Assembly (NCBI RefSeq): GCF_002150735.1
Contig: NZ_MUKA01000021.1
Span: 1-64,000, forward strand
Direction: 5' to 3'
From: Streptomyces africanus
Lineage (GTDB): Bacteria; Actinomycetota; Actinomycetes; Streptomycetales; Streptomycetaceae
DNA length: 64,000 bases
A model generated the notes under the pieces. That model was given only the letters and a program-made list of their open reading frames with translations, ran no database searches and was not told the DNA's origin. How positions within the stretch are numbered: position 1 is the stretch's first letter; each line of letters opens with the position of its first letter. Positions 1 to 64,000 of this stretch are shown piece by piece. Position numbers and translations under genes: made by a program.

Positions 1-950
1 CCCCCGGCCTGTGGCTGCGCCACCCCCATCCTCTGCCGCCGTCGCACCTGACAGTGCACACCGCACCGCTCCTGCTGTCCCTGGTGCTGTTCTCGGCCGG
101 ACTCCAGGTCCCCGTCCGCGCGCTGGGTGCCCTGCTGCGGCATCCGAAGGCCCTGCTCGCCGGCCTCGTGCTGCACCTGACGATCCCACTGGCGGTCGTG
201 CCGTTCGTCGCCTTCCTCCTGCGGCGCACCCCGGACACCGACGGCGGCAGCGGACTGCTCACCGCGATGATCCTCGTCGTGGCGATGCCCGTCGCCGCCG
301 GGGCGACCGTGTGGACCGACAAGGGCGAGGGAGATCAGCCGACGATGGTGGGCCTCGTCCTGGCCTCCACCCTCCTCAGCCCGCTGACCACCCCCGTGCT
401 GCTGGCGACGCTGTCGCCGCTGCTCAGCGGCGGTTGCGCGCACACCCTCGCCGCCACCGGCCGGCTGGCCGAGAGTGGATTCGCCCTCACCACCGTGGTC
501 CTTCCCTGCGCGGCGGGCCTGCTGGGCGCACTCGTCCTGCCCACGCGATGGCTGGGCCGCCTGGTCACGACGGTCGCGCCGTCGGCCATGGCCGGTTCGC
601 TGGTCCTGACCTACGTCAACGCCAGCGGCGCCCTCGGATCCGTCCTCACCCGGCCACGCCCGCTGCTGTTCGCCGCTGCTCTGGCCGTGGCCGCCCTGGT
701 CTGCCTGCTCTCCTTCGTTCTCGGCCGGGTCGCCGCCCACCTCCTGCGGCTGGAGGCGGGCGCCGCCTCGTCGCTGACGCTCGCCTGCGGCATGAACAAC
801 AGCAGCGCGAGCGCTGTACTGATCACCGCGTCCCTGCCCGACAAACCGCACCTGCTGCTGCCGGTCCTCGCCTACGGGCTGCTGCAGAAGACCGCCGCGA
901 ACCGGATCGTCACCCGGCTTCGACCGGCTCCCACCGCAGCAGGCACCTGA
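1..950 (+). CDS. BASS-type (bile acid:sodium symporter-like) transporter, 5' end missing
   Basis: The reading frame is open to the left edge, so the gene starts outside the window; the GTG at 54 is an internal candidate only. The visible ~315 residues are almost entirely hydrophobic, with about nine membrane segments. The family's late motif is present as GMNNSSASAVLITASLP followed by a last helix and a short basic tail. The fold matches the bile acid:sodium symporter/ACR3-like superfamily, which moves organic anions or oxyanions with sodium or protons across the plasma membrane. Substrate cannot be told. The stop at 950 lies 8 bases from the end of a broken kinase gene on the other strand, so the two converge. 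Family assignment is moderate, from composition and the C-terminal motif. Confidence 0.6.
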   Translation, partial: PGLWLRHPHPLPPSHLTVHTAPLLLSLVLFSAGLQVPVRALGALLRHPKALLAGLVLHLTIPLAVVPFVAFLLRRTPDTDGGSGLLTAMILVVAMPVAAGATVWTDKGEGDQPTMVGLVLASTLLSPLTTPVLLATLSPLLSGGCAHTLAATGRLAESGFALTTVVLPCAAGLLGALVLPTRWLGRLVTTVAPSAMAGSLVLTYVNASGALGSVLTRPRPLLFAAALAVAALVCLLSFVLGRVAAHLLRLEAGAASSLTLACGMNNSSASAVLITASLPDKPHLLLPVLAYGLLQKTAANRIVTRLRPAPTAAGT

Positions 951-957
951 ACGGTCC

Positions 958-1650
958 TCAGCCGCCGCCCTCGGAGCCGGGCTCCTCGCAGCGTACGGGG
1001 ATGAGCAGGGTGAAGGCGGCTGGACGGCGGCCGGTCAGGGAGAGTCTGCCGCCCAGAGACACGGCCAAGTCGCGGGCGAGGGACAGGCCGATGCCGGAGC
1101 CCTCCCCCACGCCGGTGCGGCCGCGGTCGAACAGCTGGGACGCATCGCCGTCCACTGCGCCCTCGTCGGTCACATCGAAGGCGACGGCTTCCCCGAGGTC
1201 GCGGGCCGTGAAGCGCCCGTGGACGTGCGCGTTCTCCAGCAGGATGCCGAGGATCTCGGTGACGGGGGCGCCGAGGACGCGAACGTCGTCTCCCCGTCTC
1301 AAGGGCCCCTGCCTCCAGGCGTCTGCCGTCGCGGGCGAACAGTCCGTGCCAGCGCTCCTCGGTCTCGCGCAGCAGCTGTGACACGGGCGTATCCGGGGCG
1401 GGCTGAGTCCGAGCGTCGTCGTCCTGGGCGAGCCCCGCCTCCAGCGTCAGCTGAAGCCCGGTGAGCGGGGTGCGTAGCTGGTGGGAGGCGTTGGCGGTGA
1501 AGTCACGCTCGTGGCGCAGGAGTTCGGTCAGGCTGTGCAGCATCTCGTTGTGGGTCCGCGCGACCTGGTCGATCTCGGCGACGCTGCTGGGCGCGGCCCG
1601 GGCGTCACCTCCGTCAAGAACCCGCTCGTACCTCAACTGCGCGGGCAAGT
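958..1650 (-). pseudogene. Histidine kinase C-terminal half, frameshifted and 5'-truncated
   Basis: Read on the minus strand, one frame encodes the dimerisation helix with an H-box (ASHQLRTPLTGL, about 1486-1450) and a second frame from about 1302 encodes the N-box (ILLENAHVHG), the G1-like DEG and the G2 box (GEGSGIGLSLARDLAVSLGG). The two halves are in different frames with the shift near 1300-1330, so no single product can be made. Sensor and membrane parts are missing: upstream of about 1650 the frame runs directly into transposase sequence. This is the remnant of an OmpR-partner type sensor kinase, truncated by an insertion/deletion event. No cognate regulator is next to it. Confidence 0.75.
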
Positions 1651-2068
1651 AGCGGCTGTGGCTGGCGCAGTACCCGTACTCGGCCCATCCGGCCAGGTCG
1701 GAGCGATTGACGGTCTCGCGGGAGCGTCCGCACTCCACCGGCGTGGAGTCCACGATCTGCACGTTGTCGCTCCATACAGAGGTGTCGGTGGCCAGCAGCT
1801 GGGTCATCCGCCGCAGCAGCTCGGCGGCTTTGCGCAGGCGCTTGTTGTAGCCGGGCTGCTTGGGCGGGTACGGGAAGAGAGGCCGCAGGGGGGAACGGGC
1901 GTGGCGAAGCCACCCGGCCTCGGAGGTGAAGCCCAGCATGGCCTGCATCATCGCCAGTGTGACCAGCTCGGCATCGGTCAGTTGCGGAGCGACCCCGACG
2001 GCCGGACGCCAGGGCGCCAGATGCGGTGATGCCTTCAGCAGGTCGTCGGTCCTCACATCATCGGTCAC
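1650..2068 (-). pseudogene. IS982-type transposase, N-terminal remnant
   Basis: The first ~140 codons resemble the Streptomyces IS982-type DDE transposase: TDDLLKASPHLAPWRPAVG, then TDAELVTLAMMQAMLGF, QPGYNKRLRKAAELLRR, and the first catalytic Asp block IVDSTPVECGRSRETV. Similarity stops after GWAEYGYCASHSRY, where the family continues with the rest of the RNase H fold; here the frame passes without a stop into the kinase remnant. More than half of the transposase, including the later catalytic residues, is gone. The extreme N-terminus also differs from the usual start, so the left end of the element may be eroded. No terminal inverted repeats could be defined. Confidence 0.75.
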
Positions 2069-2084
2069 ATCCGTCCGCGTCTGC

Positions 2085-2396
2085 TCAGCAAGGCCAGCGC
2101 CACTCCTGGAACCCGGAGAGACCGGAGGTGAGGCTGACGATCAGGGCCACCAGTGTGCCGGCCGCGAAGAGCGTTCCGAGCGTGGCGAGGACGGGCAGGA
2201 GGCGGGTGGGTGTGATCAGCAGCGACAACGCGAGCAGCCCGGCCCCGATCGCGTTGAGCAGGAACAGCGTGCCGATCGCGTCCAGATATCGGTAGCCGTC
2301 GTACCAGAGGTGGAGGTGGATCGCGCCCATGGCCACGACCGTTCCCGCCGCGGCCAGCCGGAGGGCGATGAGCGCGGCCGTGCGCTCAGTAGCCAT
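2085..2396 (-). CDS. Small membrane protein, probably 3'-truncated by the IS remnant
   Basis: A 103-residue protein with about three membrane helices (MATERTAALIALRLAAAGTV, then an IHLHLWYDGYRYLDAIGTLF segment and a third helix). It starts inside the 3' end of the upstream cupredoxin gene (11-base overlap), which suggests translational coupling and a shared role. The last residues (GFQEWRWPC) stop abruptly beside the transposase remnant; relatives I remember continue with another membrane helix after a GFxES motif, so the 3' end has probably been lost. Function unknown. The coupling suggests a membrane partner of the lipoprotein, which is inference only. Confidence 0.55.
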   Translation of the reverse strand: MATERTAALIALRLAAAGTVVAMGAIHLHLWYDGYRYLDAIGTLFLLNAIGAGLLALSLLITPTRLLPVLATLGTLFAAGTLVALIVSLTSGLSGFQEWRWPC

Positions 2397-2865
2397 TGCC
2401 GTCGGTCGTGTTGGTGCCGTTGCCCGTTGAGGCGCTGCCGCCCACGGTGAGCTCGGTCTTCATGCCCAGGTCCTTGTGGCCGTCGACAGGGCAGTAGACC
2501 TGGTACTTGCCGTCCTTCAGCGAGACGGTGAGGTTCGCCGACTCCCCGGGGGCCAGCGTCCGCGTCTTCTGTTCCGTTCCGGTGCCCTCGATCTCCATGG
2601 CGTGGTCGTGATGGCCGTCGTTCTTGACGACGAAGGTGTAGGCACCCGCCTTCAACGTCTTCTTGGACAGCTGCATCTTGAAGTCGATCAGCTTCGCGTC
2701 CACCTGGGTGGTTCCCGGCTTGCCACTCTTTTCCGGGGCTGACGGTGACGCGCCGCCACCGTTGCCGCTTCCGCCCCCGCACGCCACGAGGATGCCCGCC
2801 AGTGCCCCGGCGGCCAGCCCGGGCCCGACGTTCCTGCGCACGAACGTCATGAGCGTCGTCGTCAT
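2386..2865 (-). CDS. Cupredoxin-like lipoprotein
   Basis: A 159-residue exported lipoprotein. The lipobox LVAC follows a hydrophobic signal, then comes a Gly/Ser-rich linker and a plastocyanin-like beta-sandwich. Candidate copper ligands are the His in HHDHAMEIEG and Cys-His-Met in YCPVDGHKDLGM, the usual type I arrangement. It should sit on the outer face of the membrane and carry electrons or bind copper. I start it at the ATG at 2865 because GGAGGG lies 7 bases upstream; the in-frame ATG at 2880 overlaps that ribosome site. It is co-transcribed with the small membrane protein whose start it overlaps, and diverges from an ECF sigma factor gene. Confidence 0.8.
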   Translation of the reverse strand: MTTTLMTFVRRNVGPGLAAGALAGILVACGGGSGNGGGASPSAPEKSGKPGTTQVDAKLIDFKMQLSKKTLKAGAYTFVVKNDGHHDHAMEIEGTGTEQKTRTLAPGESANLTVSLKDGKYQVYCPVDGHKDLGMKTELTVGGSASTGNGTNTTDGNGY

Positions 2866-2952
2866 GTCTCGGCCCTCCATGAGAAACCATTCCTGCCCAG
2901 AGATACGGACGGACCGCGCCAGGGGATTTCCGGCAAGCGGGAGAATGGGGCT

Positions 2953-3591
2953 GTGGTCCCGCGTGGAACTGGGGGAATCCGTTCGGCGAGGTTCGCCGTA
3001 TCCACTGGTATGCGGAGATTGGGCCTACCCCTCGGACGGCTCTCGGACGAGGCGCTGCTGGCGGGAATGGCGGCCGGCGCCCCGGAGATCGCCCTCGCGT
3101 TCGTCCGCCGGTTCCAGCGCATGGTCTTCGGTATCGCCATCGCTGTCGTCGGCGACCCCCAGCTCGCCGAGGACATCGCCCAGCAGACCTTCGAAAGGGC
3201 TTGGCGTCATGCGCAGGTCTACGACTCCCGGCGTGGATCGGTGAAGACCTGGCTGGGGACCATCACGCACAACCTGGCGATCGACGCCGTCCGCGCGCGC
3301 AAGGCGACCCCGGTCTGCTCCGAGGACCTCGACGCTCTGCTTGGCATCGTGACCCGGACACCCGAACAGTGGGCACTGGCCGATGAGGCGGCATCCCGGA
3401 TACGGGCCGCGGTGGCGGGCCTACCGCGCGAGCAGGCGCGGGCCGTGGTCATGGCCGGGATCTACGGGATGACCGCACAGCAGATCTCCGAGTTCGAAGG
3501 GATCCCCCTGGGCACGGCGAAGACACGGATCAGGACGGCGATGGGGAAACTGCGGACGGTTCTGGAACCCGAGCGAGCCGATCATGACTGA
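2953..3591 (+). CDS. ECF-family RNA polymerase sigma factor
   Basis: A group 4 sigma factor. Region 2 is seen in GDPQLAEDIAQQTFERAWRH and the following RGSVKTWLGTITHNLAID. Region 4 helix-turn-helix is GMTAQQISEFEGIPLGTAKTRI. The GTG at 2953 has a GGGAG about 9 bases upstream; the ATG at 3010 would give a 193-residue protein that still contains all domains but lacks a good ribosome site, so the start is open. The stop overlaps the start of the anti-sigma gene by eight bases, the classic coupled pair. It diverges from the cupredoxin lipoprotein across about 90 bases, making that gene pair a plausible target. The inducing signal is unknown. Confidence 0.9.
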   Translation: MVPRGTGGIRSARFAVSTGMRRLGLPLGRLSDEALLAGMAAGAPEIALAFVRRFQRMVFGIAIAVVGDPQLAEDIAQQTFERAWRHAQVYDSRRGSVKTWLGTITHNLAIDAVRARKATPVCSEDLDALLGIVTRTPEQWALADEAASRIRAAVAGLPREQARAVVMAGIYGMTAQQISEFEGIPLGTAKTRIRTAMGKLRTVLEPERADHD

Positions 3592-4384
3592 CAGGGACTG
3601 CGAGTGGCTGAGGGCCGTCGCCGACGAGCTGGCTCTGGGTATCCTCCCCGGTCAGGAGCGTGCCGAGGCCATCGCCCACCTGGACGGCTGCCCCACCTGC
3701 CGGGAGCACGTCGAGCAGCTGACGCTCGTCGGAGACGGACTGCTCTCTCTCCTGCCGGGCAGCGAGCCGCCCGCCGGCTTCGAGACACGGGTGACGGACG
3801 GGCCGGGCCTGAACCGGCCGGCGCGACGGCGGCGACCACGGGCCGGCGTGGCGGTCGCGGCCGCCGCCGCGATCGCCCTCGGGTTCGGCTTCGGCGGCTG
3901 GGCCGTCGGAACGGCCATCGAGGGAGCGTCGGCTCCCTCCTCGCGGAGTTCGCAGCCCCCCGGCTCGGAGCACGGCCTGCTCACAGCGTCTCTGCTGGCC
4001 CCCGACCACCGCCCGGTGGGCCGGATCTTCGCCTATACCGCATCTCCGGGCTGGGTCTACATGTCGGTCCACTTCAGCCGGGCCGGGTCCGCATCCGACT
4101 CCCAGGCCAGGGACGGGTCCGCATCCGACTCACAGGCCGGAGACGAGTCCGAGGCCGCAGGCTCGCGCGACGGATACCCGGAGGCGGGAAAGGTCAGCTG
4201 CCGACTGGAGCGTACGGACGGCACGTCGGTCCACATCGGGGAGTTCTCCCTCGACGACGCCGGCCGGGGCTACTGGGGAGCACCCACGCGTGTCGACCCG
4301 GACACGGTGTCCGGTGCCCGGCTGCTGACCGCGGACGGCTCCGTACTGGCTACGGCCCACTTCCACGCACGGCAGAACCAGTGA
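3584..4384 (+). CDS. Zinc-binding anti-sigma factor, single-pass membrane protein
   Basis: A 266-residue membrane anti-sigma factor. The cytoplasmic N-terminal part carries the ZAS zinc motif H-x3-C-x2-C in AIAHLDGCPTCREHV. A basic stretch (RPARRRRPRAG) leads into one membrane helix (about residues 90-112). The extracytoplasmic domain contains a Ser/Asp/Glu-rich linker with a 10-residue tandem duplication and then a RskA-like sandwich ending at the stop. It is coupled to the preceding sigma gene by an eight-base overlap and should hold that sigma factor inactive at the membrane until a signal, usually proteolysis, releases it. Confidence 0.85.
   Translation: MTDRDCEWLRAVADELALGILPGQERAEAIAHLDGCPTCREHVEQLTLVGDGLLSLLPGSEPPAGFETRVTDGPGLNRPARRRRPRAGVAVAAAAAIALGFGFGGWAVGTAIEGASAPSSRSSQPPGSEHGLLTASLLAPDHRPVGRIFAYTASPGWVYMSVHFSRAGSASDSQARDGSASDSQAGDESEAAGSRDGYPEAGKVSCRLERTDGTSVHIGEFSLDDAGRGYWGAPTRVDPDTVSGARLLTADGSVLATAHFHARQNQ
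4085..4144 (+). repeat. 30-bp tandem duplication inside the anti-sigma gene
   Basis: Two adjacent 30-base units (4085-4114 and 4115-4144) differ at only a few positions and encode GSASDSQARD and GSASDSQAGD in the extracytoplasmic linker. It is in frame, so it lengthens the linker without breaking the protein. Confidence 0.85.
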
Positions 4385-4418
4385 CCGCAGATCACCCCTC
4401 ATGCCCGGTCCGGTTCGG

Positions 4419-4571
4419 TCAGTGGCGCCAGACGCGGCGTCCGGAGTAGCCGCGGCCGCCGAACTCCTCGTGGCGGGCCACGAGCCGCTGCACGCGCTCC
4501 GTCTCGTCGATCTCGCAGAACCGGACCTCGTCGAGCCGGGGACGGACACGCGCCCCCTTGGAATTGATCAT
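4419..4571 (-). CDS. Short unrecognised reading frame (50 codons), possibly a gene 3' end
   Basis: The minus strand holds a 50-codon frame from an ATG at 4571, containing DEVRFCEIDETERVQRLVAR and ending FGGRGYSGRRVWRH. Nearly every third codon position is G or C and the composition is protein-like (acidic helix, then a Gly/Arg tail), a much stronger coding signal than its antisense. It has no recognised family. It starts at about the point where the response-regulator fragment on the other strand begins, so it may be the surviving 3' end of a larger gene cut at the same junction. Confidence 0.35.
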   Translation of the reverse strand: MINSKGARVRPRLDEVRFCEIDETERVQRLVARHEEFGGRGYSGRRVWRH

Positions 4572-4802
4572 CTAGTCCTCGACGTCGTGGCCCGACGCTG
4601 CACGCTGCACGACGCGGACATCGACTTGCGTCCCAAGGAGTTCGACCTGCTTGCCGTCCTGGCACGGCATGCGGGGGAGGCCGTCTCCCGGGAAACCCTG
4701 ATGGCCGAGGTCTGGGACGAGAACTGGTTCGGCTCCACCAAGACCCTCGACGTCACCATGGCCGGCCTGCGCCGCCGCCTCACCGAGGCCGCCGACGCCT
4801 CG
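4572..4802 (+). pseudogene. OmpR/PhoB-type response regulator, DNA-binding domain fragment
   Basis: The frame encodes most of a winged-helix effector domain: LVLDVVARRCTLHDADIDLR, PKEFDLLAVLARHAGEAVSR, ETLMAEVWDENWFGSTKTLD and VTMAGLRRRLTEAADAS. The receiver domain is absent upstream and the final beta-hairpin (normally ending in a GYRL-type motif) is absent downstream, so both ends are cut. There is no start codon or ribosome site that would make a sensible product. It is another broken gene at a junction between intact units, tail to tail with the next operon. Confidence 0.75.
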
Positions 4803-4860
4803 GTCAAACCCCGGCAGCAGCGAGCAGGCCGCCGGTCTTCCCGGCCGCCGCTCATCGGGT

Positions 4861-5529
4861 TCAGTCCGCGTTGGGCCGGGCGAGGCCGTGGTCGTAGGCG
4901 AAGATCACGGCCTGGATCCGGTCGCGGGCTCCGATCTTGGCCAGGACGCGGCCGACGTGGGTCTTGACGGTCGACTCGGAGAGCACGAACCGGGCGGCGA
5001 TCTCGCCATTGGTCCAGCCCTTGCCGACGGCGACGAGGATCTCCCGTTCGCGGTCGGTGAGGGCCCCGAGCCTCGGGTCCTCGGCGGCGTCACCCCGGTG
5101 GGCGGGGACGTACTGGGCGAACTCGTCCAGGAGGCGGCGGGTGAGGGCGGGCGCGATGACGGCGTCACCGACGGCGACCGCGCGGATCCCGGCGAGGAGC
5201 TCGTCGGGGCGCGCGTCCTTGAGGAGGAACCCGCTGGCCCCGGCCCGGATCGCGGCGTGGACGTATTCGTCGAGGTCGAACGTCGTGAGCACGAGGACGC
5301 GTGAGCGGCCACCGGCGGCGACGATGCGGCGGGTCGCCTCGATGCCGTCCATGCCGGGCATCCGGACATCCATCAGGACGACGTCCGGGCGCAGTTCGGC
5401 GGCCTTGCGCACGGCCTCCGCGCCGTGGGCGGCCTCACCGACGACGTCGGTCTCGGGGACGGAGTCCAGGAGCAGGTGGAAGCCGTAGCGTTGCAGGGGC
5501 TGGTCGTCCACGACGAGGACGGTGGTCAC
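4861..5529 (-). CDS. NarL/FixJ-family response regulator
   Basis: A full-length 222-residue two-component regulator. The receiver has the acidic pair in VVDDQ, phosphoacceptor Asp54 in VVLMDVRMPGMDG and the conserved Lys104 in GFLLKD. The LuxR-type helix-turn-helix at about residues 152-217 includes LTDREREILVAVGKGWTNGE and STVKTHVGRVLAKIG. Its start overlaps the kinase stop by four bases. It is the last gene of a minus-strand operon ABC ATPase-permease-kinase-regulator, so it most likely controls that transporter. Two TGGTACCG boxes 32 bases apart in front of the operon are candidate binding sites. Confidence 0.93.
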   Translation of the reverse strand: MTTVLVVDDQPLQRYGFHLLLDSVPETDVVGEAAHGAEAVRKAAELRPDVVLMDVRMPGMDGIEATRRIVAAGGRSRVLVLTTFDLDEYVHAAIRAGASGFLLKDARPDELLAGIRAVAVGDAVIAPALTRRLLDEFAQYVPAHRGDAAEDPRLGALTDREREILVAVGKGWTNGEIAARFVLSESTVKTHVGRVLAKIGARDRIQAVIFAYDHGLARPNAD

Positions 5530-6818
5530 CGGTCACCGCCGCTTGCGGGTGTGAGGTCGAGGACGGCCTCGACGCTCCATCCTCCGCCGTCCGTCGGTCC
5601 CGCGCTGACGGTGCCTCCATACAGAGCGGCTCTTTCTCGCATGCCCACCAGGCCGTGCCCTTCCTCGTTCGGCGGTCCGGATGGTGTGGCCGGGCCGGTG
5701 TCCTGGACCCGGATGCTCAGCCGGGTGTCCGTCACGGCGACCGCCAGGCGCACCCGGGCGTCGTCGGCGGCGTGCTTCATGGTGTTGGTGAGGGCTTCCT
5801 GGACGATGCGGTACACCGTCAGCTGCACCCCGCTGTCCAGGGCGTCCACGTCGCCGGAGGTCCGGTAGAGGACCTCCAGTCCGGCGGCGCGCACCTTGGC
5901 GCACAACGCTTCGAGGTCTGCGATGCCGGGCTGCGGGCTGAGTTCGGGCCCGTCCGGGGGACCGTCCGCCGCCTCGCGCAGCACCCCGAGCACGCGCCGC
6001 AGCTCGCCGAGGGCCTGCCGGCCGGTGTCGCCGATGAGCTGCAGGGCCTCCTTGCCTCGTGCGGGTTGGATGTCCGTGGCGTAGGCGCCGGCGTCGGCGA
6101 GCGTGATGATGACGGACAGGTTGTGGCCGACGATGTCGTGCATCTCGCGGGCGACCCGGGTGCGTTCGGTGGCCGTGGCCAGCCTGCTGCGCTGGTCGCG
6201 CTCGATCTCCAGCCGGGCGGCCCTCTCCCGTAGTCCGGCGAGCTGGGCCCGGCGGATCCGGACCATCATGCCGAGCGCGAGCGCCGCGGTCGCCGTGCTC
6301 AGCAGGAAGAACAGCGCGTCCCAGACGGACACGACCGAGGACGCGCGGACCGCGACCAGCACCATCGCACCCGCCATGACCGCACAGGCCCACGGCAGCT
6401 GCCGCAGCCGCCCGTGCAGGGCCAGGCTGTACAGCGCGACGAAGAGGGCGACGTCCGCGCGCAGCGCCGCGCCCAGGGACCACTGCAGGACGAACACCGC
6501 GGCGATCACGCCGAACGCCACCTCGGGCTTGCGCCGCCGCCACAGCAGCGGCAGTACCAGGCCGGCCTGCAGGGCCAGCATGCCCGCCACGGGCAGGTGG
6601 GTGAAGGCGAGCCGGAAACGGGGCGGGCTGTCGCCGTCGTCCACACCGCCGTGGATCAGATCGGGCAGGCAGAACATCAGGAAGACCAGGACGACGACCG
6701 CGGTGTCCAGCACCCAGGGACGTGTCCGGTCGGCATGGCGCAGCCGCTGGCCGCCCCGGGACAGCCGGGCGACCAGCGGTCCCATCCCGCTGAGGTCATC
6801 GCTGGTCACGGACGTCAC
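5526..6818 (-). CDS. DesK-type sensor histidine kinase
   Basis: A 430-residue integral membrane kinase. The N-terminal half has five or six membrane helices with no large outside domain, as in sensors that detect conditions within the membrane. A linker coiled-coil leads to the HisKA_3 H-box (AREMHDIVGHNLSVIITLAD) and an HATPase domain with the N-box VYRIVQEALTNTMKHA and a final GHGLVGMRERAALYGG. It lies 18 bases after the ABC permease and overlaps the response regulator by four bases. Such kinase-ABC modules in actinobacteria commonly sense the compound that the transporter handles; the ligand here is unknown. Confidence 0.93.
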   Translation of the reverse strand: MTSVTSDDLSGMGPLVARLSRGGQRLRHADRTRPWVLDTAVVVLVFLMFCLPDLIHGGVDDGDSPPRFRLAFTHLPVAGMLALQAGLVLPLLWRRRKPEVAFGVIAAVFVLQWSLGAALRADVALFVALYSLALHGRLRQLPWACAVMAGAMVLVAVRASSVVSVWDALFFLLSTATAALALGMMVRIRRAQLAGLRERAARLEIERDQRSRLATATERTRVAREMHDIVGHNLSVIITLADAGAYATDIQPARGKEALQLIGDTGRQALGELRRVLGVLREAADGPPDGPELSPQPGIADLEALCAKVRAAGLEVLYRTSGDVDALDSGVQLTVYRIVQEALTNTMKHAADDARVRLAVAVTDTRLSIRVQDTGPATPSGPPNEEGHGLVGMRERAALYGGTVSAGPTDGGGWSVEAVLDLTPASGGDR

Positions 6819-6836
6819 CTGTCCATGATGCGGCCG

Positions 6837-7676
6837 TCAGACGTCACTGCGCACGAGCCGGTACGCCGCGCCGCCCAGCGCCAGCACCGTCCAGCACAGG
6901 AACACCAGCAGTCCGGCGCCCGGCGACAGGGTCGTGGAGTCGTGGGTCAGGGCGAACATCGCCTCCCCCGCGTTGGACGGCAGGTAGGGGCTGATGTCGT
7001 TCTGCCAGGAGCTCGGCAGCAGTGAGATCAGTCCGGGGATCAGCATCAGGGTGGCCACCAGGACCGAGATCCCGCCGGCCACCGACCGCAGCAGTGCGCC
7101 CAGGGCGGCGCCGATCACCCCGACCAGGCCGAGGTAGAGTCCTGCGCCCAGCAGGCTGCGCAGGACACCCGCGTGCGAGAGGCTCATGGCCGCGGGTGTG
7201 CCGGAGACGATTCCGCTCCCGATCAGGAAGGTGACGAACGCGCCCAGCATCCCCACCACCAGCGCGACCAGCCCGAACACGGCCGCCTTGGACCACAGCA
7301 CGGGCAGTCGGCGGGGCACCGCCGCCAGCGTCGAGCGAATCATGCCGGTCGAGTACTCCCCCGCCGTGATCAGCACGCCGAGCACGCCCAGGGCCAGCTG
7401 GGCGAAGTTCGTACCGAACAGAGACAGGCTCACGGTCGTCGAATCGGCGAAGTCCGAGTCGAGGTTGCCGGAGTCGATCCCCGACTTGTAGCGGCTCGCG
7501 GCGATGAGGCCGAAGGCCACCAGGAACAGCAGGCCCAGGCCCAGGGTGATCCAGGTCGAGCGCAGGGACCACAGCTTGGCCCACTCCGAGGCCAGCACGC
7601 GCCGTCCGGTCACCCGGTAGGCGGGTCGGGCGGGGGTGGTCCGGGGCTCCTCGGCGGTTGCGGTGAGGGTGCTCAT
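6837..7676 (-). CDS. ABC-2 type transporter permease
   Basis: A 279-residue membrane protein with six predicted helices. The N-terminus SEWAKLWSLRSTWITLGLG is the amphipathic start typical of ABC-2 permeases in antibiotic-export and self-protection systems, and the GEYSTGMIRSTLAAVPRRLP loop is characteristic. It overlaps the ATPase gene by four bases (ATGA). With that ATPase it would form an exporter or a peptide-antibiotic sensing/resistance transporter; direction and substrate cannot be told. Confidence 0.88.
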   Translation of the reverse strand: MSTLTATAEEPRTTPARPAYRVTGRRVLASEWAKLWSLRSTWITLGLGLLFLVAFGLIAASRYKSGIDSGNLDSDFADSTTVSLSLFGTNFAQLALGVLGVLITAGEYSTGMIRSTLAAVPRRLPVLWSKAAVFGLVALVVGMLGAFVTFLIGSGIVSGTPAAMSLSHAGVLRSLLGAGLYLGLVGVIGAALGALLRSVAGGISVLVATLMLIPGLISLLPSSWQNDISPYLPSNAGEAMFALTHDSTTLSPGAGLLVFLCWTVLALGGAAYRLVRSDV

Positions 7677-8611
7677 GCGAGCCTCCCGAGGGTCTCGATG
7701 CCGGCCGTGGAGCCGTGGTACTCCACGGCATCCCTGGTCAGGTCCATGAATGCCTCCTCCAGCGACACGGTCCGCGCGCTCAGCTCGAACAGGGCGATCC
7801 CGCGCTCGGCCGCCTTCAACCCGATCTCACGGGCGGTCAGCCCGGTCACCTGCAGCTCCTCCGAGCCGATCCGCCCGGTGACCTCGACGCCCGGCCCGGC
7901 CAGAACGTCCCGCAGCCGCGCCGGGTCCTGCGTCACCACCTTCACCGCGTCCCCGCCCGCCTCGCGAATGAGCTCCGCGACGGTCGTGTCGGCCAGCAGC
8001 CGGCCGCGCCCCACGATGATCAGATGGTCCGCCACCAGGGCCATCTCGCTCATCAGGTGCGAGGACACGAACACCGTCCGGCCTTCGTCGGCGAGCCCCT
8101 TGAGCAGGTTGCGGATCCAGAGCACACCCTCCGGGTCCAGCCCGTTGACCGGCTCGTCCAGCATCACCGTCTGCGGATCGCCCAGCAGCGCCGCGGCGAT
8201 GCCGAGCCGCTGGCCCATGCCGAGGGAGAAGGCACCGGCCCGCTTCTTCGCCACGCTGCCGAGACCGGCGAGGTCGATGACCTCGTCGACCCGTCGGCCC
8301 GGAATGCCATGCGTCAGTGCGAGGGCCCTGAGGTGGTTGTACGCCGAGCGGCCCGGGTGGATCGACTTCGCCTCCAGGAGCGCGCCGACCTCCTGCAGCG
8401 GCGCCTGGTGGCGGGCGTAGTGGTGGCCGTTCACGGTGACGGAGCCGCTGGTCGGGGCATCGAGGCCGACGATCATGCGCATGGTCGTGGACTTGCCCGC
8501 GCCGTTGGGCCCCAGAAAGCCGGTCACCGTGCCCGGCTTCACGACGAAGTCCAGCCCGTCGACGGCCGTCTTCTCCCCGTACCTCTTGGTCAACTGCCGT
8601 GCGTCGATCAT
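7673..8611 (-). CDS. ABC transporter ATP-binding protein
   Basis: A 312-residue ATPase starting at the ATG at 8611. It has Walker A GPNGAGKSTTMRM, the signature FSLGMGQRLGIAAALLG, Walker B VMLDEPVNGLDPEG and the switch His in VFVSSHLMSEMA. The C-terminal ~90 residues form the extension usual for DrrA-like ATPases. It is the first gene of the four-gene minus-strand operon with its permease and a two-component pair. A longer upstream frame exists but has no homology before the MIDARQLTKRYG start. Confidence 0.92.
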   Translation of the reverse strand: MIDARQLTKRYGEKTAVDGLDFVVKPGTVTGFLGPNGAGKSTTMRMIVGLDAPTSGSVTVNGHHYARHQAPLQEVGALLEAKSIHPGRSAYNHLRALALTHGIPGRRVDEVIDLAGLGSVAKKRAGAFSLGMGQRLGIAAALLGDPQTVMLDEPVNGLDPEGVLWIRNLLKGLADEGRTVFVSSHLMSEMALVADHLIIVGRGRLLADTTVAELIREAGGDAVKVVTQDPARLRDVLAGPGVEVTGRIGSEELQVTGLTAREIGLKAAERGIALFELSARTVSLEEAFMDLTRDAVEYHGSTAGIETLGRLA

Positions 8612-8693
8612 GCGCGTTCTCTCTGTCGGCCTCCGGCGTCCGTCACTTCGACGCCGCACCGGCAACGCTAGGTGCCGAATCACCCCGATCCGG

Positions 8694-8739
8694 TGGTACC
8701 GGGAGGCTGATCTGCGCCGTCCGCGTGGTACCGCGGTAC
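8694..8739 (-). promoter_or_regulatory. Candidate operator boxes upstream of the ABC/two-component operon
   Basis: TGGTACCG occurs twice (8694-8701 and 8726-8733), 32 bases apart, about three helical turns. The second copy is part of a perfect 12-base palindrome GTACCGCGGTAC (8728-8739). The position 80-130 bases before the ATPase start fits regulator binding. The link to the NarL-type regulator is inference. Confidence 0.4.
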
Positions 8740-9079
8740 TACGCGCCCACCTGCGCTGCCTTCCGTGTTCGCCGGCCCCACGGCCGTCACAGCAGGCGCC
8801 CTCCCAGCGCCTGCGGCGCACCGGGTCCGCTCTCGACCAGGCTCTCGCCGTCCGACGCGGCGTCGGCCAGTACCCGCGTGTCACAGAGGCCCCAGAAAGG
8901 CGCTCGTCATGACGTGCGGCGTGCGGCGCAGGGAGGCGGGACCAGCGGCTCTGCGCTCGCGCTGGGGCACCGCTCGCCAGGCGCGGCCAGGACGCCAAGG
9001 GGCGCCGCTAGGAGCGACGTCGAGTCTCGGATTCCGTCGGCATCGGCCGGGATCACAGGACGGAGCGGCGGGCCAACAG
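8740..9079. other. 340-bp stretch with no recognisable gene
   Basis: No protein-like frame, hairpin terminator or RNA gene was seen on either strand. It lies between an operon promoter and two truncated gene fragments and is probably degraded sequence. Confidence 0.5.
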
Positions 9080-9270
9080 CGCGAGCACCAACAGGCCCGG
9101 GGAACAGTGGCAGCCAGGCCGTCAGCAGCCGGTAGCCGAAGACCGCCGACAGGGCCGCGGCTCCCGGCACCCCGGCCGCGGTGAGCGTCAGCATGAGCGC
9201 CGCGTCCAGCGAGCCCAGACCGCCCGGGGTGGGCAGCAGTACGACGGCGCCGCTGGCAAGGAGGTAACGC
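9080..9270 (-). pseudogene. YbhN/LPG-synthase-type membrane protein, C-terminal fragment
   Basis: About 60 codons give RRYLLASGAVVLLPTPGGLG, then SLDAALMLTLTAAGVPGAAA and SAVFGYRLLTAWLPLFPG. The PTPGGLG motif followed by a YRLLTxWLP helix is the end of the lysylphosphatidylglycerol-synthase-type flippase domain (UPF0104). Everything upstream is missing: the other side of about 9275 belongs to a peptidase fragment on the opposite strand. It cannot encode a working protein. Confidence 0.7.
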
Positions 9271-9279
9271 CGGCGGCCG

Positions 9280-9537
9280 ACGGCGGTCGGGGACCGCGCG
9301 TCCACCGCCCGCGCCCTCGCTCGGGCAGCGCTCGCGGCCGGCCGCCGGGAGCCGCCGCACGGACTCGGCTTCACCGACCGCGCGGTCTCCCGCCGTATCG
9401 CCGCTCTCCAGGCCGCCCCACTCCCGCGCCTGTGGCCGCTGGCGGCGGTCGTTCTGGCTCCCGGCGCCCTCACCGCGCTGGGCGCCGCCGACGCAACCGG
9501 CGACCTGCTCCGGCTGCTGGAGCCGGTCCTCGCCTGA
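9280..9537 (+). pseudogene. M56-family peptidase, C-terminal fragment
   Basis: The plus strand encodes TAVGDRASTARALARAAL, then GLGFTDRAVSRRIAALQA, a hydrophobic helix (LWPLAAVVLAPGALTALGAA) and DATGDLLRLLEPVLA before the stop at 9535-9537. The order (short helix, DRAVxxRxAAL, last membrane helix, short tail) matches the end of actinobacterial M56 peptidases such as the complete gene that follows it on the other strand. The HExxH part is missing. The fragment begins within a few bases of the end of the flippase fragment, marking a deletion or recombination joint. Confidence 0.65.
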
Positions 9538-9596
9538 GGATGATCACGCGGCGGGCCGGTTGCGCATCCGGCGGTGGGCCGCCGGGGCCGAACCCG

Positions 9597-10526
9597 TCAG
9601 GGAGCCTCCTCGCCCTGGGCGACCTCGACCTCGTGGTGGAAGTCGACGACACCTGCCGCTCCGGCGGCGACGGACAGGACCGTGCAAACCACGAGGAGGA
9701 ACGCGGTACGGCGGGTGGTGCGCGGGCGCGTCCGGGTGGGTGCGAGAAGCGCCGCGACGCGTTGCGGCACCGGTCCGGTCGTCGCCGCGGGTGCGAAGTC
9801 GGGACGCGTGGAGGGGGAGGCGTTTCCGGCGAGGGCGGCGCGGGCGATGGCCGTGGCGATCAGGCGCCGGTCTCCGGTGAGCTCGGCGGCGGCCTCGTCG
9901 GCGGCCCGCTCGGCGGCGAACCGGATGGTGGCGCGGGTGGCGCGCAGGGCGGGGTGGCAGTGGGCGGCGAGTTCGGCGGCGGCCAGGAAGTAGTGGTGAC
10001 CGGCACGGTTGTGGGCGCGCTCGTGGGCGAAGAGGGCCTCGCGCTCGGCGGATCCCAGGCTGCGCAGCATGGCGGTGGTGACGACGATGCGGTGGGGCCG
10101 GCCGGGCAGAGCGTACGCGTCCGGATCGGGCGATTCGATCACGCACAGGTCACCTGCGGCGGGGCGGCGGTCGGCCTGCGTGCGGGCGGTGCGGAAGGCG
10201 CGGGTCTGCCGGAAGGCCGAGCGCACCAGGGTCCAGACGCTGAGGGTGAGCACCCCGGTGGCCGCCATGGCGGCCGGGAGGACGAAGTAGTCCGAGGGGG
10301 TCCGCAGGGGGTGGACGAGCTCGCCGAGGGCGGCGAAGGCGGGGAGTTTGAGCAGTCCGGTCAGGACGAGGGCGCCGAGGGCGGCGACGCAGGCTCCCGC
10401 CAGCGCCAGGGCCGAGGCGGTGAGGACCCACAGCGCGGTGGCGGGGGCCAGGCGGTCGAGAGTTCGGCGTCCCAGCGTCGGCGCGAGGAAGGGAAGTATC
10501 AGCGGCAGGAGCAGCAGAGCGGTCAT
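9597..10526 (-). CDS. M56-family (BlaR1-type) membrane metallopeptidase
   Basis: A 309-residue protein with membrane helices at the N-terminus, the zinc motif HExxH in EALFAHERAHNRAGHHYFLA, a downstream ERAADEAAAELTGDR helix and a final membrane helix. M56 proteins of this layout act with BlaI-type repressors, cleaving or inactivating them after sensing cell-wall stress. The start at 10526 shares one base with the stop of the blaI-like gene (TGATG), so the two are translationally coupled. No penicillin-binding sensor domain is attached, so the signal is not necessarily a beta-lactam. Confidence 0.88.
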   Translation of the reverse strand: MTALLLLPLILPFLAPTLGRRTLDRLAPATALWVLTASALALAGACVAALGALVLTGLLKLPAFAALGELVHPLRTPSDYFVLPAAMAATGVLTLSVWTLVRSAFRQTRAFRTARTQADRRPAAGDLCVIESPDPDAYALPGRPHRIVVTTAMLRSLGSAEREALFAHERAHNRAGHHYFLAAAELAAHCHPALRATRATIRFAAERAADEAAAELTGDRRLIATAIARAALAGNASPSTRPDFAPAATTGPVPQRVAALLAPTRTRPRTTRRTAFLLVVCTVLSVAAGAAGVVDFHHEVEVAQGEEAP

Positions 10527-10909
10527 CAATCGTCCCCCTCCAGGAGCCGGCGCAGGTGCTGCTCGTCGCCGGGACTGAGCTGGGCCACGAAGCGGGCCAG
10601 GACCGTCTCCCGGTCGGTGTCCCGGTCGAGTTCGGTGTGCATGCGCCGGGCGGTCAGGCCGGGCGCGTCCTGGACGGGGAAGTAGGCGTAGCCGCGCCCC
10701 TGCCTCTCCCGGTCGACGACGCCCTTCTCGTGCAATCGGGTCAGTATCGTCGCCACCGTCGTCCGGGCCAGGCCGGAGCCGAGCTCGGCCTGCACCCGCC
10801 CGGGCGTGAGCGGGGCCCCGGCGGCCCACAGCGCGGCCATGACGGCGGCCTCGAGCTCGCCGGCCGGCCGCCTCTCGTCCCTCGCGTCCTTCATGGGAAC
10901 GTTCCTCAC
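10526..10909 (-). CDS. BlaI/MecI-family transcriptional repressor
   Basis: A 127-residue winged-helix repressor: ELEAAVMAALWAAGAPLTPG, then RVQAELGSGLARTTVATILT with the recognition helix, the wing EKGVVDRERQGRGYAYFPV and a C-terminal dimerisation helix. It is co-transcribed with the M56 peptidase. Two inverted repeats with CTAC/GTAG half-sites lie in the 100-base gap before the divergent DedA gene, so the repressor probably controls both its own operon and the DedA-PAP2-two-component operon. A beta-lactamase gene is not present nearby. Confidence 0.9.
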   Translation of the reverse strand: MRNVPMKDARDERRPAGELEAAVMAALWAAGAPLTPGRVQAELGSGLARTTVATILTRLHEKGVVDRERQGRGYAYFPVQDAPGLTARRMHTELDRDTDRETVLARFVAQLSPGDEQHLRRLLEGDD

Positions 10910-10919
10910 TCCGCCATCG

Positions 10920-10955
10920 TCTACAGTTCAGTAGACCGACTACAAGATTGTAGTC
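10920..10955. promoter_or_regulatory. Two candidate BlaI operators in the divergent promoter
   Basis: GACTACAAGATTGTAGTC (10938-10955) is a perfect 8+8 palindrome with a 2-base spacer. Just before it, TCTACAGTTCAGTAGA (10920-10935) has TCTAC/GTAGA arms. The CTACA/TGTAG half-sites resemble those of BlaI-family repressors, and the sites lie between the blaI-like gene and the DedA gene. Confidence 0.65.
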
Positions 10956-11011
10956 AGTCGTCGGATGCCGCTATGCCGCCGTTCCGCCCCATCCGACAGT
11001 CCGGAAGAACG

Positions 11012-11698
11012 ATGAAGGGGCTCCCGACGATGACCACAGCCATGCACCTATCGTCGCAGCTCGCCGTCAATGTGCTGGACGCCCGGTCGCTGCTGGCCGC
11101 CTTCGGCGTGCTGGGCGTGGGCGTGGTGCTGTTCGCCGAGACCGGGCTGTTGATCGGCTTCTTCCTGCCGGGCGATTCCCTGCTGTTCACAGCCGGTCTG
11201 CTGTGCACGGGCGCCGACGACCGCGGTCTGAAACTGTCCCTCGCCCCTCTCCTGATCGCCGCGGCGGTGGGAGCGCTGGCCGGCGCACAGTGCGGATACT
11301 TCCTGGGCCGAAGAGCGGGCGGCACCGTGCTCGCCCGCAGCCACTCGCCCCGCCTGCACGAGGGGGCGAGACGCGCGGAGGAGCTGCTGGCGCGCTACGG
11401 GTACGCGAAGGCGATCGTCCTGGCCCGCTTCGTTCCGGTGGTGCGCACGGTCCTGAACCCGATGGCGGGCGCGCTGCGGGTGCCGGTGCGGACGTTCACC
11501 GTGTGGCAGGTGACCGGCGGACTGGTGTGGAGCCTGGGCCTCACGCTGGCGGGCTACGCGCTGGGCTCCTCGGTGCCGAACGTGGACCGGTATCTGCTGC
11601 CGATCGTCGCGGTGATCGTGGCCCTGTCGCTGATCCCGGTCGTCTCCGAGGTGTACCGCTCGCGCCGGGACGCGAAGGCGAAGGAGGCACGCGGATGA
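11012..11698 (+). CDS. DedA-family membrane protein (probable lipid flippase)
   Basis: A 228-residue DedA protein. It has re-entrant/membrane segments (VLFAETGLLIGFFLPGDSLL), the GRRAG loop, the motif AIVLARFVPVVRTVLNPMAG and later helices. Several DedA proteins recycle undecaprenyl phosphate or other lipids across the membrane, which suits the two PAP2 phosphatases that follow. The ATG at 11012 has GGAAG upstream; the ATG at 11030 is a possible alternative with AAGGGG upstream. The stop overlaps the next start (ATGA). It starts a five-gene plus-strand operon facing the blaI/M56 pair. Confidence 0.88.
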   Translation: MKGLPTMTTAMHLSSQLAVNVLDARSLLAAFGVLGVGVVLFAETGLLIGFFLPGDSLLFTAGLLCTGADDRGLKLSLAPLLIAAAVGALAGAQCGYFLGRRAGGTVLARSHSPRLHEGARRAEELLARYGYAKAIVLARFVPVVRTVLNPMAGALRVPVRTFTVWQVTGGLVWSLGLTLAGYALGSSVPNVDRYLLPIVAVIVALSLIPVVSEVYRSRRDAKAKEARG

Positions 11699-12300
11699 TC
11701 CTCGCGTTCGACGGCTCGTCGGTCGACGGCTCGGCCTACACCGGCGTGGTGAACCTCGCCCGGCACGCTCCCGCGTGGCTGGACGACACGGTGTCGGCGT
11801 GGTCGACGTATGGCCTGGCCCTGTTCGCGGTCCTCACGGCCGTCGGCTGGTGGCGCGCTCGGCGAGTGGACGCCGCGGCGTCGGTGACGGCGCTCGCCGT
11901 GCCGTTCGTCGTGGTCGCCGGGTACGGGGTGGACGCGGTGCTCAAGCTGCTGGTGCGCGAGGACCGACCCTGCCAGAGCCTGCGGGTGACCACGCTGGAG
12001 GCGTGTCCGTCACCCGGCGACTGGTCCTTCCCCAGCAACCACGCGGCCATCGCCGCCGCTGCGGCCGTCGCCCTGCTGTTCGTCTCCCGCCGACTCGGCG
12101 CGGTCGCCGCTGTGGCCGCCTGCGCGATGGCGCTCTCACGTGTGTGGGTGGGCGCGCACTACCCCCACGACGTGCTGGCAGGTGTCGTGGTGGGCGCTGC
12201 CGCCGCCCTGCTCGCCATGTCGGCACTGCGCGGGCGTGCGCAGGACGTCGCGCTGAGGCTCGCGGCCACCCGTCTGCGTCCGCTGCTGGTGGTTTCGTGA
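11695..12300 (+). CDS. PAP2-family phosphatase (UPP phosphatase-like), first copy
   Basis: A 201-residue membrane phosphatase with all three signature blocks: KLLVREDRP (K-x6-RP), WSFPSNHAA and SRVWVGAHYPHDVLAG. The layout resembles BcrC-type undecaprenyl pyrophosphate phosphatases, which regenerate the lipid carrier of cell-wall synthesis and give bacitracin tolerance. Four-base overlaps join it to the DedA gene before it and to the second PAP2 gene after it. PAP2 enzymes also act on other lipid phosphates, so the substrate is an inference. Confidence 0.88.
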   Translation: MILAFDGSSVDGSAYTGVVNLARHAPAWLDDTVSAWSTYGLALFAVLTAVGWWRARRVDAAASVTALAVPFVVVAGYGVDAVLKLLVREDRPCQSLRVTTLEACPSPGDWSFPSNHAAIAAAAAVALLFVSRRLGAVAAVAACAMALSRVWVGAHYPHDVLAGVVVGAAAALLAMSALRGRAQDVALRLAATRLRPLLVVS

Positions 12301-13115
12301 AGCGCGGCGAGGTCGCCGAACTGGCCGGCAGCTGCGGACTCGGAGCGTGGACGGCCTTCGGCGTGCTGACCATGGTCGTGGTGGGCCACGACGGCATACC
12401 GCTGTTCGCGGACGCCGACCTCCTCTCGTGGTCCGTCGGCCGCCGGCCCGACGTGGCGGTGGCGTTCGCCCGCGGGCTGACCGACACCGGGACCGGTGTC
12501 ATCCCGTACGCGCTGGCGGTGCTGGCCGCGCTCATCGCGGGGCGCACCCTGCGGCAGCGCGCGCTCGCCGTCGCGCTCTGTCTGGGCTGCCTCGGGGCGG
12601 GCCAGGCGCTGCGGTACGCGGTGATGGCGCTCGTCGCACGGCCGCGACCACCCTTGGCGGACTGGGCGACGCATGCCTCGGGATGGGCGTTCCCGTCCGG
12701 TCACACCACCACGGCGGCCCTCACCGCGGGACTGCTGATCATCGCCGTCCGCGTGCGCGGGCCGCGCGGCACGACCCGGCTCACCCTGGTCATCGGCGGC
12801 TGGGGCACGTCGGTCGGCCTGACCCGCGTCTACCTCGGAGTGCACTGGTTCACCGACGTCGTCGGCGGCTGGCTGTTCGCCCTCGGGTGGGTTGGCCTGT
12901 GCCTGAGCGCCGTGGCCCGATGGCTTCCCGACCGATGGACCCCCGGCGCGACGGACACGGACGCGGACTCGGCGCGCGGGACGGCAGAACCGACGGGCAG
13001 CACAGCAGGGGGCCGAACGCACACGGCACTGGAACAGACGGACGTGGCACGAGAGCAGAGGGAGGACCATGCGCCAGACGATCCTGGTCGTCGAGGACGA
13101 TCACGCCCTGCGTGA
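12297..13115 (+). CDS. PAP2-family phosphatase, second copy with altered first motif
   Basis: A 272-residue PAP2 protein starting at GTG 12297 in the previous stop (GTGA). Motif 2 (WAFPSGHTTTA) and motif 3 (TRVYLGVHWFTDVVGG) are intact. In motif 1 (AVMALVARPRPP) the conserved lysine seven residues before the RP pair is replaced by methionine. The last ~60 residues are hydrophilic and low-complexity, and the gene runs 47 bases into the response-regulator gene, so the C-terminus may be a late extension. Its role overlaps that of the first copy or uses a different lipid. Confidence 0.82.
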   Translation: MKRGEVAELAGSCGLGAWTAFGVLTMVVVGHDGIPLFADADLLSWSVGRRPDVAVAFARGLTDTGTGVIPYALAVLAALIAGRTLRQRALAVALCLGCLGAGQALRYAVMALVARPRPPLADWATHASGWAFPSGHTTTAALTAGLLIIAVRVRGPRGTTRLTLVIGGWGTSVGLTRVYLGVHWFTDVVGGWLFALGWVGLCLSAVARWLPDRWTPGATDTDADSARGTAEPTGSTAGGRTHTALEQTDVAREQREDHAPDDPGRRGRSRPA

Positions 13116-13731
13116 CGTGCTGATGCGCGGACTGCGCGACGAGGACTTCGACCCCGTGCCCGCACCGGACGGCGCCACCGCCCTACGACTGGCCACTGCC
13201 GACATCTCCGCCGCCGTGCTCGATATCGGGCTGCCCGACGCCGACGGACGGGACGTGTGCCAGGCGATGCGCGCGAACGGATTCCTCTCCCCCGTCATCT
13301 TCCTGACCGCCCACCACCGGCTGAGCGACCGGCTGTCCGGGTTCTCGGCCGGAGGGGACGACTACCTGCCCAAGCCGTTCCACCTCACCGAACTCGCGGC
13401 CCGCCTGCGGGCAGCCCTCAAACGGGCCGCACCACCGCATGCCGCCACAGCCGGAGACCTGGCACTGGACGCAGTCCGGCACGTGGTCAGCGTCCGAGGC
13501 GCCCGAGTCGACCTGACACCGACCGAGTTCCGTCTCCTGGCGGCGCTCATGGCGGCTTCCGGCGGCATCGTGCGCCGTCGCGAGCTGGTCCGGGCAGCCT
13601 GGCCCGAGGGCGCCCAGGTCCACGAAAACACCCTCGACCAGTATCTGACCCGCCTGCGCCGAAAACTGCGCGCAGCAGGCAGCGACCGGACCATCGGCAC
13701 GGCACGCGGGATCGGCCACCGGCTGTCATGA
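13069..13731 (+). CDS. OmpR-family response regulator
   Basis: A 220-residue regulator with acidic residues in ILVVEDDHA, phosphoacceptor Asp52 in VLDIGLPDADG, switch Thr in IFLTAH and Lys in DYLPKPFH, then a winged-helix domain (LTPTEFRLLAALMAAS, ENTLDQYLTRLRRKL). It begins inside the end of the second PAP2 gene and overlaps the kinase by four bases. Being in the same operon as the DedA and PAP2 genes, it probably responds to envelope stress and may control this operon. Confidence 0.92.
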   Translation: MRQTILVVEDDHALRDVLMRGLRDEDFDPVPAPDGATALRLATADISAAVLDIGLPDADGRDVCQAMRANGFLSPVIFLTAHHRLSDRLSGFSAGGDDYLPKPFHLTELAARLRAALKRAAPPHAATAGDLALDAVRHVVSVRGARVDLTPTEFRLLAALMAASGGIVRRRELVRAAWPEGAQVHENTLDQYLTRLRRKLRAAGSDRTIGTARGIGHRLS

Positions 13732-15107
13732 GCGGCACCCGCCACCGGCTGCGGCCCGCCACGACCGCCTTCCTCCACCGTCTGGCGCCCCGCACGCTGC
13801 GCGGCCGGCTCTCCCTCGTGGCCCTCACCACGGCCGCGCTGCTGATGCTGGTCCTCACCGTCGCCTTCAACGCCGTGGCCCAGCACCGCCTCCAGGACCA
13901 GGCGGACGACGAACTGCGCACCCGCGCCGCCGCCGTCGCGACGACCATCGACACCACCGGCACGACCGTACGTGTCCTGGAGACCTCCAACGACGCCCTC
14001 CTCGACACGAACGTGTGGATCTACGCCGGCGGATCCCTGCTGGAAGAGCCGCCGAACGCCGGCCGCCTCACTCGCGTCGCCGACGCCCTCGCCGGGCGCG
14101 GCGGGCGGCGGTGCGTCACCGCCGAGGTGGACGGCCCTCTCCGGCTGTGCTCGCAGCCGGTGTCCGCGGACAAAACCCGGGCTCTGGTGGTCACCGCGCT
14201 CGACCTCTCCCCCTACCGGAGTTCGGCCGACACCCTGCTCCTGGGATCGCTCGCGCTGGACGTCACGATGCTCGCCTGCACCTACGCCCTGACCCGGCTG
14301 GCGGTAGGCCGCGCGCTGCGCCCGGTCCGCACGATGACCGACCAGGCCACACAGTGGAGCGCCGTCGCCTCCGAAGAACGCTTCGGCCATACGCGACACC
14401 CGGCCGAACTCGCGCGCCTCGGTACATCGCTGGACGCCATACTGGACCGCATCCGCACCCTTCTGCGCCACGAGCGGCAGCTCACCGGGGAACTCTCGCA
14501 CGAGCTGCGCACACCCCTGAGCCGGATCATCGCCGAACTCGACTGGTGGCAGGCCCGCCCCCGCACCGCCGACCAGACCCACGCCACCCACAAGGTCATC
14601 GCGGAAGCCGCCCAGTCCATGCGCACCATCTGCGACACCCTCCTCGACGACGCCCGCGACGGCACACTCACCGATCCCGGCACCGCCGAGGTCCTCCCCA
14701 CGCTGCGACGCCTCATCGAAGTCCTCGACGGGTCGAGTCACTTGACGGTCGCCGCTGACGGCCCGCCTCTGAAGGCCGGAGTCCCACCCGCCCTCCTCGA
14801 ACGCATCGTCAGCCCGCTCCTGACCAACGCTTGCCGATACGCCCGCTCCAACATCGCCGTCCGCACCTACCGCGCACCCGACGGCGTACGCATCGACGTC
14901 ATCGACGACGGCCCCGGCGTACCGCCCCCGTTCGCCGGACAGCTCTTCGAGCCCGGCCGGCGCGCGGATCCCGGCGACGGACACAGCGGAGCGGGCCTGG
15001 GACTGCCGCTGGCGCGACGCCTGGCCCGCTCCGCCGGCGGCGACGTGACGTACGACCCCGAACACACCCCCGGGGCACGGTTCGTGGTCAGCCTGCCGGC
15101 CGGGTGA
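13728..15107 (+). CDS. Sensor histidine kinase (HAMP-type)
   Basis: A 459-residue kinase starting at ATG 13728. It has a first membrane helix (LSLVALTTAALLMLVLTVAF), an outside sensor domain of about 120 residues, a second helix, a HAMP-like linker, H-box LTGELSHELRTPLSRII, and ATPase boxes DDGPGVPPPF and GAGLGLPLARRLA. It is coupled to the response regulator by ATGA and ends the operon. The outside domain has no named ligand; the gene context suggests a cell-envelope signal. Confidence 0.92.
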   Translation: MSGTRHRLRPATTAFLHRLAPRTLRGRLSLVALTTAALLMLVLTVAFNAVAQHRLQDQADDELRTRAAAVATTIDTTGTTVRVLETSNDALLDTNVWIYAGGSLLEEPPNAGRLTRVADALAGRGGRRCVTAEVDGPLRLCSQPVSADKTRALVVTALDLSPYRSSADTLLLGSLALDVTMLACTYALTRLAVGRALRPVRTMTDQATQWSAVASEERFGHTRHPAELARLGTSLDAILDRIRTLLRHERQLTGELSHELRTPLSRIIAELDWWQARPRTADQTHATHKVIAEAAQSMRTICDTLLDDARDGTLTDPGTAEVLPTLRRLIEVLDGSSHLTVAADGPPLKAGVPPALLERIVSPLLTNACRYARSNIAVRTYRAPDGVRIDVIDDGPGVPPPFAGQLFEPGRRADPGDGHSGAGLGLPLARRLARSAGGDVTYDPEHTPGARFVVSLPAG

Positions 15108-15135
15108 CCACGCCGCACTCGACACCACCGGAGCA

Positions 15136-15884
15136 TCACGGCGTGTTGTCGCGCTGGACGTCCTTGCGGGAGGCGGCCATATAGCCCACGAAGCCGAGGA
15201 TCGCCACCGTCCAGGACAGCGTGACCGGCCCCAGGCCCAGGTCGAGTCCGCCCCTGCCGTGGCCGACGGCCATCCAGTCGGCGACCGAGGCGCCGAGGGG
15301 CGGGTGATGACGTACGCGGCCCAGAACGCGGCCACCGCGTTCAGGCTGCCCCACCGGTGAGCGACGGCCGGGACAGCGATCGCGGCGGCGTACAGCACGG
15401 CGGAGCCCAGGTAGCCGAGGCCGATCGAGGCGGTGAGGTCGCCGGCGGCGGTGCCCAGCGCGAACGTGGCCAGCACGGCGGCCCAGTAGAAGGTCTCGCG
15501 GCGCCGGGTGTGGATGCTGTGGATGGACAGGGTGCCCTCGCTGCGGTACCAGAGGGCGAAGACGGCGGCCAGCGCGGCCATGAACAACGGGGTCGAGAGC
15601 GTGTACGGCACGCCCAGACCGACGTGCAGCACATCGGCGGCCATCGTGCCGAACACGCTGACCATGACGATCGCCGTCCAGTAGACCCGGGCCACGTACC
15701 GCCGAACGGCGAACTGCGCCACCAGAGCAGCCACCAGGGCGATGCCGCCGACGCCGACAGCGGGGATCGGGCCGAGCAGGTGGGCCAACCAGTCCGAGGC
15801 CGTCTCGCCCATACCGGTCGTCAGCACCTTGATGATCCAGAAGTAGACGGTCACCTCCGGCACCTTGCTCGCCGCGTGACGCAT
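15136..15884 (-). pseudogene. COG4705-type membrane protein with a one-base frameshift
   Basis: From the ATG at 15884 the frame encodes a polytopic membrane protein: VPEVTVYFWIIKVLTTGMGE, TMAADVLHVGLGVPYTLSTP, EGTLSIHSIHTRRRE and FWAAYVITRP. After this the expected continuation (LGASVADWMAVGHGRGG and GFVGYMAASRKDVQ) is in another frame. One base missing near 15297-15303 (CGCCCCTCGG where CGCCCGCTCGG is expected) explains the shift, so either this is a fresh pseudogene or a sequencing error. With the base restored the protein would be about 249 residues and complete. Function of the family is not known to me. Confidence 0.75.
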
Positions 15885-15949
15885 GTGGCCCGCGGGCCGG
15901 TTGTGAGTGAGGTGATCTGTCGTCGTGGCAGGCACGATGGCACGGTGCG

Positions 15950-16102
15950 CGGCGGTTGCCCCAGACCCTCCCAGACCTCGCGGATGTAGGGAGTGATCAA
16001 GCGCCGCAGTACGGGCCACTGCTCGGTGAACAGCCGGTGGTGCAGGAGGGCCACGACGGTCTCACTCAGTCCTTCGGCGAGGACGGTCCGGTAGAGCGTC
16101 AT
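15950..16102 (-). pseudogene. Unrecognised remnant of a hypothetical gene
   Basis: The minus strand from ATG 16102 reads MTLYRTVLAEGLSETVVALL and then HHRLFTEQWPVLRRLITPYI. This is helical, with good third-position GC, and resembles part of a conserved actinobacterial hypothetical protein. After about 50 codons the sequence becomes non-protein-like and runs on to a distant stop. No function can be given. It lies among other broken genes. Confidence 0.35.
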
Positions 16103-16416
16103 GCGGGACTTCGGACGGTCCAGGCGCGCCGGCGCAGCATCTTACGGGGAAGCACCACCGGAGCGCTTCGGTGGGGCTTCCTCGTCTCCCGCACAGAGGT
16201 CCCCGCAGGGTGGTTGCCGGCGGGGCTTCGCCGTTTGGCCCGCTCTCACGCAGCTCTCAGGACTCGCAGCTGGGCCCTTCCCACAGGCGAAACCGCCTGC
16301 TACGCCTCGCCCGCAACACACACACGGACATGCGCATGTTGCGAGCCGATGCACGGAGCGCGCAGGTGGACAGGGCGGTGAGTGCCGTGAAGCGGCCGGA
16401 TCGCGGGACGGTCGAC
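16103..16416. other. About 310 bp without a gene; one hairpin
   Basis: No coding signal was seen. A hairpin with 11-base arms (one mismatch) and an 8-base loop lies at 16150-16179 (AAGCACCACCG / CGGTGGGGCTT). It lacks a T-run, so it may be a weak terminator or a repeat remnant. Confidence 0.45.
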
Positions 16417-16659
16417 TCAGCCGCCGCTCTTACGCCTGAACGACCGCTGGCTCGCAGCCGGGCCGCGCGTTGCACGCACTTTCGACACATCGGGTGTGGC
16501 GGCAACATCGGCGGCGTCCGCCTGCGCACCGCGCTTGCGCGCCAGGGCTTCACGAAACTTGCGCTTGAGGTCGTAGTCGCCGTCGCTGTCCGGCGCCGGA
16601 GGGGACGTCTCCGGGGTAGCCGGCTCCGAACCTTCCGTGGATACGGGCTCTGCGGTCAC
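16417..16659 (-). CDS. DUF5302-type small protein
   Basis: An 80-residue hydrophilic protein. The conserved core YDLKRKFREALARKRGAQAD and the C-terminal GPAASQRSFRRKSGG are the family hallmarks. I start it at the GTG at 16659 because GGAGGT lies 4 bases upstream; a longer frame from an earlier ATG lacks this support. The protein is highly charged with no membrane segment and is widespread but uncharacterised in actinobacteria. It appears intact although its neighbours are decayed. Confidence 0.85.
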   Translation of the reverse strand: MTAEPVSTEGSEPATPETSPPAPDSDGDYDLKRKFREALARKRGAQADAADVAATPDVSKVRATRGPAASQRSFRRKSGG

Positions 16660-16867
16660 GGTGACCTCCTGGGTTCGGGGGTGGGCAACCACAGCTTGTC
16701 ATGCCGGGCGCCGTGCGGGGCGCCGACGACACCATCCTGCTCCGGTTCTGCGGGTATCCCGGGTGTCGATCCCGTGGCCAGGACGTTCGCTGCCAGGGCA
16801 ACGCCTCTTAGGGCCCGTCCAGCGGATCATGCCGCAGACGCGGGGCCTGGTGCGCCGATCTGCGGCG

Positions 16868-17327
16868 TCAATAAGGCACCGCCGATTCCCTGCGACCTGA
16901 TCCGCCGGACATGCCCTGGCCGTTGCGACGCACGAGGGCTGCCTTGCGGGCCTCGGCGAGCTTGCGGGCCTCACCCGCCTTTCGGGACGTGCCGCCGGCG
17001 GCGCGGGGAGGTGTCCTTGCTGGTGCCGAGGCCGCGGAAGGGAGCGTTGGTGCTCTTGGGCCGGGGGACGGCGGGCCCGCCGTCGAGCGGGGTCCCGGAG
17101 GGAGCCTTGGCGCCGGTGATCCGGCTCAGCTCCGCCTCATCCGAGCGCACCTTGGTGACGGTTGCCTCGATGCCGGCCCCGGCCATCATGCGGCTCGTCT
17201 CGCGCCGCCGGCCCGCCAGGCTGTCCGGACGCGAGCACATCGTGCTGGTCGGCGAGGCACTGAGTTGAGCGCATGCCCGCGCCGTAGCGCTGCCGGCCCG
17301 CGCTGCATCCACGCTGACTCCCGCCAC
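16868..17327 (-). pseudogene. Unrecognised protein gene with a frameshift
   Basis: One frame gives MMAGAGIEATVTKVRSDEAE, LSRITGAKAPSGTPLDGG and FRGLGTSKDT; the coding signal then moves to another frame near 17000 and continues SRKAGEARKLAEARKAALVR and RNGQG to a stop at 16868-16870. The Ala/Arg/Lys helix at the end suggests nucleic-acid binding. I do not recognise the family. The 5' part is also unclear, so both the start and the frame are damaged. Confidence 0.4.
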
Positions 17328-17480
17328 CCGGCGTCCGTGAGCTGAGCAAGCGGATGCGGCGCGTCATCGGCGGACCGCACGGCGCGCGCCCCGCCTGCTG
17401 CCGATCGGCCGCCGACCGGACCACCACACTGCGACGTCGATGCGGACCGGGTGACCGCCGGAGCCCTCAGCCTTCAACGG

Positions 17481-17720
17481 GCCGGGGCGGTAGCGCCGGG
17501 CCACGTCGATCATCCCAGGGAAGAGGTCGATACCGAAGGCGTCGACGCCGAGCCGGTTCAGCTGGGCGGTGACGTCTCCGCGGCCGCAACCGGCGTCCAC
17601 CACCTGCCCACCGCGCGCGGCCCGCACGCTGTCGGCGAACAACGTCAGGGCAGAACGAAGGTACTTGTGCCCGCCAAGTCCCGGTAAGTAATGAGGCGGC
17701 CGGCGGCTGAGTGACAGCAC
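17481..17720 (-). pseudogene. SAM-dependent methyltransferase fragment
   Basis: About 60 codons encode ALTLFADSVRAARGGQVVDA, GCGRGDVTAQLNRLGVDAFG and IDLFPGMIDVARRYRPG, the motif I and motif post-I region of a class I methyltransferase. The family normally has an N-terminal helix region before and about 120 residues after this stretch; both are missing. It ends the series of broken genes that begins near 15.1 kb. Confidence 0.7.
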
Positions 17721-17738
17721 CGGCGAGGCGATCCGGAG

Positions 17739-18803
17739 TCACCGTAGTCTGGGCAGAAGCTGGTTACCGACGCGGATGGTCTCCTTCTTGTAGGGCGTGT
17801 CGGAGAGCACGAAGTGAGTGACGCCGAGCTTGCGGTAGTGGTCCAGGGCCGTGGCGACGTCGGCGGCGGAGCCGACCAGCCACGTGGTCCCCGCTCCGCC
17901 ACCCCCGAACCTGCCGGGCGTCGTGTAGAGGCAGGTGTCGAGCACCTCGCCCCGCGCGGCGAGGTCGAGGAGCCGCCGCTGTCCGACAGCGGTCTTGCGG
18001 TTGCCCGTCCACGTCAGCTCGTGCGCCCCGGCCGCCGCCATCGTCGCGACCTTCTCCTCGGCCGCCTGCCACGCCTCTTCCGTGGTGTCGCGCACCAGCG
18101 TGGTGATCCGCAGCCCGAACTCGAGTGGCTTGTGCCGACGGCCCACCTGCTCGCTCAACGCCTTGAGCCGGTCGATGCGTTCGGCGATCCCGTCCAGGGG
18201 CTCGCCCCAGAAGAGCTGCACGTCCGCCTCCGCCGCCGACACCCGTTCGGCGGCCTCGGAGGCGCCGCCGAAGTAGAGCGTCGGATGCGCCCTCGCGTCG
18301 GTCGCGTAGGGCCGTGGCATCACCGTGGATCGCTCGACCTGGAAGTGCTCGCCGGCGAACGTGACGTCCTCCTCGGTCCACAGCCGCCGTACAAGACGCA
18401 GGAACTCCCGGGTCCGCTCGTACCGTTGCGCCGGGTCGCTGCGGGTGTCTCCGTACGCAGCCACGTTGTCGAGTCCGCTGACGATGTTGATCAGGACCCG
18501 GCCACGGCTGAGCTGGTCGAGTGTCGCCGCAGCGGTGGCGAAGTGCGCGGGCTGCCAGTAGCCGGGGCGGACGGCTATCAGGGGTTTGAAGGTGGTGGTC
18601 CGGGCGGCCAGCGCGGTGGCGACGGTGAAAGTGTCCGGCCGGCCCCACCCGGTTCCGATGAGTGCACCGCCCCAGCCGTGTTCCTCCGCCATGCGGGCGA
18701 GGTCGGTGGAGAACTCGATGGAGCCCCAGCCGATCGTCGTGTCGTCGCCGCGGTGGCCCGGCTCGACGGTGTTGGGGATGTACCAGAGGAATTCGGAACT
18801 CAT
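17739..18803 (-). CDS. FMN-dependent alkanesulfonate monooxygenase-like protein (LLM family)
   Basis: A 354-residue luciferase-like monooxygenase related to SsuD: MSSEFLWYIPNTVEPGHRGD, TFKPLIAVRPGYWQPAHFA, GRVLINIVSGLDNVAAYGD and ERTREFLRLVRRLWTEEDVT, which form the FMN and sulfonate-binding barrel. Such enzymes cleave a C-S bond with FMNH2 and oxygen, releasing sulfite. The start has GGAGA 4 bases upstream. It follows an MHS-type transporter gene on the same strand by 41 bases; the two probably form a uptake-plus-desulfonation operon. No flavin reductase gene is near. Confidence 0.85.
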   Translation of the reverse strand: MSSEFLWYIPNTVEPGHRGDDTTIGWGSIEFSTDLARMAEEHGWGGALIGTGWGRPDTFTVATALAARTTTFKPLIAVRPGYWQPAHFATAAATLDQLSRGRVLINIVSGLDNVAAYGDTRSDPAQRYERTREFLRLVRRLWTEEDVTFAGEHFQVERSTVMPRPYATDARAHPTLYFGGASEAAERVSAAEADVQLFWGEPLDGIAERIDRLKALSEQVGRRHKPLEFGLRITTLVRDTTEEAWQAAEEKVATMAAAGAHELTWTGNRKTAVGQRRLLDLAARGEVLDTCLYTTPGRFGGGGAGTTWLVGSAADVATALDHYRKLGVTHFVLSDTPYKKETIRVGNQLLPRLR

Positions 18804-18844
18804 CTTGTCTCCGATCAGGGAAGGAGGCCGGGGGCGGCGCGGTG

Positions 18845-20293
18845 TCAGCTCGACGAACGCCTGCGAAGCGCGGAGCCGGTGAGCGGGGGCGGGGTGTGAC
18901 CGGCGTCGCGGGCCGAGGGCACGTCGCCCTTCGTCAGGGGCGCCCGTCCCGTCGGTACATGCAGATCCCCGTCCCGCAGCCGGCCGGTCGCCCACACACT
19001 GACCAGTCCGGTCAACGCGAGGTAGCCGCACGCCCACCACGGGCTGCCCGAACCGAGGGCCAGCAGAGCCGTCATGATCAGCGGGGTGATGCCGGACGCG
19101 AAGACGCCGGATACCTGGTAGACGAAGGACATGCCCGTGTACCGGACCGGTGTGGCGAAGAGGGCGGCGAACAGGGTGCCCTGGGCCCCGTAGAACCAGG
19201 CGTGCACGATGCCCAGCGTCACGACCAGCGCCGCCGCGAAGGCCCAGGTCCCGCCGGTGCCGAAGAGCCAGAACGCCGGGAAGACCGAGACGGAGAACGC
19301 GGCCATGCCGGTGATGTAGACCGCGCGGGCCCCGCGGAGGTCGACCACCGCTCCGGACACCGGTATCAGCACGGCCATCACCAGTGCCGCGGCCGTGACC
19401 GCGAGCAGCACGTGCGTACGGTCCAGCGCGAGAGTTCCGGTCGCATAGGTGATGGCGAAGACGGCCCAGGTGTTGAACGCGGCCCCCTCACCCCACCGGG
19501 CGAGCATCCCGAGCAGGACGTGCCGGCGCGCTTCCGGCGCACGCACCAGCTCCACCAGCGGCGCGGAACGCGGCAGTTCCTGAAGGCGGCGTACGGCACG
19601 GAAGGCCGGCGTCTCGTCGATCTTCAGCCGTACGGTCAGGCCGACCACCACGAGCACCAGGCTGACGAGGAAGGCTATCCGCCACCCGTAGGCGAGGAAC
19701 GCCTCGTCACTGAGCGCGTCGCTCAGCAGCGCGAACACGCCGGTCCCCAGCGCCAGTCCGAGGGCCAGCCCGATCTGCGGGCGGCTGCCGAACCGGCCCT
19801 TGCGGCCGACGGGACCGTACTCCACGGCCAGCAGCACCGCCCCGGCCCACTCCCCACCCAGCGCCACGCCCTGCGCGATACGCAGGACCAGAAGCAGCGC
19901 GGGGGCGAGGATGCCGACCTGCTGATATGTGGGCAGCAGACCGATCAGGGCAGTGGAGACGCCCATCAGCCCCATGGTGAAGGCCAGGGTGCGCTTGCGG
20001 CCGATCCGGTCTCCGATGTGCCCGAAGAGCAGACCGCCCACGGGGCGGGCGAGGAAGCCCACGGCGAACGTCGCGAAGGACAGCATCGTGCCGACCGTGC
20101 CGTTGGACGTGGGGAAGAACAGCTTGTCGAAGACAAGCCCGGCGGCCGTGCTGTAGAGGAAGAAGTCGTACCACTCGACGGTGGTGCCGAGCAGACTGGC
20201 GAGCACCACGGTCCTCAGCCGGGCAGGAGCCGGGGCATCGAGTTCCGCCTTCTGGGCTTGCGACGTCTGCGACGGTACGGGCGCGGCGCTCAT
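18845..20293 (-). CDS. MFS transporter, metabolite:H+ symporter (MHS) family
   Basis: A 482-residue 12-helix transporter. Family marks are TTVEWYDFFLYSTAAGLVF in helix 1, GHIGDRIGRKRTLAFTM between helices 2 and 3, and LRIAQGVALGGEWAGAVLLA in helix 4. MHS carriers import small organic acids or osmolytes with protons. The C-terminal ~40 residues are hydrophilic. The start codon overlaps the stop of a 34-codon frame by ATGA and is followed downstream by the sulfonate monooxygenase-like gene, so an organosulfur compound is the likely cargo. Confidence 0.87.
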   Translation of the reverse strand: MSAAPVPSQTSQAQKAELDAPAPARLRTVVLASLLGTTVEWYDFFLYSTAAGLVFDKLFFPTSNGTVGTMLSFATFAVGFLARPVGGLLFGHIGDRIGRKRTLAFTMGLMGVSTALIGLLPTYQQVGILAPALLLVLRIAQGVALGGEWAGAVLLAVEYGPVGRKGRFGSRPQIGLALGLALGTGVFALLSDALSDEAFLAYGWRIAFLVSLVLVVVGLTVRLKIDETPAFRAVRRLQELPRSAPLVELVRAPEARRHVLLGMLARWGEGAAFNTWAVFAITYATGTLALDRTHVLLAVTAAALVMAVLIPVSGAVVDLRGARAVYITGMAAFSVSVFPAFWLFGTGGTWAFAAALVVTLGIVHAWFYGAQGTLFAALFATPVRYTGMSFVYQVSGVFASGITPLIMTALLALGSGSPWWACGYLALTGLVSVWATGRLRDGDLHVPTGRAPLTKGDVPSARDAGHTPPPLTGSALRRRSSS

Positions 20294-20394
20294 CGCGGAC
20301 CACCGCCGTACCCGGCCATCCGGCCGAGGGAGCCGACGGAGACCGGGCGGTCACCGATGGTGGGCAGGAACAGGGGAAGGGCATACGCGGACAT
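20290..20394 (-). CDS. 34-codon upstream frame coupled to the transporter gene
   Basis: From ATG 20394, with GGAG 4 bases upstream, the frame reads MSAYALPLFLPTIGDRPVSV then GSLGRMAGYGGGPR and stops in the ATGA that starts the transporter gene. Third positions are mostly G or C. It has no recognised family. It may be a real small protein or a translated leader that sets translation of the transporter. Confidence 0.45.
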   Translation of the reverse strand: MSAYALPLFLPTIGDRPVSVGSLGRMAGYGGGPR

Positions 20395-20549
20395 GTGGCT
20401 CCGAGTGGGGTGCGGAAGACTGCGTGCGGGCATGCCGACGCGGTGGCGTACGTGCATGTACGCGTCGCGGCACGCGAGGGCGCGTGAAAAAGGGGGGCCG
20501 CAGCCTTGACCGGTCCGCGTGATGCCGTGGGGGGCCGGACGCGCGCAGG

Positions 20550-20604
20550 CTGACGGCCCGGTGGCCCTACGCCGCCAGGGGGCTCATGGGCTCTTGGCCG
20601 TCAG
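20550..20604 (-). promoter_or_regulatory. Stem-loop overlapping the leader-peptide stop (candidate attenuator)
   Basis: A perfect 9-base inverted repeat, GGCCGTCAG (20596-20604) and CTGACGGCC (20550-20558), separated by 37 bases; on the transcript the first arm contains the leader-peptide stop codon. Ribosome stalling on the leader would block the arm. A GC-rich segment followed by TTTTT downstream (around 20490) might be the terminator part, but this is weak. Confidence 0.5.
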
Positions 20605-20681
20605 CCGCGACAGTTCGCGCTGGACTGGCGGCACAGATCAACGTGCAGTCGTCCCACGAGGGTGTCGGCAGCAGCGGTCAT
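20601..20681 (-). CDS. Cysteine-containing leader peptide of the sulfonate-use operon
   Basis: A 26-codon frame from ATG 20681 (an ATG at 20690 and a GTG at 20657 are also in frame) whose end reads VGRLHVDLCRQSSANCRG. The RLHVDLCR core with Cys residues is the hallmark of the short leader peptides found before sulfur-metabolism operons in Streptomyces and relatives, where scarcity of cysteine is thought to relieve attenuation. It lies about 200 bases before the 34-codon frame, the MHS transporter and the SsuD-like gene, whose function fits sulfur scavenging. No clear ribosome site is present, so it may be leaderless. Confidence 0.7.
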   Translation of the reverse strand: MTAAADTLVGRLHVDLCRQSSANCRG

Positions 20682-20704
20682 GCCAGGCATTGTGCGTGCG
20701 CTGC

Positions 20705-21200
20705 CCTGCCGAACTCAAGTCAGCGAACCTCGCGTACACCGCAGGACGGTCGGCGCCCTGGTGGCCACGAACGCGGTCATCACCGCATCCGGGCCGGGCG
20801 CGCTTTTCGCCCCTGCGTTGGCACGCCATTCGAGCCGCACGTCGACGCTCTACACGTTCGCCTGTGCGCTGGGCGAGGCGGTCGGCCCGGCCTTGCTGTC
20901 GGCGACCCCGCGGATGCGGTCGGGGTAGGCCCCGGAATCCGCCGTCGGCCGTCAGGGGACCTCCGCCCCCGCCTCTGGGCCCTCGCCCCCACATCGTCCC
21001 CTCCCGGCGGCCACGCCTACCGCACCTGCCGCGCCGCCGGGGACGGCAGCCTGCGGACCACACATCCGTCAAGCCTGCGTGGATCGAGGGAGCCGTGGAG
21101 TCCGCCGTGCGGGCCGCCTTGGAGATCCACACCGCGTGAGCCGCGCGGTCCGCTGAGCCACGACGCAGACGCAGGCCCCGGCGCACCGGCGCCGGGGCCG
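20705..21200 (+). other. About 500 bp with only an unrecognised frame
   Basis: A plus-strand frame ending at 20928 reads RTVGALVATNAVITASGPGA, then LYTFACALGEAVGPALLSAT, with GC-rich third positions; it might be the end of a lost membrane-protein gene, but no family was recognised. Beyond 20930 nothing protein-like was seen. Confidence 0.3.
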
Positions 21201-21223
21201 TTTCACTGTGAACGCTCCAGTTG

Positions 21224-21619
21224 TCAACAGGAACTGCCACAGGATGACGAACTGCTGCCGCAGGACGACGAGCTGCCGCAGGACGAGGAGCTACCGCAGG
21301 ACGACGAGCCGCTGCCGGAGCAGGAGGAGGAGGAACCGCCGCAGGAAGAACCGGACGGCGAGCCGTCGCAGGAGTCACCCGCGGCGTACCAGGACGAACC
21401 GCTGGACGCCGTGCCAACGCCTCCCGTAGCTGATGCAGCACCCGTACCGCTGCTCGTCGGCCACGCCCCGTACCCCTGCCCACTCCGCAGGCCGTACCCG
21501 GGCGTCTGCGGGCCCAGATGGTCCCAGGCACGCCGCCAAGCCCGACGCACGAGCCAGGCACACAGCACGGCCATCACCAGCACGGCGACAACCACCACGA
21601 CCAAAGCAGTCACGATCAT
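21224..21619 (-). CDS. Single-pass membrane protein with a Cys/Ser-rich repeat tail
   Basis: A 131-residue protein: MIVTALVVVVVAVLVMAVLC is one membrane helix, followed by a basic segment (RRAWRRAWDHLGPQ), a Gly/Tyr-rich linker and a tail of about 45 residues made of SSCG and SSSSCG units (for example CGSSSSCGSSSSCGSSSSSC). The tail resembles the low-complexity Cys tails of actinobacterial small membrane proteins of unknown role. Immediately upstream of the ATG the transcript has ten G followed by A residues, so the homopolymer is part of the ribosome site region. It precedes nothing obvious; the aldolase gene ends 110 bases upstream on the same strand. Confidence 0.6.
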   Translation of the reverse strand: MIVTALVVVVVAVLVMAVLCAWLVRRAWRRAWDHLGPQTPGYGLRSGQGYGAWPTSSGTGAASATGGVGTASSGSSWYAAGDSCDGSPSGSSCGGSSSSCSGSGSSSCGSSSSCGSSSSCGSSSSSCGSSC

Positions 21620-21728
21620 TTTTTCCCCCCCCCCGTCCACCGGGCCAGGCGCACCGGCTGTCCGGACCTTGCCCCCTGCCGTGACGACTTCAATCTCCCC
21701 TTGAGCAAGCCAAGAGGTTCTGCACGAC

Positions 21729-22583
21729 TCACACCGATCCGCACCCGCCGCCCGACAGCACCCGCAGCGCCGACGCCACGGCATCGGCCATCGCCCGGCG
21801 CGCCGCGGTGAGGGCGGGCCGGGGGTCGACGGCCGCGGGCGCCGCGGCGAGGGTGTCGCGGACCGCGCCGGTGAACGCGACGTTCAGTGCCGTTCCGATG
21901 TTGACCTTGACCATGCCGGCCGCCACCGCCTGCCGGAGCTCCCCGTCGGGCACGCCCGTCGAGCCGTGCAGAACCAGCGGCACGGGGACCGCCTCCGCGA
22001 GGCGGGCGATGAGACCGTGGTCCAGCCGGGCCGTGCGCGTGGTCATCGCGTGGGAGCTGCCGACCGCGACGGCCAGTGCGTCGACCCCGGTGGCGGACAC
22101 GAAGTCGCGTGCTTGACCGGGGTCGGTACGTGCCGAGGGTGCGTGCACCCCGTCCTTGCCGCCGATCTCGCCGAGTTCCGCCTCCACCCACAGACCCCGG
22201 GCATGCGCCCACTGCGCCGCCGCGCGCGTGGCTGCGACGTTCTCGGCGTGCGGCAGCGCGGACGCGTCGAACATGACGGATCCGAAGCCGCAGTCCGCTG
22301 CGCGGCGCAGCAGCCGTTCGTCGGTGACGTGGTCGAGGTGCAGGGACACGGGAACGGTGGCCGCCTCGGCGAGCGCGGCGGTGGCCAGGGCTATCGGGGC
22401 GAGCCGGCCGCCGTGGAACCGCACCGCGTTCTCGCTGATCTGGCAGATGACCGGGCAGCCCGCGGCTTCCGCCCCGGTGACCACGGCCTCGGCGTGCTCC
22501 AGGGTGATCACGTTGAACGCGCCGACGGCCCGTCCGTCGCCGCACGCGGAGCTCACCACGTCGGCGGTGGGAGTCAGCGGCAC
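21729..22583 (-). CDS. Class II (zinc) ketose-bisphosphate aldolase
   Basis: A 284-residue class II aldolase of the fructose/tagatose-bisphosphate type. Visible parts are VGAFNVITLEHAEAVVTGAE, zinc/catalytic residues in VSLHLDHVTDE, GEIGGKDGVHA, the zinc His in VGSSHAMTT and PLVLHGSTGVPDGEL with the phosphate loop MVKVNIGTALN. It should split a ketose 1,6-bisphosphate into dihydroxyacetone phosphate and an aldehyde phosphate. The GTG start has AGGAGG 6 bases upstream. It diverges from a DeoR regulator, next to an AgaS-like protein and a sugar ABC transporter, which suggests tagatose bisphosphate from galactosamine as substrate; fructose bisphosphate cannot be excluded. Confidence 0.88.
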   Translation of the reverse strand: MPLTPTADVVSSACGDGRAVGAFNVITLEHAEAVVTGAEAAGCPVICQISENAVRFHGGRLAPIALATAALAEAATVPVSLHLDHVTDERLLRRAADCGFGSVMFDASALPHAENVAATRAAAQWAHARGLWVEAELGEIGGKDGVHAPSARTDPGQARDFVSATGVDALAVAVGSSHAMTTRTARLDHGLIARLAEAVPVPLVLHGSTGVPDGELRQAVAAGMVKVNIGTALNVAFTGAVRDTLAAAPAAVDPRPALTAARRAMADAVASALRVLSGGGCGSV

Positions 22584-22735
22584 GGACGGCCTCCTGTCGC
22601 AGGCGACAGCGGCAAGGACTGGCGGGACGTGCAGGGTTTTGTTCGTTTAGGGACCATAAAATACCCAATCAAGCGCTGTGGTTTCATGGAGATGCGCACC
22701 TCGTGGCGCACATCACCGACAGGGAGTTGTGAGAG
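22584..22735. promoter_or_regulatory. Divergent promoter region with a perfect inverted repeat
   Basis: The 152-base gap between the aldolase and DeoR genes holds a perfect inverted repeat CTGTCGC-AG-GCGACAG (22594-22609) that touches the aldolase ribosome site, and an AT-rich stretch TTTTGTTCGTTTAGGG with CATAAAATACCC (about 22637-22667) that is likely the shared promoter core. Either could be the DeoR binding site. Confidence 0.45.
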
Positions 22736-23524
22736 ATGGCGGCACCGCAGGCCCGCTGGAGCGCGCTGCTGGAGATGCTGACGCGCGACGGACGGATCGA
22801 AGTCGAGCCGGCTGCCGAGGAGTTGGGGGTCTCCGCCGCGACGATCAGGCGCGACCTCGACGAGCTGGCCCGTCAGCAGATGGTCACCCGCACGCACGGC
22901 GGCGCCGTGATCAACGCGATCGCCTACGACCTGCCGCTGCGTTACAAGGCCGCGCGCAAGGCTCCGGAGAAGGAGCGGATCGCGGACGCGGCGGCCGGGC
23001 TGGTCAAGGCCGGCGCCGTGGTGGGGCTCAACGGCGGCACCACGACCACCGAGGTGGCGCGGGCCCTGGCCACCCGGGCCGACCTGAGTTCCGGCGGCGC
23101 GGAGACGGCGGTCACCGTGGTGACCAACGCCCTGAACATCGCCAACGAACTGGTCGTACGGCGCCACATCAAGCTCGTGGTGACCGGCGGGGTGGCCCGG
23201 CCGGCGTCCTATGAGCTGATCGGGCCGCTGGCCACCGAACTGCTGGCGGAGATCGCGCTGGACCAGGTCTTCATCGGGGTGGATGCCATCGACGTGGCCC
23301 ACGGGGCGACCGCCCACCACGAGGGCGAGGCCAGCATCAACCGGGCGCTGGCCCGCCGCGCGCTGCAGGTCGTCGCGGTGGCCGACTCCTCCAAGCTGGA
23401 CCGGCGGGCCTTCGCCCGCATCTGCCCGGTGGAGGACATCGACGTCCTGGTAACCGACAAGGCCGCCTCGGACGAGCTGACCGAGGCGTTCACGGCGGCC
23501 GGTGTCGAGGTCATCCGCGCCTGA
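22736..23524 (+). CDS. DeoR-family sugar-responsive repressor
   Basis: A 262-residue regulator: N-terminal helix-turn-helix (RWSALLEMLTRDGRIEVEPA, LGVSAATIRRDLDELARQQM, VTRTHGGAV) and a sugar-phosphate binding domain of the ISOCOT fold (GLNGGTTTTEVARAL, VVTNALNIANEL, VTGGVARPASYELIGPLA, ADSSKLDRRAFARI). AgaR/DeoR-type members respond to a phosphorylated sugar or amino sugar. It is divergent from the aldolase and faces the ABC transporter operon end to end, so it is the likely local regulator of this locus. Confidence 0.92.
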   Translation: MAAPQARWSALLEMLTRDGRIEVEPAAEELGVSAATIRRDLDELARQQMVTRTHGGAVINAIAYDLPLRYKAARKAPEKERIADAAAGLVKAGAVVGLNGGTTTTEVARALATRADLSSGGAETAVTVVTNALNIANELVVRRHIKLVVTGGVARPASYELIGPLATELLAEIALDQVFIGVDAIDVAHGATAHHEGEASINRALARRALQVVAVADSSKLDRRAFARICPVEDIDVLVTDKAASDELTEAFTAAGVEVIRA

Positions 23525-23586
23525 CACCACATGCCGCTTCCGTGGCGGCCCCGGCCGCGGCCTCGGCTCCGGCGCGCGTCTCTGTG

Positions 23587-24474
23587 TCATCCCCGGACGC
23601 CGCCCGCGGTCAGGCCGGCGACGAGGTGACGCTCCACGAAGACGAACAGCACCACCACGGGCACGATCGCGACGAGCGACGTGGCGAACAGGTACTGCCA
23701 CTGCTCGTGGTACGAGGTGACGAAACCGGGAATCGCCTTGGTCAGGGTCATCCGGTCACCGGACGAGGTGATGGTGAGCGCCACCACGTACTCGTTCCAC
23801 GCGCTGATGAAGGTGTAGACGAGCGCGGTCACCACACCGGGCATCGCGAGGGGCAGGACGACACGGGTGAGGGAGCCGAGCCGCCCGGTGCCGTCGAGCC
23901 AGGCCGCCTCCTCCAGTTCCCGGGGGATGCTCGCGAAGTACGCGTTGAGGATCCACACGCAGAACGGCAGGTTGAACGCCGCGTTCACCAGGATGAGGCC
24001 CTCGGCGGTGTCGGTCAGGTCGAGGCTGACCATCTCCCGGTAGATGCCGACCAGCAGCGCGGTCGGAGCGAACATCTGGGTGATGAGGACGAGCAGCAGG
24101 AAGGCGCCGCGCCCACGGAAGCGGTGCCGGGCGGTGTAGTACGCGGCGGGCATCCCGACCGCCAGGGCGAGCAGTGTCGAGGCCCCGGCGACGTAGAGCG
24201 AGAACATCAGCGCGTCCGCGACGCGCGGGTCGGTGAGCGACCAGATGTGCGTGAAGTTCGACCACTCCCAGGTGGAGGGCAGATAGGACGGCGGGGACTT
24301 CATCAGTTCGGGCGTCGGTTTGAGCGCCGTCAGCAGCATCTCCGCGTAGGGCGCGAGAAACATCACCGCCACCAGCCATCCGACGGCGGTGAGCAGGACG
24401 GTGCGCAGCTTCATCGGTCCTCGCCGCCTCCTGGGCGGAGCTGCTGTGCGGGACATGACGGCGGTCCTGCTCAC
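23587..24474 (-). CDS. Sugar ABC transporter permease (MalG-type)
   Basis: A 295-residue permease with six helices and the EAA loop (EEAAWLDGTGRLGSLTRVVLP). I start it at the GTG at 24474, which overlaps the stop of the upstream permease (GTGA); a later ATG would still include all helices. It is the third gene of the binding protein-permease-permease operon. No ATPase gene is attached, as is usual in Streptomyces where a shared MsiK ATPase energises such importers. Confidence 0.92.
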   Translation of the reverse strand: MSRTAVMSRTAAPPRRRRGPMKLRTVLLTAVGWLVAVMFLAPYAEMLLTALKPTPELMKSPPSYLPSTWEWSNFTHIWSLTDPRVADALMFSLYVAGASTLLALAVGMPAAYYTARHRFRGRGAFLLLVLITQMFAPTALLVGIYREMVSLDLTDTAEGLILVNAAFNLPFCVWILNAYFASIPRELEEAAWLDGTGRLGSLTRVVLPLAMPGVVTALVYTFISAWNEYVVALTITSSGDRMTLTKAIPGFVTSYHEQWQYLFATSLVAIVPVVVLFVFVERHLVAGLTAGGVRG

Positions 24475-25442
24475 GGGGTGTCCTCCTGTCGGCGGACGAC
24501 GCGCAGATAGACCAGCACCACGGCCAGGATCAGCCCGAAGTTGACGACGGCCATGGCGGCCGACTCCCCCACCGACTGGTTGTCGAAGGCGAGTTTGTAC
24601 AGGTAGGTGGTGGTCGTGTCGGTGGCGAAGCCGGGGCCGCCGCGCGTCATGGCCCAGATGATGGGGAACGAGTTGAACACGTTGATGACGTTGATGATCG
24701 CGGCGACCACCAGAGCGGGCCGCAGCAGCGGCAGGGTGATGCCCAGGTAGCCGCGGAGCGGGCCGGCGCCGTCCACCCGCGCCGCCTCGTACACCTCGGC
24801 GGGGATGCTCTGCAGGCCGGCCAGCAGGACGAACGAGGTGAACGGCAGCGAGACGAACACCGCGACGCCCATCATCGCGACCAGGGCCTGCCCCGGATCG
24901 GCCAGCCAGTTGACGGGCGCGTCCAGCACGCCGAGGTCCATGAGCAGCCGGTTGATCACGCCGTAGAAGTTGTTGAGCATCCAGCGCCAGATGAGTGCCG
25001 TCATCAGCACGGACGAGGCCCAGGGCACGATCAGCGCCCACCGCACCAGCCGGCGCCCGGGGAACCGGGAGTTCAGCAGTTGGGCCAGGCCGAGGGAGAC
25101 CACGATCGTGACGGTGACGACCCCGACGACCCATACGAGGGTGCGCAGCAGCACTCCGGGCAGGTCGCCCTCGGCGAACAGGTCGGTGTAGTTGCGGACT
25201 CCGGCGAAGCCCTGGGACAGACCCGTGGAGCTCACCCGCGTCAGGGACGTGCGGATCATCTCGACGACCGGCCAGACGACCATGGTCAGGATGAGGGCTG
25301 TCGCGGGACCGAGCCACAACAGGGGCTCCAGCGCGCGCCATGTCCTGCGGGCGCGGCGCGGCGAGGGCGGCGGTGGTGGCGCCGCCACCGGGGCCGGGTG
25401 TTCGGCCCCGGCGGCGCTCACGGTGACATCGGGTACGGCCAC
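24471..25442 (-). CDS. Sugar ABC transporter permease (MalF-type)
   Basis: A 323-residue permease with a Pro-rich cytoplasmic N-terminus, six helices and the EAA loop (YEAARVDGAGPLRGYLGITL). The GTG start at 25442 lies 5 bases after the binding-protein stop, and its stop overlaps the next permease start. It forms the heterodimeric channel with the MalG-type partner. Confidence 0.92.
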   Translation of the reverse strand: MAVPDVTVSAAGAEHPAPVAAPPPPPSPRRARRTWRALEPLLWLGPATALILTMVVWPVVEMIRTSLTRVSSTGLSQGFAGVRNYTDLFAEGDLPGVLLRTLVWVVGVVTVTIVVSLGLAQLLNSRFPGRRLVRWALIVPWASSVLMTALIWRWMLNNFYGVINRLLMDLGVLDAPVNWLADPGQALVAMMGVAVFVSLPFTSFVLLAGLQSIPAEVYEAARVDGAGPLRGYLGITLPLLRPALVVAAIINVINVFNSFPIIWAMTRGGPGFATDTTTTYLYKLAFDNQSVGESAAMAVVNFGLILAVVLVYLRVVRRQEDTP

Positions 25443-25447
25443 CGGGG

Positions 25448-26707
25448 TCAGTCGCCCTTCTGTGCGGTCTTCTGGATCTCGCCCAGGACCTTCGCCGGGT
25501 CGCCGCCCGCCACCGCCGTGCCGATGCGCTGCTTCACGGCTCCGTCGACCGCCGCCCAGGCGGGGTCGTCGGTGGGGGCGAACTCGGCGCTGGAGAGGGC
25601 GTCGACGAACGGCTTGTAGTAGGCGGCGTTCTTGCTGTCGGAACTGAGCACCTGACCGGCCGAGTCGGTGACCGACAGGAACCCCTCGGTGGAGACGAAC
25701 TTGGCGGCGTTCTCCTTCTGGTAGAAGAAGTCGAGGAACTTCTTCACGGCCGCCTTGTTCGACCCGTCGCTCTTCTTGAACGCGACGAGGTAGTCCTGCA
25801 CGCCGAGCGTCTTGTGGGTGCTGCCGTCCTTGCTGGGCAGGGCCGCGACGCCGTAGTTCAGTTTCGCGTCGACCGGGTCGATGAAGCCCTTCCGCATGAA
25901 GACCGCCCCGTTCAGCATGCCGATCTTGCCCTGGGCGAACTGGTTGAAGACGTCCTTGCGGTTGGTGGCCTCGGGGTTGGGCTGGGTGACCTTTTCCTTT
26001 GTCAGTTTCCGCAGGTAGCTGAGCGTGTCGACGTTGGCCGGCTGGTCGATCGCCCACGTGCCCGAGGAGTCGGTCCAGCCGCCGCCGTTGTTCATCGCCC
26101 AGATCTGGAACTCGGCCTGGGCCTCCTCGGGGCCCAGGGGCAGTCCCAGGCCTATGTAACCCGCCTTCTTGATCTTCTTGGCGTCGGCCTCCACCTCGGC
26201 CCAGGTGGTGGGCGGCTGGGCTATGCCCGCCTTGGCGAAGATGTCCTTGTTGTAGAAGAACAGGCGCGCGCTGGAGATGAAGGGCAGGCCGTACTGGGCC
26301 CCCTTGTACTGCGCCTTCTGCCGGAACAGCGGGAGGAAGTCGGCCAGCACCTTGGGAGAGACGACGTCCTGCGCCTTGTGGATCAGGCCGTCGCGGGCGA
26401 AGTCGGAGAACTTGTTGTAGTTGAGGATGTCGGGGACCTGCTTGGTCTGGACGTACGTCTTGACCTTGGAGTCCATCTGCTCCCAGTCGACGACTTCGAG
26501 ATTCACCTTGTAGCCGGGGTTGGCGGCTTCGAAGTCCTTGATCAGCGCGGTCCAGTAGGCCTGGGTGTCGTCGTCGTACTTCGCGGCGACGAACTTGATC
26601 GTTCTGCCGTCGGATCCGCCGCTGTCCGAGGAGCTGCCCTTGCCGCATCCAGTGAGGGCCAGTGCCAGGGACAGCGCCCCGGCGAGGCCTGCGAGGTGCC
26701 GTTTCAC
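25448..26707 (-). CDS. Sugar ABC transporter solute-binding lipoprotein
   Basis: A 419-residue lipoprotein of the cluster-1 binding-protein family: signal with lipobox ALALTGCGKG, TIKFVAAKYDDDTQAYWTAL near the N-terminus, RLFFYNKDIFAKAGIAQPPT with TWAEVEADAKKIKKAG, and TLGVQDYLVAFKKSDGSNKA. I chose GTG 26707 because GGAGAGG lies 7 bases upstream; the ATG at 26728 has no such site. It captures an oligosaccharide outside the cell and delivers it to the two permeases. Cargo is probably a product of the nearby secreted glycosidases. Confidence 0.9.
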   Translation of the reverse strand: MKRHLAGLAGALSLALALTGCGKGSSSDSGGSDGRTIKFVAAKYDDDTQAYWTALIKDFEAANPGYKVNLEVVDWEQMDSKVKTYVQTKQVPDILNYNKFSDFARDGLIHKAQDVVSPKVLADFLPLFRQKAQYKGAQYGLPFISSARLFFYNKDIFAKAGIAQPPTTWAEVEADAKKIKKAGYIGLGLPLGPEEAQAEFQIWAMNNGGGWTDSSGTWAIDQPANVDTLSYLRKLTKEKVTQPNPEATNRKDVFNQFAQGKIGMLNGAVFMRKGFIDPVDAKLNYGVAALPSKDGSTHKTLGVQDYLVAFKKSDGSNKAAVKKFLDFFYQKENAAKFVSTEGFLSVTDSAGQVLSSDSKNAAYYKPFVDALSSAEFAPTDDPAWAAVDGAVKQRIGTAVAGGDPAKVLGEIQKTAQKGD

Positions 26708-26903
26708 GGAGTACCTCTCCGCACGCATGGCGTGCTTCGTCCAGCGCGTGCTCGCCGATTGCGCGCCCGCTTGCTTGTTTATGCTCGATTCCAGGTGCTA
26801 TCAATCACTGAACGACATGATGCTCCAGGAAACGCACACGGTGTCAAGAGGCGTCTCATCACGCATCCGTCACGCCGTGCGCCCGAGAAGGGGAGACCTC
26901 CCG
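26708..26903. promoter_or_regulatory. Divergent promoter region between the binding-protein and SIS genes
   Basis: A 196-base gap that is AT-richer than its surroundings around TTGTTTATGCTCGATT (about 26775-26790), similar in style to the TTGTTCGTTTA motif before the aldolase. It may hold the DeoR operator and both promoters. No longer repeat was found. Confidence 0.35.
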
Positions 26904-27800
26904 ATGAGTCAGACCGAGATCGAGATCGCCACCCAGCCCGACTGCTGGCGGCAGGCCGTGGCACTGGCCCGGCAACCCGACGGCCCCGCCGCCTCGCTGC
27001 CCCGGCCCGGCGAGCGGGTGGCCGTCGTCGGCTGCGGGACGTCGTGGTTCATCGCTCAGGCGTACGCGGCGCTGCGGGAGTCGGGCGGCCACGGCGAGAC
27101 CGATGCCTTCGCCGCCTCCGAGATGCCGGCGGGGCGCGCCTACGACCGGGTGGTCGCGCTGACCCGGTCCGGGACGACGACCGAGGTGCTGGAGCTGCTC
27201 CGCCGGCTGCGCGGGCACACCCCGACGACTGCGGTGACCGCGGTACCTCAGTCGCCGGTGAGGGAGTCGGCGGACGCCGTCGTCCCGCTCGACTTCGCCG
27301 ACGAGACCTCGGTCGTCCAGACCCGGTTCGCCAGCACGGAACTGGTCCTCCTGCGGGCGCACCTGGGCGAGGACCTGGGGCATCTGCCGCAGCAGGGGCA
27401 GTCCGCGCTGGACGAACCGCTGCCGGCCGGGGTGCTCGAGGCCGAGCAGTTCACCTTCCTGGGGCAGGGCTGGGCGTACGGGATCGCCCAGGAGGCAGCG
27501 CTGAAAATGCGCGAGGCGGCCGCCGCCTGGACGGAGGCCTATCCGGTGATGGAGTACCGGCACGGCCCGATCAGCGTCACCGGGCCCGGCCGTGTGGCGT
27601 GGTGGTTCGGGGACCCGACCGCCCTGCCGTCCGGTCTCGCCGACGACATCGCCCGCACCGGCGGGCAGTTGGTGGCACTCGGCCGGGACCCACTGGCGGA
27701 CCTCGTCGTGGTGCACCGGCTCGCAGCCGCCCTCGCCTCGGCGCGCGGGCTCGACCCGGACAATCCACGCCATCTGACCCGTTCGGTGATCCTGGCCTGA
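26904..27800 (+). CDS. SIS-domain sugar isomerase/deaminase (AgaS- or GlmS-like)
   Basis: A 298-residue protein with two SIS domains like the isomerase half of GlmS. Seen are VAVVGCGTSWFIAQAYAALR, VALTRSGTTTEVLELLRRL, FLGQGWAYGIAQEAALKMRE and AYPVMEYRHGPISV with the conserved EYRHGP. No glutaminase domain is attached. AgaS-type members deaminate and isomerise galactosamine 6-phosphate to tagatose 6-phosphate, which matches the class II aldolase in this locus. The start ATG follows GGGAG by 8 bases. It diverges from the sugar ABC operon. Confidence 0.85.
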   Translation: MSQTEIEIATQPDCWRQAVALARQPDGPAASLPRPGERVAVVGCGTSWFIAQAYAALRESGGHGETDAFAASEMPAGRAYDRVVALTRSGTTTEVLELLRRLRGHTPTTAVTAVPQSPVRESADAVVPLDFADETSVVQTRFASTELVLLRAHLGEDLGHLPQQGQSALDEPLPAGVLEAEQFTFLGQGWAYGIAQEAALKMREAAAAWTEAYPVMEYRHGPISVTGPGRVAWWFGDPTALPSGLADDIARTGGQLVALGRDPLADLVVVHRLAAALASARGLDPDNPRHLTRSVILA

Positions 27801-27866
27801 CCAGGCATCCCCGGATGGATCTCGGGGTTCGGAGAATTTACCTGGCTGTTACGAACGGTTTCCGGT

Positions 27867-27888
27867 CCCGCCGAGGCCTCTCGGCGGG
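27867..27888. terminator. Hairpin terminator after the SIS gene
   Basis: CCCGCCGAG and CTCGGCGGG form a perfect 9-base stem with loop GCCT, 67 bases past the SIS stop. No T-run follows, as is common in high-GC genomes. Confidence 0.65.
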
Positions 27889-27969
27889 GCGGTGGAGCCA
27901 CCGCCACCAGGGACAACAGCTGCTCCAGGAGATCGCTCCAAGCACCCGGGAGGCCGCATGCCTCACATG

Positions 27970-28011
27970 TTGACAGGTGGCGACTACCGCAAGAGCATGA
28001 GCGAAATCGCT
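27970..28011 (+). promoter_or_regulatory. Candidate promoter and operator of the glycosidase genes
   Basis: A perfect -35 hexamer TTGACA (27970-27975) is followed 17 bases later by GAGCAT (a weak -10). The palindrome AGCGA-AA-TCGCT (28000-28011) sits directly downstream and could be an operator. The rest of the 27889-28155 gap shows nothing else clear. Confidence 0.35.
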
Positions 28012-28155
28012 TGGAATCTTGCATCGGCACGCAGCATCAAGCAGATCGCAAGCCCCGCCCGGCACCGCGCTTCCTCGTGGCCGTGCACTGCGCACGCCAC
28101 CGGCACCACGCACCGCCGCTCCTGAGTCACCGTCCTGTCCGACAGGAGGACACGA

Positions 28156-31100
28156 GTGCACCCCCGACTGAGCAGTCCTGGCGGCCCGTTGCTCGCAGCC
28201 GCGCTGACCGCCGCCCTGCTGACGGCGCCCGTCACCGGCTCCACCACCGCGGCCGCGGCCGGCAGTGCCGAGCCGAAGGTGGCCCGCACCGCGGACGCCG
28301 TCACGGTCTCCGTGCCCGCCTCCGCCGGCACCCCCGGCTACACCCTCGACGTAGCCACCGACGAACTCGCCCTGACCACGCGCCGCGCCGGGAAAACGGT
28401 GCTCGCCACCGCCTCCGGCGACACCGGCGCCCTGCGCTTCACCACGGCGGACGGCACCTGGCAGCACGCGACCGACGTCACCGACTGGACGTGGAAGAAC
28501 GGCGTCCTGACCGTCACCGCCGACAGCACGGTCGACGGCGCCACGGTGGAGGCCCGGATCACCCCCCGCGCCGACCGCTACCAACTCGACTGGGACGTCC
28601 ACGGCGGCGGACCGAAGCAGCTGGGCCTCGCCTACGACCTGTCGTCGGCCGGCCACTGGTACGGCCACGGCGAGGCCGAGACCCCGCAGGGCGGTCCCGG
28701 CACCGACCAGCCCTGGCCGCTCGACGCCGGCGAGGTCGACCACAAGACCTTCGGCCCGGCGTCGTACCACATGATCGACCCGTTCTGGTACACCTCCAGG
28801 TCGACCGGTCTGCGCGTCGACACCGGAAATGTCATGGACGTGGCGCTCAACAAGGGCAAGGACGGCCTCGGCAACTTCGTCGTCGAGTCGCCCGACACCT
28901 TCAAGGCCACGGTCTTCGTCGAGTCGACCCCGCTGGAGGTCTACCGCGACTACATCGGCATCGTCGGCAAACCCACCAAGTCCGATGCCCCGTACGAGCA
29001 GTACGCGAAGCCGCTGTGGAATTCCTGGGCGCAGTTCTACACCAAGGTCGATCAGGAGAAGCTGCTCGACTACGCCACGGACCTCCACGACAACGGCCTG
29101 GACGGGCACACCATCCAGCTCGACGACAAGTGGGAGTCGAACTACGGCAATCTGACCTGGGATCCCAAGACCTTCCCCGATCCCAAGGGTCTCTCCAAGA
29201 AGATCCACGACATGGGGTTCGACTTCGGCGTCTGGGTCACCCTGTGGATCAACCTGGACTCCGCCAACTACCAGTACGCGGTCGACCACGGCTATCTGCT
29301 CATGGACGCCAAGGACAAGACCAAGCCGTGTGACGTGACCTGGTGGAACGGTGAGGCGGGGATCATCGACCTGGCCAACCCCGAGGCCAAGGCCTGGTAC
29401 GAGGGCAACCTCAAGTCGCTGATGGACACGTACGACATCGACGGGCTGAAGTTCGACACGCGCTTCTTCGACGAGAGGTGCGCGCCGCGCGAGGGCTCCC
29501 AGGTCACGGACTACCAGAAGCTCGGCACGCAGCTCGCCGACGAGTTCGACCTCCAGGGCGCCGGCATCCGCGTGCACTGGAACAAGACGGCCCACGAGGC
29601 CGGCTTCGTCACCCGCCAGGTCGACAAGGGCACCGGCTGGGACTCGCTGCGTGCCTCCGCCTCCCAGAACCTGGCGATCTCCACCATCGGCTATCCGTTC
29701 GTCGAGTCGGACATGATCGGCGGCTCCGGCGGCCAGCCCGCCCCGACGAAGGACGTACTGGTGCGGTGGGCGCAATCCGCCTCACTGATGCCGCTGATGT
29801 ACGCCTCGACCTCGCCGGTGGACACCAACGACACCACCACCGGGCAGAAGGTGGACTACGACCGGGAGACGGTGGACCTCTACCGGCAGGCGATCAAGAC
29901 GCACGAGAAGCTCGCTCCGTACATCTGGGACCAGGTGCAGAGCACCCTGAAGACCGGCGATCCGATCATGCGGCCGCTGTTCTTCGACTTCCCGAAGGAC
30001 GAGGCGAGTTACACGGTCGCCGACGAGTGGATGCTCGGCCCGGCCGTCCTGGCCGCGCCGAAGCTGAGCACCGGCGCCACCCGCTCCGTGCATCTGCCGC
30101 CGGGCACCTGGTACGACGTCAACCAGGGCACGGTGATCCGCGGCCCCAAGACCCTGAAGGGCTACGCGGCGCCGCTCGGCGTCACCCCGGCCTTCGTCAA
30201 CGTCAAGGCCGAGGGCGCCGACAAGGCCATCAAGGCGCTCAGGCGCAACGACGCTCCGGCCGCCTCCGTCCTGATCACCCCGGACGCCCCGGCCACCGAT
30301 GCCGGCAAGCCGTTCGAGGTGACCACCGACGTGACCAACTGGAGCACCGGGACCCTCACGAGCGTCAAGGCGGCGCTGGACCTGCCCGACGGGTGGAGCG
30401 CCAAGGCGACCGGCCCGACCACGGCGAGCTCCCTCAAGAACGGCGCCACACTCACCACCACATGGACGGTGACCCCGGCCGAGGACGCCCGCTGGGGCAG
30501 CCACGACCTCACCGGAACCGCCACCTACACCGGGTCCAACGGCTCGACGAAGGTGTCCGACACCGTGCAGGCGCAGGTGAAGGCCGCCCCGGGCAGCGTG
30601 CAGGCGCCCTACCTGACGACCGACACCACCTCCGAGGACCCCCAGTACGCCCAGGCCGGTGATCAGTTCGCCATCTGGGCGGGCGGCCAGGACCTGTCCG
30701 GCTGGAAGGACGAGAAGGGCGTCATCTACCGCGACGACGTGGCAGGCGAAAAGGCCACTGTGCAGGCTCAGCTGGTTTCCCAGAACAGCGTCTCACCGGT
30801 CGGCAAGGCGGGCATCGCCCTCGCCAACGACCTGACCGCACCCGAGAAGGGCGGTTACGCGGTGCTGGTCATGACCCAGAGTTACGGCCTGGAGTTCATG
30901 ACCGACAGCGACGGCGACGGGAAGCTCGACACCTGGGCCGGCGGCGGCTCCACCTACCACCCGGCGTATCTGAAGCTGACCCGGGACGGCGCCACCTACA
31001 CCGCGTACGCCAGCAAGGACGGCCAGACCTGGTCGCAGGTGGGCACCGCCCAGGTGCCGTCGGCCGCCGGCACCGAAGACGCCGGGATGGTCGCCAGCGC

Positions 31101-31167
31101 GGCCAACGTCAACTACCCCGGCAAGAACATCGAAGCCGTCTTCAGCGGATTCTCCGTCACCTCCTGA
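28156..31167 (+). CDS. Secreted GH31 glycosidase with NEW3 and shared C-terminal module
   Basis: A 1003-residue exported enzyme. A GTG start 6 bases after AGGAGG gives a signal peptide (about residues 1-36). The GH31 catalytic part (about 40-680) shows LWNSWAQFYTKV, GLDGHTIQLDDKWESNYG, FGVWVTLWINLDSANYQ, nucleophile Asp434 in GLKFDTRFF, and ESDMIGG with RWAQSASLMPLMYAS. A NEW3 domain (about 710-810) and a ~180-residue module (VQAPYLTTDTT to the end) follow. GH31 retains alpha-glycosides; members include alpha-glucosidases, alpha-galactosidases and alpha-N-acetylgalactosaminidases. The context favours an alpha-GalNAc or alpha-Gal target, but this is inference. Confidence 0.85.
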   Translation: MHPRLSSPGGPLLAAALTAALLTAPVTGSTTAAAAGSAEPKVARTADAVTVSVPASAGTPGYTLDVATDELALTTRRAGKTVLATASGDTGALRFTTADGTWQHATDVTDWTWKNGVLTVTADSTVDGATVEARITPRADRYQLDWDVHGGGPKQLGLAYDLSSAGHWYGHGEAETPQGGPGTDQPWPLDAGEVDHKTFGPASYHMIDPFWYTSRSTGLRVDTGNVMDVALNKGKDGLGNFVVESPDTFKATVFVESTPLEVYRDYIGIVGKPTKSDAPYEQYAKPLWNSWAQFYTKVDQEKLLDYATDLHDNGLDGHTIQLDDKWESNYGNLTWDPKTFPDPKGLSKKIHDMGFDFGVWVTLWINLDSANYQYAVDHGYLLMDAKDKTKPCDVTWWNGEAGIIDLANPEAKAWYEGNLKSLMDTYDIDGLKFDTRFFDERCAPREGSQVTDYQKLGTQLADEFDLQGAGIRVHWNKTAHEAGFVTRQVDKGTGWDSLRASASQNLAISTIGYPFVESDMIGGSGGQPAPTKDVLVRWAQSASLMPLMYASTSPVDTNDTTTGQKVDYDRETVDLYRQAIKTHEKLAPYIWDQVQSTLKTGDPIMRPLFFDFPKDEASYTVADEWMLGPAVLAAPKLSTGATRSVHLPPGTWYDVNQGTVIRGPKTLKGYAAPLGVTPAFVNVKAEGADKAIKALRRNDAPAASVLITPDAPATDAGKPFEVTTDVTNWSTGTLTSVKAALDLPDGWSAKATGPTTASSLKNGATLTTTWTVTPAEDARWGSHDLTGTATYTGSNGSTKVSDTVQAQVKAAPGSVQAPYLTTDTTSEDPQYAQAGDQFAIWAGGQDLSGWKDEKGVIYRDDVAGEKATVQAQLVSQNSVSPVGKAGIALANDLTAPEKGGYAVLVMTQSYGLEFMTDSDGDGKLDTWAGGGSTYHPAYLKLTRDGATYTAYASKDGQTWSQVGTAQVPSAAGTEDAGMVASAANVNYPGKNIEAVFSGFSVTS

Positions 31168-31203
31168 CACGCCGGTCCGGCACCACCGCCACCCCCCGCC
31201 ACT

Positions 31204-31238
31204 CCGGCAGGCCTCCCCTCCCCTGGGGGGCCTGCCGG
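31204..31238 (+). terminator. Hairpin between the GH31 and GH123 genes
   Basis: CCGGCAGGCC (31204-31213) pairs perfectly with GGCCTGCCGG (31229-31238), and inner C/G runs extend the stem. It lies 37 bases past the GH31 stop and may separate or attenuate the downstream genes. Confidence 0.65.
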
Positions 31239-31279
31239 GGACCACTCCCTGCACAGCCGTGAGAATTGGAACCCACCCC

Positions 31280-33148
31280 ATGGCACGTACACCCTCAGCT
31301 GTCGCCGGCTTCGTAGCGGGCGTGGTCGTGGCCGCCAGTACCACCGCGATCGCCGTCACCGGTACGACGACCAGCGGCACCGACCCCAACTCCAAGGCCA
31401 CCACCACCTGGCTGACCGTCAAGGTCGCCGATGCCATGGGCACCAGAGACACCATCACCTGGGTCCCCACCGGCTCCTTCGCCGGCTCCGCGGAAGAACG
31501 GGTCCCGCGCTATCCGATGACCCCCATCCAGGGCAAGGACACCAAGGAGCTCAAGCTCTCCGCCGTGCGCAACGAGCAGGTCTCGGCGCAGCTTGCGATC
31601 GCCTCCGGCCACAACCTCGACGACGTCAAGGCCGTGGTCGGCGACCTCACCGGGCCCGGCGGCTCGAAGCTGTCCGGTGCCGACACCCAGGTCCGGTTCG
31701 TCAAGTACGTGCCCGTGCAGCGCTCCAAGAGCGAGGTCGACTGGTCCGCCACCATCGACCAGGTCAGCTCCGGCAAGGAGGTGTCCGGCGACCGCAACCC
31801 CGACGTGGTGGGCGACCCGCTGGAGGAGGGGTCGTCGGTGGACGTACCCGCGTACGCGGCGCAGCCGCTGTGGTTCACCTTCCACATCCCCAAGGGGGCC
31901 AAGCCCGGCACCTACACCGGCACGGTCAAAGTCAACGCCGACGGACGCACCCAGACCACCTACCCGCTGACCATCGAGGTCGCCGACGCGAGCGTGCCCG
32001 ACCCGAAGGACTACAGCTTCTTCCTCGACGTGTGGGCGCAGCCGGAGACGATCGCCAAGAACCACGGCGTCAAGCTCTGGTCCGACGACCACTGGAGGCT
32101 GATCGACAAGTACGACCGCGACCTGGCCTCGCACGGCCAGAAGGTCATCAACACCACCATCGTCGACAACCCGTGGCACCACCAGTGGTCGCTCGGCACC
32201 CGCGAGTCGCAGACGGCCACGCCGTACACCAGCATGGTGGGCTGGGCCTGGAACGGAAAGACGTTCTCCTTCGACTTCAGCCGCTGGGACAAGTACGTCG
32301 AGACCGCCAGACGCGCCGGTCTCGGTCCCGACATCGGCGCCTTCTCCATGCTGGCCTTCCAGGACCAGGAGCACCTCACCTACACCGACACCAGCACCGG
32401 CAAGACGGTCTACGAGAACGTCGATCTGGGCGGCGACCGCTGGCGTCAGGCGTGGGGGGCCTTCCTCCCCGCTTTCGAGAAGCACGTGAAGGCGAAGGGC
32501 TGGCTGGACCACACCTGGCTGTCCTTCGACGAGCGGCCCATCAGCACGATGACGGTCGTCAAGGACTTCGTCCACGAGGTCGCGCCGGCCTTCGACGACC
32601 GCATCTCCGTGGCGGGTTCGATCAACACCGAAGGCGTCGCGTCCAACCTGTCCGTCGACTGGGGCGGCATCGACGCGATGACGAAGGAGAAGGTGGAGGA
32701 ACGGCGCAAGGCCGGCAAGATCACGACCTTCTACGTGTACGGCTCCCCGGCCCACCCGAACACGCTGTCCTACTCGCCGGCCGTAGAGTCGCGGATGCTG
32801 CCGTGGATCTCCGCCCAGCGGGATCTGGACGGCTTCCTGCGCTGGTCGTACAACAGCTGGACCAGTGATCCCTTCAAGCAGCCGGTGTACATCTTCACGC
32901 AGGGCGACGAGTACCTGGTCTACCCGGGCAAGGACGGCCCGATGTCCAGCATCCGCTGGGAGCAGCTGAAGGAGGGCATCGAGGACTACGAACTCATCGC
33001 CCAGCTGCGGAAGAAGGACGGCGGCACCGACAGCGACGCACTGACCGACGCTCTCACCACCGCGACCCGCAACCTCGACGGCCGTACCAAGGACGTCAAC
33101 GACATCGAGACCGCGCGGGCGGCAGTCGTGAAGGGGCTGACGTCATGA
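31280..33148 (+). CDS. GH123-type (DUF4091) beta-N-acetylgalactosaminidase
   Basis: A 622-residue protein with an N-terminal membrane/signal segment (AVAGFVAGVVVAASTTAIAV), a beta-sandwich domain (VPAYAAQPLWFTFHIPKG, TYTGTVKVNADGRTQTTYPL) and a TIM barrel of the DUF4091/GH123 type ending SSIRWEQLKEGIEDYELIAQ. The Asp-Glu pair expected for substrate-assisted catalysis is in TWLSFDERPIS (about residues 415-420). GH123 enzymes release terminal beta-GalNAc. I use the ATG at 31280; a GTG at 31259 is possible. It overlaps the GH35 gene by ATGA. Confidence 0.82.
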   Translation: MARTPSAVAGFVAGVVVAASTTAIAVTGTTTSGTDPNSKATTTWLTVKVADAMGTRDTITWVPTGSFAGSAEERVPRYPMTPIQGKDTKELKLSAVRNEQVSAQLAIASGHNLDDVKAVVGDLTGPGGSKLSGADTQVRFVKYVPVQRSKSEVDWSATIDQVSSGKEVSGDRNPDVVGDPLEEGSSVDVPAYAAQPLWFTFHIPKGAKPGTYTGTVKVNADGRTQTTYPLTIEVADASVPDPKDYSFFLDVWAQPETIAKNHGVKLWSDDHWRLIDKYDRDLASHGQKVINTTIVDNPWHHQWSLGTRESQTATPYTSMVGWAWNGKTFSFDFSRWDKYVETARRAGLGPDIGAFSMLAFQDQEHLTYTDTSTGKTVYENVDLGGDRWRQAWGAFLPAFEKHVKAKGWLDHTWLSFDERPISTMTVVKDFVHEVAPAFDDRISVAGSINTEGVASNLSVDWGGIDAMTKEKVEERRKAGKITTFYVYGSPAHPNTLSYSPAVESRMLPWISAQRDLDGFLRWSYNSWTSDPFKQPVYIFTQGDEYLVYPGKDGPMSSIRWEQLKEGIEDYELIAQLRKKDGGTDSDALTDALTTATRNLDGRTKDVNDIETARAAVVKGLTS

Positions 33149-36100
33149 GAGGCAGGTGGAGATCTCTGCTGCTTGCCGGAGCGCTGACTGCCATGTCCCT
33201 GTCCGGCGCGGGTCTCGTGACGCCGGCCCAGGCGGATCAGCAGACCCCGGCGCGGCACACCGTCACGTACGACCAGTACTCCGTACGGGTCGACGGCAAA
33301 CCCCTGTACATCTGGGGCGCCGAGTTCCACTACTTCCGGCTGCCCAGCCCCGACGCGTGGCGCGACGTCCTGCAGAAGATCAAGGCGGGTGGATTCAACG
33401 CCGTCTCGCTCTACTTCGACTGGGGCTACCACTCCCCCAAGCCGGGCTCGTACGACTTCACGGGCACCCGTGACGTGGAGCGGCTGCTCGACGAGGCCGA
33501 GCGCGCGGGCCTGTATGTGATCGCCCGACCGGGCCCGTACATCAACGCGGAGGTCTCCGGCGGCGGCATGCCCGCCTGGCGGTCGACCCAGGCCGGCGTG
33601 AACCGTACCTCCGAGCCGGAGTACCTGAAGGCGGCCCGGGAGTGGATGAGCCGAATCAACCCGATCATCGCGCGCCACCAACTCACCCGTGGCACAGGGT
33701 CGGTGATTCTGTACCAGATCGAGAACGAGTACCAGGGCGGTCGCCACGACGCCGACTACATGCAGACCCTCATCGACTGGGCGAAGGAAGACGGCATCGA
33801 TGTGCCCACCTTCGTCAACGACGGCGGCGCGAACCAGAACTGGGTGAGCGGCAAGGGCGCACCGGACATCTACGGCTTCGACGCCTACCCGCAGGGTTTT
33901 GACTGCAAGGACCCCGACACCTGGAAGAACCTGCCCGACTACTCGTACGTCAACGAGTGGAAGCCCGAGTCCCCGCTGATCATCCCGGAGGCACAGGGCG
34001 GCGCGTTCGACCCCTGGGGCGGCACCGGATACCAGGACTGCGCGAAACTCACCGGCACCGACTTCACCCGGGTGTTCAGCAAGATGAACATAGCCGCCGG
34101 CGTGAGCGGCCAGTCCTTCTACATGACGTACGGCGGCACCAACTGGGGCTGGCTCGCCGACCCCAACGCGGTCTACACGTCGTACGACTACGGGGCCCCG
34201 ATCAACGAGTCCCGCCAACTGACCGACAAATACCAGGAGTTCAAGCGCCTCGGGTACATGGTCAACTCCGTCACCTCACTGGCGCGCACCGACAAGGCCG
34301 AGGCCCCGACGCCGACCGACGACGCCCTGCGCATCGACCGGCGCGTCAACCCCGACGACGGCACCCAGTTCTTCACCGTGCGGCACGCCGACACCCGCGT
34401 GAAGGACGAGGACGAGACAACCCTCTCGTTGAAGGGTGCGGACGGCGACTACCCGCGCGTCCCGCAGCAGGGCACGATCACCGTCGACGGCCGGGACGCC
34501 AAACTCCTCGTCGCGGGCTATGACCTGGGCGAGAAGCAGCGGCTCGTCTACTCCACCTCGGAGATCATGACGCACGCCAAGATCGGCGACCGGGAGGTGG
34601 CGCTGCTCTACGGGCGTGCGGGCGAGGCCGGCGAGACCGTGCTGCGGTACGCCGAGCGGCCCGAGGTCAAGGTCCTCGACGGCGATGTCACCACCACCTG
34701 GGACGCCGAGCGCGGTGACCTGCGCCTGAACTACACGCACAAGGGCCTGGCCCGCGTGCTGGTGAACGGCATGGAACTGCTGATCGCCGACACCGCCGAG
34801 ACCGCCCACTGGTGGCGGCAGGACACCGCCGCGGGCCCGGTCCTCGTACGGGGCCCTTCCCTCGTCCGTACGGCCGAACAGGCGGACGGCACTCTGAAGT
34901 TGACCGGCGACTCCACCAAGGCCGCGAAGATCGAGGTCATCGCGGACGCCAGGAAGGTGACCTGGAACGGCCGCGAGGTCGCCGTCACCCAGGCGCCGCG
35001 CGCGGTCGCGCTGCCCGCGTTGACGACGTGGAAGTACAAGGAGGAGGCGCCGGAGTCAGCTCCCGGTTTCGACGACTCCACCTGGACCACCGCCGACCAC
35101 CTCACCGCCGACAACGCGGCGCTGGCCGGGTCGTTGCCGGTCCTCGCGACGGACGAGTACGGCTTCCACCACGGCAACGTCTGGTACCGCGGCCGGTTCA
35201 GGACCACCGGTGCCGCCACCGCGCTCGCACTCGACGCCAAGACCGGCAACACCGGTCAGTACGCGGTCTGGCTCAACGGCCGTTACCTCGGCAGCTCCGG
35301 CGACGGCGCGCACACCTTCGGCATCCCGGCGGGCACCCTGAAGGCCAGTGGCGACAACGTCCTCTGCGTCCTCGTGGAGAACGCGGGCCACAACGAGGAA
35401 TGGGGCCACGACTACTCCAAGGAGCCACGCGGTCTGCTCTCCGCCGAGGTGATCGGCGGGGCCTCCACCCTCACCTGGAAGATCCAGGGCAACCGGGGCG
35501 GGGAGGACCCGGTGGACACCGCCCGGGGCCCGTACAACAACGGCGGGCTGTACGGGGAGCGGGCCGGCTGGTCGCTGCCGGGCTTCCCCGACGACAACTG
35601 GAAGAGCACCACCCTCTCCGGGCAGAGCGCCAAGACTGAGCCCGGCGTGCGCTGGTACCGGACCTCCGCCCGGCTCGACCTGCCGCAGGGCCAGGACAAC
35701 GCGCTCGCGCTGGACCTGGCCGAACCCACAGGCGGCAGCACCGGCTACCGGGCCGAGATCTTCGTCAACGGCTGGCTGATCGGCCGCTACCTGCCGGACA
35801 CCGGACCCCAGACACGGTTCGTGATCCCCAAGGGCCTCCTGCGCGAGCAGGGCGACAACTCCATCGCCCTGGCCGTGTGGTCCACCAAGGCCGGCGCGGG
35901 CCCGGGTTCGGCGAAGCTCGTCGACCTCGGCGCCTCGGCGGGCGGGATCAAGGTCGGTACGGTGGCGGCGCCCTCGTACGACGCCAAGACCTACGCGATG
36001 CCGACCGCGGGCGCTCACGTCACCGTCGACGCCGAGCCGTTCCTGGCCACCGGCACCGCGACCAAGGTTCCCGTCACCCTCAGCGTGCCGAAGGACGCGC

Positions 36101-36789
36101 CGACCGCCTCGAACGTCGAGCTGGCGCTGAAGGTCCCGGACGGCTGGACCGCGACCACCGACGACACGACCCGTTTCGATCAGGTCCGGCCCGGCGGCAC
36201 CGTGACCGCGGACTACACCGTCACCCCACCGGGTGACCCGGTCCACTACGCCGTCCTGACCGCGACCTCCAAGCTCACCCAGCCCGGCCGTCCGGGCACC
36301 GTCACCGGTGTGCGCGCCGTACAGGTGCCACCGCCGGCCCTCTCCGCCGACGCCTATGTCAGCGACCTGGCCCTGGTCAAGGCGGTCAACGGCTGGGGCC
36401 CGGTGGAGAAGGACACCTCCAACGGGGAGGACGCGGCGGGTGACGGTCATCCCCTGAGCATCGGCGGCACCACGTACACCAAGGGCCTCGGCGTGCACGC
36501 GAACAGCCAGGTTCGCGTCTATCTCGGCGGTGGCTGCACCCGGTTCACCGCGACCGCCGGGGTGGACGACGAGGTCGGCGACGGCGGCAGCGTTTCCTTC
36601 CAGGTGATCGCCGACGGCCGCTCCCTCACCACAACCCCGGTGGTGCGGGGCTCCGACGGCGGCACGGACATCGACGTGGACGTGACCGGCGCCCGCTGGC
36701 TGGACCTGCTGGTCGACGGGGACGGCGATGTCTCCTCGGACCATGCCGACTGGGCGGAGGCCAAGCTGACCTGCGGTGGCGGTGCCTGA
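33145..36789 (+). CDS. Secreted GH35 beta-galactosidase with NEW3 and NPCBM domains
   Basis: A 1214-residue exported enzyme with a signal peptide ending near AQADQ. GH35 catalytic domain: LYIWGAEFHYFRLPSPDAWR, RPGPYINAEVSGGGMPAW, acid/base Glu in LYQIENEYQGG (about residue 193), nucleophile Glu in IIPEAQGGAFDPWGG (about residue 282), then the beta-galactosidase jelly-roll domains. Near the end are a NEW3 domain (PDGWTATTDDTTRFDQVRPG) and an NPCBM-type sugar-binding domain (YTKGLGVHANSQVRVYLGGG). It removes terminal beta-galactose. ATGA overlap with the GH123 gene before and TGATG with the esterase gene after indicate one operon. Confidence 0.92.
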   Translation: MRGRWRSLLLAGALTAMSLSGAGLVTPAQADQQTPARHTVTYDQYSVRVDGKPLYIWGAEFHYFRLPSPDAWRDVLQKIKAGGFNAVSLYFDWGYHSPKPGSYDFTGTRDVERLLDEAERAGLYVIARPGPYINAEVSGGGMPAWRSTQAGVNRTSEPEYLKAAREWMSRINPIIARHQLTRGTGSVILYQIENEYQGGRHDADYMQTLIDWAKEDGIDVPTFVNDGGANQNWVSGKGAPDIYGFDAYPQGFDCKDPDTWKNLPDYSYVNEWKPESPLIIPEAQGGAFDPWGGTGYQDCAKLTGTDFTRVFSKMNIAAGVSGQSFYMTYGGTNWGWLADPNAVYTSYDYGAPINESRQLTDKYQEFKRLGYMVNSVTSLARTDKAEAPTPTDDALRIDRRVNPDDGTQFFTVRHADTRVKDEDETTLSLKGADGDYPRVPQQGTITVDGRDAKLLVAGYDLGEKQRLVYSTSEIMTHAKIGDREVALLYGRAGEAGETVLRYAERPEVKVLDGDVTTTWDAERGDLRLNYTHKGLARVLVNGMELLIADTAETAHWWRQDTAAGPVLVRGPSLVRTAEQADGTLKLTGDSTKAAKIEVIADARKVTWNGREVAVTQAPRAVALPALTTWKYKEEAPESAPGFDDSTWTTADHLTADNAALAGSLPVLATDEYGFHHGNVWYRGRFRTTGAATALALDAKTGNTGQYAVWLNGRYLGSSGDGAHTFGIPAGTLKASGDNVLCVLVENAGHNEEWGHDYSKEPRGLLSAEVIGGASTLTWKIQGNRGGEDPVDTARGPYNNGGLYGERAGWSLPGFPDDNWKSTTLSGQSAKTEPGVRWYRTSARLDLPQGQDNALALDLAEPTGGSTGYRAEIFVNGWLIGRYLPDTGPQTRFVIPKGLLREQGDNSIALAVWSTKAGAGPGSAKLVDLGASAGGIKVGTVAAPSYDAKTYAMPTAGAHVTVDAEPFLATGTATKVPVTLSVPKDAPTASNVELALKVPDGWTATTDDTTRFDQVRPGGTVTADYTVTPPGDPVHYAVLTATSKLTQPGRPGTVTGVRAVQVPPPALSADAYVSDLALVKAVNGWGPVEKDTSNGEDAAGDGHPLSIGGTTYTKGLGVHANSQVRVYLGGGCTRFTATAGVDDEVGDGGSVSFQVIADGRSLTTTPVVRGSDGGTDIDVDVTGARWLDLLVDGDGDVSSDHADWAEAKLTCGGGA

Positions 36790-38909
36790 TGGCCGTGGTG
36801 GCGATGCGCGGCAGGCTCATGGCGTTGCTGCTGACCGTCTCGGCCGTCGTGGCCGGGACGGTGGCACCCGCCGAGGCCGGTCAGGGATGGACGGGGACTT
36901 GGGCGACCGCCCAGCACGCCGCGTACGACCCGGGCACCTCGGAGGTGACGGTTCGGATACCGGTGCGGGTGAGCGCCGGCGGGTCGAGCGTACGCATCCG
37001 CCTGACCAACGACTTCACCACCGAGCCGGTGACCATCGGTCACGCGACCGTCGGACTTCGGGAGGGTGGTTCCGCCGTCACGAAGCCGCAGAAGCTGCGG
37101 TTCGGCGGGAAGAGCGAGGTGACGATCGCGGCCGGCGAGCAGGCGGCCAGTGATCAGGTCCGGCTCACCGTGCCCGCCCGCAGCGACCTGGTCGTCAGCC
37201 TGTACTTCCCCGGCCGGCTCACCCACATCAGCCAGCACTGGATGGGCCTCCAGACCGTCTATTGGACGCCCGACGGAGGTGGCGACCACGCGGCGGACGC
37301 CGACGGGGACGCCTTCACCCGGACCGATTCCACCTTTCCGTTCCTGACCGGTGTCGACGTACAGGGCGGCAACGCGGCGGGCGCCGTGGTGGCGCTCGGC
37401 GACTCCATCACCGACGGCGCGGCCTCCACGTCGGACGCCAACCGGCGCTGGCCCGACTATCTGGCGGGGCGGCTGTCGGCCTGTTCGTCCACCGCCGGGG
37501 TGCTGAACGAGGGCATCAGCGGCAACCGGATCACGGCCGGGGTGGACGGCAACCCGTCGGCGCCGGCCCGGCTGGAGCGTGATGTGCTGTCGCAGCCGGG
37601 CGCGCGGACGGTGGTCCTGTTCGAGGGCGTCAACGACCTCAGCTGGGGCGGTGCCACCGGTGATCAGGTGATCGACGGCATGAAGGAGATCGTGCGCCGG
37701 GCCCACGAACGCGGGCTGCGTGTGATCGGCGCGACGGTCGTGCCGTATCGCGGCTGGGGCGACTGGTGGACCGAGGCCAAGGAGGCCGACCGGCAGAAGG
37801 TCAACACGTTCGTGCGCGAGGGCGGCGTCTTCGACGGCTACGCCGACTTCGACAAGGCGGTGCGGGACCCGGACGACCCCACCCGCTACGCCGCCGCGTT
37901 CGACTCCGGGGACCATCTGCACCCCAACGACACCGGGATGAAGGCGTTCGCCGACGCGGTCGACCTCGCCGGCCTGCGGGTGGCCCGGGACTGCCCCTCG
38001 GCCCGCGTCCGGCTCACCCCGTACCGGCCGACCCTGCAAGCGGGCGGCGAGGGCACGGAGATCACGTCGACCGTCACGAACAGCGGTTCCAGGGCGGTCA
38101 CTCAGGTCAGCACCCGCCTCGATCTCCCCGACGGCTGGTCCGCCGAGCCGGCCGGCAGCACGCGCACCCGCTCCCTCGCCCCGGGCGACAGTGCCGCCGT
38201 CACCTGGACGGTGACCCCCGCGGCCGACGCGGCCTGGGGCACCCACGAGATCGGTGTAGGCACCTCCTTCGTCCAGGACAGCCGTACCCGGCACGACTCC
38301 GACAGTGTGGACGCCACGGTGACCCCCGTTCCGTCCGAGGTGCGGGCGCCGTATCTGACGACCGCCACCACCACCGAGAAGGCCCAATACGCCCAGAACG
38401 GCGACCAGTTCGCCATCTGGGCGGGCGGCCAGGACCTGTCCGGCTGGAAGGACGAGAAGGCGGCGGTCTACCTCGCCGACTCCGCGCCGCCGTCCGGCAC
38501 CGTGACCGCCCGGGTCGTCGGTCAGACCGGCAGCGGCCCGTCCGCCAAGGCGGGGATCGCGGTGGCCAACGACCTCACCTCGCCCGAGGCCGGCGGCTAC
38601 GCGGTGCTCACCATGTCCGCGCAGTACGGCCTGGAGTTCCTGACCGACAGCGACGGTGACGGGAAGCTCGACACCTGGGCGGGCGGCGGCAGTTCGTACC
38701 ACCCCGCCTGGCTGAAGCTCGTCCGCGACGGCACCGCCTACACCGCGTACGCCAGTTCCGACGGCACCACCTGGCAGCAGGTCGCCACCGCGACCGTTCC
38801 CTCCGCGAGCGGCACCGGCGATGCCGGCCTGGTCGCGAGCGCGGTCAACCTCGACTACCCCGGCCAGATCACGACAGCACTTTTCGACTCCTTCTCCACC
38901 CACGAGTGA
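36789..38909 (+). CDS. Secreted SGNH/GDSL esterase with NEW3 and shared C-terminal module
   Basis: A 706-residue exported hydrolase with a signal peptide to about AEAGQGW. A beta-rich N-terminal domain precedes an SGNH domain with all four blocks: VVALGDSITDGA (Ser), LNEGISGNRI (Gly), LFEGVNDLSWGG (Asn) and DHLHPNDTGMKAF (Asp-x-x-His). A NEW3 domain and the ~180-residue module shared with the GH31 protein (VRAPYLTTATT onward) follow. Such secreted SGNH enzymes usually remove acetyl groups from sugars, which would clear O-acetylated glycans for the neighbouring glycosidases. It shares one base with the GH35 gene. Confidence 0.88.
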   Translation: MAVVAMRGRLMALLLTVSAVVAGTVAPAEAGQGWTGTWATAQHAAYDPGTSEVTVRIPVRVSAGGSSVRIRLTNDFTTEPVTIGHATVGLREGGSAVTKPQKLRFGGKSEVTIAAGEQAASDQVRLTVPARSDLVVSLYFPGRLTHISQHWMGLQTVYWTPDGGGDHAADADGDAFTRTDSTFPFLTGVDVQGGNAAGAVVALGDSITDGAASTSDANRRWPDYLAGRLSACSSTAGVLNEGISGNRITAGVDGNPSAPARLERDVLSQPGARTVVLFEGVNDLSWGGATGDQVIDGMKEIVRRAHERGLRVIGATVVPYRGWGDWWTEAKEADRQKVNTFVREGGVFDGYADFDKAVRDPDDPTRYAAAFDSGDHLHPNDTGMKAFADAVDLAGLRVARDCPSARVRLTPYRPTLQAGGEGTEITSTVTNSGSRAVTQVSTRLDLPDGWSAEPAGSTRTRSLAPGDSAAVTWTVTPAADAAWGTHEIGVGTSFVQDSRTRHDSDSVDATVTPVPSEVRAPYLTTATTTEKAQYAQNGDQFAIWAGGQDLSGWKDEKAAVYLADSAPPSGTVTARVVGQTGSGPSAKAGIAVANDLTSPEAGGYAVLTMSAQYGLEFLTDSDGDGKLDTWAGGGSSYHPAWLKLVRDGTAYTAYASSDGTTWQQVATATVPSASGTGDAGLVASAVNLDYPGQITTALFDSFSTHE

Positions 38910-38936
38910 TTCGACTCCTTCTCCACCCACGAGTGA
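38883..38936 (+). repeat. Perfect 27-bp tandem duplication at the esterase gene end
   Basis: The last 27 bases of the esterase gene, stop included (38883-38909), are repeated exactly at 38910-38936. The second copy is untranslated and sits just before the GH29 ribosome site. Confidence 0.9.
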
Positions 38937-38947
38937 GAGGCACGTTG

Positions 38948-40396
38948 ATGCCAGTCAACCGCAGACACTTCATGACCACCGCGGCCGCCCTCGGCGGCGC
39001 GGTGCTGCTCGCCCCGCCCGGCACCGCCCAAGCGCTCGCGCAGGGCGCCGTGTCCGGCGTCCCGGGCATCCCCGACTACCAGCCCACCAAGGCATCTCTC
39101 GACACTCACCCGGTGCCGCGCTGGTACAAGGACGCCAAGTTCGGCATCTTCGTGCACTGGGGCATCTACTCGGTGATCGGCGGCGCGACGCCGAGAAGCG
39201 CCTCAGAGTGGTACCTGTGGTACCAGAGCACCAAGGACACCGCCGAGTGGAAGTACCACCGCGACACCTACGGCGAGAACGTCACCTACGACGACATCAT
39301 CCCGCAGTTCAAGGCCGAGAAGTACGACCCCGACTCCTGGGTGAAGCTGTTCGAGCAGGCGGGCGCCGAGTACTTCGCGCTGACCAGCAAGCACCACGAC
39401 GGATTCGCCCTCTACCCGAGTCAGGTGACGGACCGTCACTCGGTGGCGTACGGCCCGAAGCGTGACCTCGTCGGCGAGCTGATGACCGCGGCCCGCAAGC
39501 GCGGCACCGTGCGCCCTGGCCTGTACTACTCGCTCGGCGAGTTCTTCAACCCGGCGATCGGCCGGCCGATGCGCAACTTCTACACCGACGAGGAAATCCC
39601 GATGACCGGCTACAAGCCGGTCCAGGACTACGTCGGCGACTACGAGCTCAAGCAGCTCTACGAGATCATCGACCGGTACGACCCGGAGCTGCTGTGGGCG
39701 GACGGACAGTGGTTCCGGCCCACCGGCAACCCGCCCTGGCGCAGCGAAGAACCCCTCGCCCACTACTACAACCAGGCCAAGAACCGTAAGTACCCCAAGG
39801 GTGTGGTGATCAACGACCGGTTCGACACCCACTTCGACTTCGCGACGTACGAGCAGCGCACCAACCCCACGATGGACCCCCAGAAGTGGGAGTGCTGCAT
39901 GACCATCGGCTACTCCTGGGGGTACAACAAGCACGAGCCGGACGAGGACTACAAGACCTCCGAGTTCCTGATCCAGCTGCTCGCCGACGTGGTCAGCAAG
40001 AACGGCAACCTGCTGCTGAACATCGGCCCCAAGCCGGACGGCACGATCCCCGACATCATGCAGGAGCGGCTGAAGGACATCGGCGCCTGGCTGAAGGTCA
40101 ACGGCCCCGCGATCTACGGGTCGACGCCCTGGGTGCGGGCGGAGGAGGAGGGCAGCCCTCTCGGCATCCGGTACACCGTGTCCCCGGGCAAGTTCAACAT
40201 CATCGTGCTGGGCAAGCCCAGCGGCACCCTTTCGGTGCCCGGCGACATCCCCATCAGCGCCACGTCCCGGATCCGGCTGCTCGGCACGAGCGGCAGTCTG
40301 CGGTGGACGCGCCGTGACGGAAAGATCGACATCACCGTGCCGTCCTCCCTGCCCAGCGACATCGCCAACGTCTTCACCGTCGACTGGGACCGGTGA
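38948..40396 (+). CDS. Tat-exported GH29 alpha-L-fucosidase
   Basis: A 482-residue enzyme with a twin-Arg signal (NRRHFMTTAAALGGAVLLA). GH29 features are RWYKDAKFGIFVHWGIYSV, YFALTSKHHDGFALYPSQV, GLYYSLGEFF, nucleophile Asp in ELLWADGQWF, and NGNLLLNIGPKPDGTIP. It releases alpha-linked L-fucose from glycan ends. GAGAGG lies 7 bases before the ATG. The catalytic domain stops with only a short beta domain; the accessory domains that its neighbours carry as C-terminal fusions are here encoded by the next two genes, the first overlapping by GTGA. Confidence 0.93.
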   Translation: MPVNRRHFMTTAAALGGAVLLAPPGTAQALAQGAVSGVPGIPDYQPTKASLDTHPVPRWYKDAKFGIFVHWGIYSVIGGATPRSASEWYLWYQSTKDTAEWKYHRDTYGENVTYDDIIPQFKAEKYDPDSWVKLFEQAGAEYFALTSKHHDGFALYPSQVTDRHSVAYGPKRDLVGELMTAARKRGTVRPGLYYSLGEFFNPAIGRPMRNFYTDEEIPMTGYKPVQDYVGDYELKQLYEIIDRYDPELLWADGQWFRPTGNPPWRSEEPLAHYYNQAKNRKYPKGVVINDRFDTHFDFATYEQRTNPTMDPQKWECCMTIGYSWGYNKHEPDEDYKTSEFLIQLLADVVSKNGNLLLNIGPKPDGTIPDIMQERLKDIGAWLKVNGPAIYGSTPWVRAEEEGSPLGIRYTVSPGKFNIIVLGKPSGTLSVPGDIPISATSRIRLLGTSGSLRWTRRDGKIDITVPSSLPSDIANVFTVDWDR

Positions 40397-41346
40397 GCGG
40401 CATGGCGATCAGCAGCGGTACGCAGTTCGACACCCTGGGCCCCACCCTCACCGTCACCACGCAGCCGGCCGAGCCGGCCGGCGGTGACCCGGTCACCGCC
40501 ACCGCGGTCCTCAGCAACGACTGCCCCTTCCCGCTCCGCAACGCCGTGCTCCACCTGATCAACCCCGGCGCCACCACGGCGGCGAAGACCATCCCCCTCG
40601 GTGACCTGCCGCGCGGCGCGAAGACGACCCGGCGCTGGGAGACGGCGATCCCGTCCGACGTGGCCGGGAGCCTTTCGTTCACCGCGCACCTGGTCTTCGA
40701 CGTCGACGAGCACAGCAGCGACTGCGCGCGGTCCGCGAAGACGTTCACCGTGCCCTACCGGCCCAACGGGGTGCGGGACCCGTACGGGACGTTCGCCACC
40801 ACCGACGACGCGAGGTTCGGCCAGTACGGCAGCCAGTTGGTGATCTGGGCGGGCGGCCGGGACCTCTCCGGCGGCACCGACGAGAAGGCGGGCATCCTGC
40901 GGCCCGGCTCCGCCGCCGAGGCGAGTGTGGTGCAGGTCGAGACGGTCAGCCTCACCGGGAGCGACAACCCCACCGCCAAGTACGGGATCGCCGTCGCGAA
41001 CGACCTGACCGCGCCGGAGAAGGGCGGCTACGCCGTCCTCACCATGTCCAAGTCGTACGGCCTGGAGTTCATGACCGACAGCGACGGCGACGGACACCTC
41101 GACACCTGGGCCGGCGGCGGCGCGTCCACCCACCCCGCCTTGCTGCGCCTGGTCCGCTCCGGCACGGCCTACACCGCCTACAGCAGTACCAACAACGGCC
41201 TCTCCTGGAACGAGATCGCGAGCGCCACCGTGCCGTCCGCGAGCGGCGCCCTGGACGCCGGCGTGGTGGCGAGCGCCGTGAACCTCAACTACCCCGGCAC
41301 GACGGTCCAGGCCGTGTTCGACCACTTCACCGTGGAGGAGTCATGA
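40393..41346 (+). CDS. NEW3-like plus shared C-terminal module protein without signal peptide
   Basis: A 317-residue protein made only of accessory domains. Residues ~12-120 are a NEW3-like beta-sandwich (TLTVTTQPAEPAGGDPVTAT, SLSFTAHLVFDVDEHSSDCA); residues ~125-317 are the module also found in the GH31, esterase and GH89 proteins (DPYGTFATTDDARFGQYGSQ, YGLEFMTDSDGDGHLDTWAG). There is no signal peptide and no catalytic domain. The GTG start overlaps the GH29 stop in another frame, so it looks like the detached tail of GH29. Either a frameshift split a fused gene, or the two products associate and leave together through Tat. Confidence 0.75.
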   Translation: MSGMAISSGTQFDTLGPTLTVTTQPAEPAGGDPVTATAVLSNDCPFPLRNAVLHLINPGATTAAKTIPLGDLPRGAKTTRRWETAIPSDVAGSLSFTAHLVFDVDEHSSDCARSAKTFTVPYRPNGVRDPYGTFATTDDARFGQYGSQLVIWAGGRDLSGGTDEKAGILRPGSAAEASVVQVETVSLTGSDNPTAKYGIAVANDLTAPEKGGYAVLTMSKSYGLEFMTDSDGDGHLDTWAGGGASTHPALLRLVRSGTAYTAYSSTNNGLSWNEIASATVPSASGALDAGVVASAVNLNYPGTTVQAVFDHFTVEES

Positions 41347-42239
41347 ACACCTACCGCCCCGAACAGGACTTCCTCCCGCCGCCGGTCCCCCTCACCGTCA
41401 CCCCGGCCACCCCCGAGCCGGGCCAGACCGTGACCCTGACCGCCACCCTCAAGAACACCACCGCCATCACACTGCGCGGCACCGTTCTCTACCTCGCCGT
41501 GGGCGACCTCGCGAAGTCGGACGACCTGGGCGACATCGCGCCCGGGCGGTCGGCCACCCGCACCTGGAAGACCAGGCTCCCCGACGACGCCGAAGGAGTG
41601 GTCCCCTGCATCGCGCACGCGCTCTTCGACGTGCACGAGAACGGATCCGACTGCACCCGCGCGACCTCGTCGCTGAAACTGCCGTACAGGTCGCTGGCCG
41701 GTGCCTTCGACAACGCCGGCATCTCCTCCGACGACGCCACCACCACCGCCGACATCGACGGCTCGCGGTCCAGCCTGTCCGCCGAGGCACTGGCCTCGGT
41801 CGGACTGACTCCCGGGGCCCCGGTCAGCTACGGCGGGACGACCTTCACCTGGCCGGACACCAAGCCCGGGGCCAAGGACAACGTGGTGTCCTCCGGGCAG
41901 ACCGTACGGCTGTCCGGCACCGGCTCACGGCTGGCCTTCATCGGCACCTCCACCTGGGGCGACGGCAAGGGCGACGGCAAGGTCGTCTACGCCGACGGCA
42001 CCGAGCAGGCGTTCTCGGTCGACGTCCCCGACTGGTACGGGAGGAACTCCTCCGCCGCGGTGGTGCTGCCCTACCGCAACACCCCCAGCGGCCGGGACGA
42101 CAACCCCGTCAGCCTGTTCACCTTCGGCGTCGATCTGACGGCCGGCAAGGAGCTGCGCTCCGTGGTTCTGCCCAAGGTCAGCGACGGCATCCAGTCGGGC
42201 GTCGCCGCCCTGCACATCTTCGCCATGACGATCAACTGA
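41343..42239 (+). CDS. NEW3-like plus C-terminal beta domain protein without signal peptide
   Basis: A 298-residue protein. The first ~120 residues (PLTVTPATPEPGQTVTLTAT, CIAHALFDVHENGSDCTRA) parallel the NEW3-like half of the preceding protein, including a Cys pair. The rest (AGISSDDATTTADIDGSRSS, LTPGAPVSYGGTTFTWPDTK, VVYADGTEQAFSVDVPDWYG) is the beta domain often found at the ends of Streptomyces secreted glycosidases. There is no signal peptide. It is coupled to the previous gene by ATGA and lies 19 bases before GH89. Probably a sugar-binding or scaffold partner. Confidence 0.7.
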   Translation: MNTYRPEQDFLPPPVPLTVTPATPEPGQTVTLTATLKNTTAITLRGTVLYLAVGDLAKSDDLGDIAPGRSATRTWKTRLPDDAEGVVPCIAHALFDVHENGSDCTRATSSLKLPYRSLAGAFDNAGISSDDATTTADIDGSRSSLSAEALASVGLTPGAPVSYGGTTFTWPDTKPGAKDNVVSSGQTVRLSGTGSRLAFIGTSTWGDGKGDGKVVYADGTEQAFSVDVPDWYGRNSSAAVVLPYRNTPSGRDDNPVSLFTFGVDLTAGKELRSVVLPKVSDGIQSGVAALHIFAMTIN

Positions 42240-42258
42240 GCTCTGCGGAAGGACGTTC

Positions 42259-45200
42259 ATGCACGACAACCGAGACGACCTGGGCATCACAGGTGTCACC
42301 CGCAGACGTATCCTCACCGGCGCGGTCGTGCTGGGCGGCGCCGCGCTGCTCCCCCGCCCGCAGGGCGCGTACGCCGCCGGCGGCACCCCGTTCGACAGCG
42401 CGCCCGCCGCGGCCGCGCTGAAGCGGCTGCTTCCCGACCACTACCAGCAGCTCACCCTGCGGGCCCTCGACGCCGGCACCGACCGCTTCCGGGTCACCGG
42501 CCGGGCCGGGCAGATCACGGTGGAGGGCACCAGCCCCGCCGTGCTGCTCGCGGGCGTGCACACCTACCTGCGGCGGACCGCGCACGCCTCCGTCTCCTGG
42601 ACCGGCGAGCAGCTGAACCTGCCACGCATCCTCCCCGCGCCGGCCGGGGAGATCACGGAAACGGCCAACGTGCCGCACCGCTTCGCCTTCAACGACACCA
42701 ACGAGGGCTACACCGGCGCCTACCGCGACTGGGACGCCTGGCAGTACGAGCTGGACGTGCTGGCCGCGCACGGAGTCAACCGGGTCCTCGTCTACATCGG
42801 CGGCGACGCCGTCTACTACGACACGTTCCGTCAGTTCGGCTACACCGACGCCGAGATGCGCGCCTGGATCCCGGCCCCGGCCCACCAGCCCTGGTGGCTG
42901 TTGCAGAACATGTCGGGCTTCGGCGGGCCGGTCTCGCGGCAGCTCATCGAGAAGCGTGCCGCGCTCGCCGGGAAGATCGTCGACCGGATACGTGACCTGG
43001 GCATGACGCCGGTGCTGCCGGGCTACTACGGCAGTGTCCCGGACGACTTCCCCGCCAAGCACGGCGGGGACGCGAAGGTGGTGGCGCAGGGCGACTGGGG
43101 CGCCTTCAAGCGCCCCGACTGGCTCGACCCGCGCACCACGGCCTTCGACGACGTGGCCGCCGCTTTCTACCGTGCCCAGAAGGAGCGGTTCGGCGCGAGC
43201 ACGATGTACAAGATGGACCTGCTGCACGAGGGCGGCAACGCCGGTGACGTGCCGGTGGGCGAGGCCGCGGGGGCCGTCGAGGCGGCGTTGCAGAAGGCCC
43301 GCCCCGGGGCCGTCTGGGCGATCCTCGGCTGGCAGAACAACCCGGCCAGGGAGCTGCTCGACGGCGTCGACAAGCGCCGGATGCTGATCGTGGACGGTCT
43401 GTCGGACCGCTACACCACCGTCACGGACCGGGAGAGCGACTGGGGCGGCACCCCGTACGCCTTCGGCAGCATCTGGAACTTCGGCGGCCACACCCCGATC
43501 GGCGCCAACGCCCCGGACTGGGTGGAGCAGTACCCCAAGTGGCGTGACAAGAAGGGCAGTTCGCTCGCGGGTATCGCTGCGATGCCGGAAGCCGCCGACA
43601 ACAACGCGCCCGCCCTCGCCCTCCTCACCGACCTGGCCTGGACACCCGGCACCGTCGACCTGGACGACTGGTTCGCCGCGTACGCCCTCTCCCGCTACGG
43701 CGGCCCGGACCGGCATGCCGCCGCGGCCTGGCAGACGATCCGCGACACCGCGTACAACATGTCCCGCGCGGACGGCTGGAGCGAGGCACCCGACGGACTG
43801 TTCGGCGCCCGCCCCAGCCTGACCGCGAACAAGGCCGCCGCCTGGGGACCGGAGAAGGATCGCTACGACACCACGGCCTTCGACGCCGCCCTCACCGAAC
43901 TCCTCGCGGTGCGAGCGGAGTTGAGGGACAGCTCGTCCTACCGGTACGACGTCGTCGACGTGGCCCGGCAGGTCCTGTCCAACCGCAGCCGGGTCCTGCT
44001 GCCGCAGATCAAGGCCGCACACGACGCCGGGGACAAGGCCCTGTTCGGCAGGCTGACCAAGACCTGGCTGGTCTGGATGGACCTCCTCGACGACCTGCTC
44101 GCGACCTCCGGCCCGCATCTGCTCGGGCGGTGGCTCGCCGACGCGCGCTCCTGGGGCGCCGACCGGGCCGAGAAGGACCGCCTGGAATACGACGTCCGCT
44201 CCCTCATCACCACCTGGGGCGGACGCAAGAGCAGCGAGGAGGGCCTGCACGACTACGCGAACCGGGAGTGGTCCGGACTGGTCGGCGGCCTGTACCGCAC
44301 CCGCTGGCAGACGTACTTCGACGCGCTCGCCACGGGCAAGGACCCGGCGACGATCGACTGGTTCGCCCTGGAGGACCGCTGGGCACACGCGCACGAGACG
44401 TACCCGACCGATCCCCACGGCTCCTCTTACACCCTGGCCCGCAACGTGCGCGACCTGCTCGCCGCCACTCCCTACCAGGCGGCCCTCACGGCGGGGGCCG
44501 ACCGGGGAGCGGTCGCCGAGGGCACGCCCGCGACGGTGACGGTCACCTTCACCAACAGGAACGGGTTCGCGGCGGCACGCGACGTGGCCCTCTCCGTCAC
44601 CGCACCCGAGGGCATGACGGTGAAGCCGCTCGATCCGGTGCGCACGGCGTCGGTGGCGTCGGGGAAGACGTTCGCCGCCCGCTTCGAGGTCTCTCTGGCC
44701 GGTCAGCCCACGGAACTGGTCGGCCGGGTCGTCGCGGCGGCGGCGTACGCGGGCGGCGGGAAGGCGGTGGCGCCGGTACGGCTGATGGCCGCGGCCGGGG
44801 TCGGCGACCCGTACCGCACGGTCTCCTACAACGACGCGGTGTTCGGCCAGGCCGGCGACGAGATCGCCATCGAGGGCGCGGGGGCCGACCTGTGGGGCGG
44901 CACCAACGAGTTCGGGGCGGTGTACCGGGCGGGCGCGTGCAAGGACGGAACGGTGGCCCAGGTCACGGTCACGTCCCAGGACGCGTCCGGGGGCTGGGCA
45001 CGGGCGGGCCTCATGGTCCGCGACGACCTCGGCACCCAGGGGAGCGCGGGCTATGTGAACCTGGCGGTCACACCGTCCAACGGCTGTGCGCTGAGCTGGG
45101 ACGCGGACGGTGACGGCCGTTTCGACTCGATCGAACTGTCGGGCTCCTTCACCGCTCCGGTGCGGCTGCGGCTGACCCGGTCCGGGACCTCGTACACCGG

Positions 45201-45357
45201 GGAGGCCAGCACGGACGGCGTCACCTGGACGACCGTGGGCACGGCCACACCCGCGGGCGCGTCCGCCGCACAGGACGTCGGGGTCTTCATGACCGCGGCC
45301 AACGGCTGGACCGACGGACGGGGCATCGCCACGTTCGACGGATTCACGGTGGCCTGA
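42259..45357 (+). CDS. Tat-exported GH89 alpha-N-acetylglucosaminidase with NEW3 and shared module
   Basis: A 1032-residue enzyme. GGAAGGA precedes the ATG; the signal is twin-Arg (VTRRRILTGAVVLGGAALL). GH89 (NAGLU) parts are an N-terminal alpha/beta domain (GVHTYLRRTAHASVSWTGEQ), RFAFNDTNEGYTGAYRDWDA, candidate acid/base Glu in YKMDLLHEGGNAGD (about residue 323), nucleophile Glu in GIAAMPEAADNNAPAL (about residue 444) and the C-terminal helical domain. NEW3 and a divergent copy of the shared module (GDPYRTVSYNDAVFGQAGDE) finish it. GH89 releases terminal alpha-GlcNAc, as found on some mucin glycans. It is the last gene of the glycosidase operon. Confidence 0.92.
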   Translation: MHDNRDDLGITGVTRRRILTGAVVLGGAALLPRPQGAYAAGGTPFDSAPAAAALKRLLPDHYQQLTLRALDAGTDRFRVTGRAGQITVEGTSPAVLLAGVHTYLRRTAHASVSWTGEQLNLPRILPAPAGEITETANVPHRFAFNDTNEGYTGAYRDWDAWQYELDVLAAHGVNRVLVYIGGDAVYYDTFRQFGYTDAEMRAWIPAPAHQPWWLLQNMSGFGGPVSRQLIEKRAALAGKIVDRIRDLGMTPVLPGYYGSVPDDFPAKHGGDAKVVAQGDWGAFKRPDWLDPRTTAFDDVAAAFYRAQKERFGASTMYKMDLLHEGGNAGDVPVGEAAGAVEAALQKARPGAVWAILGWQNNPARELLDGVDKRRMLIVDGLSDRYTTVTDRESDWGGTPYAFGSIWNFGGHTPIGANAPDWVEQYPKWRDKKGSSLAGIAAMPEAADNNAPALALLTDLAWTPGTVDLDDWFAAYALSRYGGPDRHAAAAWQTIRDTAYNMSRADGWSEAPDGLFGARPSLTANKAAAWGPEKDRYDTTAFDAALTELLAVRAELRDSSSYRYDVVDVARQVLSNRSRVLLPQIKAAHDAGDKALFGRLTKTWLVWMDLLDDLLATSGPHLLGRWLADARSWGADRAEKDRLEYDVRSLITTWGGRKSSEEGLHDYANREWSGLVGGLYRTRWQTYFDALATGKDPATIDWFALEDRWAHAHETYPTDPHGSSYTLARNVRDLLAATPYQAALTAGADRGAVAEGTPATVTVTFTNRNGFAAARDVALSVTAPEGMTVKPLDPVRTASVASGKTFAARFEVSLAGQPTELVGRVVAAAAYAGGGKAVAPVRLMAAAGVGDPYRTVSYNDAVFGQAGDEIAIEGAGADLWGGTNEFGAVYRAGACKDGTVAQVTVTSQDASGGWARAGLMVRDDLGTQGSAGYVNLAVTPSNGCALSWDADGDGRFDSIELSGSFTAPVRLRLTRSGTSYTGEASTDGVTWTTVGTATPAGASAAQDVGVFMTAANGWTDGRGIATFDGFTVA

Positions 45358-45387
45358 TGTCGCAGTGGCCGTAGCCAGGACCTGCCG

Positions 45388-45765
45388 TTATCCGGAGAGG
45401 ACGTCCCCCGTTTCCTGGGCGCGGGACAGCAGGCGGTACTGCGCGCTGCCGACCAGCAGTTCGTCGTGGGTGCCCGTGGCGACGACGCGGCCCGCGTCGA
45501 GGACGATGATCAGATCCGCGGCGCGGATCGTCGACATGCGGTGGGCGATCACCAGCAGCGTGCACTCGTCCGCGGTCTCCCGGATCGACCTGCGGAGCGC
45601 CACCTCGCTGACCGCGTCCAGATGGGCGGTCGGCTCGTCCAGCAGGAGCAGGCGTGGCCGGGTCAGCAGGGCACGGGCGATCGCGATCCGCTGGCGCTCG
45701 CCACCGGAGAGCGCCATGCCGTGCTCGCCGGTGGCGGTGTCGAGGCCCGCGGGAGGCGGTCGACC
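45388..45765 (-). pseudogene. ABC exporter ATPase, C-terminal fragment (lasso cluster remnant)
   Basis: The frame encodes only the last third of an exporter ATPase: [20 protein letters not shown], then [20 protein letters not shown] with Walker [21 protein letters not shown] and a tail. Walker A and the membrane domain are missing, and single-base shifts near 45750-45770 break the frame further upstream. The spacing and sequence style match the exporter (D gene) at the end of actinobacterial lasso peptide clusters. It is separated from the cyclase fragment by a few bases only, so a deletion removed everything between. Confidence 0.75.
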
Positions 45766-45775
45766 AGGTCCGTGC

Positions 45776-45976
45776 CGCGATCTTCATCTGGCCTGCCTCA
45801 CCGACGGTCAGGGCACGGGGCGACCAGTCGCCGAGCAGCCAGGGCCGACCCGATGGGTGGCCGACCTCCTGTGCCGCCCGGCCGCGGAGTGCGGCGCCGG
45901 TCCGGACCGCCGAAGCGCAGTCCGGAAGGACGACGACCCAGCCCGGCCGCTCGCCGGAATCGGGAAAATCAGCCAT
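45776..45976 (-). pseudogene. Lasso peptide macrolactam cyclase (asparagine synthetase-like), N-terminal fragment
   Basis: From ATG 45976 (AGGA upstream) about 67 codons read WVVVLPDCASAVRTGAALRG, VGHPSGRPWLLGDWSPRALT and [10 protein letters not shown]. The VLPD, HPSGRPWLxGxW and GxxxIAV-type blocks are those of the glutaminase-like N-terminal domain of lasso cyclases. The sequence then passes directly into the ABC transporter fragment; the synthetase domain (~500 residues) and the B genes are gone. The start lies 104 bases after the precursor gene, as in intact clusters. Alternative: another asparagine synthetase-like protein. Confidence 0.65.
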
Positions 45977-46080
45977 GCCGGCGTCCTGCCTGGAGGACCT
46001 GCCGTCCGGTGATCACAGAATCTGGGCGGAGGGACCCGCGTCCCACCGCCACAAGGGGGTGCTCGGGCGAGAAGGGAGGC

Positions 46081-46194
46081 TCAGAAGAACCTCCTCCTGA
46101 AGAACCAGAACCGTTCCGGTCCATCCCTGAAGCCGATACCGGTCTTGCGGAAAGTACCGGCCGCGGTCAGCGTCGGGCGCTCGTAAGTGCGCAT
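46081..46194 (-). CDS. Lasso peptide precursor (37 residues)
   Basis: The frame from ATG 46194 has a leader MRTYERPTLTAAGTFRKTG and a candidate core IGFRDGPERFWFFRRRFF. The leader carries the lasso recognition pattern Y-x2-P-x-L-x3-G-x-F with Thr at the penultimate position before the cut (KTG). Glu at core position 8 would close an 8-residue ring with Ile1; the tail is rich in Phe, Trp and Arg and has bulky plugs. It contains no Cys, so a class II lasso. The next gene downstream is a cyclase fragment, which supports the call; the maturation genes are missing here. It starts 17 bases after the GNAT gene. No strong ribosome site is seen. Confidence 0.8.
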   Translation of the reverse strand: MRTYERPTLTAAGTFRKTGIGFRDGPERFWFFRRRFF

Positions 46195-46211
46195 GTCGTG
46201 ACACCGGCGCG

Positions 46212-46733
46212 TCACCAATTCCTCACCAGGACCCGCGCGTTGCGCCGCGGGTCAAGCGACTCTGCCCAGGGCCGCGGCGCCAGGCGCGCGGCCGTGGGCG
46301 TGAAGCCGTAGCGGAGGAACAGCCCGCCACCTCCGGTGGTCGCCGTGAACAGGGCGGAGAGCGGCCGGGCGCGGGCCGTGGCCAGGACCGCCAGCAGCAG
46401 CCCGGCTCCCGCTCCGCTCCCCTGCCGGTGCTCCGCCACGCAGAAGTTGTAGACGACGCCCACGGGTCCGCCCTTCCCCTGGGCGGCCGGATACGCGCGC
46501 AGGCCCACGCCTCCGTCGAGGGTGCCGTCGGGGGCCTCCAGCACGAGGAAGTCCGCAGCGCGGGCGGCGTAGAGCGAGACGGGTCGCGGCCGTAACGCCC
46601 CCGAGTGCACGAAGGGTCGGGACAGGGCCGCGAGTGCGGCGGCGTCCTCCGGGCGGGCGGGGCGTACGACCGAGGTCGTCGTGAGAGGAGCGCGCGGCAG
46701 CGGCGGTGCCGTGGACGGCGTAACCGTGTTCAA
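46212..46733 (-). CDS. GNAT-family N-acetyltransferase
   Basis: A 173-residue acetyltransferase: TSVVRPARPEDAAALAALSR, DFLVLEAPDGTLDGGVGLRA, the acetyl-CoA loop in VAEHRQGSGAGAGLLLAVLA and LFLRYGFTPTAARLA. The layout recalls N-acetylglutamate synthase-like GNATs. Its start overlaps the amidohydrolase stop by four bases, and it ends 17 bases before the lasso precursor. Through the amidohydrolase and MbtH genes it is downstream of an iron box, so it may be made in iron starvation. Substrate unknown; an amine of siderophore metabolism is one possibility. Confidence 0.82.
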   Translation of the reverse strand: MNTVTPSTAPPLPRAPLTTTSVVRPARPEDAAALAALSRPFVHSGALRPRPVSLYAARAADFLVLEAPDGTLDGGVGLRAYPAAQGKGGPVGVVYNFCVAEHRQGSGAGAGLLLAVLATARARPLSALFTATTGGGGLFLRYGFTPTAARLAPRPWAESLDPRRNARVLVRNW

Positions 46734-48328
46734 GGCGTCCCTGCCCCGCTTCCGGATCCGCCGTCGCGTCGATCACGGCCGTCGACGTATGTCGCCACCA
46801 CCTCGATGCCGCCGATGCGGGCGGGGTCGACGCGCCACGGGTCGTCGCCGAGCACCACCAGGTCGGCGCGCTTGCCCGGGGAGAGGCTGCCGGCGCTGTC
46901 CTCCCAGTGGCAGGCGTAGGCACCGGCGACGGTGTAGGCGCGCACCGCCTCGTCCACGGTGATGCCCTCGTCCGGGCCGATCACCCGGCCGGACTCGGAG
47001 GCGCGTTCGACCATGAACTGGACGGCCCGCAGCGGGGATCCGTCGGTGACCGGCCGGTCGGAGCTGCCGACGAGGGTGATGCCGTGGTCCAGGAATCCCT
47101 TGCCCCGGTACAGCCACGGCGCGCGCTCCTCACCCATGATCGCCGCGTAGTCGTCGCCGAAGTACCGCAGGAAGTTGGGCTGGACGACGGCGCTCACGCC
47201 GAGTTGCGCCATGCGCGAGAGCTGGTCGGGGCGGATGAGGCCCGCGTGTTCGACGCGGTGCCGGACGCCGTGGCGCGGGCGGAGGCGCTGGGCCCGTTCC
47301 AGGGCGTCCAGGGCGACGTCGGCCGCGCGGTCGCCGATCGCGTGCACGGCGAGCTGCCAGCCGGCGAGGTGGCCGTCCACGATGAGGTCCGTGAGCGTCT
47401 CGGGATCCTCCTGCAACTGCCCGGTATGGTCGAGCCCTTCGTACGGACTGCTCAGCGCGGCCGTACGGGCCATCATGCCGCCGTCGGTGTAGACCTTCAG
47501 GGCGCCGACGGAGAGCCAGTCGTCGCCCAGGCCCGTGCGCAGGCCGAGGCCGAGGGCCCTGGGAATGCCGTCGGCCTCGTGTGCGGCGACGGGCCGCAGC
47601 CGGTCGGCGGCGACCATGAGCTGCACGCGTAGCGGCAACAGGCCTTTCTCACGGGCGAGTTGGTAGGCGCCGAGTTCGACGGGGCTGTGCCCGAACAGGG
47701 CACCTCCGATGCCTGCCTCGGCGCAGGCGGTGACACCTTCGGCGACGCAGGTCCGGGCGGCGCGTCCGATCGCCTCGGCGAGCTCCTCCTGGGAGTACGG
47801 CAGACGCAGGGCGCGGGCGGCGCCCATCGCGCCCTCGGCGAAGAAGCCGTTCTCGTGGGGGACATCGGCGGGGAGCAGGTCCAGGACGGCGGTGTTGACG
47901 ACGCAGCCGTGTCCGGAGTCGTGCAGCACGAACACCTTGCGTCCGTGGCTCACCCGGTCCAGTTCGGCGGCCGTCAGATGGCGGCCCAGGGCCCGCTGGT
48001 CGTATCCGGCGATGCTGACCCAGGCGCCGGGCGAGGCCGTGCCGCGGACGGCTTCCGCAACGACGGCCAGGACCTCGTCGATCCGCGTGCGGCCCGCGAT
48101 GCTCGGCGTGTTCTGCTTGAACCCGGTCCAGGCGAGGTGCACATGGGCGTCGATGAACCCGGGCAGCACGGTGGCGCCCTGAAGGTCGATCACCTCCCGT
48201 GCGGGCAGCGAGGTCACGGCCTCGTCGAGGCCGACGATCCGGCCCCGCCAGATGCCCAGGTCGTGGGCGACGGGGTGGTCCGGGTCCATGGTGACGAAGC
48301 GGGCGTTCGTCAGTCTGGTGCAGAGCAT
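46730..48328 (-). CDS. Amidohydrolase of the YtcJ type
   Basis: A 532-residue metal-dependent hydrolase (amidohydrolase_3). Metal ligands are DAHVHL in TVLPGFIDAHVHLAWTGF, a Lys in SVGALKVYTDGGMMA, His residues in WQLAVHAIGDRAAD and RHRVEHAGLI, and Asp in VGSSDRPVTDGSPL. The C-terminal small sandwich ends with GSLSPGKRADLVVLGDDPW. Relatives cleave formyl, acyl or other amide bonds. It starts 6 bases after mbtH and overlaps the GNAT gene, forming an iron-controlled unit; it is not a usual coelichelin gene to my knowledge. Confidence 0.85.
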   Translation of the reverse strand: MLCTRLTNARFVTMDPDHPVAHDLGIWRGRIVGLDEAVTSLPAREVIDLQGATVLPGFIDAHVHLAWTGFKQNTPSIAGRTRIDEVLAVVAEAVRGTASPGAWVSIAGYDQRALGRHLTAAELDRVSHGRKVFVLHDSGHGCVVNTAVLDLLPADVPHENGFFAEGAMGAARALRLPYSQEELAEAIGRAARTCVAEGVTACAEAGIGGALFGHSPVELGAYQLAREKGLLPLRVQLMVAADRLRPVAAHEADGIPRALGLGLRTGLGDDWLSVGALKVYTDGGMMARTAALSSPYEGLDHTGQLQEDPETLTDLIVDGHLAGWQLAVHAIGDRAADVALDALERAQRLRPRHGVRHRVEHAGLIRPDQLSRMAQLGVSAVVQPNFLRYFGDDYAAIMGEERAPWLYRGKGFLDHGITLVGSSDRPVTDGSPLRAVQFMVERASESGRVIGPDEGITVDEAVRAYTVAGAYACHWEDSAGSLSPGKRADLVVLGDDPWRVDPARIGGIEVVATYVDGRDRRDGGSGSGAGTP

Positions 48329-48334
48329 CGGGCG

Positions 48335-48547
48335 TCAGGCGTCGAGGGACTCGGCGAGGGAACGGGGGCGCAGGTCCGTCCAGTTGGCCTCGACGTACTC
48401 CAGGCAGGCCTCCCGGGTGTTCTCCTCGAAGGCGATCGTCCAGCCCCCGGGCACGTCCGCGAAGGACGGCCAGAGCGAGTGCTGGCCCTCGTCGTTCACG
48501 AGGACGAGGAAACGGCCGTCGGCGTCGTCGAAGGGGTTGGTGCTCAT
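48335..48547 (-). CDS. cchK: MbtH-like NRPS helper protein (CchK-type)
   Basis: A 70-residue MbtH protein with the family pattern [33 protein letters not shown] and [20 protein letters not shown]. It binds and activates adenylation domains of the siderophore synthetase. The gene lies 22 bases from a 19-base iron box and diverges from the Fes-like esterase. In the coelichelin cluster of S. coelicolor the mbtH gene (cchK) is likewise next to the esterase gene (cchJ), as I recall. Confidence 0.92.
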
Positions 48548-48569
48548 GTGCCGGTGCCTCCTATGAAAA

Positions 48570-48588
48570 TTAGGTTAGGCTCGCCTAA
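48570..48588. promoter_or_regulatory. Iron box (DmdR/IdeR-type) between mbtH and the esterase gene
   Basis: TTAGGTTAGGCTCGCCTAA matches the 19-base consensus TTAGGTTAGGCTAACCTAA at 17 positions. It sits in the 91-base divergent gap and should repress both directions when iron is sufficient. Confidence 0.9.
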
Positions 48589-48638
48589 TCGCAAGTGAGC
48601 TTAGCCTTCTCGCTTTCCGCTCCACAAGGAGACGTCGC

Positions 48639-49730
48639 ATGAGGTTGGTGGGGGACGACACGTTCGCCGCGTTCGGACTGCCCGGCGCACCCGGCACCGA
48701 CGCGTTCTGGGAGGCCGCGCGGTCACCCGTGTCGATACCGGACGGCGACGGCTGGACGACCCTCTTCCTGTGGCGTGGGTCCGGTGCGGCGGCCATCGAC
48801 TTCGAGAGCTGGTCCGAGCCGGTTCCGTTGGGCCGGTTCGGTGACACGGACTGCTGGTTCGCCGTGGTGCGCATGCCCGCCCGGCTGCGCGTGACGTACC
48901 GGTTCCGCGTGGGCGAGGAGACGTACGCGGATCCGTTCAACCCGGCCGGCGCCGGCGGCGACCGGTCCGTCGCCGCGACGCCGGACGCCCCGGCCCAGCC
49001 GCACTGGCCCGCTGTCGGAGCCGACGACGTGCTGCCCCTCCCCCGCACCCGGATCCGCTGGGCCGGTGAACGGCTGGGCGGGCGGCGGACCGTGCGTGTG
49101 CATCCTGCAGGCGGTGGCGGGCCGGTGGTCCTGCTGCTCGACGGGGACGACTGGCTGTATCTCCACCCGGCCATGACCGCGTTCGACTCGGCGGTCGCCG
49201 GCGGTGAGATGCCGCCGGTCACCCTCGTCTTCCTGCCGGCCGGGGACAGGGAGGCGGAGTTCGCGTGCCGGCCCGAGCTGTGGGAGGCGGTCCGGGACGA
49301 ACTGCTGCCGCTGGTGGCGGAGTCGGGGGTGACCGCCGAGGTCGACCGGCTGGTCGTCGCCGGGCAGAGCCTTGGTGGGTTGAGTGCGGTGTACGCGGCG
49401 CTGGAATTGCCGGACCTGGTGACCCGCGTCGCCTGTCAGTCGGGGTCGTTCTGGTGGACACCCGACGCCCTGGGCCTGGCCGACCCCTTGGGCGGCCCGG
49501 TCGGCGGCACCATCGCCGCGCGCCTGCGGCAGCGCCCGGACCTGTCCGGCCTGCGGATCGCGTTCGACGTGGGGGAACACGAGACGCGGATGCTGCCCCA
49601 CTGCGAACTGACCGAGACCCTGGCGGAACGGGCCGGCGCCACCGTACGGGTCTCCCGGTCACCGTCGGGCCACGACCGGGCGGGCTGGCGTCACGCCCTG
49701 CTCAGGGATGTCGCCTGGGCGCTCGCTTGA
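48639..49730 (+). CDS. cchJ: Fes-like siderophore esterase (CchJ-type)
   Basis: A 363-residue alpha/beta hydrolase of the enterochelin-esterase family: an N-terminal Fes_N-like domain (WTTLFLWRGSGAAAIDFESW, VTYRFRVGEETYADPFNP) and an esterase domain with the nucleophile in VVAGQSLGGLSAVYAALELP, and His in SRSPSGHDRAGWRHAL. CchJ-type enzymes hydrolyse or release the siderophore chain in the absence of a thioesterase domain. ATG 48639 is preceded by AAGGAG. It diverges from mbtH at the iron box. A kinase gene on the other strand ends 64 bases further on. Confidence 0.87.
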   Translation: MRLVGDDTFAAFGLPGAPGTDAFWEAARSPVSIPDGDGWTTLFLWRGSGAAAIDFESWSEPVPLGRFGDTDCWFAVVRMPARLRVTYRFRVGEETYADPFNPAGAGGDRSVAATPDAPAQPHWPAVGADDVLPLPRTRIRWAGERLGGRRTVRVHPAGGGGPVVLLLDGDDWLYLHPAMTAFDSAVAGGEMPPVTLVFLPAGDREAEFACRPELWEAVRDELLPLVAESGVTAEVDRLVVAGQSLGGLSAVYAALELPDLVTRVACQSGSFWWTPDALGLADPLGGPVGGTIAARLRQRPDLSGLRIAFDVGEHETRMLPHCELTETLAERAGATVRVSRSPSGHDRAGWRHALLRDVAWALA

Positions 49731-49794
49731 GGCGTGCGGACCGGCGATCGGTACGCCGGGTCCGGCGGTACGGCCCGCTGCCCCATGGCCCTCG

Positions 49795-51798
49795 TCACCC
49801 CCGCTGCGGCGGGATCAACGCTGACGCGGGGGCCAGTTCCCGGCCGCCGTCCCGGTCGTCGGGGAGCGCCGCGTCGTGCCCCGGCGTGTCGTCCCGTATC
49901 AGGTTCTCGCGGATGAGGACGGCCGCGGTGGCGCCGCCGCTCTCCGAGGGGCGCAGTTCGACTCTCAGGCCCTGCCGGGCGGCGATGCGGTTGACCACGA
50001 AGAGGCCGATCTGCTTGGCGTCGAGCAGGTCGATGTTCTCGGACTGGATCTTGCGGTTGGCCTCGGCCATCGCCTCCTCGTTCATGCCGAAGCCGCTGTC
50101 CTCGATCTCGATGAGGAGGCCGTCGCGCAGCCGGGCGGCCCGCAGCCGGACCTGGGTGCTGGGCGGTGAGAACGAGGCCGCGTTCTCGACGAGTTCGGCG
50201 AGCAGGTGGATGACGTCGGCGACGGAGCCGCCGTTGACGGAGACGCGCGGTACGGGCCAGAGCTGGACCCGGCCCGGCTGCTCGATCTCCGCGACGGCGG
50301 CCCGCAGGACGTCATCCAGCGGGATGGGGTCGCGCCAGCCGCGTCCGGGTGCGATGCCGGACAGGATGAGCAGGCTCTCGGAGTGGCGCCGCATCCGGGT
50401 GGCGAGGTAGTCGACCTGGTACAGCTCCTGCACCTCGGCCGGGTCGCGCGGGCGCTGCTCCAGCTGGTGGAGCAGGTCGAGCTGGCGGTGCAGCAGCACC
50501 TGGCCGCGGCGGGCGATGCTGACGTACACCCCGGAGATGCCGCTTTGCAGTTCGGCGCGCTCGGAGGCGGCCTTGAGCGCGGCCCGCTGTACGGCGGTGA
50601 GTGCGGTGCCCACCTGGGCGAGTTCGTCGCCGACGAGGCGGCGCATCGGGGCCTCGGCGTCGATGTCCACGCCGTGCCCGGCGTGCAGTCTGCGCATGGC
50701 CTGCGGCAACCGGCGCCCGGCGACCTCCAGGGCGGAGTTGCGCAGGTCGAGCAGTTCGACGATGAGTCCGCGGCCGACGCCCACGGACACCAGCAGCGAC
50801 AGCAGCACACCCATCAGACCGAGGATGACGGCGATGCCCGAGGCGCCCAGCGTGTCCCAGCCGAACGGGTTCGCCTGGGCCGTGGCGCCCGTGCCGGCGT
50901 CCGCCTGGGCCTCGGCGAGGTCCTTCAGCACGGTGTCGGCGCCCGTGTCCCAGTCCTTCAGGAAGCCGGCGGAGACGACCTGGGCGCCGGGTCCGGCGCT
51001 GCGCACCCGGTCCTCGCCCGCCGCGAGCCCGTCGTAACTCTGGCTGGTCAGCACCTCGTTGTACACGGCCCGGTGGGCCGGCTTCAGGTCGGCGACCGCG
51101 GGCTTCAGCAGCTCCCGCTGGGTGGCGACGGCCCCGACGAACAGCGTGTACTGCTCCGTGGTGAGCTTTCCCGCCCCGCTCCCCGCGGCGAGGAGGGACT
51201 GTTCCTGGGCCACCGCCTCGCGGGCGCGGGCGAGTTCCAGGACGACCCGGGCCTCTGATGCGGCGTGAGTGCCGTTCTCCCCGGTGAGCGCGCCGGTGAC
51301 GGCGAAGGCGTCCTCGATGATGGTCGAGTACCCCGTGAAGGCCTTCTGAGCGGCGCCCTTCGCCTCGGTCTTCGCGCGCAGCGCCGTGAGCCCGCGCGTG
51401 TCGGCTTCCAGGCGGTCGATGCGGGCGGGCAGGCCCGCGTCGAGGAGCGCGGAGTCCGCGGCGGCGGCGTCGGCGCCCTGACGGAAGGCGGCGGCGGCCT
51501 CGTCGGTGGCCTTCCGGGCCTCCTCGACCGTGTCGCGCCCGGCCGGGTCCGGCGCGGCGGCGTGGCGGGTGACGGCGGTCCGCTCAGCCTGCAACGCGAT
51601 GACGAACTCGTCGAGGGGGGCGAGGAGTTCGGCGTTGACGTCCTTGACCCGCTCGGTGTCGCCGATGCTGGAGGCCGTCGTCACCGCGGCGAAGCCCCAC
51701 AGGGCCATGAGGGACACGATGGGCAGCATGAGCAGGGCGACGATCTTGGCCCGGACCGATCGGGGGCGCAGCCGTTCCCTTGCACGGGTGACAGGCAT
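49795..51798 (-). CDS. Nitrate/nitrite-sensor-type histidine kinase
   Basis: A 667-residue membrane protein. Helix 1 (KIVALLMLPIVSLMALWGFA), an outside helical NIT-like domain of ~280 residues rich in Ala, a second helix (GIAVILGLMGVLLSLLVSVG), a HAMP region, a long helical stretch and an HATPase domain (HLLAELVENAASFSPPSTQV, IEDSGFGMNEEAMAEANRKI, GLFVVNRIAARQGLRVEL). No typical phosphoacceptor H-box is seen, as in CvnA-type kinases of Streptomyces conservons. It follows the MHYT gene by 49 bases. No iron box precedes it. It separates cchJ from the exporter and NRPS genes. Confidence 0.85.
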   Translation of the reverse strand: MPVTRARERLRPRSVRAKIVALLMLPIVSLMALWGFAAVTTASSIGDTERVKDVNAELLAPLDEFVIALQAERTAVTRHAAAPDPAGRDTVEEARKATDEAAAAFRQGADAAAADSALLDAGLPARIDRLEADTRGLTALRAKTEAKGAAQKAFTGYSTIIEDAFAVTGALTGENGTHAASEARVVLELARAREAVAQEQSLLAAGSGAGKLTTEQYTLFVGAVATQRELLKPAVADLKPAHRAVYNEVLTSQSYDGLAAGEDRVRSAGPGAQVVSAGFLKDWDTGADTVLKDLAEAQADAGTGATAQANPFGWDTLGASGIAVILGLMGVLLSLLVSVGVGRGLIVELLDLRNSALEVAGRRLPQAMRRLHAGHGVDIDAEAPMRRLVGDELAQVGTALTAVQRAALKAASERAELQSGISGVYVSIARRGQVLLHRQLDLLHQLEQRPRDPAEVQELYQVDYLATRMRRHSESLLILSGIAPGRGWRDPIPLDDVLRAAVAEIEQPGRVQLWPVPRVSVNGGSVADVIHLLAELVENAASFSPPSTQVRLRAARLRDGLLIEIEDSGFGMNEEAMAEANRKIQSENIDLLDAKQIGLFVVNRIAARQGLRVELRPSESGGATAAVLIRENLIRDDTPGHDAALPDDRDGGRELAPASALIPPQRG

Positions 51799-51847
51799 GG
51801 GCTACCTCTTCGACGGTGTGTGCTGTGCGGCTCTGCGGACGTACGGC

Positions 51848-52669
51848 TCAGACGGTCGTGGTCGCAGTGGGGGCGGGGGCGGGCGTGGTGGCGGTCGCGG
51901 TGGAGAGCTCGACCTCGCGCAACAGTTCGGCGGCGACGGACTCGGCGCGCTTGCCGGTCGGGGAGAGCGCGACGTACGCGGAGGCGAGGAAGAGGAACGA
52001 GCCGAGCACGACGGCGAGCGGGAAGAGGAACTCGGTGGCCGTGGCCCCGGGCAGTTCCGCGCTGCTGGGCGTGAGGCTGACGCGGACGGCGTACATGGCG
52101 GTGTAGTGCATGCTGCTGACCGCGAGTCCCATGACGAGCGCGGCGACGGCTGCGAGGGCGGGGCCGCGCACGATGAGGGTGAGGGTGAGCGCGGCGGTCG
52201 CGGCGACGACGGCGATCGCGACGGAGGCGAAGACGAGGAACGGGTCGTAGTCGATGCTGCCGTGCAGATTGAGCGCGGCCATGCCGGCGTAGTGCATGGC
52301 GGCGACGCCCAGTCCGGTGCCGAGCCCGCCGAGCGCCACCGACGTGATGCGTGAACGCCCGTACCCGGCGGTGAAGACGCCGGCGCTGACGACGACGATG
52401 GCCATGACGAGGCTGAGCACGGTGAGCGGAACGTCGTAGCGGATGGGGGTGCCCTCGACACTGAAGCCCATCATCGCGACGAAGTGCATGGTCCAGATGC
52501 CGGAGCCGATCGCGAACGAGGCCAGCACCAGCCAGTTCCGTTTCGAGGCGCCGTCGGCATCCAGGGCCCTGACCGTGCACCGCAGGCCGAGCGCCGAGCC
52601 GACGCAGGCCATGACGTAGGAGAGGACGGGGGTGACCCATCCGGCGCTGAAGTGGTCCATGTGCCCCAC
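51848..52669 (-). CDS. MHYT-domain membrane protein
   Basis: A 273-residue protein with seven membrane helices and three MHYT-type motifs: GIWTMHFVAMMGFS, AAMHYAGMAALN and SSMHYTAMYAV. The Met and His residues are proposed to bind a metal (copper) that senses O2, CO or NO. There is no attached output domain. The GTG at 52669 follows GAGAGGGG; the ATG at 52660 is an alternative. It is co-directional with the NIT-type kinase downstream, so both may form a gas/nitrogen-oxide sensing unit placed inside the siderophore locus. Confidence 0.88.
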   Translation of the reverse strand: MGHMDHFSAGWVTPVLSYVMACVGSALGLRCTVRALDADGASKRNWLVLASFAIGSGIWTMHFVAMMGFSVEGTPIRYDVPLTVLSLVMAIVVVSAGVFTAGYGRSRITSVALGGLGTGLGVAAMHYAGMAALNLHGSIDYDPFLVFASVAIAVVAATAALTLTLIVRGPALAAVAALVMGLAVSSMHYTAMYAVRVSLTPSSAELPGATATEFLFPLAVVLGSFLFLASAYVALSPTGKRAESVAAELLREVELSTATATTPAPAPTATTTV

Positions 52670-52994
52670 GGGAAACCCCTCTCGCCCGCCGGGCGGGGAG
52701 CTCAGCGCGCACGTGAGTACCGCCGGTAAGAGAGACCCGGGGGAACGAGATCGCGCCACTGCCTACCGGAGGTCGGTGAGGATTAAAGTACTGCGGTGTG
52801 TGTTACGGGCGTGTTTGCACGCAAGTGCTTCACATATTCCTTACACGGCCTGTACTTTCACCGTCGATCGCCTCGTCGCTGCCGCGCGCCACCGAAGCGG
52901 CCGGCACCTGGCGCAGCGGAACGTCAGGGGACGACAGCGCTCCGTACAGCGCGTGCGTGGCCGAAAAGTGTTCAGGAAGCGGTCACTACGTGGG
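52670..52994. other. 325-bp gap with an AT-richer promoter-like segment
   Basis: No coding sequence was recognised. An AT-richer stretch (about 52780-52860, including ATTAAAGTACTG and CACATATTCCTTACACGG) could be the promoter of the MHYT/kinase unit. TTTGCACGCAAG forms a small inverted repeat. No iron box was found here. Confidence 0.4.
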
Positions 52995-54695
52995 TCACCG
53001 GGCCACGGCCAGGCAGTAGTTCTCGTCCGTGGCCAGGAGGTTGCGGTGTGTGTCCTCCGCCGTGACGACTCCGTCGTCCAGGACGAGGACCCGGTCGGCG
53101 GCGTCCAGGAGGGCCGGGCTGCTGGTGAGGACGATGGTGGTGCGGCCCCGGCGCAGCTTCGCCACGTTGCGGGCGATGAGCTGTTCCGTGACCGCGTCGA
53201 CGGCCGTCGTCGGGTCGTGCAGGACGAGGACGTCGCTGTCGGCGGCCAGGGCGCGGGCCAGGGAGAGCCGTTGGCGCTGTCCCCCGGAGAGGTTCGCGCC
53301 GCGGTCGCGGACGGCGTAGTCGAGGCCCTCGCGGTGCAGGGCGACGACATCGGTCAGCATGGACGCCTCGACGGCGTCGGGGACCATGCGGCTGGTGCCC
53401 GACGGGTCGATGTTCGAGCGGAGCGTCCCCGCGAAGATCTCCCCGTCGTACGGGTTCACCAGCACGTGCTCGCGGACCGCCTCGACGGACAGGTCCGCGA
53501 GGTCCCGGCCGCCGACCCGTACCGTTCCCTCGTACGCGCCGGGCGGGACGTTCACGGCCAGGATCGACGCGAGGTCGGCCGCCGCGCGCGGCTGGTAGGC
53601 GGCGATCGCCACGAACTCTCCCGCGGACACCTGGAACTTCAGCTTGCGCAGGGTTCCGTACTCGACGCAGTCGAGCTCCACGTCCCCGTTCTCGGCCGGG
53701 CGTTCGGATCCCGGCGTCATCACCGGTGGCGCGGTCAGCACCAGCGCCATGCGCTCGGCCGAGGCGCGGGCCATCATCACGTACTTCGGCATCTCCGAGA
53801 ACAGCTTCAGCGGTTCCATGATGAACTGCGCCAGGCCGACGGCCATGACCAGTTCGCCGATGCTGATCCGGCCGTCGAACGCCAGCCGGCCGGCCAGCAG
53901 TGTCACGGCGCCGGCGAGCACCGCGTTGAGGGCCAGCGCGGTGCCCGCGTACGCGCCGTTCACCTTGGCGACGGTGATCGCCTGGACCTTCGCCTCCGTG
54001 CTGACCTTCCGGTAGGACCGGAACGCCGCATGGTTGCCGCCGAAGCCGTGCAGCGGGCGCAGACCGGTGATCAGGTCGGCGACCTTCGCGCCCGCCCGCG
54101 CCACCCGGGCCTGCTGTTCCTGGGTGCTGGTGCCGATCCGCCTGGACAGCACGCTCAGACAGGACAGGATCGCGACGGTTCCCACGATCACCAGCAGGCC
54201 GAGCCGGACGTCGGCCAGGCCGAGCGCGAGAGCCGCGACCACCACCGCGACCAGCGAACTGATCAGCAGCGGCACGACCTCGATGATGTCGGCGGTCTGG
54301 TCGGCGTCCTCGGTGGCGATGGTCAGCACCTCGCCGGACTTGAGGTCGACGTCCCTGGCGACCGGCTGGAGACCGCAGGCCGCGACCTTCACGCGCCAGC
54401 GGTGTGCCTCCGTCGTGTTGGCCTTCTGCAGGATGCGCATCCCGAACCGCCAGGACAGCGACACGGTCGTGATGATCACGGCCAGTACGGCGATCGAGAG
54501 GCCGAGCGCACCGAGGCCGCGGTCCCGCATCGTGTGCTCGACGATCAGGCCGAGCGCGATGGGGAAGGCCGTCTCGCCCGCCTGGTACAGGCCCATGAGG
54601 AGGGTGCCGCCGGCCATGGCGCCGACGTTGCGGCGCAGGGCGGCGCGGAGGATGTCGGACCCCGAGCGGGGCCGCTGCGTGTCAGGAGTTGTCAT
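52995..54695 (-). CDS. cchI: ABC exporter, fused permease-ATPase, with degenerate ATPase motifs (CchI-type)
   Basis: A 566-residue exporter half. An N-terminal six-helix domain (about 30-320) is followed by an ATPase domain with a normal signature ([18 protein letters not shown]). Elsewhere it is abnormal: the Walker A place reads [20 protein letters not shown] with no GxGK(S/T); Walker B reads [12 protein letters not shown] with His for Asp and Asp for Glu; the switch His is missing ([11 protein letters not shown]). The ATG at 54695 overlaps the NRPS 3' end by 14 bases. Position after the NRPS matches cchI of coelichelin clusters, thought to export the siderophore. Confidence 0.85.
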
Positions 54696-57600
54696 CGAGG
54701 TGGCGGGCAATCGCTTCCGGGGTGCGCAGGGTGAACAGATCGCGGATCGTGATCACGGGACCGTACTCGCGGCGGAGCAGCCCGATCAGCCGCACCGCCA
54801 GCATGGAGTGTCCTCCGAGGGACACGAAGTCGCTCACCGCGCTCACCTCGTCGTCGTCCAGGTCCAGTGCCTCGGCGAAGTACTCGCACACCACGGTCTC
54901 GGTCTCGGTCGCGGGGCCCCGCTCCCCCGCCGTGGTCAGCGCGCCCAGCGGCTTGGCCTCCGGCAGCGCCTTGGTGTCAGCCTTCCCGTTCACCGTCAGC
55001 GGGATGCTGTCGACCTGGGCGTAGTGGGTGGGACGCAGGAAGTCCGGCAGCCCGGCGCCCACTTCGGCGGCGACCGTGGCCAGCTCCACGCCGTCCAGGA
55101 CCAGATAGGCGGCCAGCCGGTACGCGCCGTCGACCTGCGGGTCGGGCTGGGCGACGGCTGCGGCGAACCGCACCGCCGGGTGCGCGGCGAACTCGGCCTC
55201 CACCTCGCCGAGTTCGACGCGGTGCCCGCGGATCTTGACCTGCTGGTCGGTGCGGCCCAGGTACATCAGGTTGCCGTCGGGCCGACGGACCACCAGGTCC
55301 CCGGTGCGGTACATGCGCTCGCCGGGTTCCCCGAAGGGGCAGGCGACGAAGCGGTGCGCGGTCTGGGCGGGCTGCCCGAGATAGCCGCGGGCGATGCCGA
55401 TGCCCGCCACGTACAGCTCACCGGGGACGCCGTCCGGCAGCGGCCGCAGCCACGGGTCCAGGACGTGGACGTCGGTGTTGTCGATCGCCACGCCCACCAC
55501 GGGGTCCGCGCACTCGAAGGTGCCGACGCCGAGGGTGTTGATGGTGTACTCGGTGGGTCCGTACAGGTTGTAGCCGACCGTCCCCTCGGTCTCGGCGAGC
55601 CGCTGCCACAGCGTCGGGGTGACGGCCTCGCCTCCGAGCAGCACGAGCGGCGGCCGGCGTTCCGGGTCGTCGAGCAGGCCCTCGGCCACGAGCTGCTGTG
55701 CGTAGGTCGGGGTCACGTTGACGACGTCGATCCCGTGCTCCAGGCAGTACGCGACCAGCCTGGGCGCGTCGCGGCGCAACTCCTCGTCGCAGACGTGCAC
55801 TTCATGTCCGTCGGCGAGCCACAGCAGCTCCTCCCAGGACATGTCGAACGCGAACGACACGGTGTGCGCGATCCGGAAGACGCGGTGGCCGTGCTCCGCC
55901 AGCACCGGCTCGAAAATGCGGCGCTGATGGTTGATCAGCATGTTGGTGAGTCCGGCGTACTCGGTCACCACGCCCTTGGGCTTGCCGGTCGAGCCGGAGG
56001 TGTAGATCGTGTACGCGGGGTGCCGCAGACGGTCCGGGTCGTCCGGTGCGAACGTCACGTACGGCTCGGCCTCGGGCAGCGGGCGGTCCAGTTCGATCAG
56101 GCCGGCGTCCAGCGAGGCCAGCCGGGGTGACACGGCGCTCACCGTGAGGATGACCTCCGGGCGGGCGTCCTCGACGATCGCGGCGATGCGCTCGTCCGGG
56201 TGGTCCAGCTCCAGCGGCACGTATGCGGCGCCGACCCGCAGCACGGCGAACAGCGCCACGATCGAGTCGAGGGAGCGCGGGATCGCGAGACCCACGTTCG
56301 TCTCGGGGCCGATGCCCCGCCGGGCGAGCACACCCGCCACCGCGCGGCTGCGGTCCCGGAGTTCGGCGAACGTCATCCTCGAACCGTGGGAGACGAGCGC
56401 GATCCGCTCAGGTGCGCGGTCCGCCGCCTGGTCGAACCGGTCGACGACGGTGTCCGTGCCGACGTCCGTACGCTCGCCCCGGAAGGGCTCCGGCCCCAGA
56501 CCCCGCAGCGCGCCCACCGGCCCGGTCGACCGGGCCAGGTCCTCCAGCACGCGCAGGTAGTCGTCGAGGAGACGACGGGCGCCCGCGGTGTCCTCGTCGC
56601 GATACTCCAGCTTGACGGTGAGGCGGTCGCCGGGCGTGACGACCCAGGTGAACGGGTAGTGCGTGGAGTCGTCGGCCTGCACCGAGGTGATGCCGTGCCG
56701 GGCGTTCATCTCGGCGAAGGCGTCCATGTCCAGGAAGTTCTGGAGCACGAACAGGTTGTCGAACAGGGTGTCGTGTCCGCTGGCCCGCTGGATCTCGCCG
56801 AGTCCCAGGTGCTCGTGTTCCATCGCCTCGACCCGGGCCCTCTGCACGGCCGCGAGATACGCGCCGACCGTGTCGCCCGGCCGTGGCCGCGTCCACATCG
56901 GCACGGTGTTGAGCAGCACGCCGACGATGTCGGACAGCCCCTCGCCCTCGCGGCCGGAGACGGTCACGCCGAACACGGCGTCACTGCGGCCCGTGTGGGC
57001 GCCCAGGAGCAGGCCGAAGGCTCCGGTGAGCACGGAGTTCAGCGTGACGCCGTGCGTCCTGGCCGCCTCCCGCAGCAGGCCGGACTGTTCGGCCGACAGC
57101 GTGCGCACGAGCGCGCGTGGCAGGTCGTCCGAGAAGGTCGGCGCCGGTCCGGCGAGCAGTGTGGGGCCGGGGAGACCGGCCAGGTGCTCAGCCCAGAAGC
57201 GTTCCGAGACGGCGGAGTCCTTGGCGTCGATCGCCCGGGCGTAGCCCTCGAAGCCCGGCGTCGCCGGAACCGCGTCGAGCGGCTCCCCCTCGACGACCGC
57301 CTGGTAGGCGTCGAACAGGTCCCGCAGCACGATCTCCCGGGACCAGCCGTCCCACAACAGCAGGTGGTAGCTGAGCAGCAGGCCGTCGCGGCCGTCGGGC
57401 AGCCGCACCACGGTCAGCCGGATCAGCGGTGGCTCGCCCGGGTCGAACCCGGTGTCGCGGTCCCGGGCCCGCAGGGCGTCGACCCCGGCGTCCGTCGACA
57501 GCTCGACCGTGCGGACGTCGACCCGCCGGCCGGCCTTCAGGACCTGGACGGGGTTGCCGTCGGAGTCGGTCGTGAAACCGGCGCCCACCACCGGGTGCCG

Positions 57601-60600
57601 GGCGATCACGTACGCCATCGCCTCGGCCAGCGCGCCCGTGTCCAGTCGCCGGTCGAACGTGAACCAGCTCTGCGCCACGTAGTGCCCGGCCGAGCCCGCC
57701 ATCTGGGCCTGGAAGAACAGGCCTCGCTGGAGCGGTGTGACCGGTGCGGTGCGCTCGGCTGTCGTGGCGGCGTCCGCGATGCGCCGGAGGGCGCGGTACC
57801 AGTGCTCGGTGATCTCGTCGGGGATGCCCTCGGCGAGGGTGAACGCCGCGTGCAGGCTGCCGGTGCTCTCGTCGAGCCAGGCGTTGACCTCGACGGCGTA
57901 CGGGCTGCCCTGGTCGCCGCCGGTGAGGTGCACCGCCTGGGACTCGCTGCCCCGGCCGAGGTAGTTGAACAGCACCTGGGGGCGGGCGGTGCCGAGCAGG
58001 GGGGCCGTCTGCGGGTTGAGATACCTGAGCTGTCCGTAGGCGACGTGGGCACGCTCGTCCGGCTGGCGCTCGGCGACCTCGCGGGCGGCTGCGACGGGGT
58101 CGGTGTGCGCGGTGAGCCGTACCGGCGCGACGGCGGTGAACCAGCCGACCGTTCGGGTGTAGTCGTGGTGTTCCAGCACCGGGACCCGGCCGTGCCGCTC
58201 CAGGTCGATCGCGAGGTCGGTGGGCGAGGGCTGGATGCGGGTCAGCGCGGTGCGCAGGGCGCCGCAGAGCAGCTCGGTGAGGCCTACGCCGAGTGCGGCG
58301 GGGGCAGTACGTGTCAGGCGGTCGCTCACGTCGGGGGCGAGCACCATCGTGGTCTCGCGCAACTCCGCGACGGCGGGGAGGAGTTCGGGCGCCTCGAGCG
58401 TGGTGACCCAGCGTCCGAGGTCATCGACGGCCCGGGCCGACTGGAGGGTCAGTGCTTCGGCGTACTCGGCGTAGGACGTGGTCGGCGCGGCCAGAGGCTC
58501 ACCGCGCAGGGCCGTGGCCAGGTCGTCCAGCAGGATCAGCCAGGACACCGCGTCGACGGCGAGGTGGTGCACGGTGACGACCAGGGTGCGGGTCGCCTCC
58601 AGCCACGAGAAGGCGACGATCTCGCCCGACTCGGGGTCGAGCCGTCCGGCGGCGTTGTTCGCGGCGGTCGTGGCGTCGGTGGGCTCCCGTACGACGGTGA
58701 CTCGGCGGGCTGGTTCGGTGCGGAGGGTCCACACTCCGTGTGGGGTGTGGAGGCGCAGGCGCAGGGTGGGATGTGCGGCGACTACGGCGTTGGCTGCTCG
58801 TTCGACGTCGGCGAAGGAGCAGCACTCGGGGACCGCCAGTGTCCTGGCCTGGGCGAACCGGGTGAGTGCGCCGCCGAGTTCGCGTTGGCGCAGGATGATC
58901 GGGGTCGGGGGGAACGGGCCGTCCTCGCGGTGGGTGGGGGCGGCGGCTTGTGGTGTGCGCGTCGGCAGGTGCTCGGCGAGTGCGCGGGGGGTCTTGTGCA
59001 GGAACACGTCCCGGGGGGTGATCGGCAGGCCGAGTGTTCTGGCCCGGTTCACGACCGTGATGGCGATGATGCTGTCGCCTCCGGCGTGGAAGAAGTCGGT
59101 GTCGGCGGTCACGTGGGTGCCGGGCAGCGTCTCTGTGAAGATCTCGGTGAGTGCGGCTACGGCTGAGTTTTCGTCTGCGGGTGCGTCGTGGCTTGGCGCG
59201 CAGTTCCCCGCGCCCCCAAAGGCGCGCTTCTCCAAGGCCTTTCGGTCCAGCTTGCCGTTGACCGTCAGAGGTAGTGCTTCAACCGGCATGACCCGGCCCG
59301 GGACCATGTGCGCGGGCAGCTTCCCGGACAGTCGCTCGGCGAAGTCCCCCGGCACCCGGCCCACCACGTGCGCCACCAGGTGGTCGCCGGCGTCGGCCAC
59401 CGTCACGGCCACGTCGGTCACGCCGTCGAGTTCGCGGATCGCGGTCTCGACCTCGCCCAGTTCGATGCGGAAGCCCTTGAGCTGGACCTGGTCGTCGGCG
59501 CGGCCGACGAACTCCAGGTCGCCGTCCAGGGTGCGGCGGGCCAGGTCTCCCGTGTGGTACATGCGGGAGCCGTCACCCGCGAAGGGGTTCGCCACGAACC
59601 GGCCCGCGGTGAGCCCGGGCCTGCCCAGATAGCCGAGCGAGACCTGGTCGCCGGCGACGTAGATGGCGCCCACCCGGCCCGGCGGCACCGGGCGGAGCCG
59701 GTCGTCGAGGAGGTGGGTGACCAGGCCGGGCAGGGGGCCGCCGATCGGGCTGGCGTCGTCGCCGGGGACGAAGTCCTCCTCGGTCAGCACGCGGTGGGTG
59801 ACGTGGACGGTGGTCTCGGTGATGCCGTACATGTTGACCAGCTCGGGCGAGCCGGTGCCGTGCCGTTCGACCCAGCCGCGCAGCCGCCCGAGATCCAGCG
59901 CCTCCCCGCCGAAGATGATGCGGCGCAGGGCGGGCAGGGGCTCGCCGGCGTGCCGGTCGGCCTCGATGAACCGGTAGAAGGCGGACGGCGTCTGGTTGAG
60001 CACGGTCACCCCGCGCTCGCGGACCAGCCGGTGGAAGTCGACCGGGGAGCGGGTCAGCCCGTACTCCGGCACCAGCAGCTCACCGCCGTGCGCGAGCGCT
60101 CCCCACAGCTCCCAGACCGCGAAGTCGAAGGAGAAGGAGTGGAACTGCACCCAGACGTCGTGCGGGCCGAAGTCCATGTCGGGCTGGGTGTGGGCGAGCA
60201 GCGTCACCACGCTGGAGTGCGGGACGACGACGCCCTTGGGGCGGCCGGTCGATCCGGAGGTGTAGATCACGTAGGCGGGGTCGTGCCAACTGGCCCCGGG
60301 GGGCGGCTCGGTCGTGGCCTGCGGAAGGTCGTCGCCCTGGACGAGTACGCGGGCCTGTACGCCCGTACGGGCCAGGAGTTCCGTGAAGCGGTCCCGCTGC
60401 TCCCGGTCCACGAGGACGACCTGCGGAGCCGCGTCGGCGAGGATGTACTCCAGCCGTTCGTCCGGGTACGCCAGGTCCAGCGGTACGTACGCGCCGCCCG
60501 CGGTGACGATGGCGACCAGGGCGACGACCTGCTCGACGGACCGGGGGACGGCGACGGCGACCCGTCCGCCGGGGCCGACACCGGCCGCCCGCAGAGCCGA

Positions 60601-63600
60601 GGCCAACTCGTCCTTGGCCTGCGCCAGTTCGCCGTAGGTCAGGGACCGGGCACCGCCGTCGAGGCCGCACTGGGTGACCGCCGTGGCGGCCGGGTCGCGC
60701 CCTGCGGCGGCGTCGAACAAGCCGCCGAGGGTGGTCGGGGTGATGCGCGCGGGGCGCCGGCCGTCCTCGGAGGCCACGTCGTCGACCAGGGTGTCCGGCC
60801 GGGTGAGCAGGGCGGTGAGGGTCGAGGTGAACGTGCGCAGGATCGCCTGGGCGGTCGTCTCCCGCAGCAACGCGCCGTCGTAGATCAGGTTGAAGCGCGG
60901 GTGGCCGTCGAGTGCGCGCTCCACGACCAGGGTCAACGGGTAGTGCGGTGCGCCCTCGTTGACGAGGTCGGTGACCACCAGGGTGTCACCGGGCCGGCGC
61001 AGTGCGGCCACGTCGGTCGCGACGTCGAACACCACCAGGGTGTCGAACAGGGAGCCGGCGTCGGCCTGGCGGCCGATCCTGGCCAGGGAGACGTGCTGGT
61101 GCGGCAGGACCGCACCCTGGTGTTCCCGCACCGAGGCGAGCAGATCCCGTGCGGTGGTGGTGGCGGTCCAACGGGCGCGGACGGGGATCGTGTTGATGAA
61201 CAGGCCCACCATGTCCTCTATGCCGGGCACCTGCGCGTCGCGGCCGGACACCGTGGAGCCGAACACCACGTCCCTGCCCTGAAGGATGCCGCCCAGTGTC
61301 ACCGCCCAGGCGCTGTGCACGGCCACGCTCAGCGGCACGCCGGCCGACCGTGCGGCCGCGTCGATGTCGTGCTCCGGGCGCACGGCGGTGTCGGCGAACC
61401 GGTCGGACGGGGTGTGCCCCTCGGCGACGAACGACGGGCCGGGAAGCTCCGCGAGTTGCTCGCGCCACACCCGGTCGCTCTCGTCGGCGTCGCGTCCGGC
61501 GAGCCAGGCCACGTAGTCGGCGAAGCCACCGACCGGGTACACGGTCCCCGGCGCGTGGTACTCGGCGAGCAGGGCGCGGAGCATCGGCGGCACCGACCAG
61601 CCGTCGGCGACGATGTGGTGCACGGTCTGTACGAGAACGTTCCGGCCGGGACCCGAGCGGATGAGGGTGTACCGCATCAGCGGACCCTTCGCCAGGTCGA
61701 ATCCGGCGCGGCGGTCCCGCTCGGCCAGGTCGCGCAGCTCGGTGTCGGTGATGCCGGGGCGGTCCAGGGTGGTGAAGGGCGCCTCGACGCCGCTCTCCAG
61801 TACGGAGACCACGCGGCCGTCGGCGAGGGCCACGAAGCGCGCGGCCAGGTTCGGGTACAGCGTGAGCAGCCGGGTGGCCGCGGCGGCGAGCCGGTCGGCG
61901 TCCACCTCGCCGTCCAGGGTGAGCAGTTGCTGTTCGACGTAGGCGCCGGCCGAGTCGTCGTCGAAGACGGAGTGGAAGTACAGGCCCTCCTGCAACGGCG
62001 TCAGTGGCAGGACGTCCCGCAGCGCCGGGCCGTCCAGGGCGTCGACGTCGGCCTGGGTCAGCGGCACGAGGCCGAAGTCGCTGGGCGAGTGGCCGCCGTG
62101 CGGGTCGAGTGCGGCCAGCCCGGCCAGGGCGTCCCGGAAGTATCCGCCGATGGTGGCGATGTCCTCGTCGGTGAACATGCCGTCGGGCCAGGAGATGGTG
62201 GTGACCAGGTCGTACTCGCCGGTCGAGGCGGATTCGGCGATCGCGTTGAACTCCAGGGCGCGCGGCAGGCGCATGCGGGGATCGCGCTTCTCGCCCAACT
62301 GGCCTGTGGTCCGCGCGAGTTGCCAGTCACCCGGCTCGCCCGCGGCGAAGCGGCCCAGGTAGTTGAAGAGCACCTGCGGTGCGGGCGCGTCGAACTCGGT
62401 GTCGGTCAGGTACCGCAGGGCACCGTAGGAGACTCCGTTGTCCGGGACCCGGGCGAGGTCTTCCTTGACCGCCTTGAGGGCGGCGGTCAGGTATGCGGGT
62501 GCGGTGAGGTCGCCCGCCGTGCCGGGGTCGACGGTGACCGGGAAGAGAGTGGTGAACCAGCCCACGGTTCGGGACAGTTCGGGCTCGAAGCCGGCGGAGG
62601 CCGCCACGAACTGCCCTTCGCGGCCGTGACCTTCCAGTTCGATGTGCGCGAAGGTCTGGTCCTGTCCCAGGTCGCGGCGCCACCGGGCGAGCGCGACGGC
62701 GAGTCCGGTGAGCAGGACGTCGTTGACGCCCGCGTGGAACTTCGCGGGGATCTCGCCCAGCAGCGCGGCCGTGACCTCCGGGCCGGCCGAGACGGTCCGC
62801 AGTCGCTCCGTGGCGACGGTGTCGGCGTCGGACAGCGCGCGCCTGCCCACCGGTTGGTCCTCTCCGGGCAGGGGGCGCCGGTAGTAGGCGCTGTCAGCGT
62901 CGAACGCCGCGCGCTCCAGCAGTTGCGTCCAGCGGCGGAAGGACGTGCCCACCGGGGGCAGTTCGACCGGGGTACCGGAGGTGAACTGCCGCCAGGCCGT
63001 GGCCAGGTCGTCCATCAGGATCCGCCAGGAGACGCCGTCGATCACCACGTGATGGGCGACCAGGACCAGCTGCCGCGCCGCGCGGCGCCAGACGGCGCGC
63101 AGCATCACGCCGTTGTCGGGGTCCAGGGCGTCGGTGGCGAGTGCGACGCACGCGTCGAGCGGCCGGTCGCTCTCCTGCCATCCGGCGACGGCCCGGTCCG
63201 GCTCCGGGATGTCGAAGCTCCAGCGGTTTCCCCGCACCAGCCTGGCGCGCAGCATGTCGTGCCGGCGGACCACGGCGGTGAGGATCTCGTCGAGCGCGTC
63301 GGCGGTCAGGTCCGGCGGGGTGTTCAGGACGACGGACTGCACGAATCCGTCGATGGCGTCGGTGGTCGCGCCGAGCCACTGCACGACGGGCGATCCCACG
63401 ACGGGTCCGGTCGCGACATCGCGGTGGTCGACGGTGGAGACGTCCTCCCGGCTCGCGACCGCGGCCAGGGCTCCCACGGTGCTGTGGGTGAAGATCTGCC
63501 GTGCCGTGACGTGGAGGCCCGCGTCGCGCAGTGCGGTCAGCAGTGAGATGGCCAGGATGCTGTCGCCGCCGAGCTGGAAGAAGTCCTGGTCGACGCCGAC

Positions 63601-64000
63601 CTCTTCGAGCCGCAGTACCGCCGCGACCGCAGCGCAGACCGCGCGTTCGTTCTCGGTGGTGGGCCGTACGAGCGTGCCCGTGCCGATCACGGGCTCCGGC
63701 AGGGCGTTGCGGTCGAGCTTGCCGTTGGCGGTGAGCGGGAACTCCGTGAGCACGACGATGTGGGCGGGCACCATGTACTCGACCATGTGCTCGGCGGCCC
63801 ACGCCTTGACCTCGTCCGCCCGCAGGTCCTCGCTGCCCGCGGCCGGGATGACGTAGCCCACCAGGTAGGTGCCGCCCGCCGTGTTCTTCCGGGCGACGAC
63901 GCAGGTGTGCCGTACGCCGGGGTGTTCGGCGAGGCCGGCCTCGACGTCCTCGATCTCCAGCCGCATGCCGCGGATCTTGATCTGGTTGTCGGCACGGCCG
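54682..64000 (-). CDS. cchH: Coelichelin-type NRPS, C-terminal ~3100 residues (5' end outside the window)
   Basis: The frame is open at the right edge. Domain order visible: end of A1; T1 (GGDS near 63561); E1 (HHVVIDG near 63050); C2 (HHIVADG near 61610); A2 ([11 protein letters not shown] near 60250); T2 (GGDS near 59075); E2 (HHLAVDA near 58565); C3 (HLLLWDG near 57350); A3 ([11 protein letters not shown] near 55990); T3 (GGHS near 54810); stop. There is no thioesterase. A2 residues give the code D-F-W-N-I-G-M-V-H(-K), threonine; with E2 this yields D-allo-Thr. A3 residues give D-M-E-N-L-G-L-I-N(-K), the N5-hydroxyornithine code. This matches CchH and predicts coelichelin or a close analogue. 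Confidence 0.93.
59168..59226 (+). repeat. Streptomyces dispersed repeat inside the NRPS linker
   Basis: CTGCGGGTGCGTCGTGGC and GCGCAGTTCCCCGCGCCCCC are nearly the sequence of a very common intergenic repeat of Streptomyces chromosomes, as I remember it. Here it lies in frame between the A2 end ([10 protein letters not shown]) and T2, encoding [14 protein letters not shown] on the minus strand. Confidence 0.6.

Follow-up and report, generated by a model that had tools for sequence, protein, structure and literature searches.

The 37-codon frame at positions 46081 to 46194 (minus strand) of the 64,000-nucleotide stretch of Streptomyces africanus DNA analysed here (the window) was very probably the stranded leftover of a decayed lasso peptide cluster, and not a working gene. 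The sequence-only reading of this DNA had described it as an apparently intact precursor gene. This held for the coding sequence, but the upstream region with its Shine-Dalgarno site, the genes for C, B1 and B2, and most of the exporter gene were deleted.

The frame possessed an intact coding sequence running from ATG to TGA (46194 to 46081), exactly where it had been placed earlier, with the strand now added; its 37-residue product was MRTYERPTLTAAGTFRKTGIGFRDGPERFWFFRRRFF. On the plus strand, the open frame over the same positions was unrelated to the precursor. The leader MRTYERPTLTAAGTFRKTG (19 residues, 46138-46194, minus strand) carried the Tyr/Pro/Leu/Gly motif and the lasso leader pattern YERPTLTAAGTF, with a Thr at position -2 of the predicted cleavage site (RKT-G/IGF, the slash marking the site), which bears out the sequence-only reading on both counts. 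The predicted core IGFRDGPERFWFFRRRFF (18 residues, 46084-46137, minus strand) also had the Glu8 proposed as ring acceptor, and would thus form an 8-residue ring from Ile1 to Glu8; its dehydrated form had a computed monoisotopic mass of 2417.245 Da. Its single Trp and five Arg agreed with the earlier count, while the number of Phe was six and not five. A Thr at the penultimate leader position is a trait of lasso precursors according to the available text of PMC10368454, and in that of PMC8498205 an Asp or Glu closes the ring of seven to nine residues in lasso peptides.

Only one Pfam family matched the window precursor, PF19397 (DUF5972; 37 bits for a cut-off of 22.6, E 2.5e-9). The score with the NCBIfam model lasso_leader_L3 (NF033521) was slightly below the cut-off (17.9 bits against 19), and the homologue in the genome Streptomyces G140 scored 17.2 with the same model. 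When all six frames of the 64 kb window were scanned for the leader motif, a single match was returned, which was this precursor. At the level of the genus, DUF5972 was matched in 57 of the 295 sampled genomes, S. africanus counted. The 37-codon frame is a true lasso precursor by descent.

The same core tail was found in a few relatives. A degenerate FWFFRRRFF pattern searched over genome contigs gave 25 stretches, five of which encoded exactly FWFFRRRFF, and three of these five were located in a lasso precursor, namely in strain NRRL B-1140, S. coeruleorubidus ATCC 13740 and S. violaceus NRRL B-2867. With the window's own counted, G140 was the fifth genome with this tail, and it alone carried the pattern among the 392 genomes of the genus drawn, S. 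africanus left out. The S. violaceus precursor shared 36 of 37 residues with that of the window (4 of 111 nucleotides differing), including the whole leader, which aligned with no differences; the sole change was Ala5 of the core in place of Asp5. Core positions 5-6 were accordingly Asp-Gly in the window, Ala-Gly in the four same-tail homologues and Arg-Gly in loci L058-L061. The core was LGFRAGPERFWFFRRRFF in S. coeruleorubidus (L082) and NRRL B-1140 (L078), and IGFRAGPERFWFFRRRFF in G140. In the window and these four homologues, the Thr was penultimate in the leader at the predicted cleavage site (FRKTG/IGF or FRKTG/LGF). Glu8, the acidic ring residue by position, was kept within a GPE motif in L057-L061, L078, L082 and L090, and GPPD replaced GPE, slightly further along, in the more distant L062, L063 and L066. 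Wider relatives had the leader and GPE in common, but their tails differed (LGTNRGPERVIPLRFSL in G049, for example). When the C fragment and the precursor together served as a DNA query against 199 relatives, 41 gave matches, mostly over short and apparently chance stretches, and no new carrier of the core came to light; G140 was absent among the matches listed.

The sequence-only reading had not recognised the core, and the 5.39 million open-access papers searched made no mention of its letters, of the FWFFRRRFF tail, of DUF5972 or of PF19397. Within the limits of that search, the FWFFRRRFF family with its enzymes is an uncharacterised lasso family of a known kind. The split B1/B2 lasso class, as presented in the available text of PMC8498205, has the leader motif, the Thr at -2 and the acidic residue 8 in common with the window, and its PqqD-type B1, transglutaminase-like B2 and Asn-synthase-like C are present in the relatives, unlike in the genome of the window, which is without the enzymes.

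The distribution of these enzymes was determined by tblastn over 17 sources with the S. coeruleorubidus proteins C (611 aa, Asn_synthase domain), B1 (126 aa, PqqD), B2 (157 aa, Transglut_core3) and D (608 aa, ABC) as queries, exporter matches of 45% identity or less being left out. The query B1 and B2 passed the NCBIfam lasso PqqD and lasso B2 models, and the query C reached 247 bits with NF033561, below the cut-off of 300. All four genes were matched at nine loci (L058-L063, L066, L078 and L090), the exporter alone at five (L064, L065 and L067-L069), and a distant C-like sequence alone at L073. In S. violaceus, S. coeruleorubidus and NRRL B-1140, homologous precursors had lasso enzyme genes beside them; the sequence-only reading had named the lack of any such neighbourhood as evidence that would speak against it, and this part of the objection falls away with the homologues found. 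The L078 locus of NRRL B-1140 ended within D, and the C gene of S. violaceus (L090) was interrupted by N runs in the sequence record.

In the window, by comparison, the same queries matched only residues 1-68 of C and 478-595 of D, in the order expected next to the precursor, and gave no tblastn match for B1 or B2. The C fragment (45775-45976, minus strand) corresponded to the start of the lasso cyclase gene (~68 codons), with 73.5% amino acid identity to S. coeruleorubidus C 1-68, and codons 1-68 were all that the locus retained of a full-length cyclase. The Pfam scan assigned this fragment to no family, and it was identified through its tblastn match (E 8.6e-25). The remnant of the ABC exporter D (45388-45773, minus strand) comprised the C-terminal residues ~478-595 of 608 and had a further 1-nt deletion near 45748, a frameshift absent from all five homologues aligned.

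The alignment with S. violaceus located the losses. Contig C17 of S. violaceus was collinear with window positions 45385-63999 at 80-95% identity, and possessed 4455 bp more at 45774 and 2003 bp more at 46204, the several remaining length differences being each below 300 bp. At the first junction (45774-45775, minus strand), where the DNA match to relatives stopped, ~4.45 kb was missing relative to S. violaceus C17:16374-20828, comprising the remainder of C, both B genes and most of the exporter gene, and C and D were fused out of frame. At the second (46204-46206, minus strand), ~10 nt upstream of the precursor ATG and ~430 bp from the first, ~2.0 kb was missing relative to C17:21306-23308, comprising the native upstream region of the precursor together with isochorismatase and amino-acid-kinase genes. 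Inspection of the junctions by eye for microhomology revealed nothing convincing. In another genome, G009, acetyltransferase, kinase and isochorismatase genes were side by side, the latter two recognised from their resemblance to the S. violaceus proteins; no lasso genes were present in the 16 kb fetched from G009, which also had no DUF5972 match. Since the kinase and isochorismatase genes adjoin the acetyltransferase gene in G009 too, their absence from the window represents a loss.

Overall, the S. violaceus NRRL B-2867 locus (L090; G472:C17 ~15984-21306) resembled the window in its precursor, in the acetyltransferase and amidohydrolase genes nearby and in the order of the surviving A, C and D. 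It differed in having C, B1, B2, D, an AGGAGG site and Ala5, and in the kinase and isochorismatase genes that separate its lasso cluster from the acetyltransferase gene, which is not so in the window. S. coeruleorubidus ATCC 13740 and NRRL B-1140 likewise possessed C, B1, B2 and D, unlike the window, and in S. coeruleorubidus the lasso cluster was far from the acetyltransferase locus (~3.2 vs 8.2 Mb). In the window, the amidohydrolase gene (46730-48328, minus strand) precedes the acetyltransferase gene and forms the synteny flank. To the left of the cluster remnant, window positions 27876-45384 and S. violaceus C17 8406-15983 had no match among those listed, with matching sequence on both sides; this stretch of the window contained a NAGLU-type glycosidase gene (42259-45357) unshared with S. 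violaceus.

The second deletion also changed the start signals of the precursor. An AGGAGG or GGGAGG was present upstream of the precursor ATG in all eight homologues shown, and the window's AGGAGG was removed at this junction. The pairing energy of the ribosome site was -14.0 to -20.4 in 11 close relatives compared with -7.1 at the window ATG, a value attained by 34% of 1200 random ATG/GTG starts in the window. As 32 more distant precursors, mostly of another type, also reached only -7.1 to -13.1 (L013 having -7.1 like the window), a poor ribosome site is not by itself proof of a dead gene. The promoter was probably lost with the upstream region. Directly upstream of the precursor now lies a GNAT acetyltransferase gene (46212-46733, minus strand), whose stop codon TGA (46214-46212) overlaps a GTG of the precursor frame (46215-46213) as GTGA, an arrangement created at the junction. 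A GAGG-like site before this in-frame GTG had an energy of -8.3, near the values of many distant precursors. Translational coupling of the two genes was rejected as a candidate, since 21.5% of the 1200 random ATG/GTG codons from the window attained this energy. Going by the sequence, some read-through of the precursor frame from the acetyltransferase gene may conceivably occur.

The enzymes missing from the locus were also searched for in the rest of the genome, a draft assembly of 9.1 Mb in 736 contigs rated 99.99% complete. The S. africanus genome had no match to the B2 models PF13471 and NF033537 and none to the B1 model PF05402, each of which was positive in 8/8 control relatives picked for their known lasso genes. 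Six Asn_synthase proteins were encoded, the weakest of which, at a contig edge (L073; G000:C137 1-2142, minus strand), was lasso-cyclase-like (NF033561, 217 bits for a cut-off of 300). It had matches in all 11 other Streptomyces tested (74-99% identity in ten, 38% in one), eight of which had no precursor match, and it is considered a widespread stand-alone paralogue. Given its spread across the genus, it is improbable as the cyclase lost from the window cluster, and it was dropped as a candidate C on this ground. A missing piece may in principle have escaped assembly, the draft being in 736 contigs; with the genes that the assembly shows, the maturation steps cannot run in S. africanus.

A second broken copy was present in G140 (L057, 8587-11001), where C was matched over residues 1-57 and then frameshifted, D was a near full-length exporter (residues 7-592), and tblastn found no B1 or B2 at the locus. 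Unlike the window, G140 retained the AGGAGG site, and its precursor locus was ~370 kb from its own amidohydrolase locus. Its only B1 and B2 matches belonged to a separate lasso locus, which we take to be citrulassin-like. The cyclase breakpoint of G140 lay within 1-3 nt of that of the window. A deletion common to both was disfavoured, the window and the enzyme-bearing S. violaceus resembling each other more than either resembles G140 in the precursor gene (4 of 111 nucleotides differing, compared with 13) and in the exporter tail (95.4% identity vs 91.2%), and the G140 copy lying elsewhere; the C fragment is a contrary point, as there G140 was slightly nearer to the window (82.1%) than to S. 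violaceus (79.8%). We read the two cyclase breaks as two coincident events at one place, and transfer between lineages may have played a part.

Several other readings of the precursor were weighed. That it is a working orphan, processed in trans by lasso enzymes encoded on other parts of the genome, agrees with its intact coding sequence, with the lasso-cyclase-like L073 protein and with the situation in G140, where the copy without C, B1 and B2 coexists with another lasso locus bearing B1 and B2 able, in theory, to act on it in trans. It is nevertheless very unlikely, given that none of the three B1/B2 models, all working in 8/8 controls, found a match in the S. africanus genome, and that L073 is widespread, including in 8 of 11 hosts without a precursor match. 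An assembly artefact, with a complete cluster in the strain and misjoins at both junctions, could be suspected in a 736-contig draft with two clean junctions ~430 bp apart, but is hardly to be expected when no other contig carries a B1 or B2 match, the assembly is rated 99.99% complete and the exporter remnant has a frameshift of its own. For a chance open frame that merely resembles a lasso precursor, only the shortness of the frame can be cited; the 36/37 residues common to the precursor beside the lasso enzymes of S. violaceus, the Pfam E value of 2.5e-9, the single motif hit in 64 kb and the adjoining remnants of cyclase and exporter in the expected order reduce its probability practically to nil, and it was discarded.

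The frame could also have been captured as the last cistron of an MbtH/amidohydrolase/acetyltransferase run, giving an unmodified cationic-aromatic peptide of some use. The GTGA overlap with its GAGG-like site (-8.3) fits such an arrangement; against it, 21.5% of random starts attain the same energy, the overlap, a product of the deletion junction, may be fortuitous, neither S. violaceus nor G009 has the arrangement, and the operon would itself be a prediction, so that very little credence is given to this reading. A bolder version holds that the survival of the FWFFRRRFF precursor after the loss of its enzymes is no accident, as two lineages without C, B1 and B2, broken within 1-3 nt of each other, keep the core (17/18 residues), and that the GTGA-joined frame of the window makes an unmodified membrane-active peptide; this is a highly speculative proposal with a very small chance of being right.

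A decayed lasso cluster with a stranded precursor remains by far the best explanation. In the lasso route, as set out in the available text of PMC8498205, B1 binds the leader, B2 removes it and C closes the ring, of seven to nine residues, at an acidic side chain. The same route in S. violaceus, S. coeruleorubidus and NRRL B-1140 would have B1 bind the leader, B2 cut after Thr-Gly, C join Ile/Leu1 to Glu8 and D export the product. The ancestor of the window probably had the A-C-B1-B2-D set that S. violaceus still has in the vicinity of the shared acetyltransferase and amidohydrolase genes. One deletion would then have taken B1 and B2 entirely, almost the whole of C and the greater part of D, and another the upstream region and ribosome-binding site of the precursor, the order and age of the two being matters of conjecture. 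That the 37-codon frame is nearly unchanged would mean either that little time has passed since the losses or that mutation has so far missed such a short target. The precursor coding sequence shows no decay of its own (4/111 nucleotides, 1/37 residues), so its continued use is possible on sequence. Between the window and S. violaceus, dN and dS were 0.012 and 0.125 for the precursor gene, and 0.119 and 0.193 for the C fragment, the latter with a ratio similar to that between S. violaceus and S. coeruleorubidus (0.133/0.226); the changes in the precursor and C fragment are too few for any claim of selection.

No lasso peptide would be expected from this S. africanus strain. The case tells an intact frame apart from a working gene: a search for precursors only would score S. 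africanus as a lasso producer, wrongly on this evidence. S. coeruleorubidus ATCC 13740, S. violaceus NRRL B-2867 and NRRL B-1140 are the better strains in which to look for the peptide, the dehydrated core of which has a computed mass of 2373.255 Da there ([M+3H]3+ at 792.092). Together, the five genomes that share one core, of which three have the enzymes and two do not, form a small natural series on the death of a RiPP cluster.
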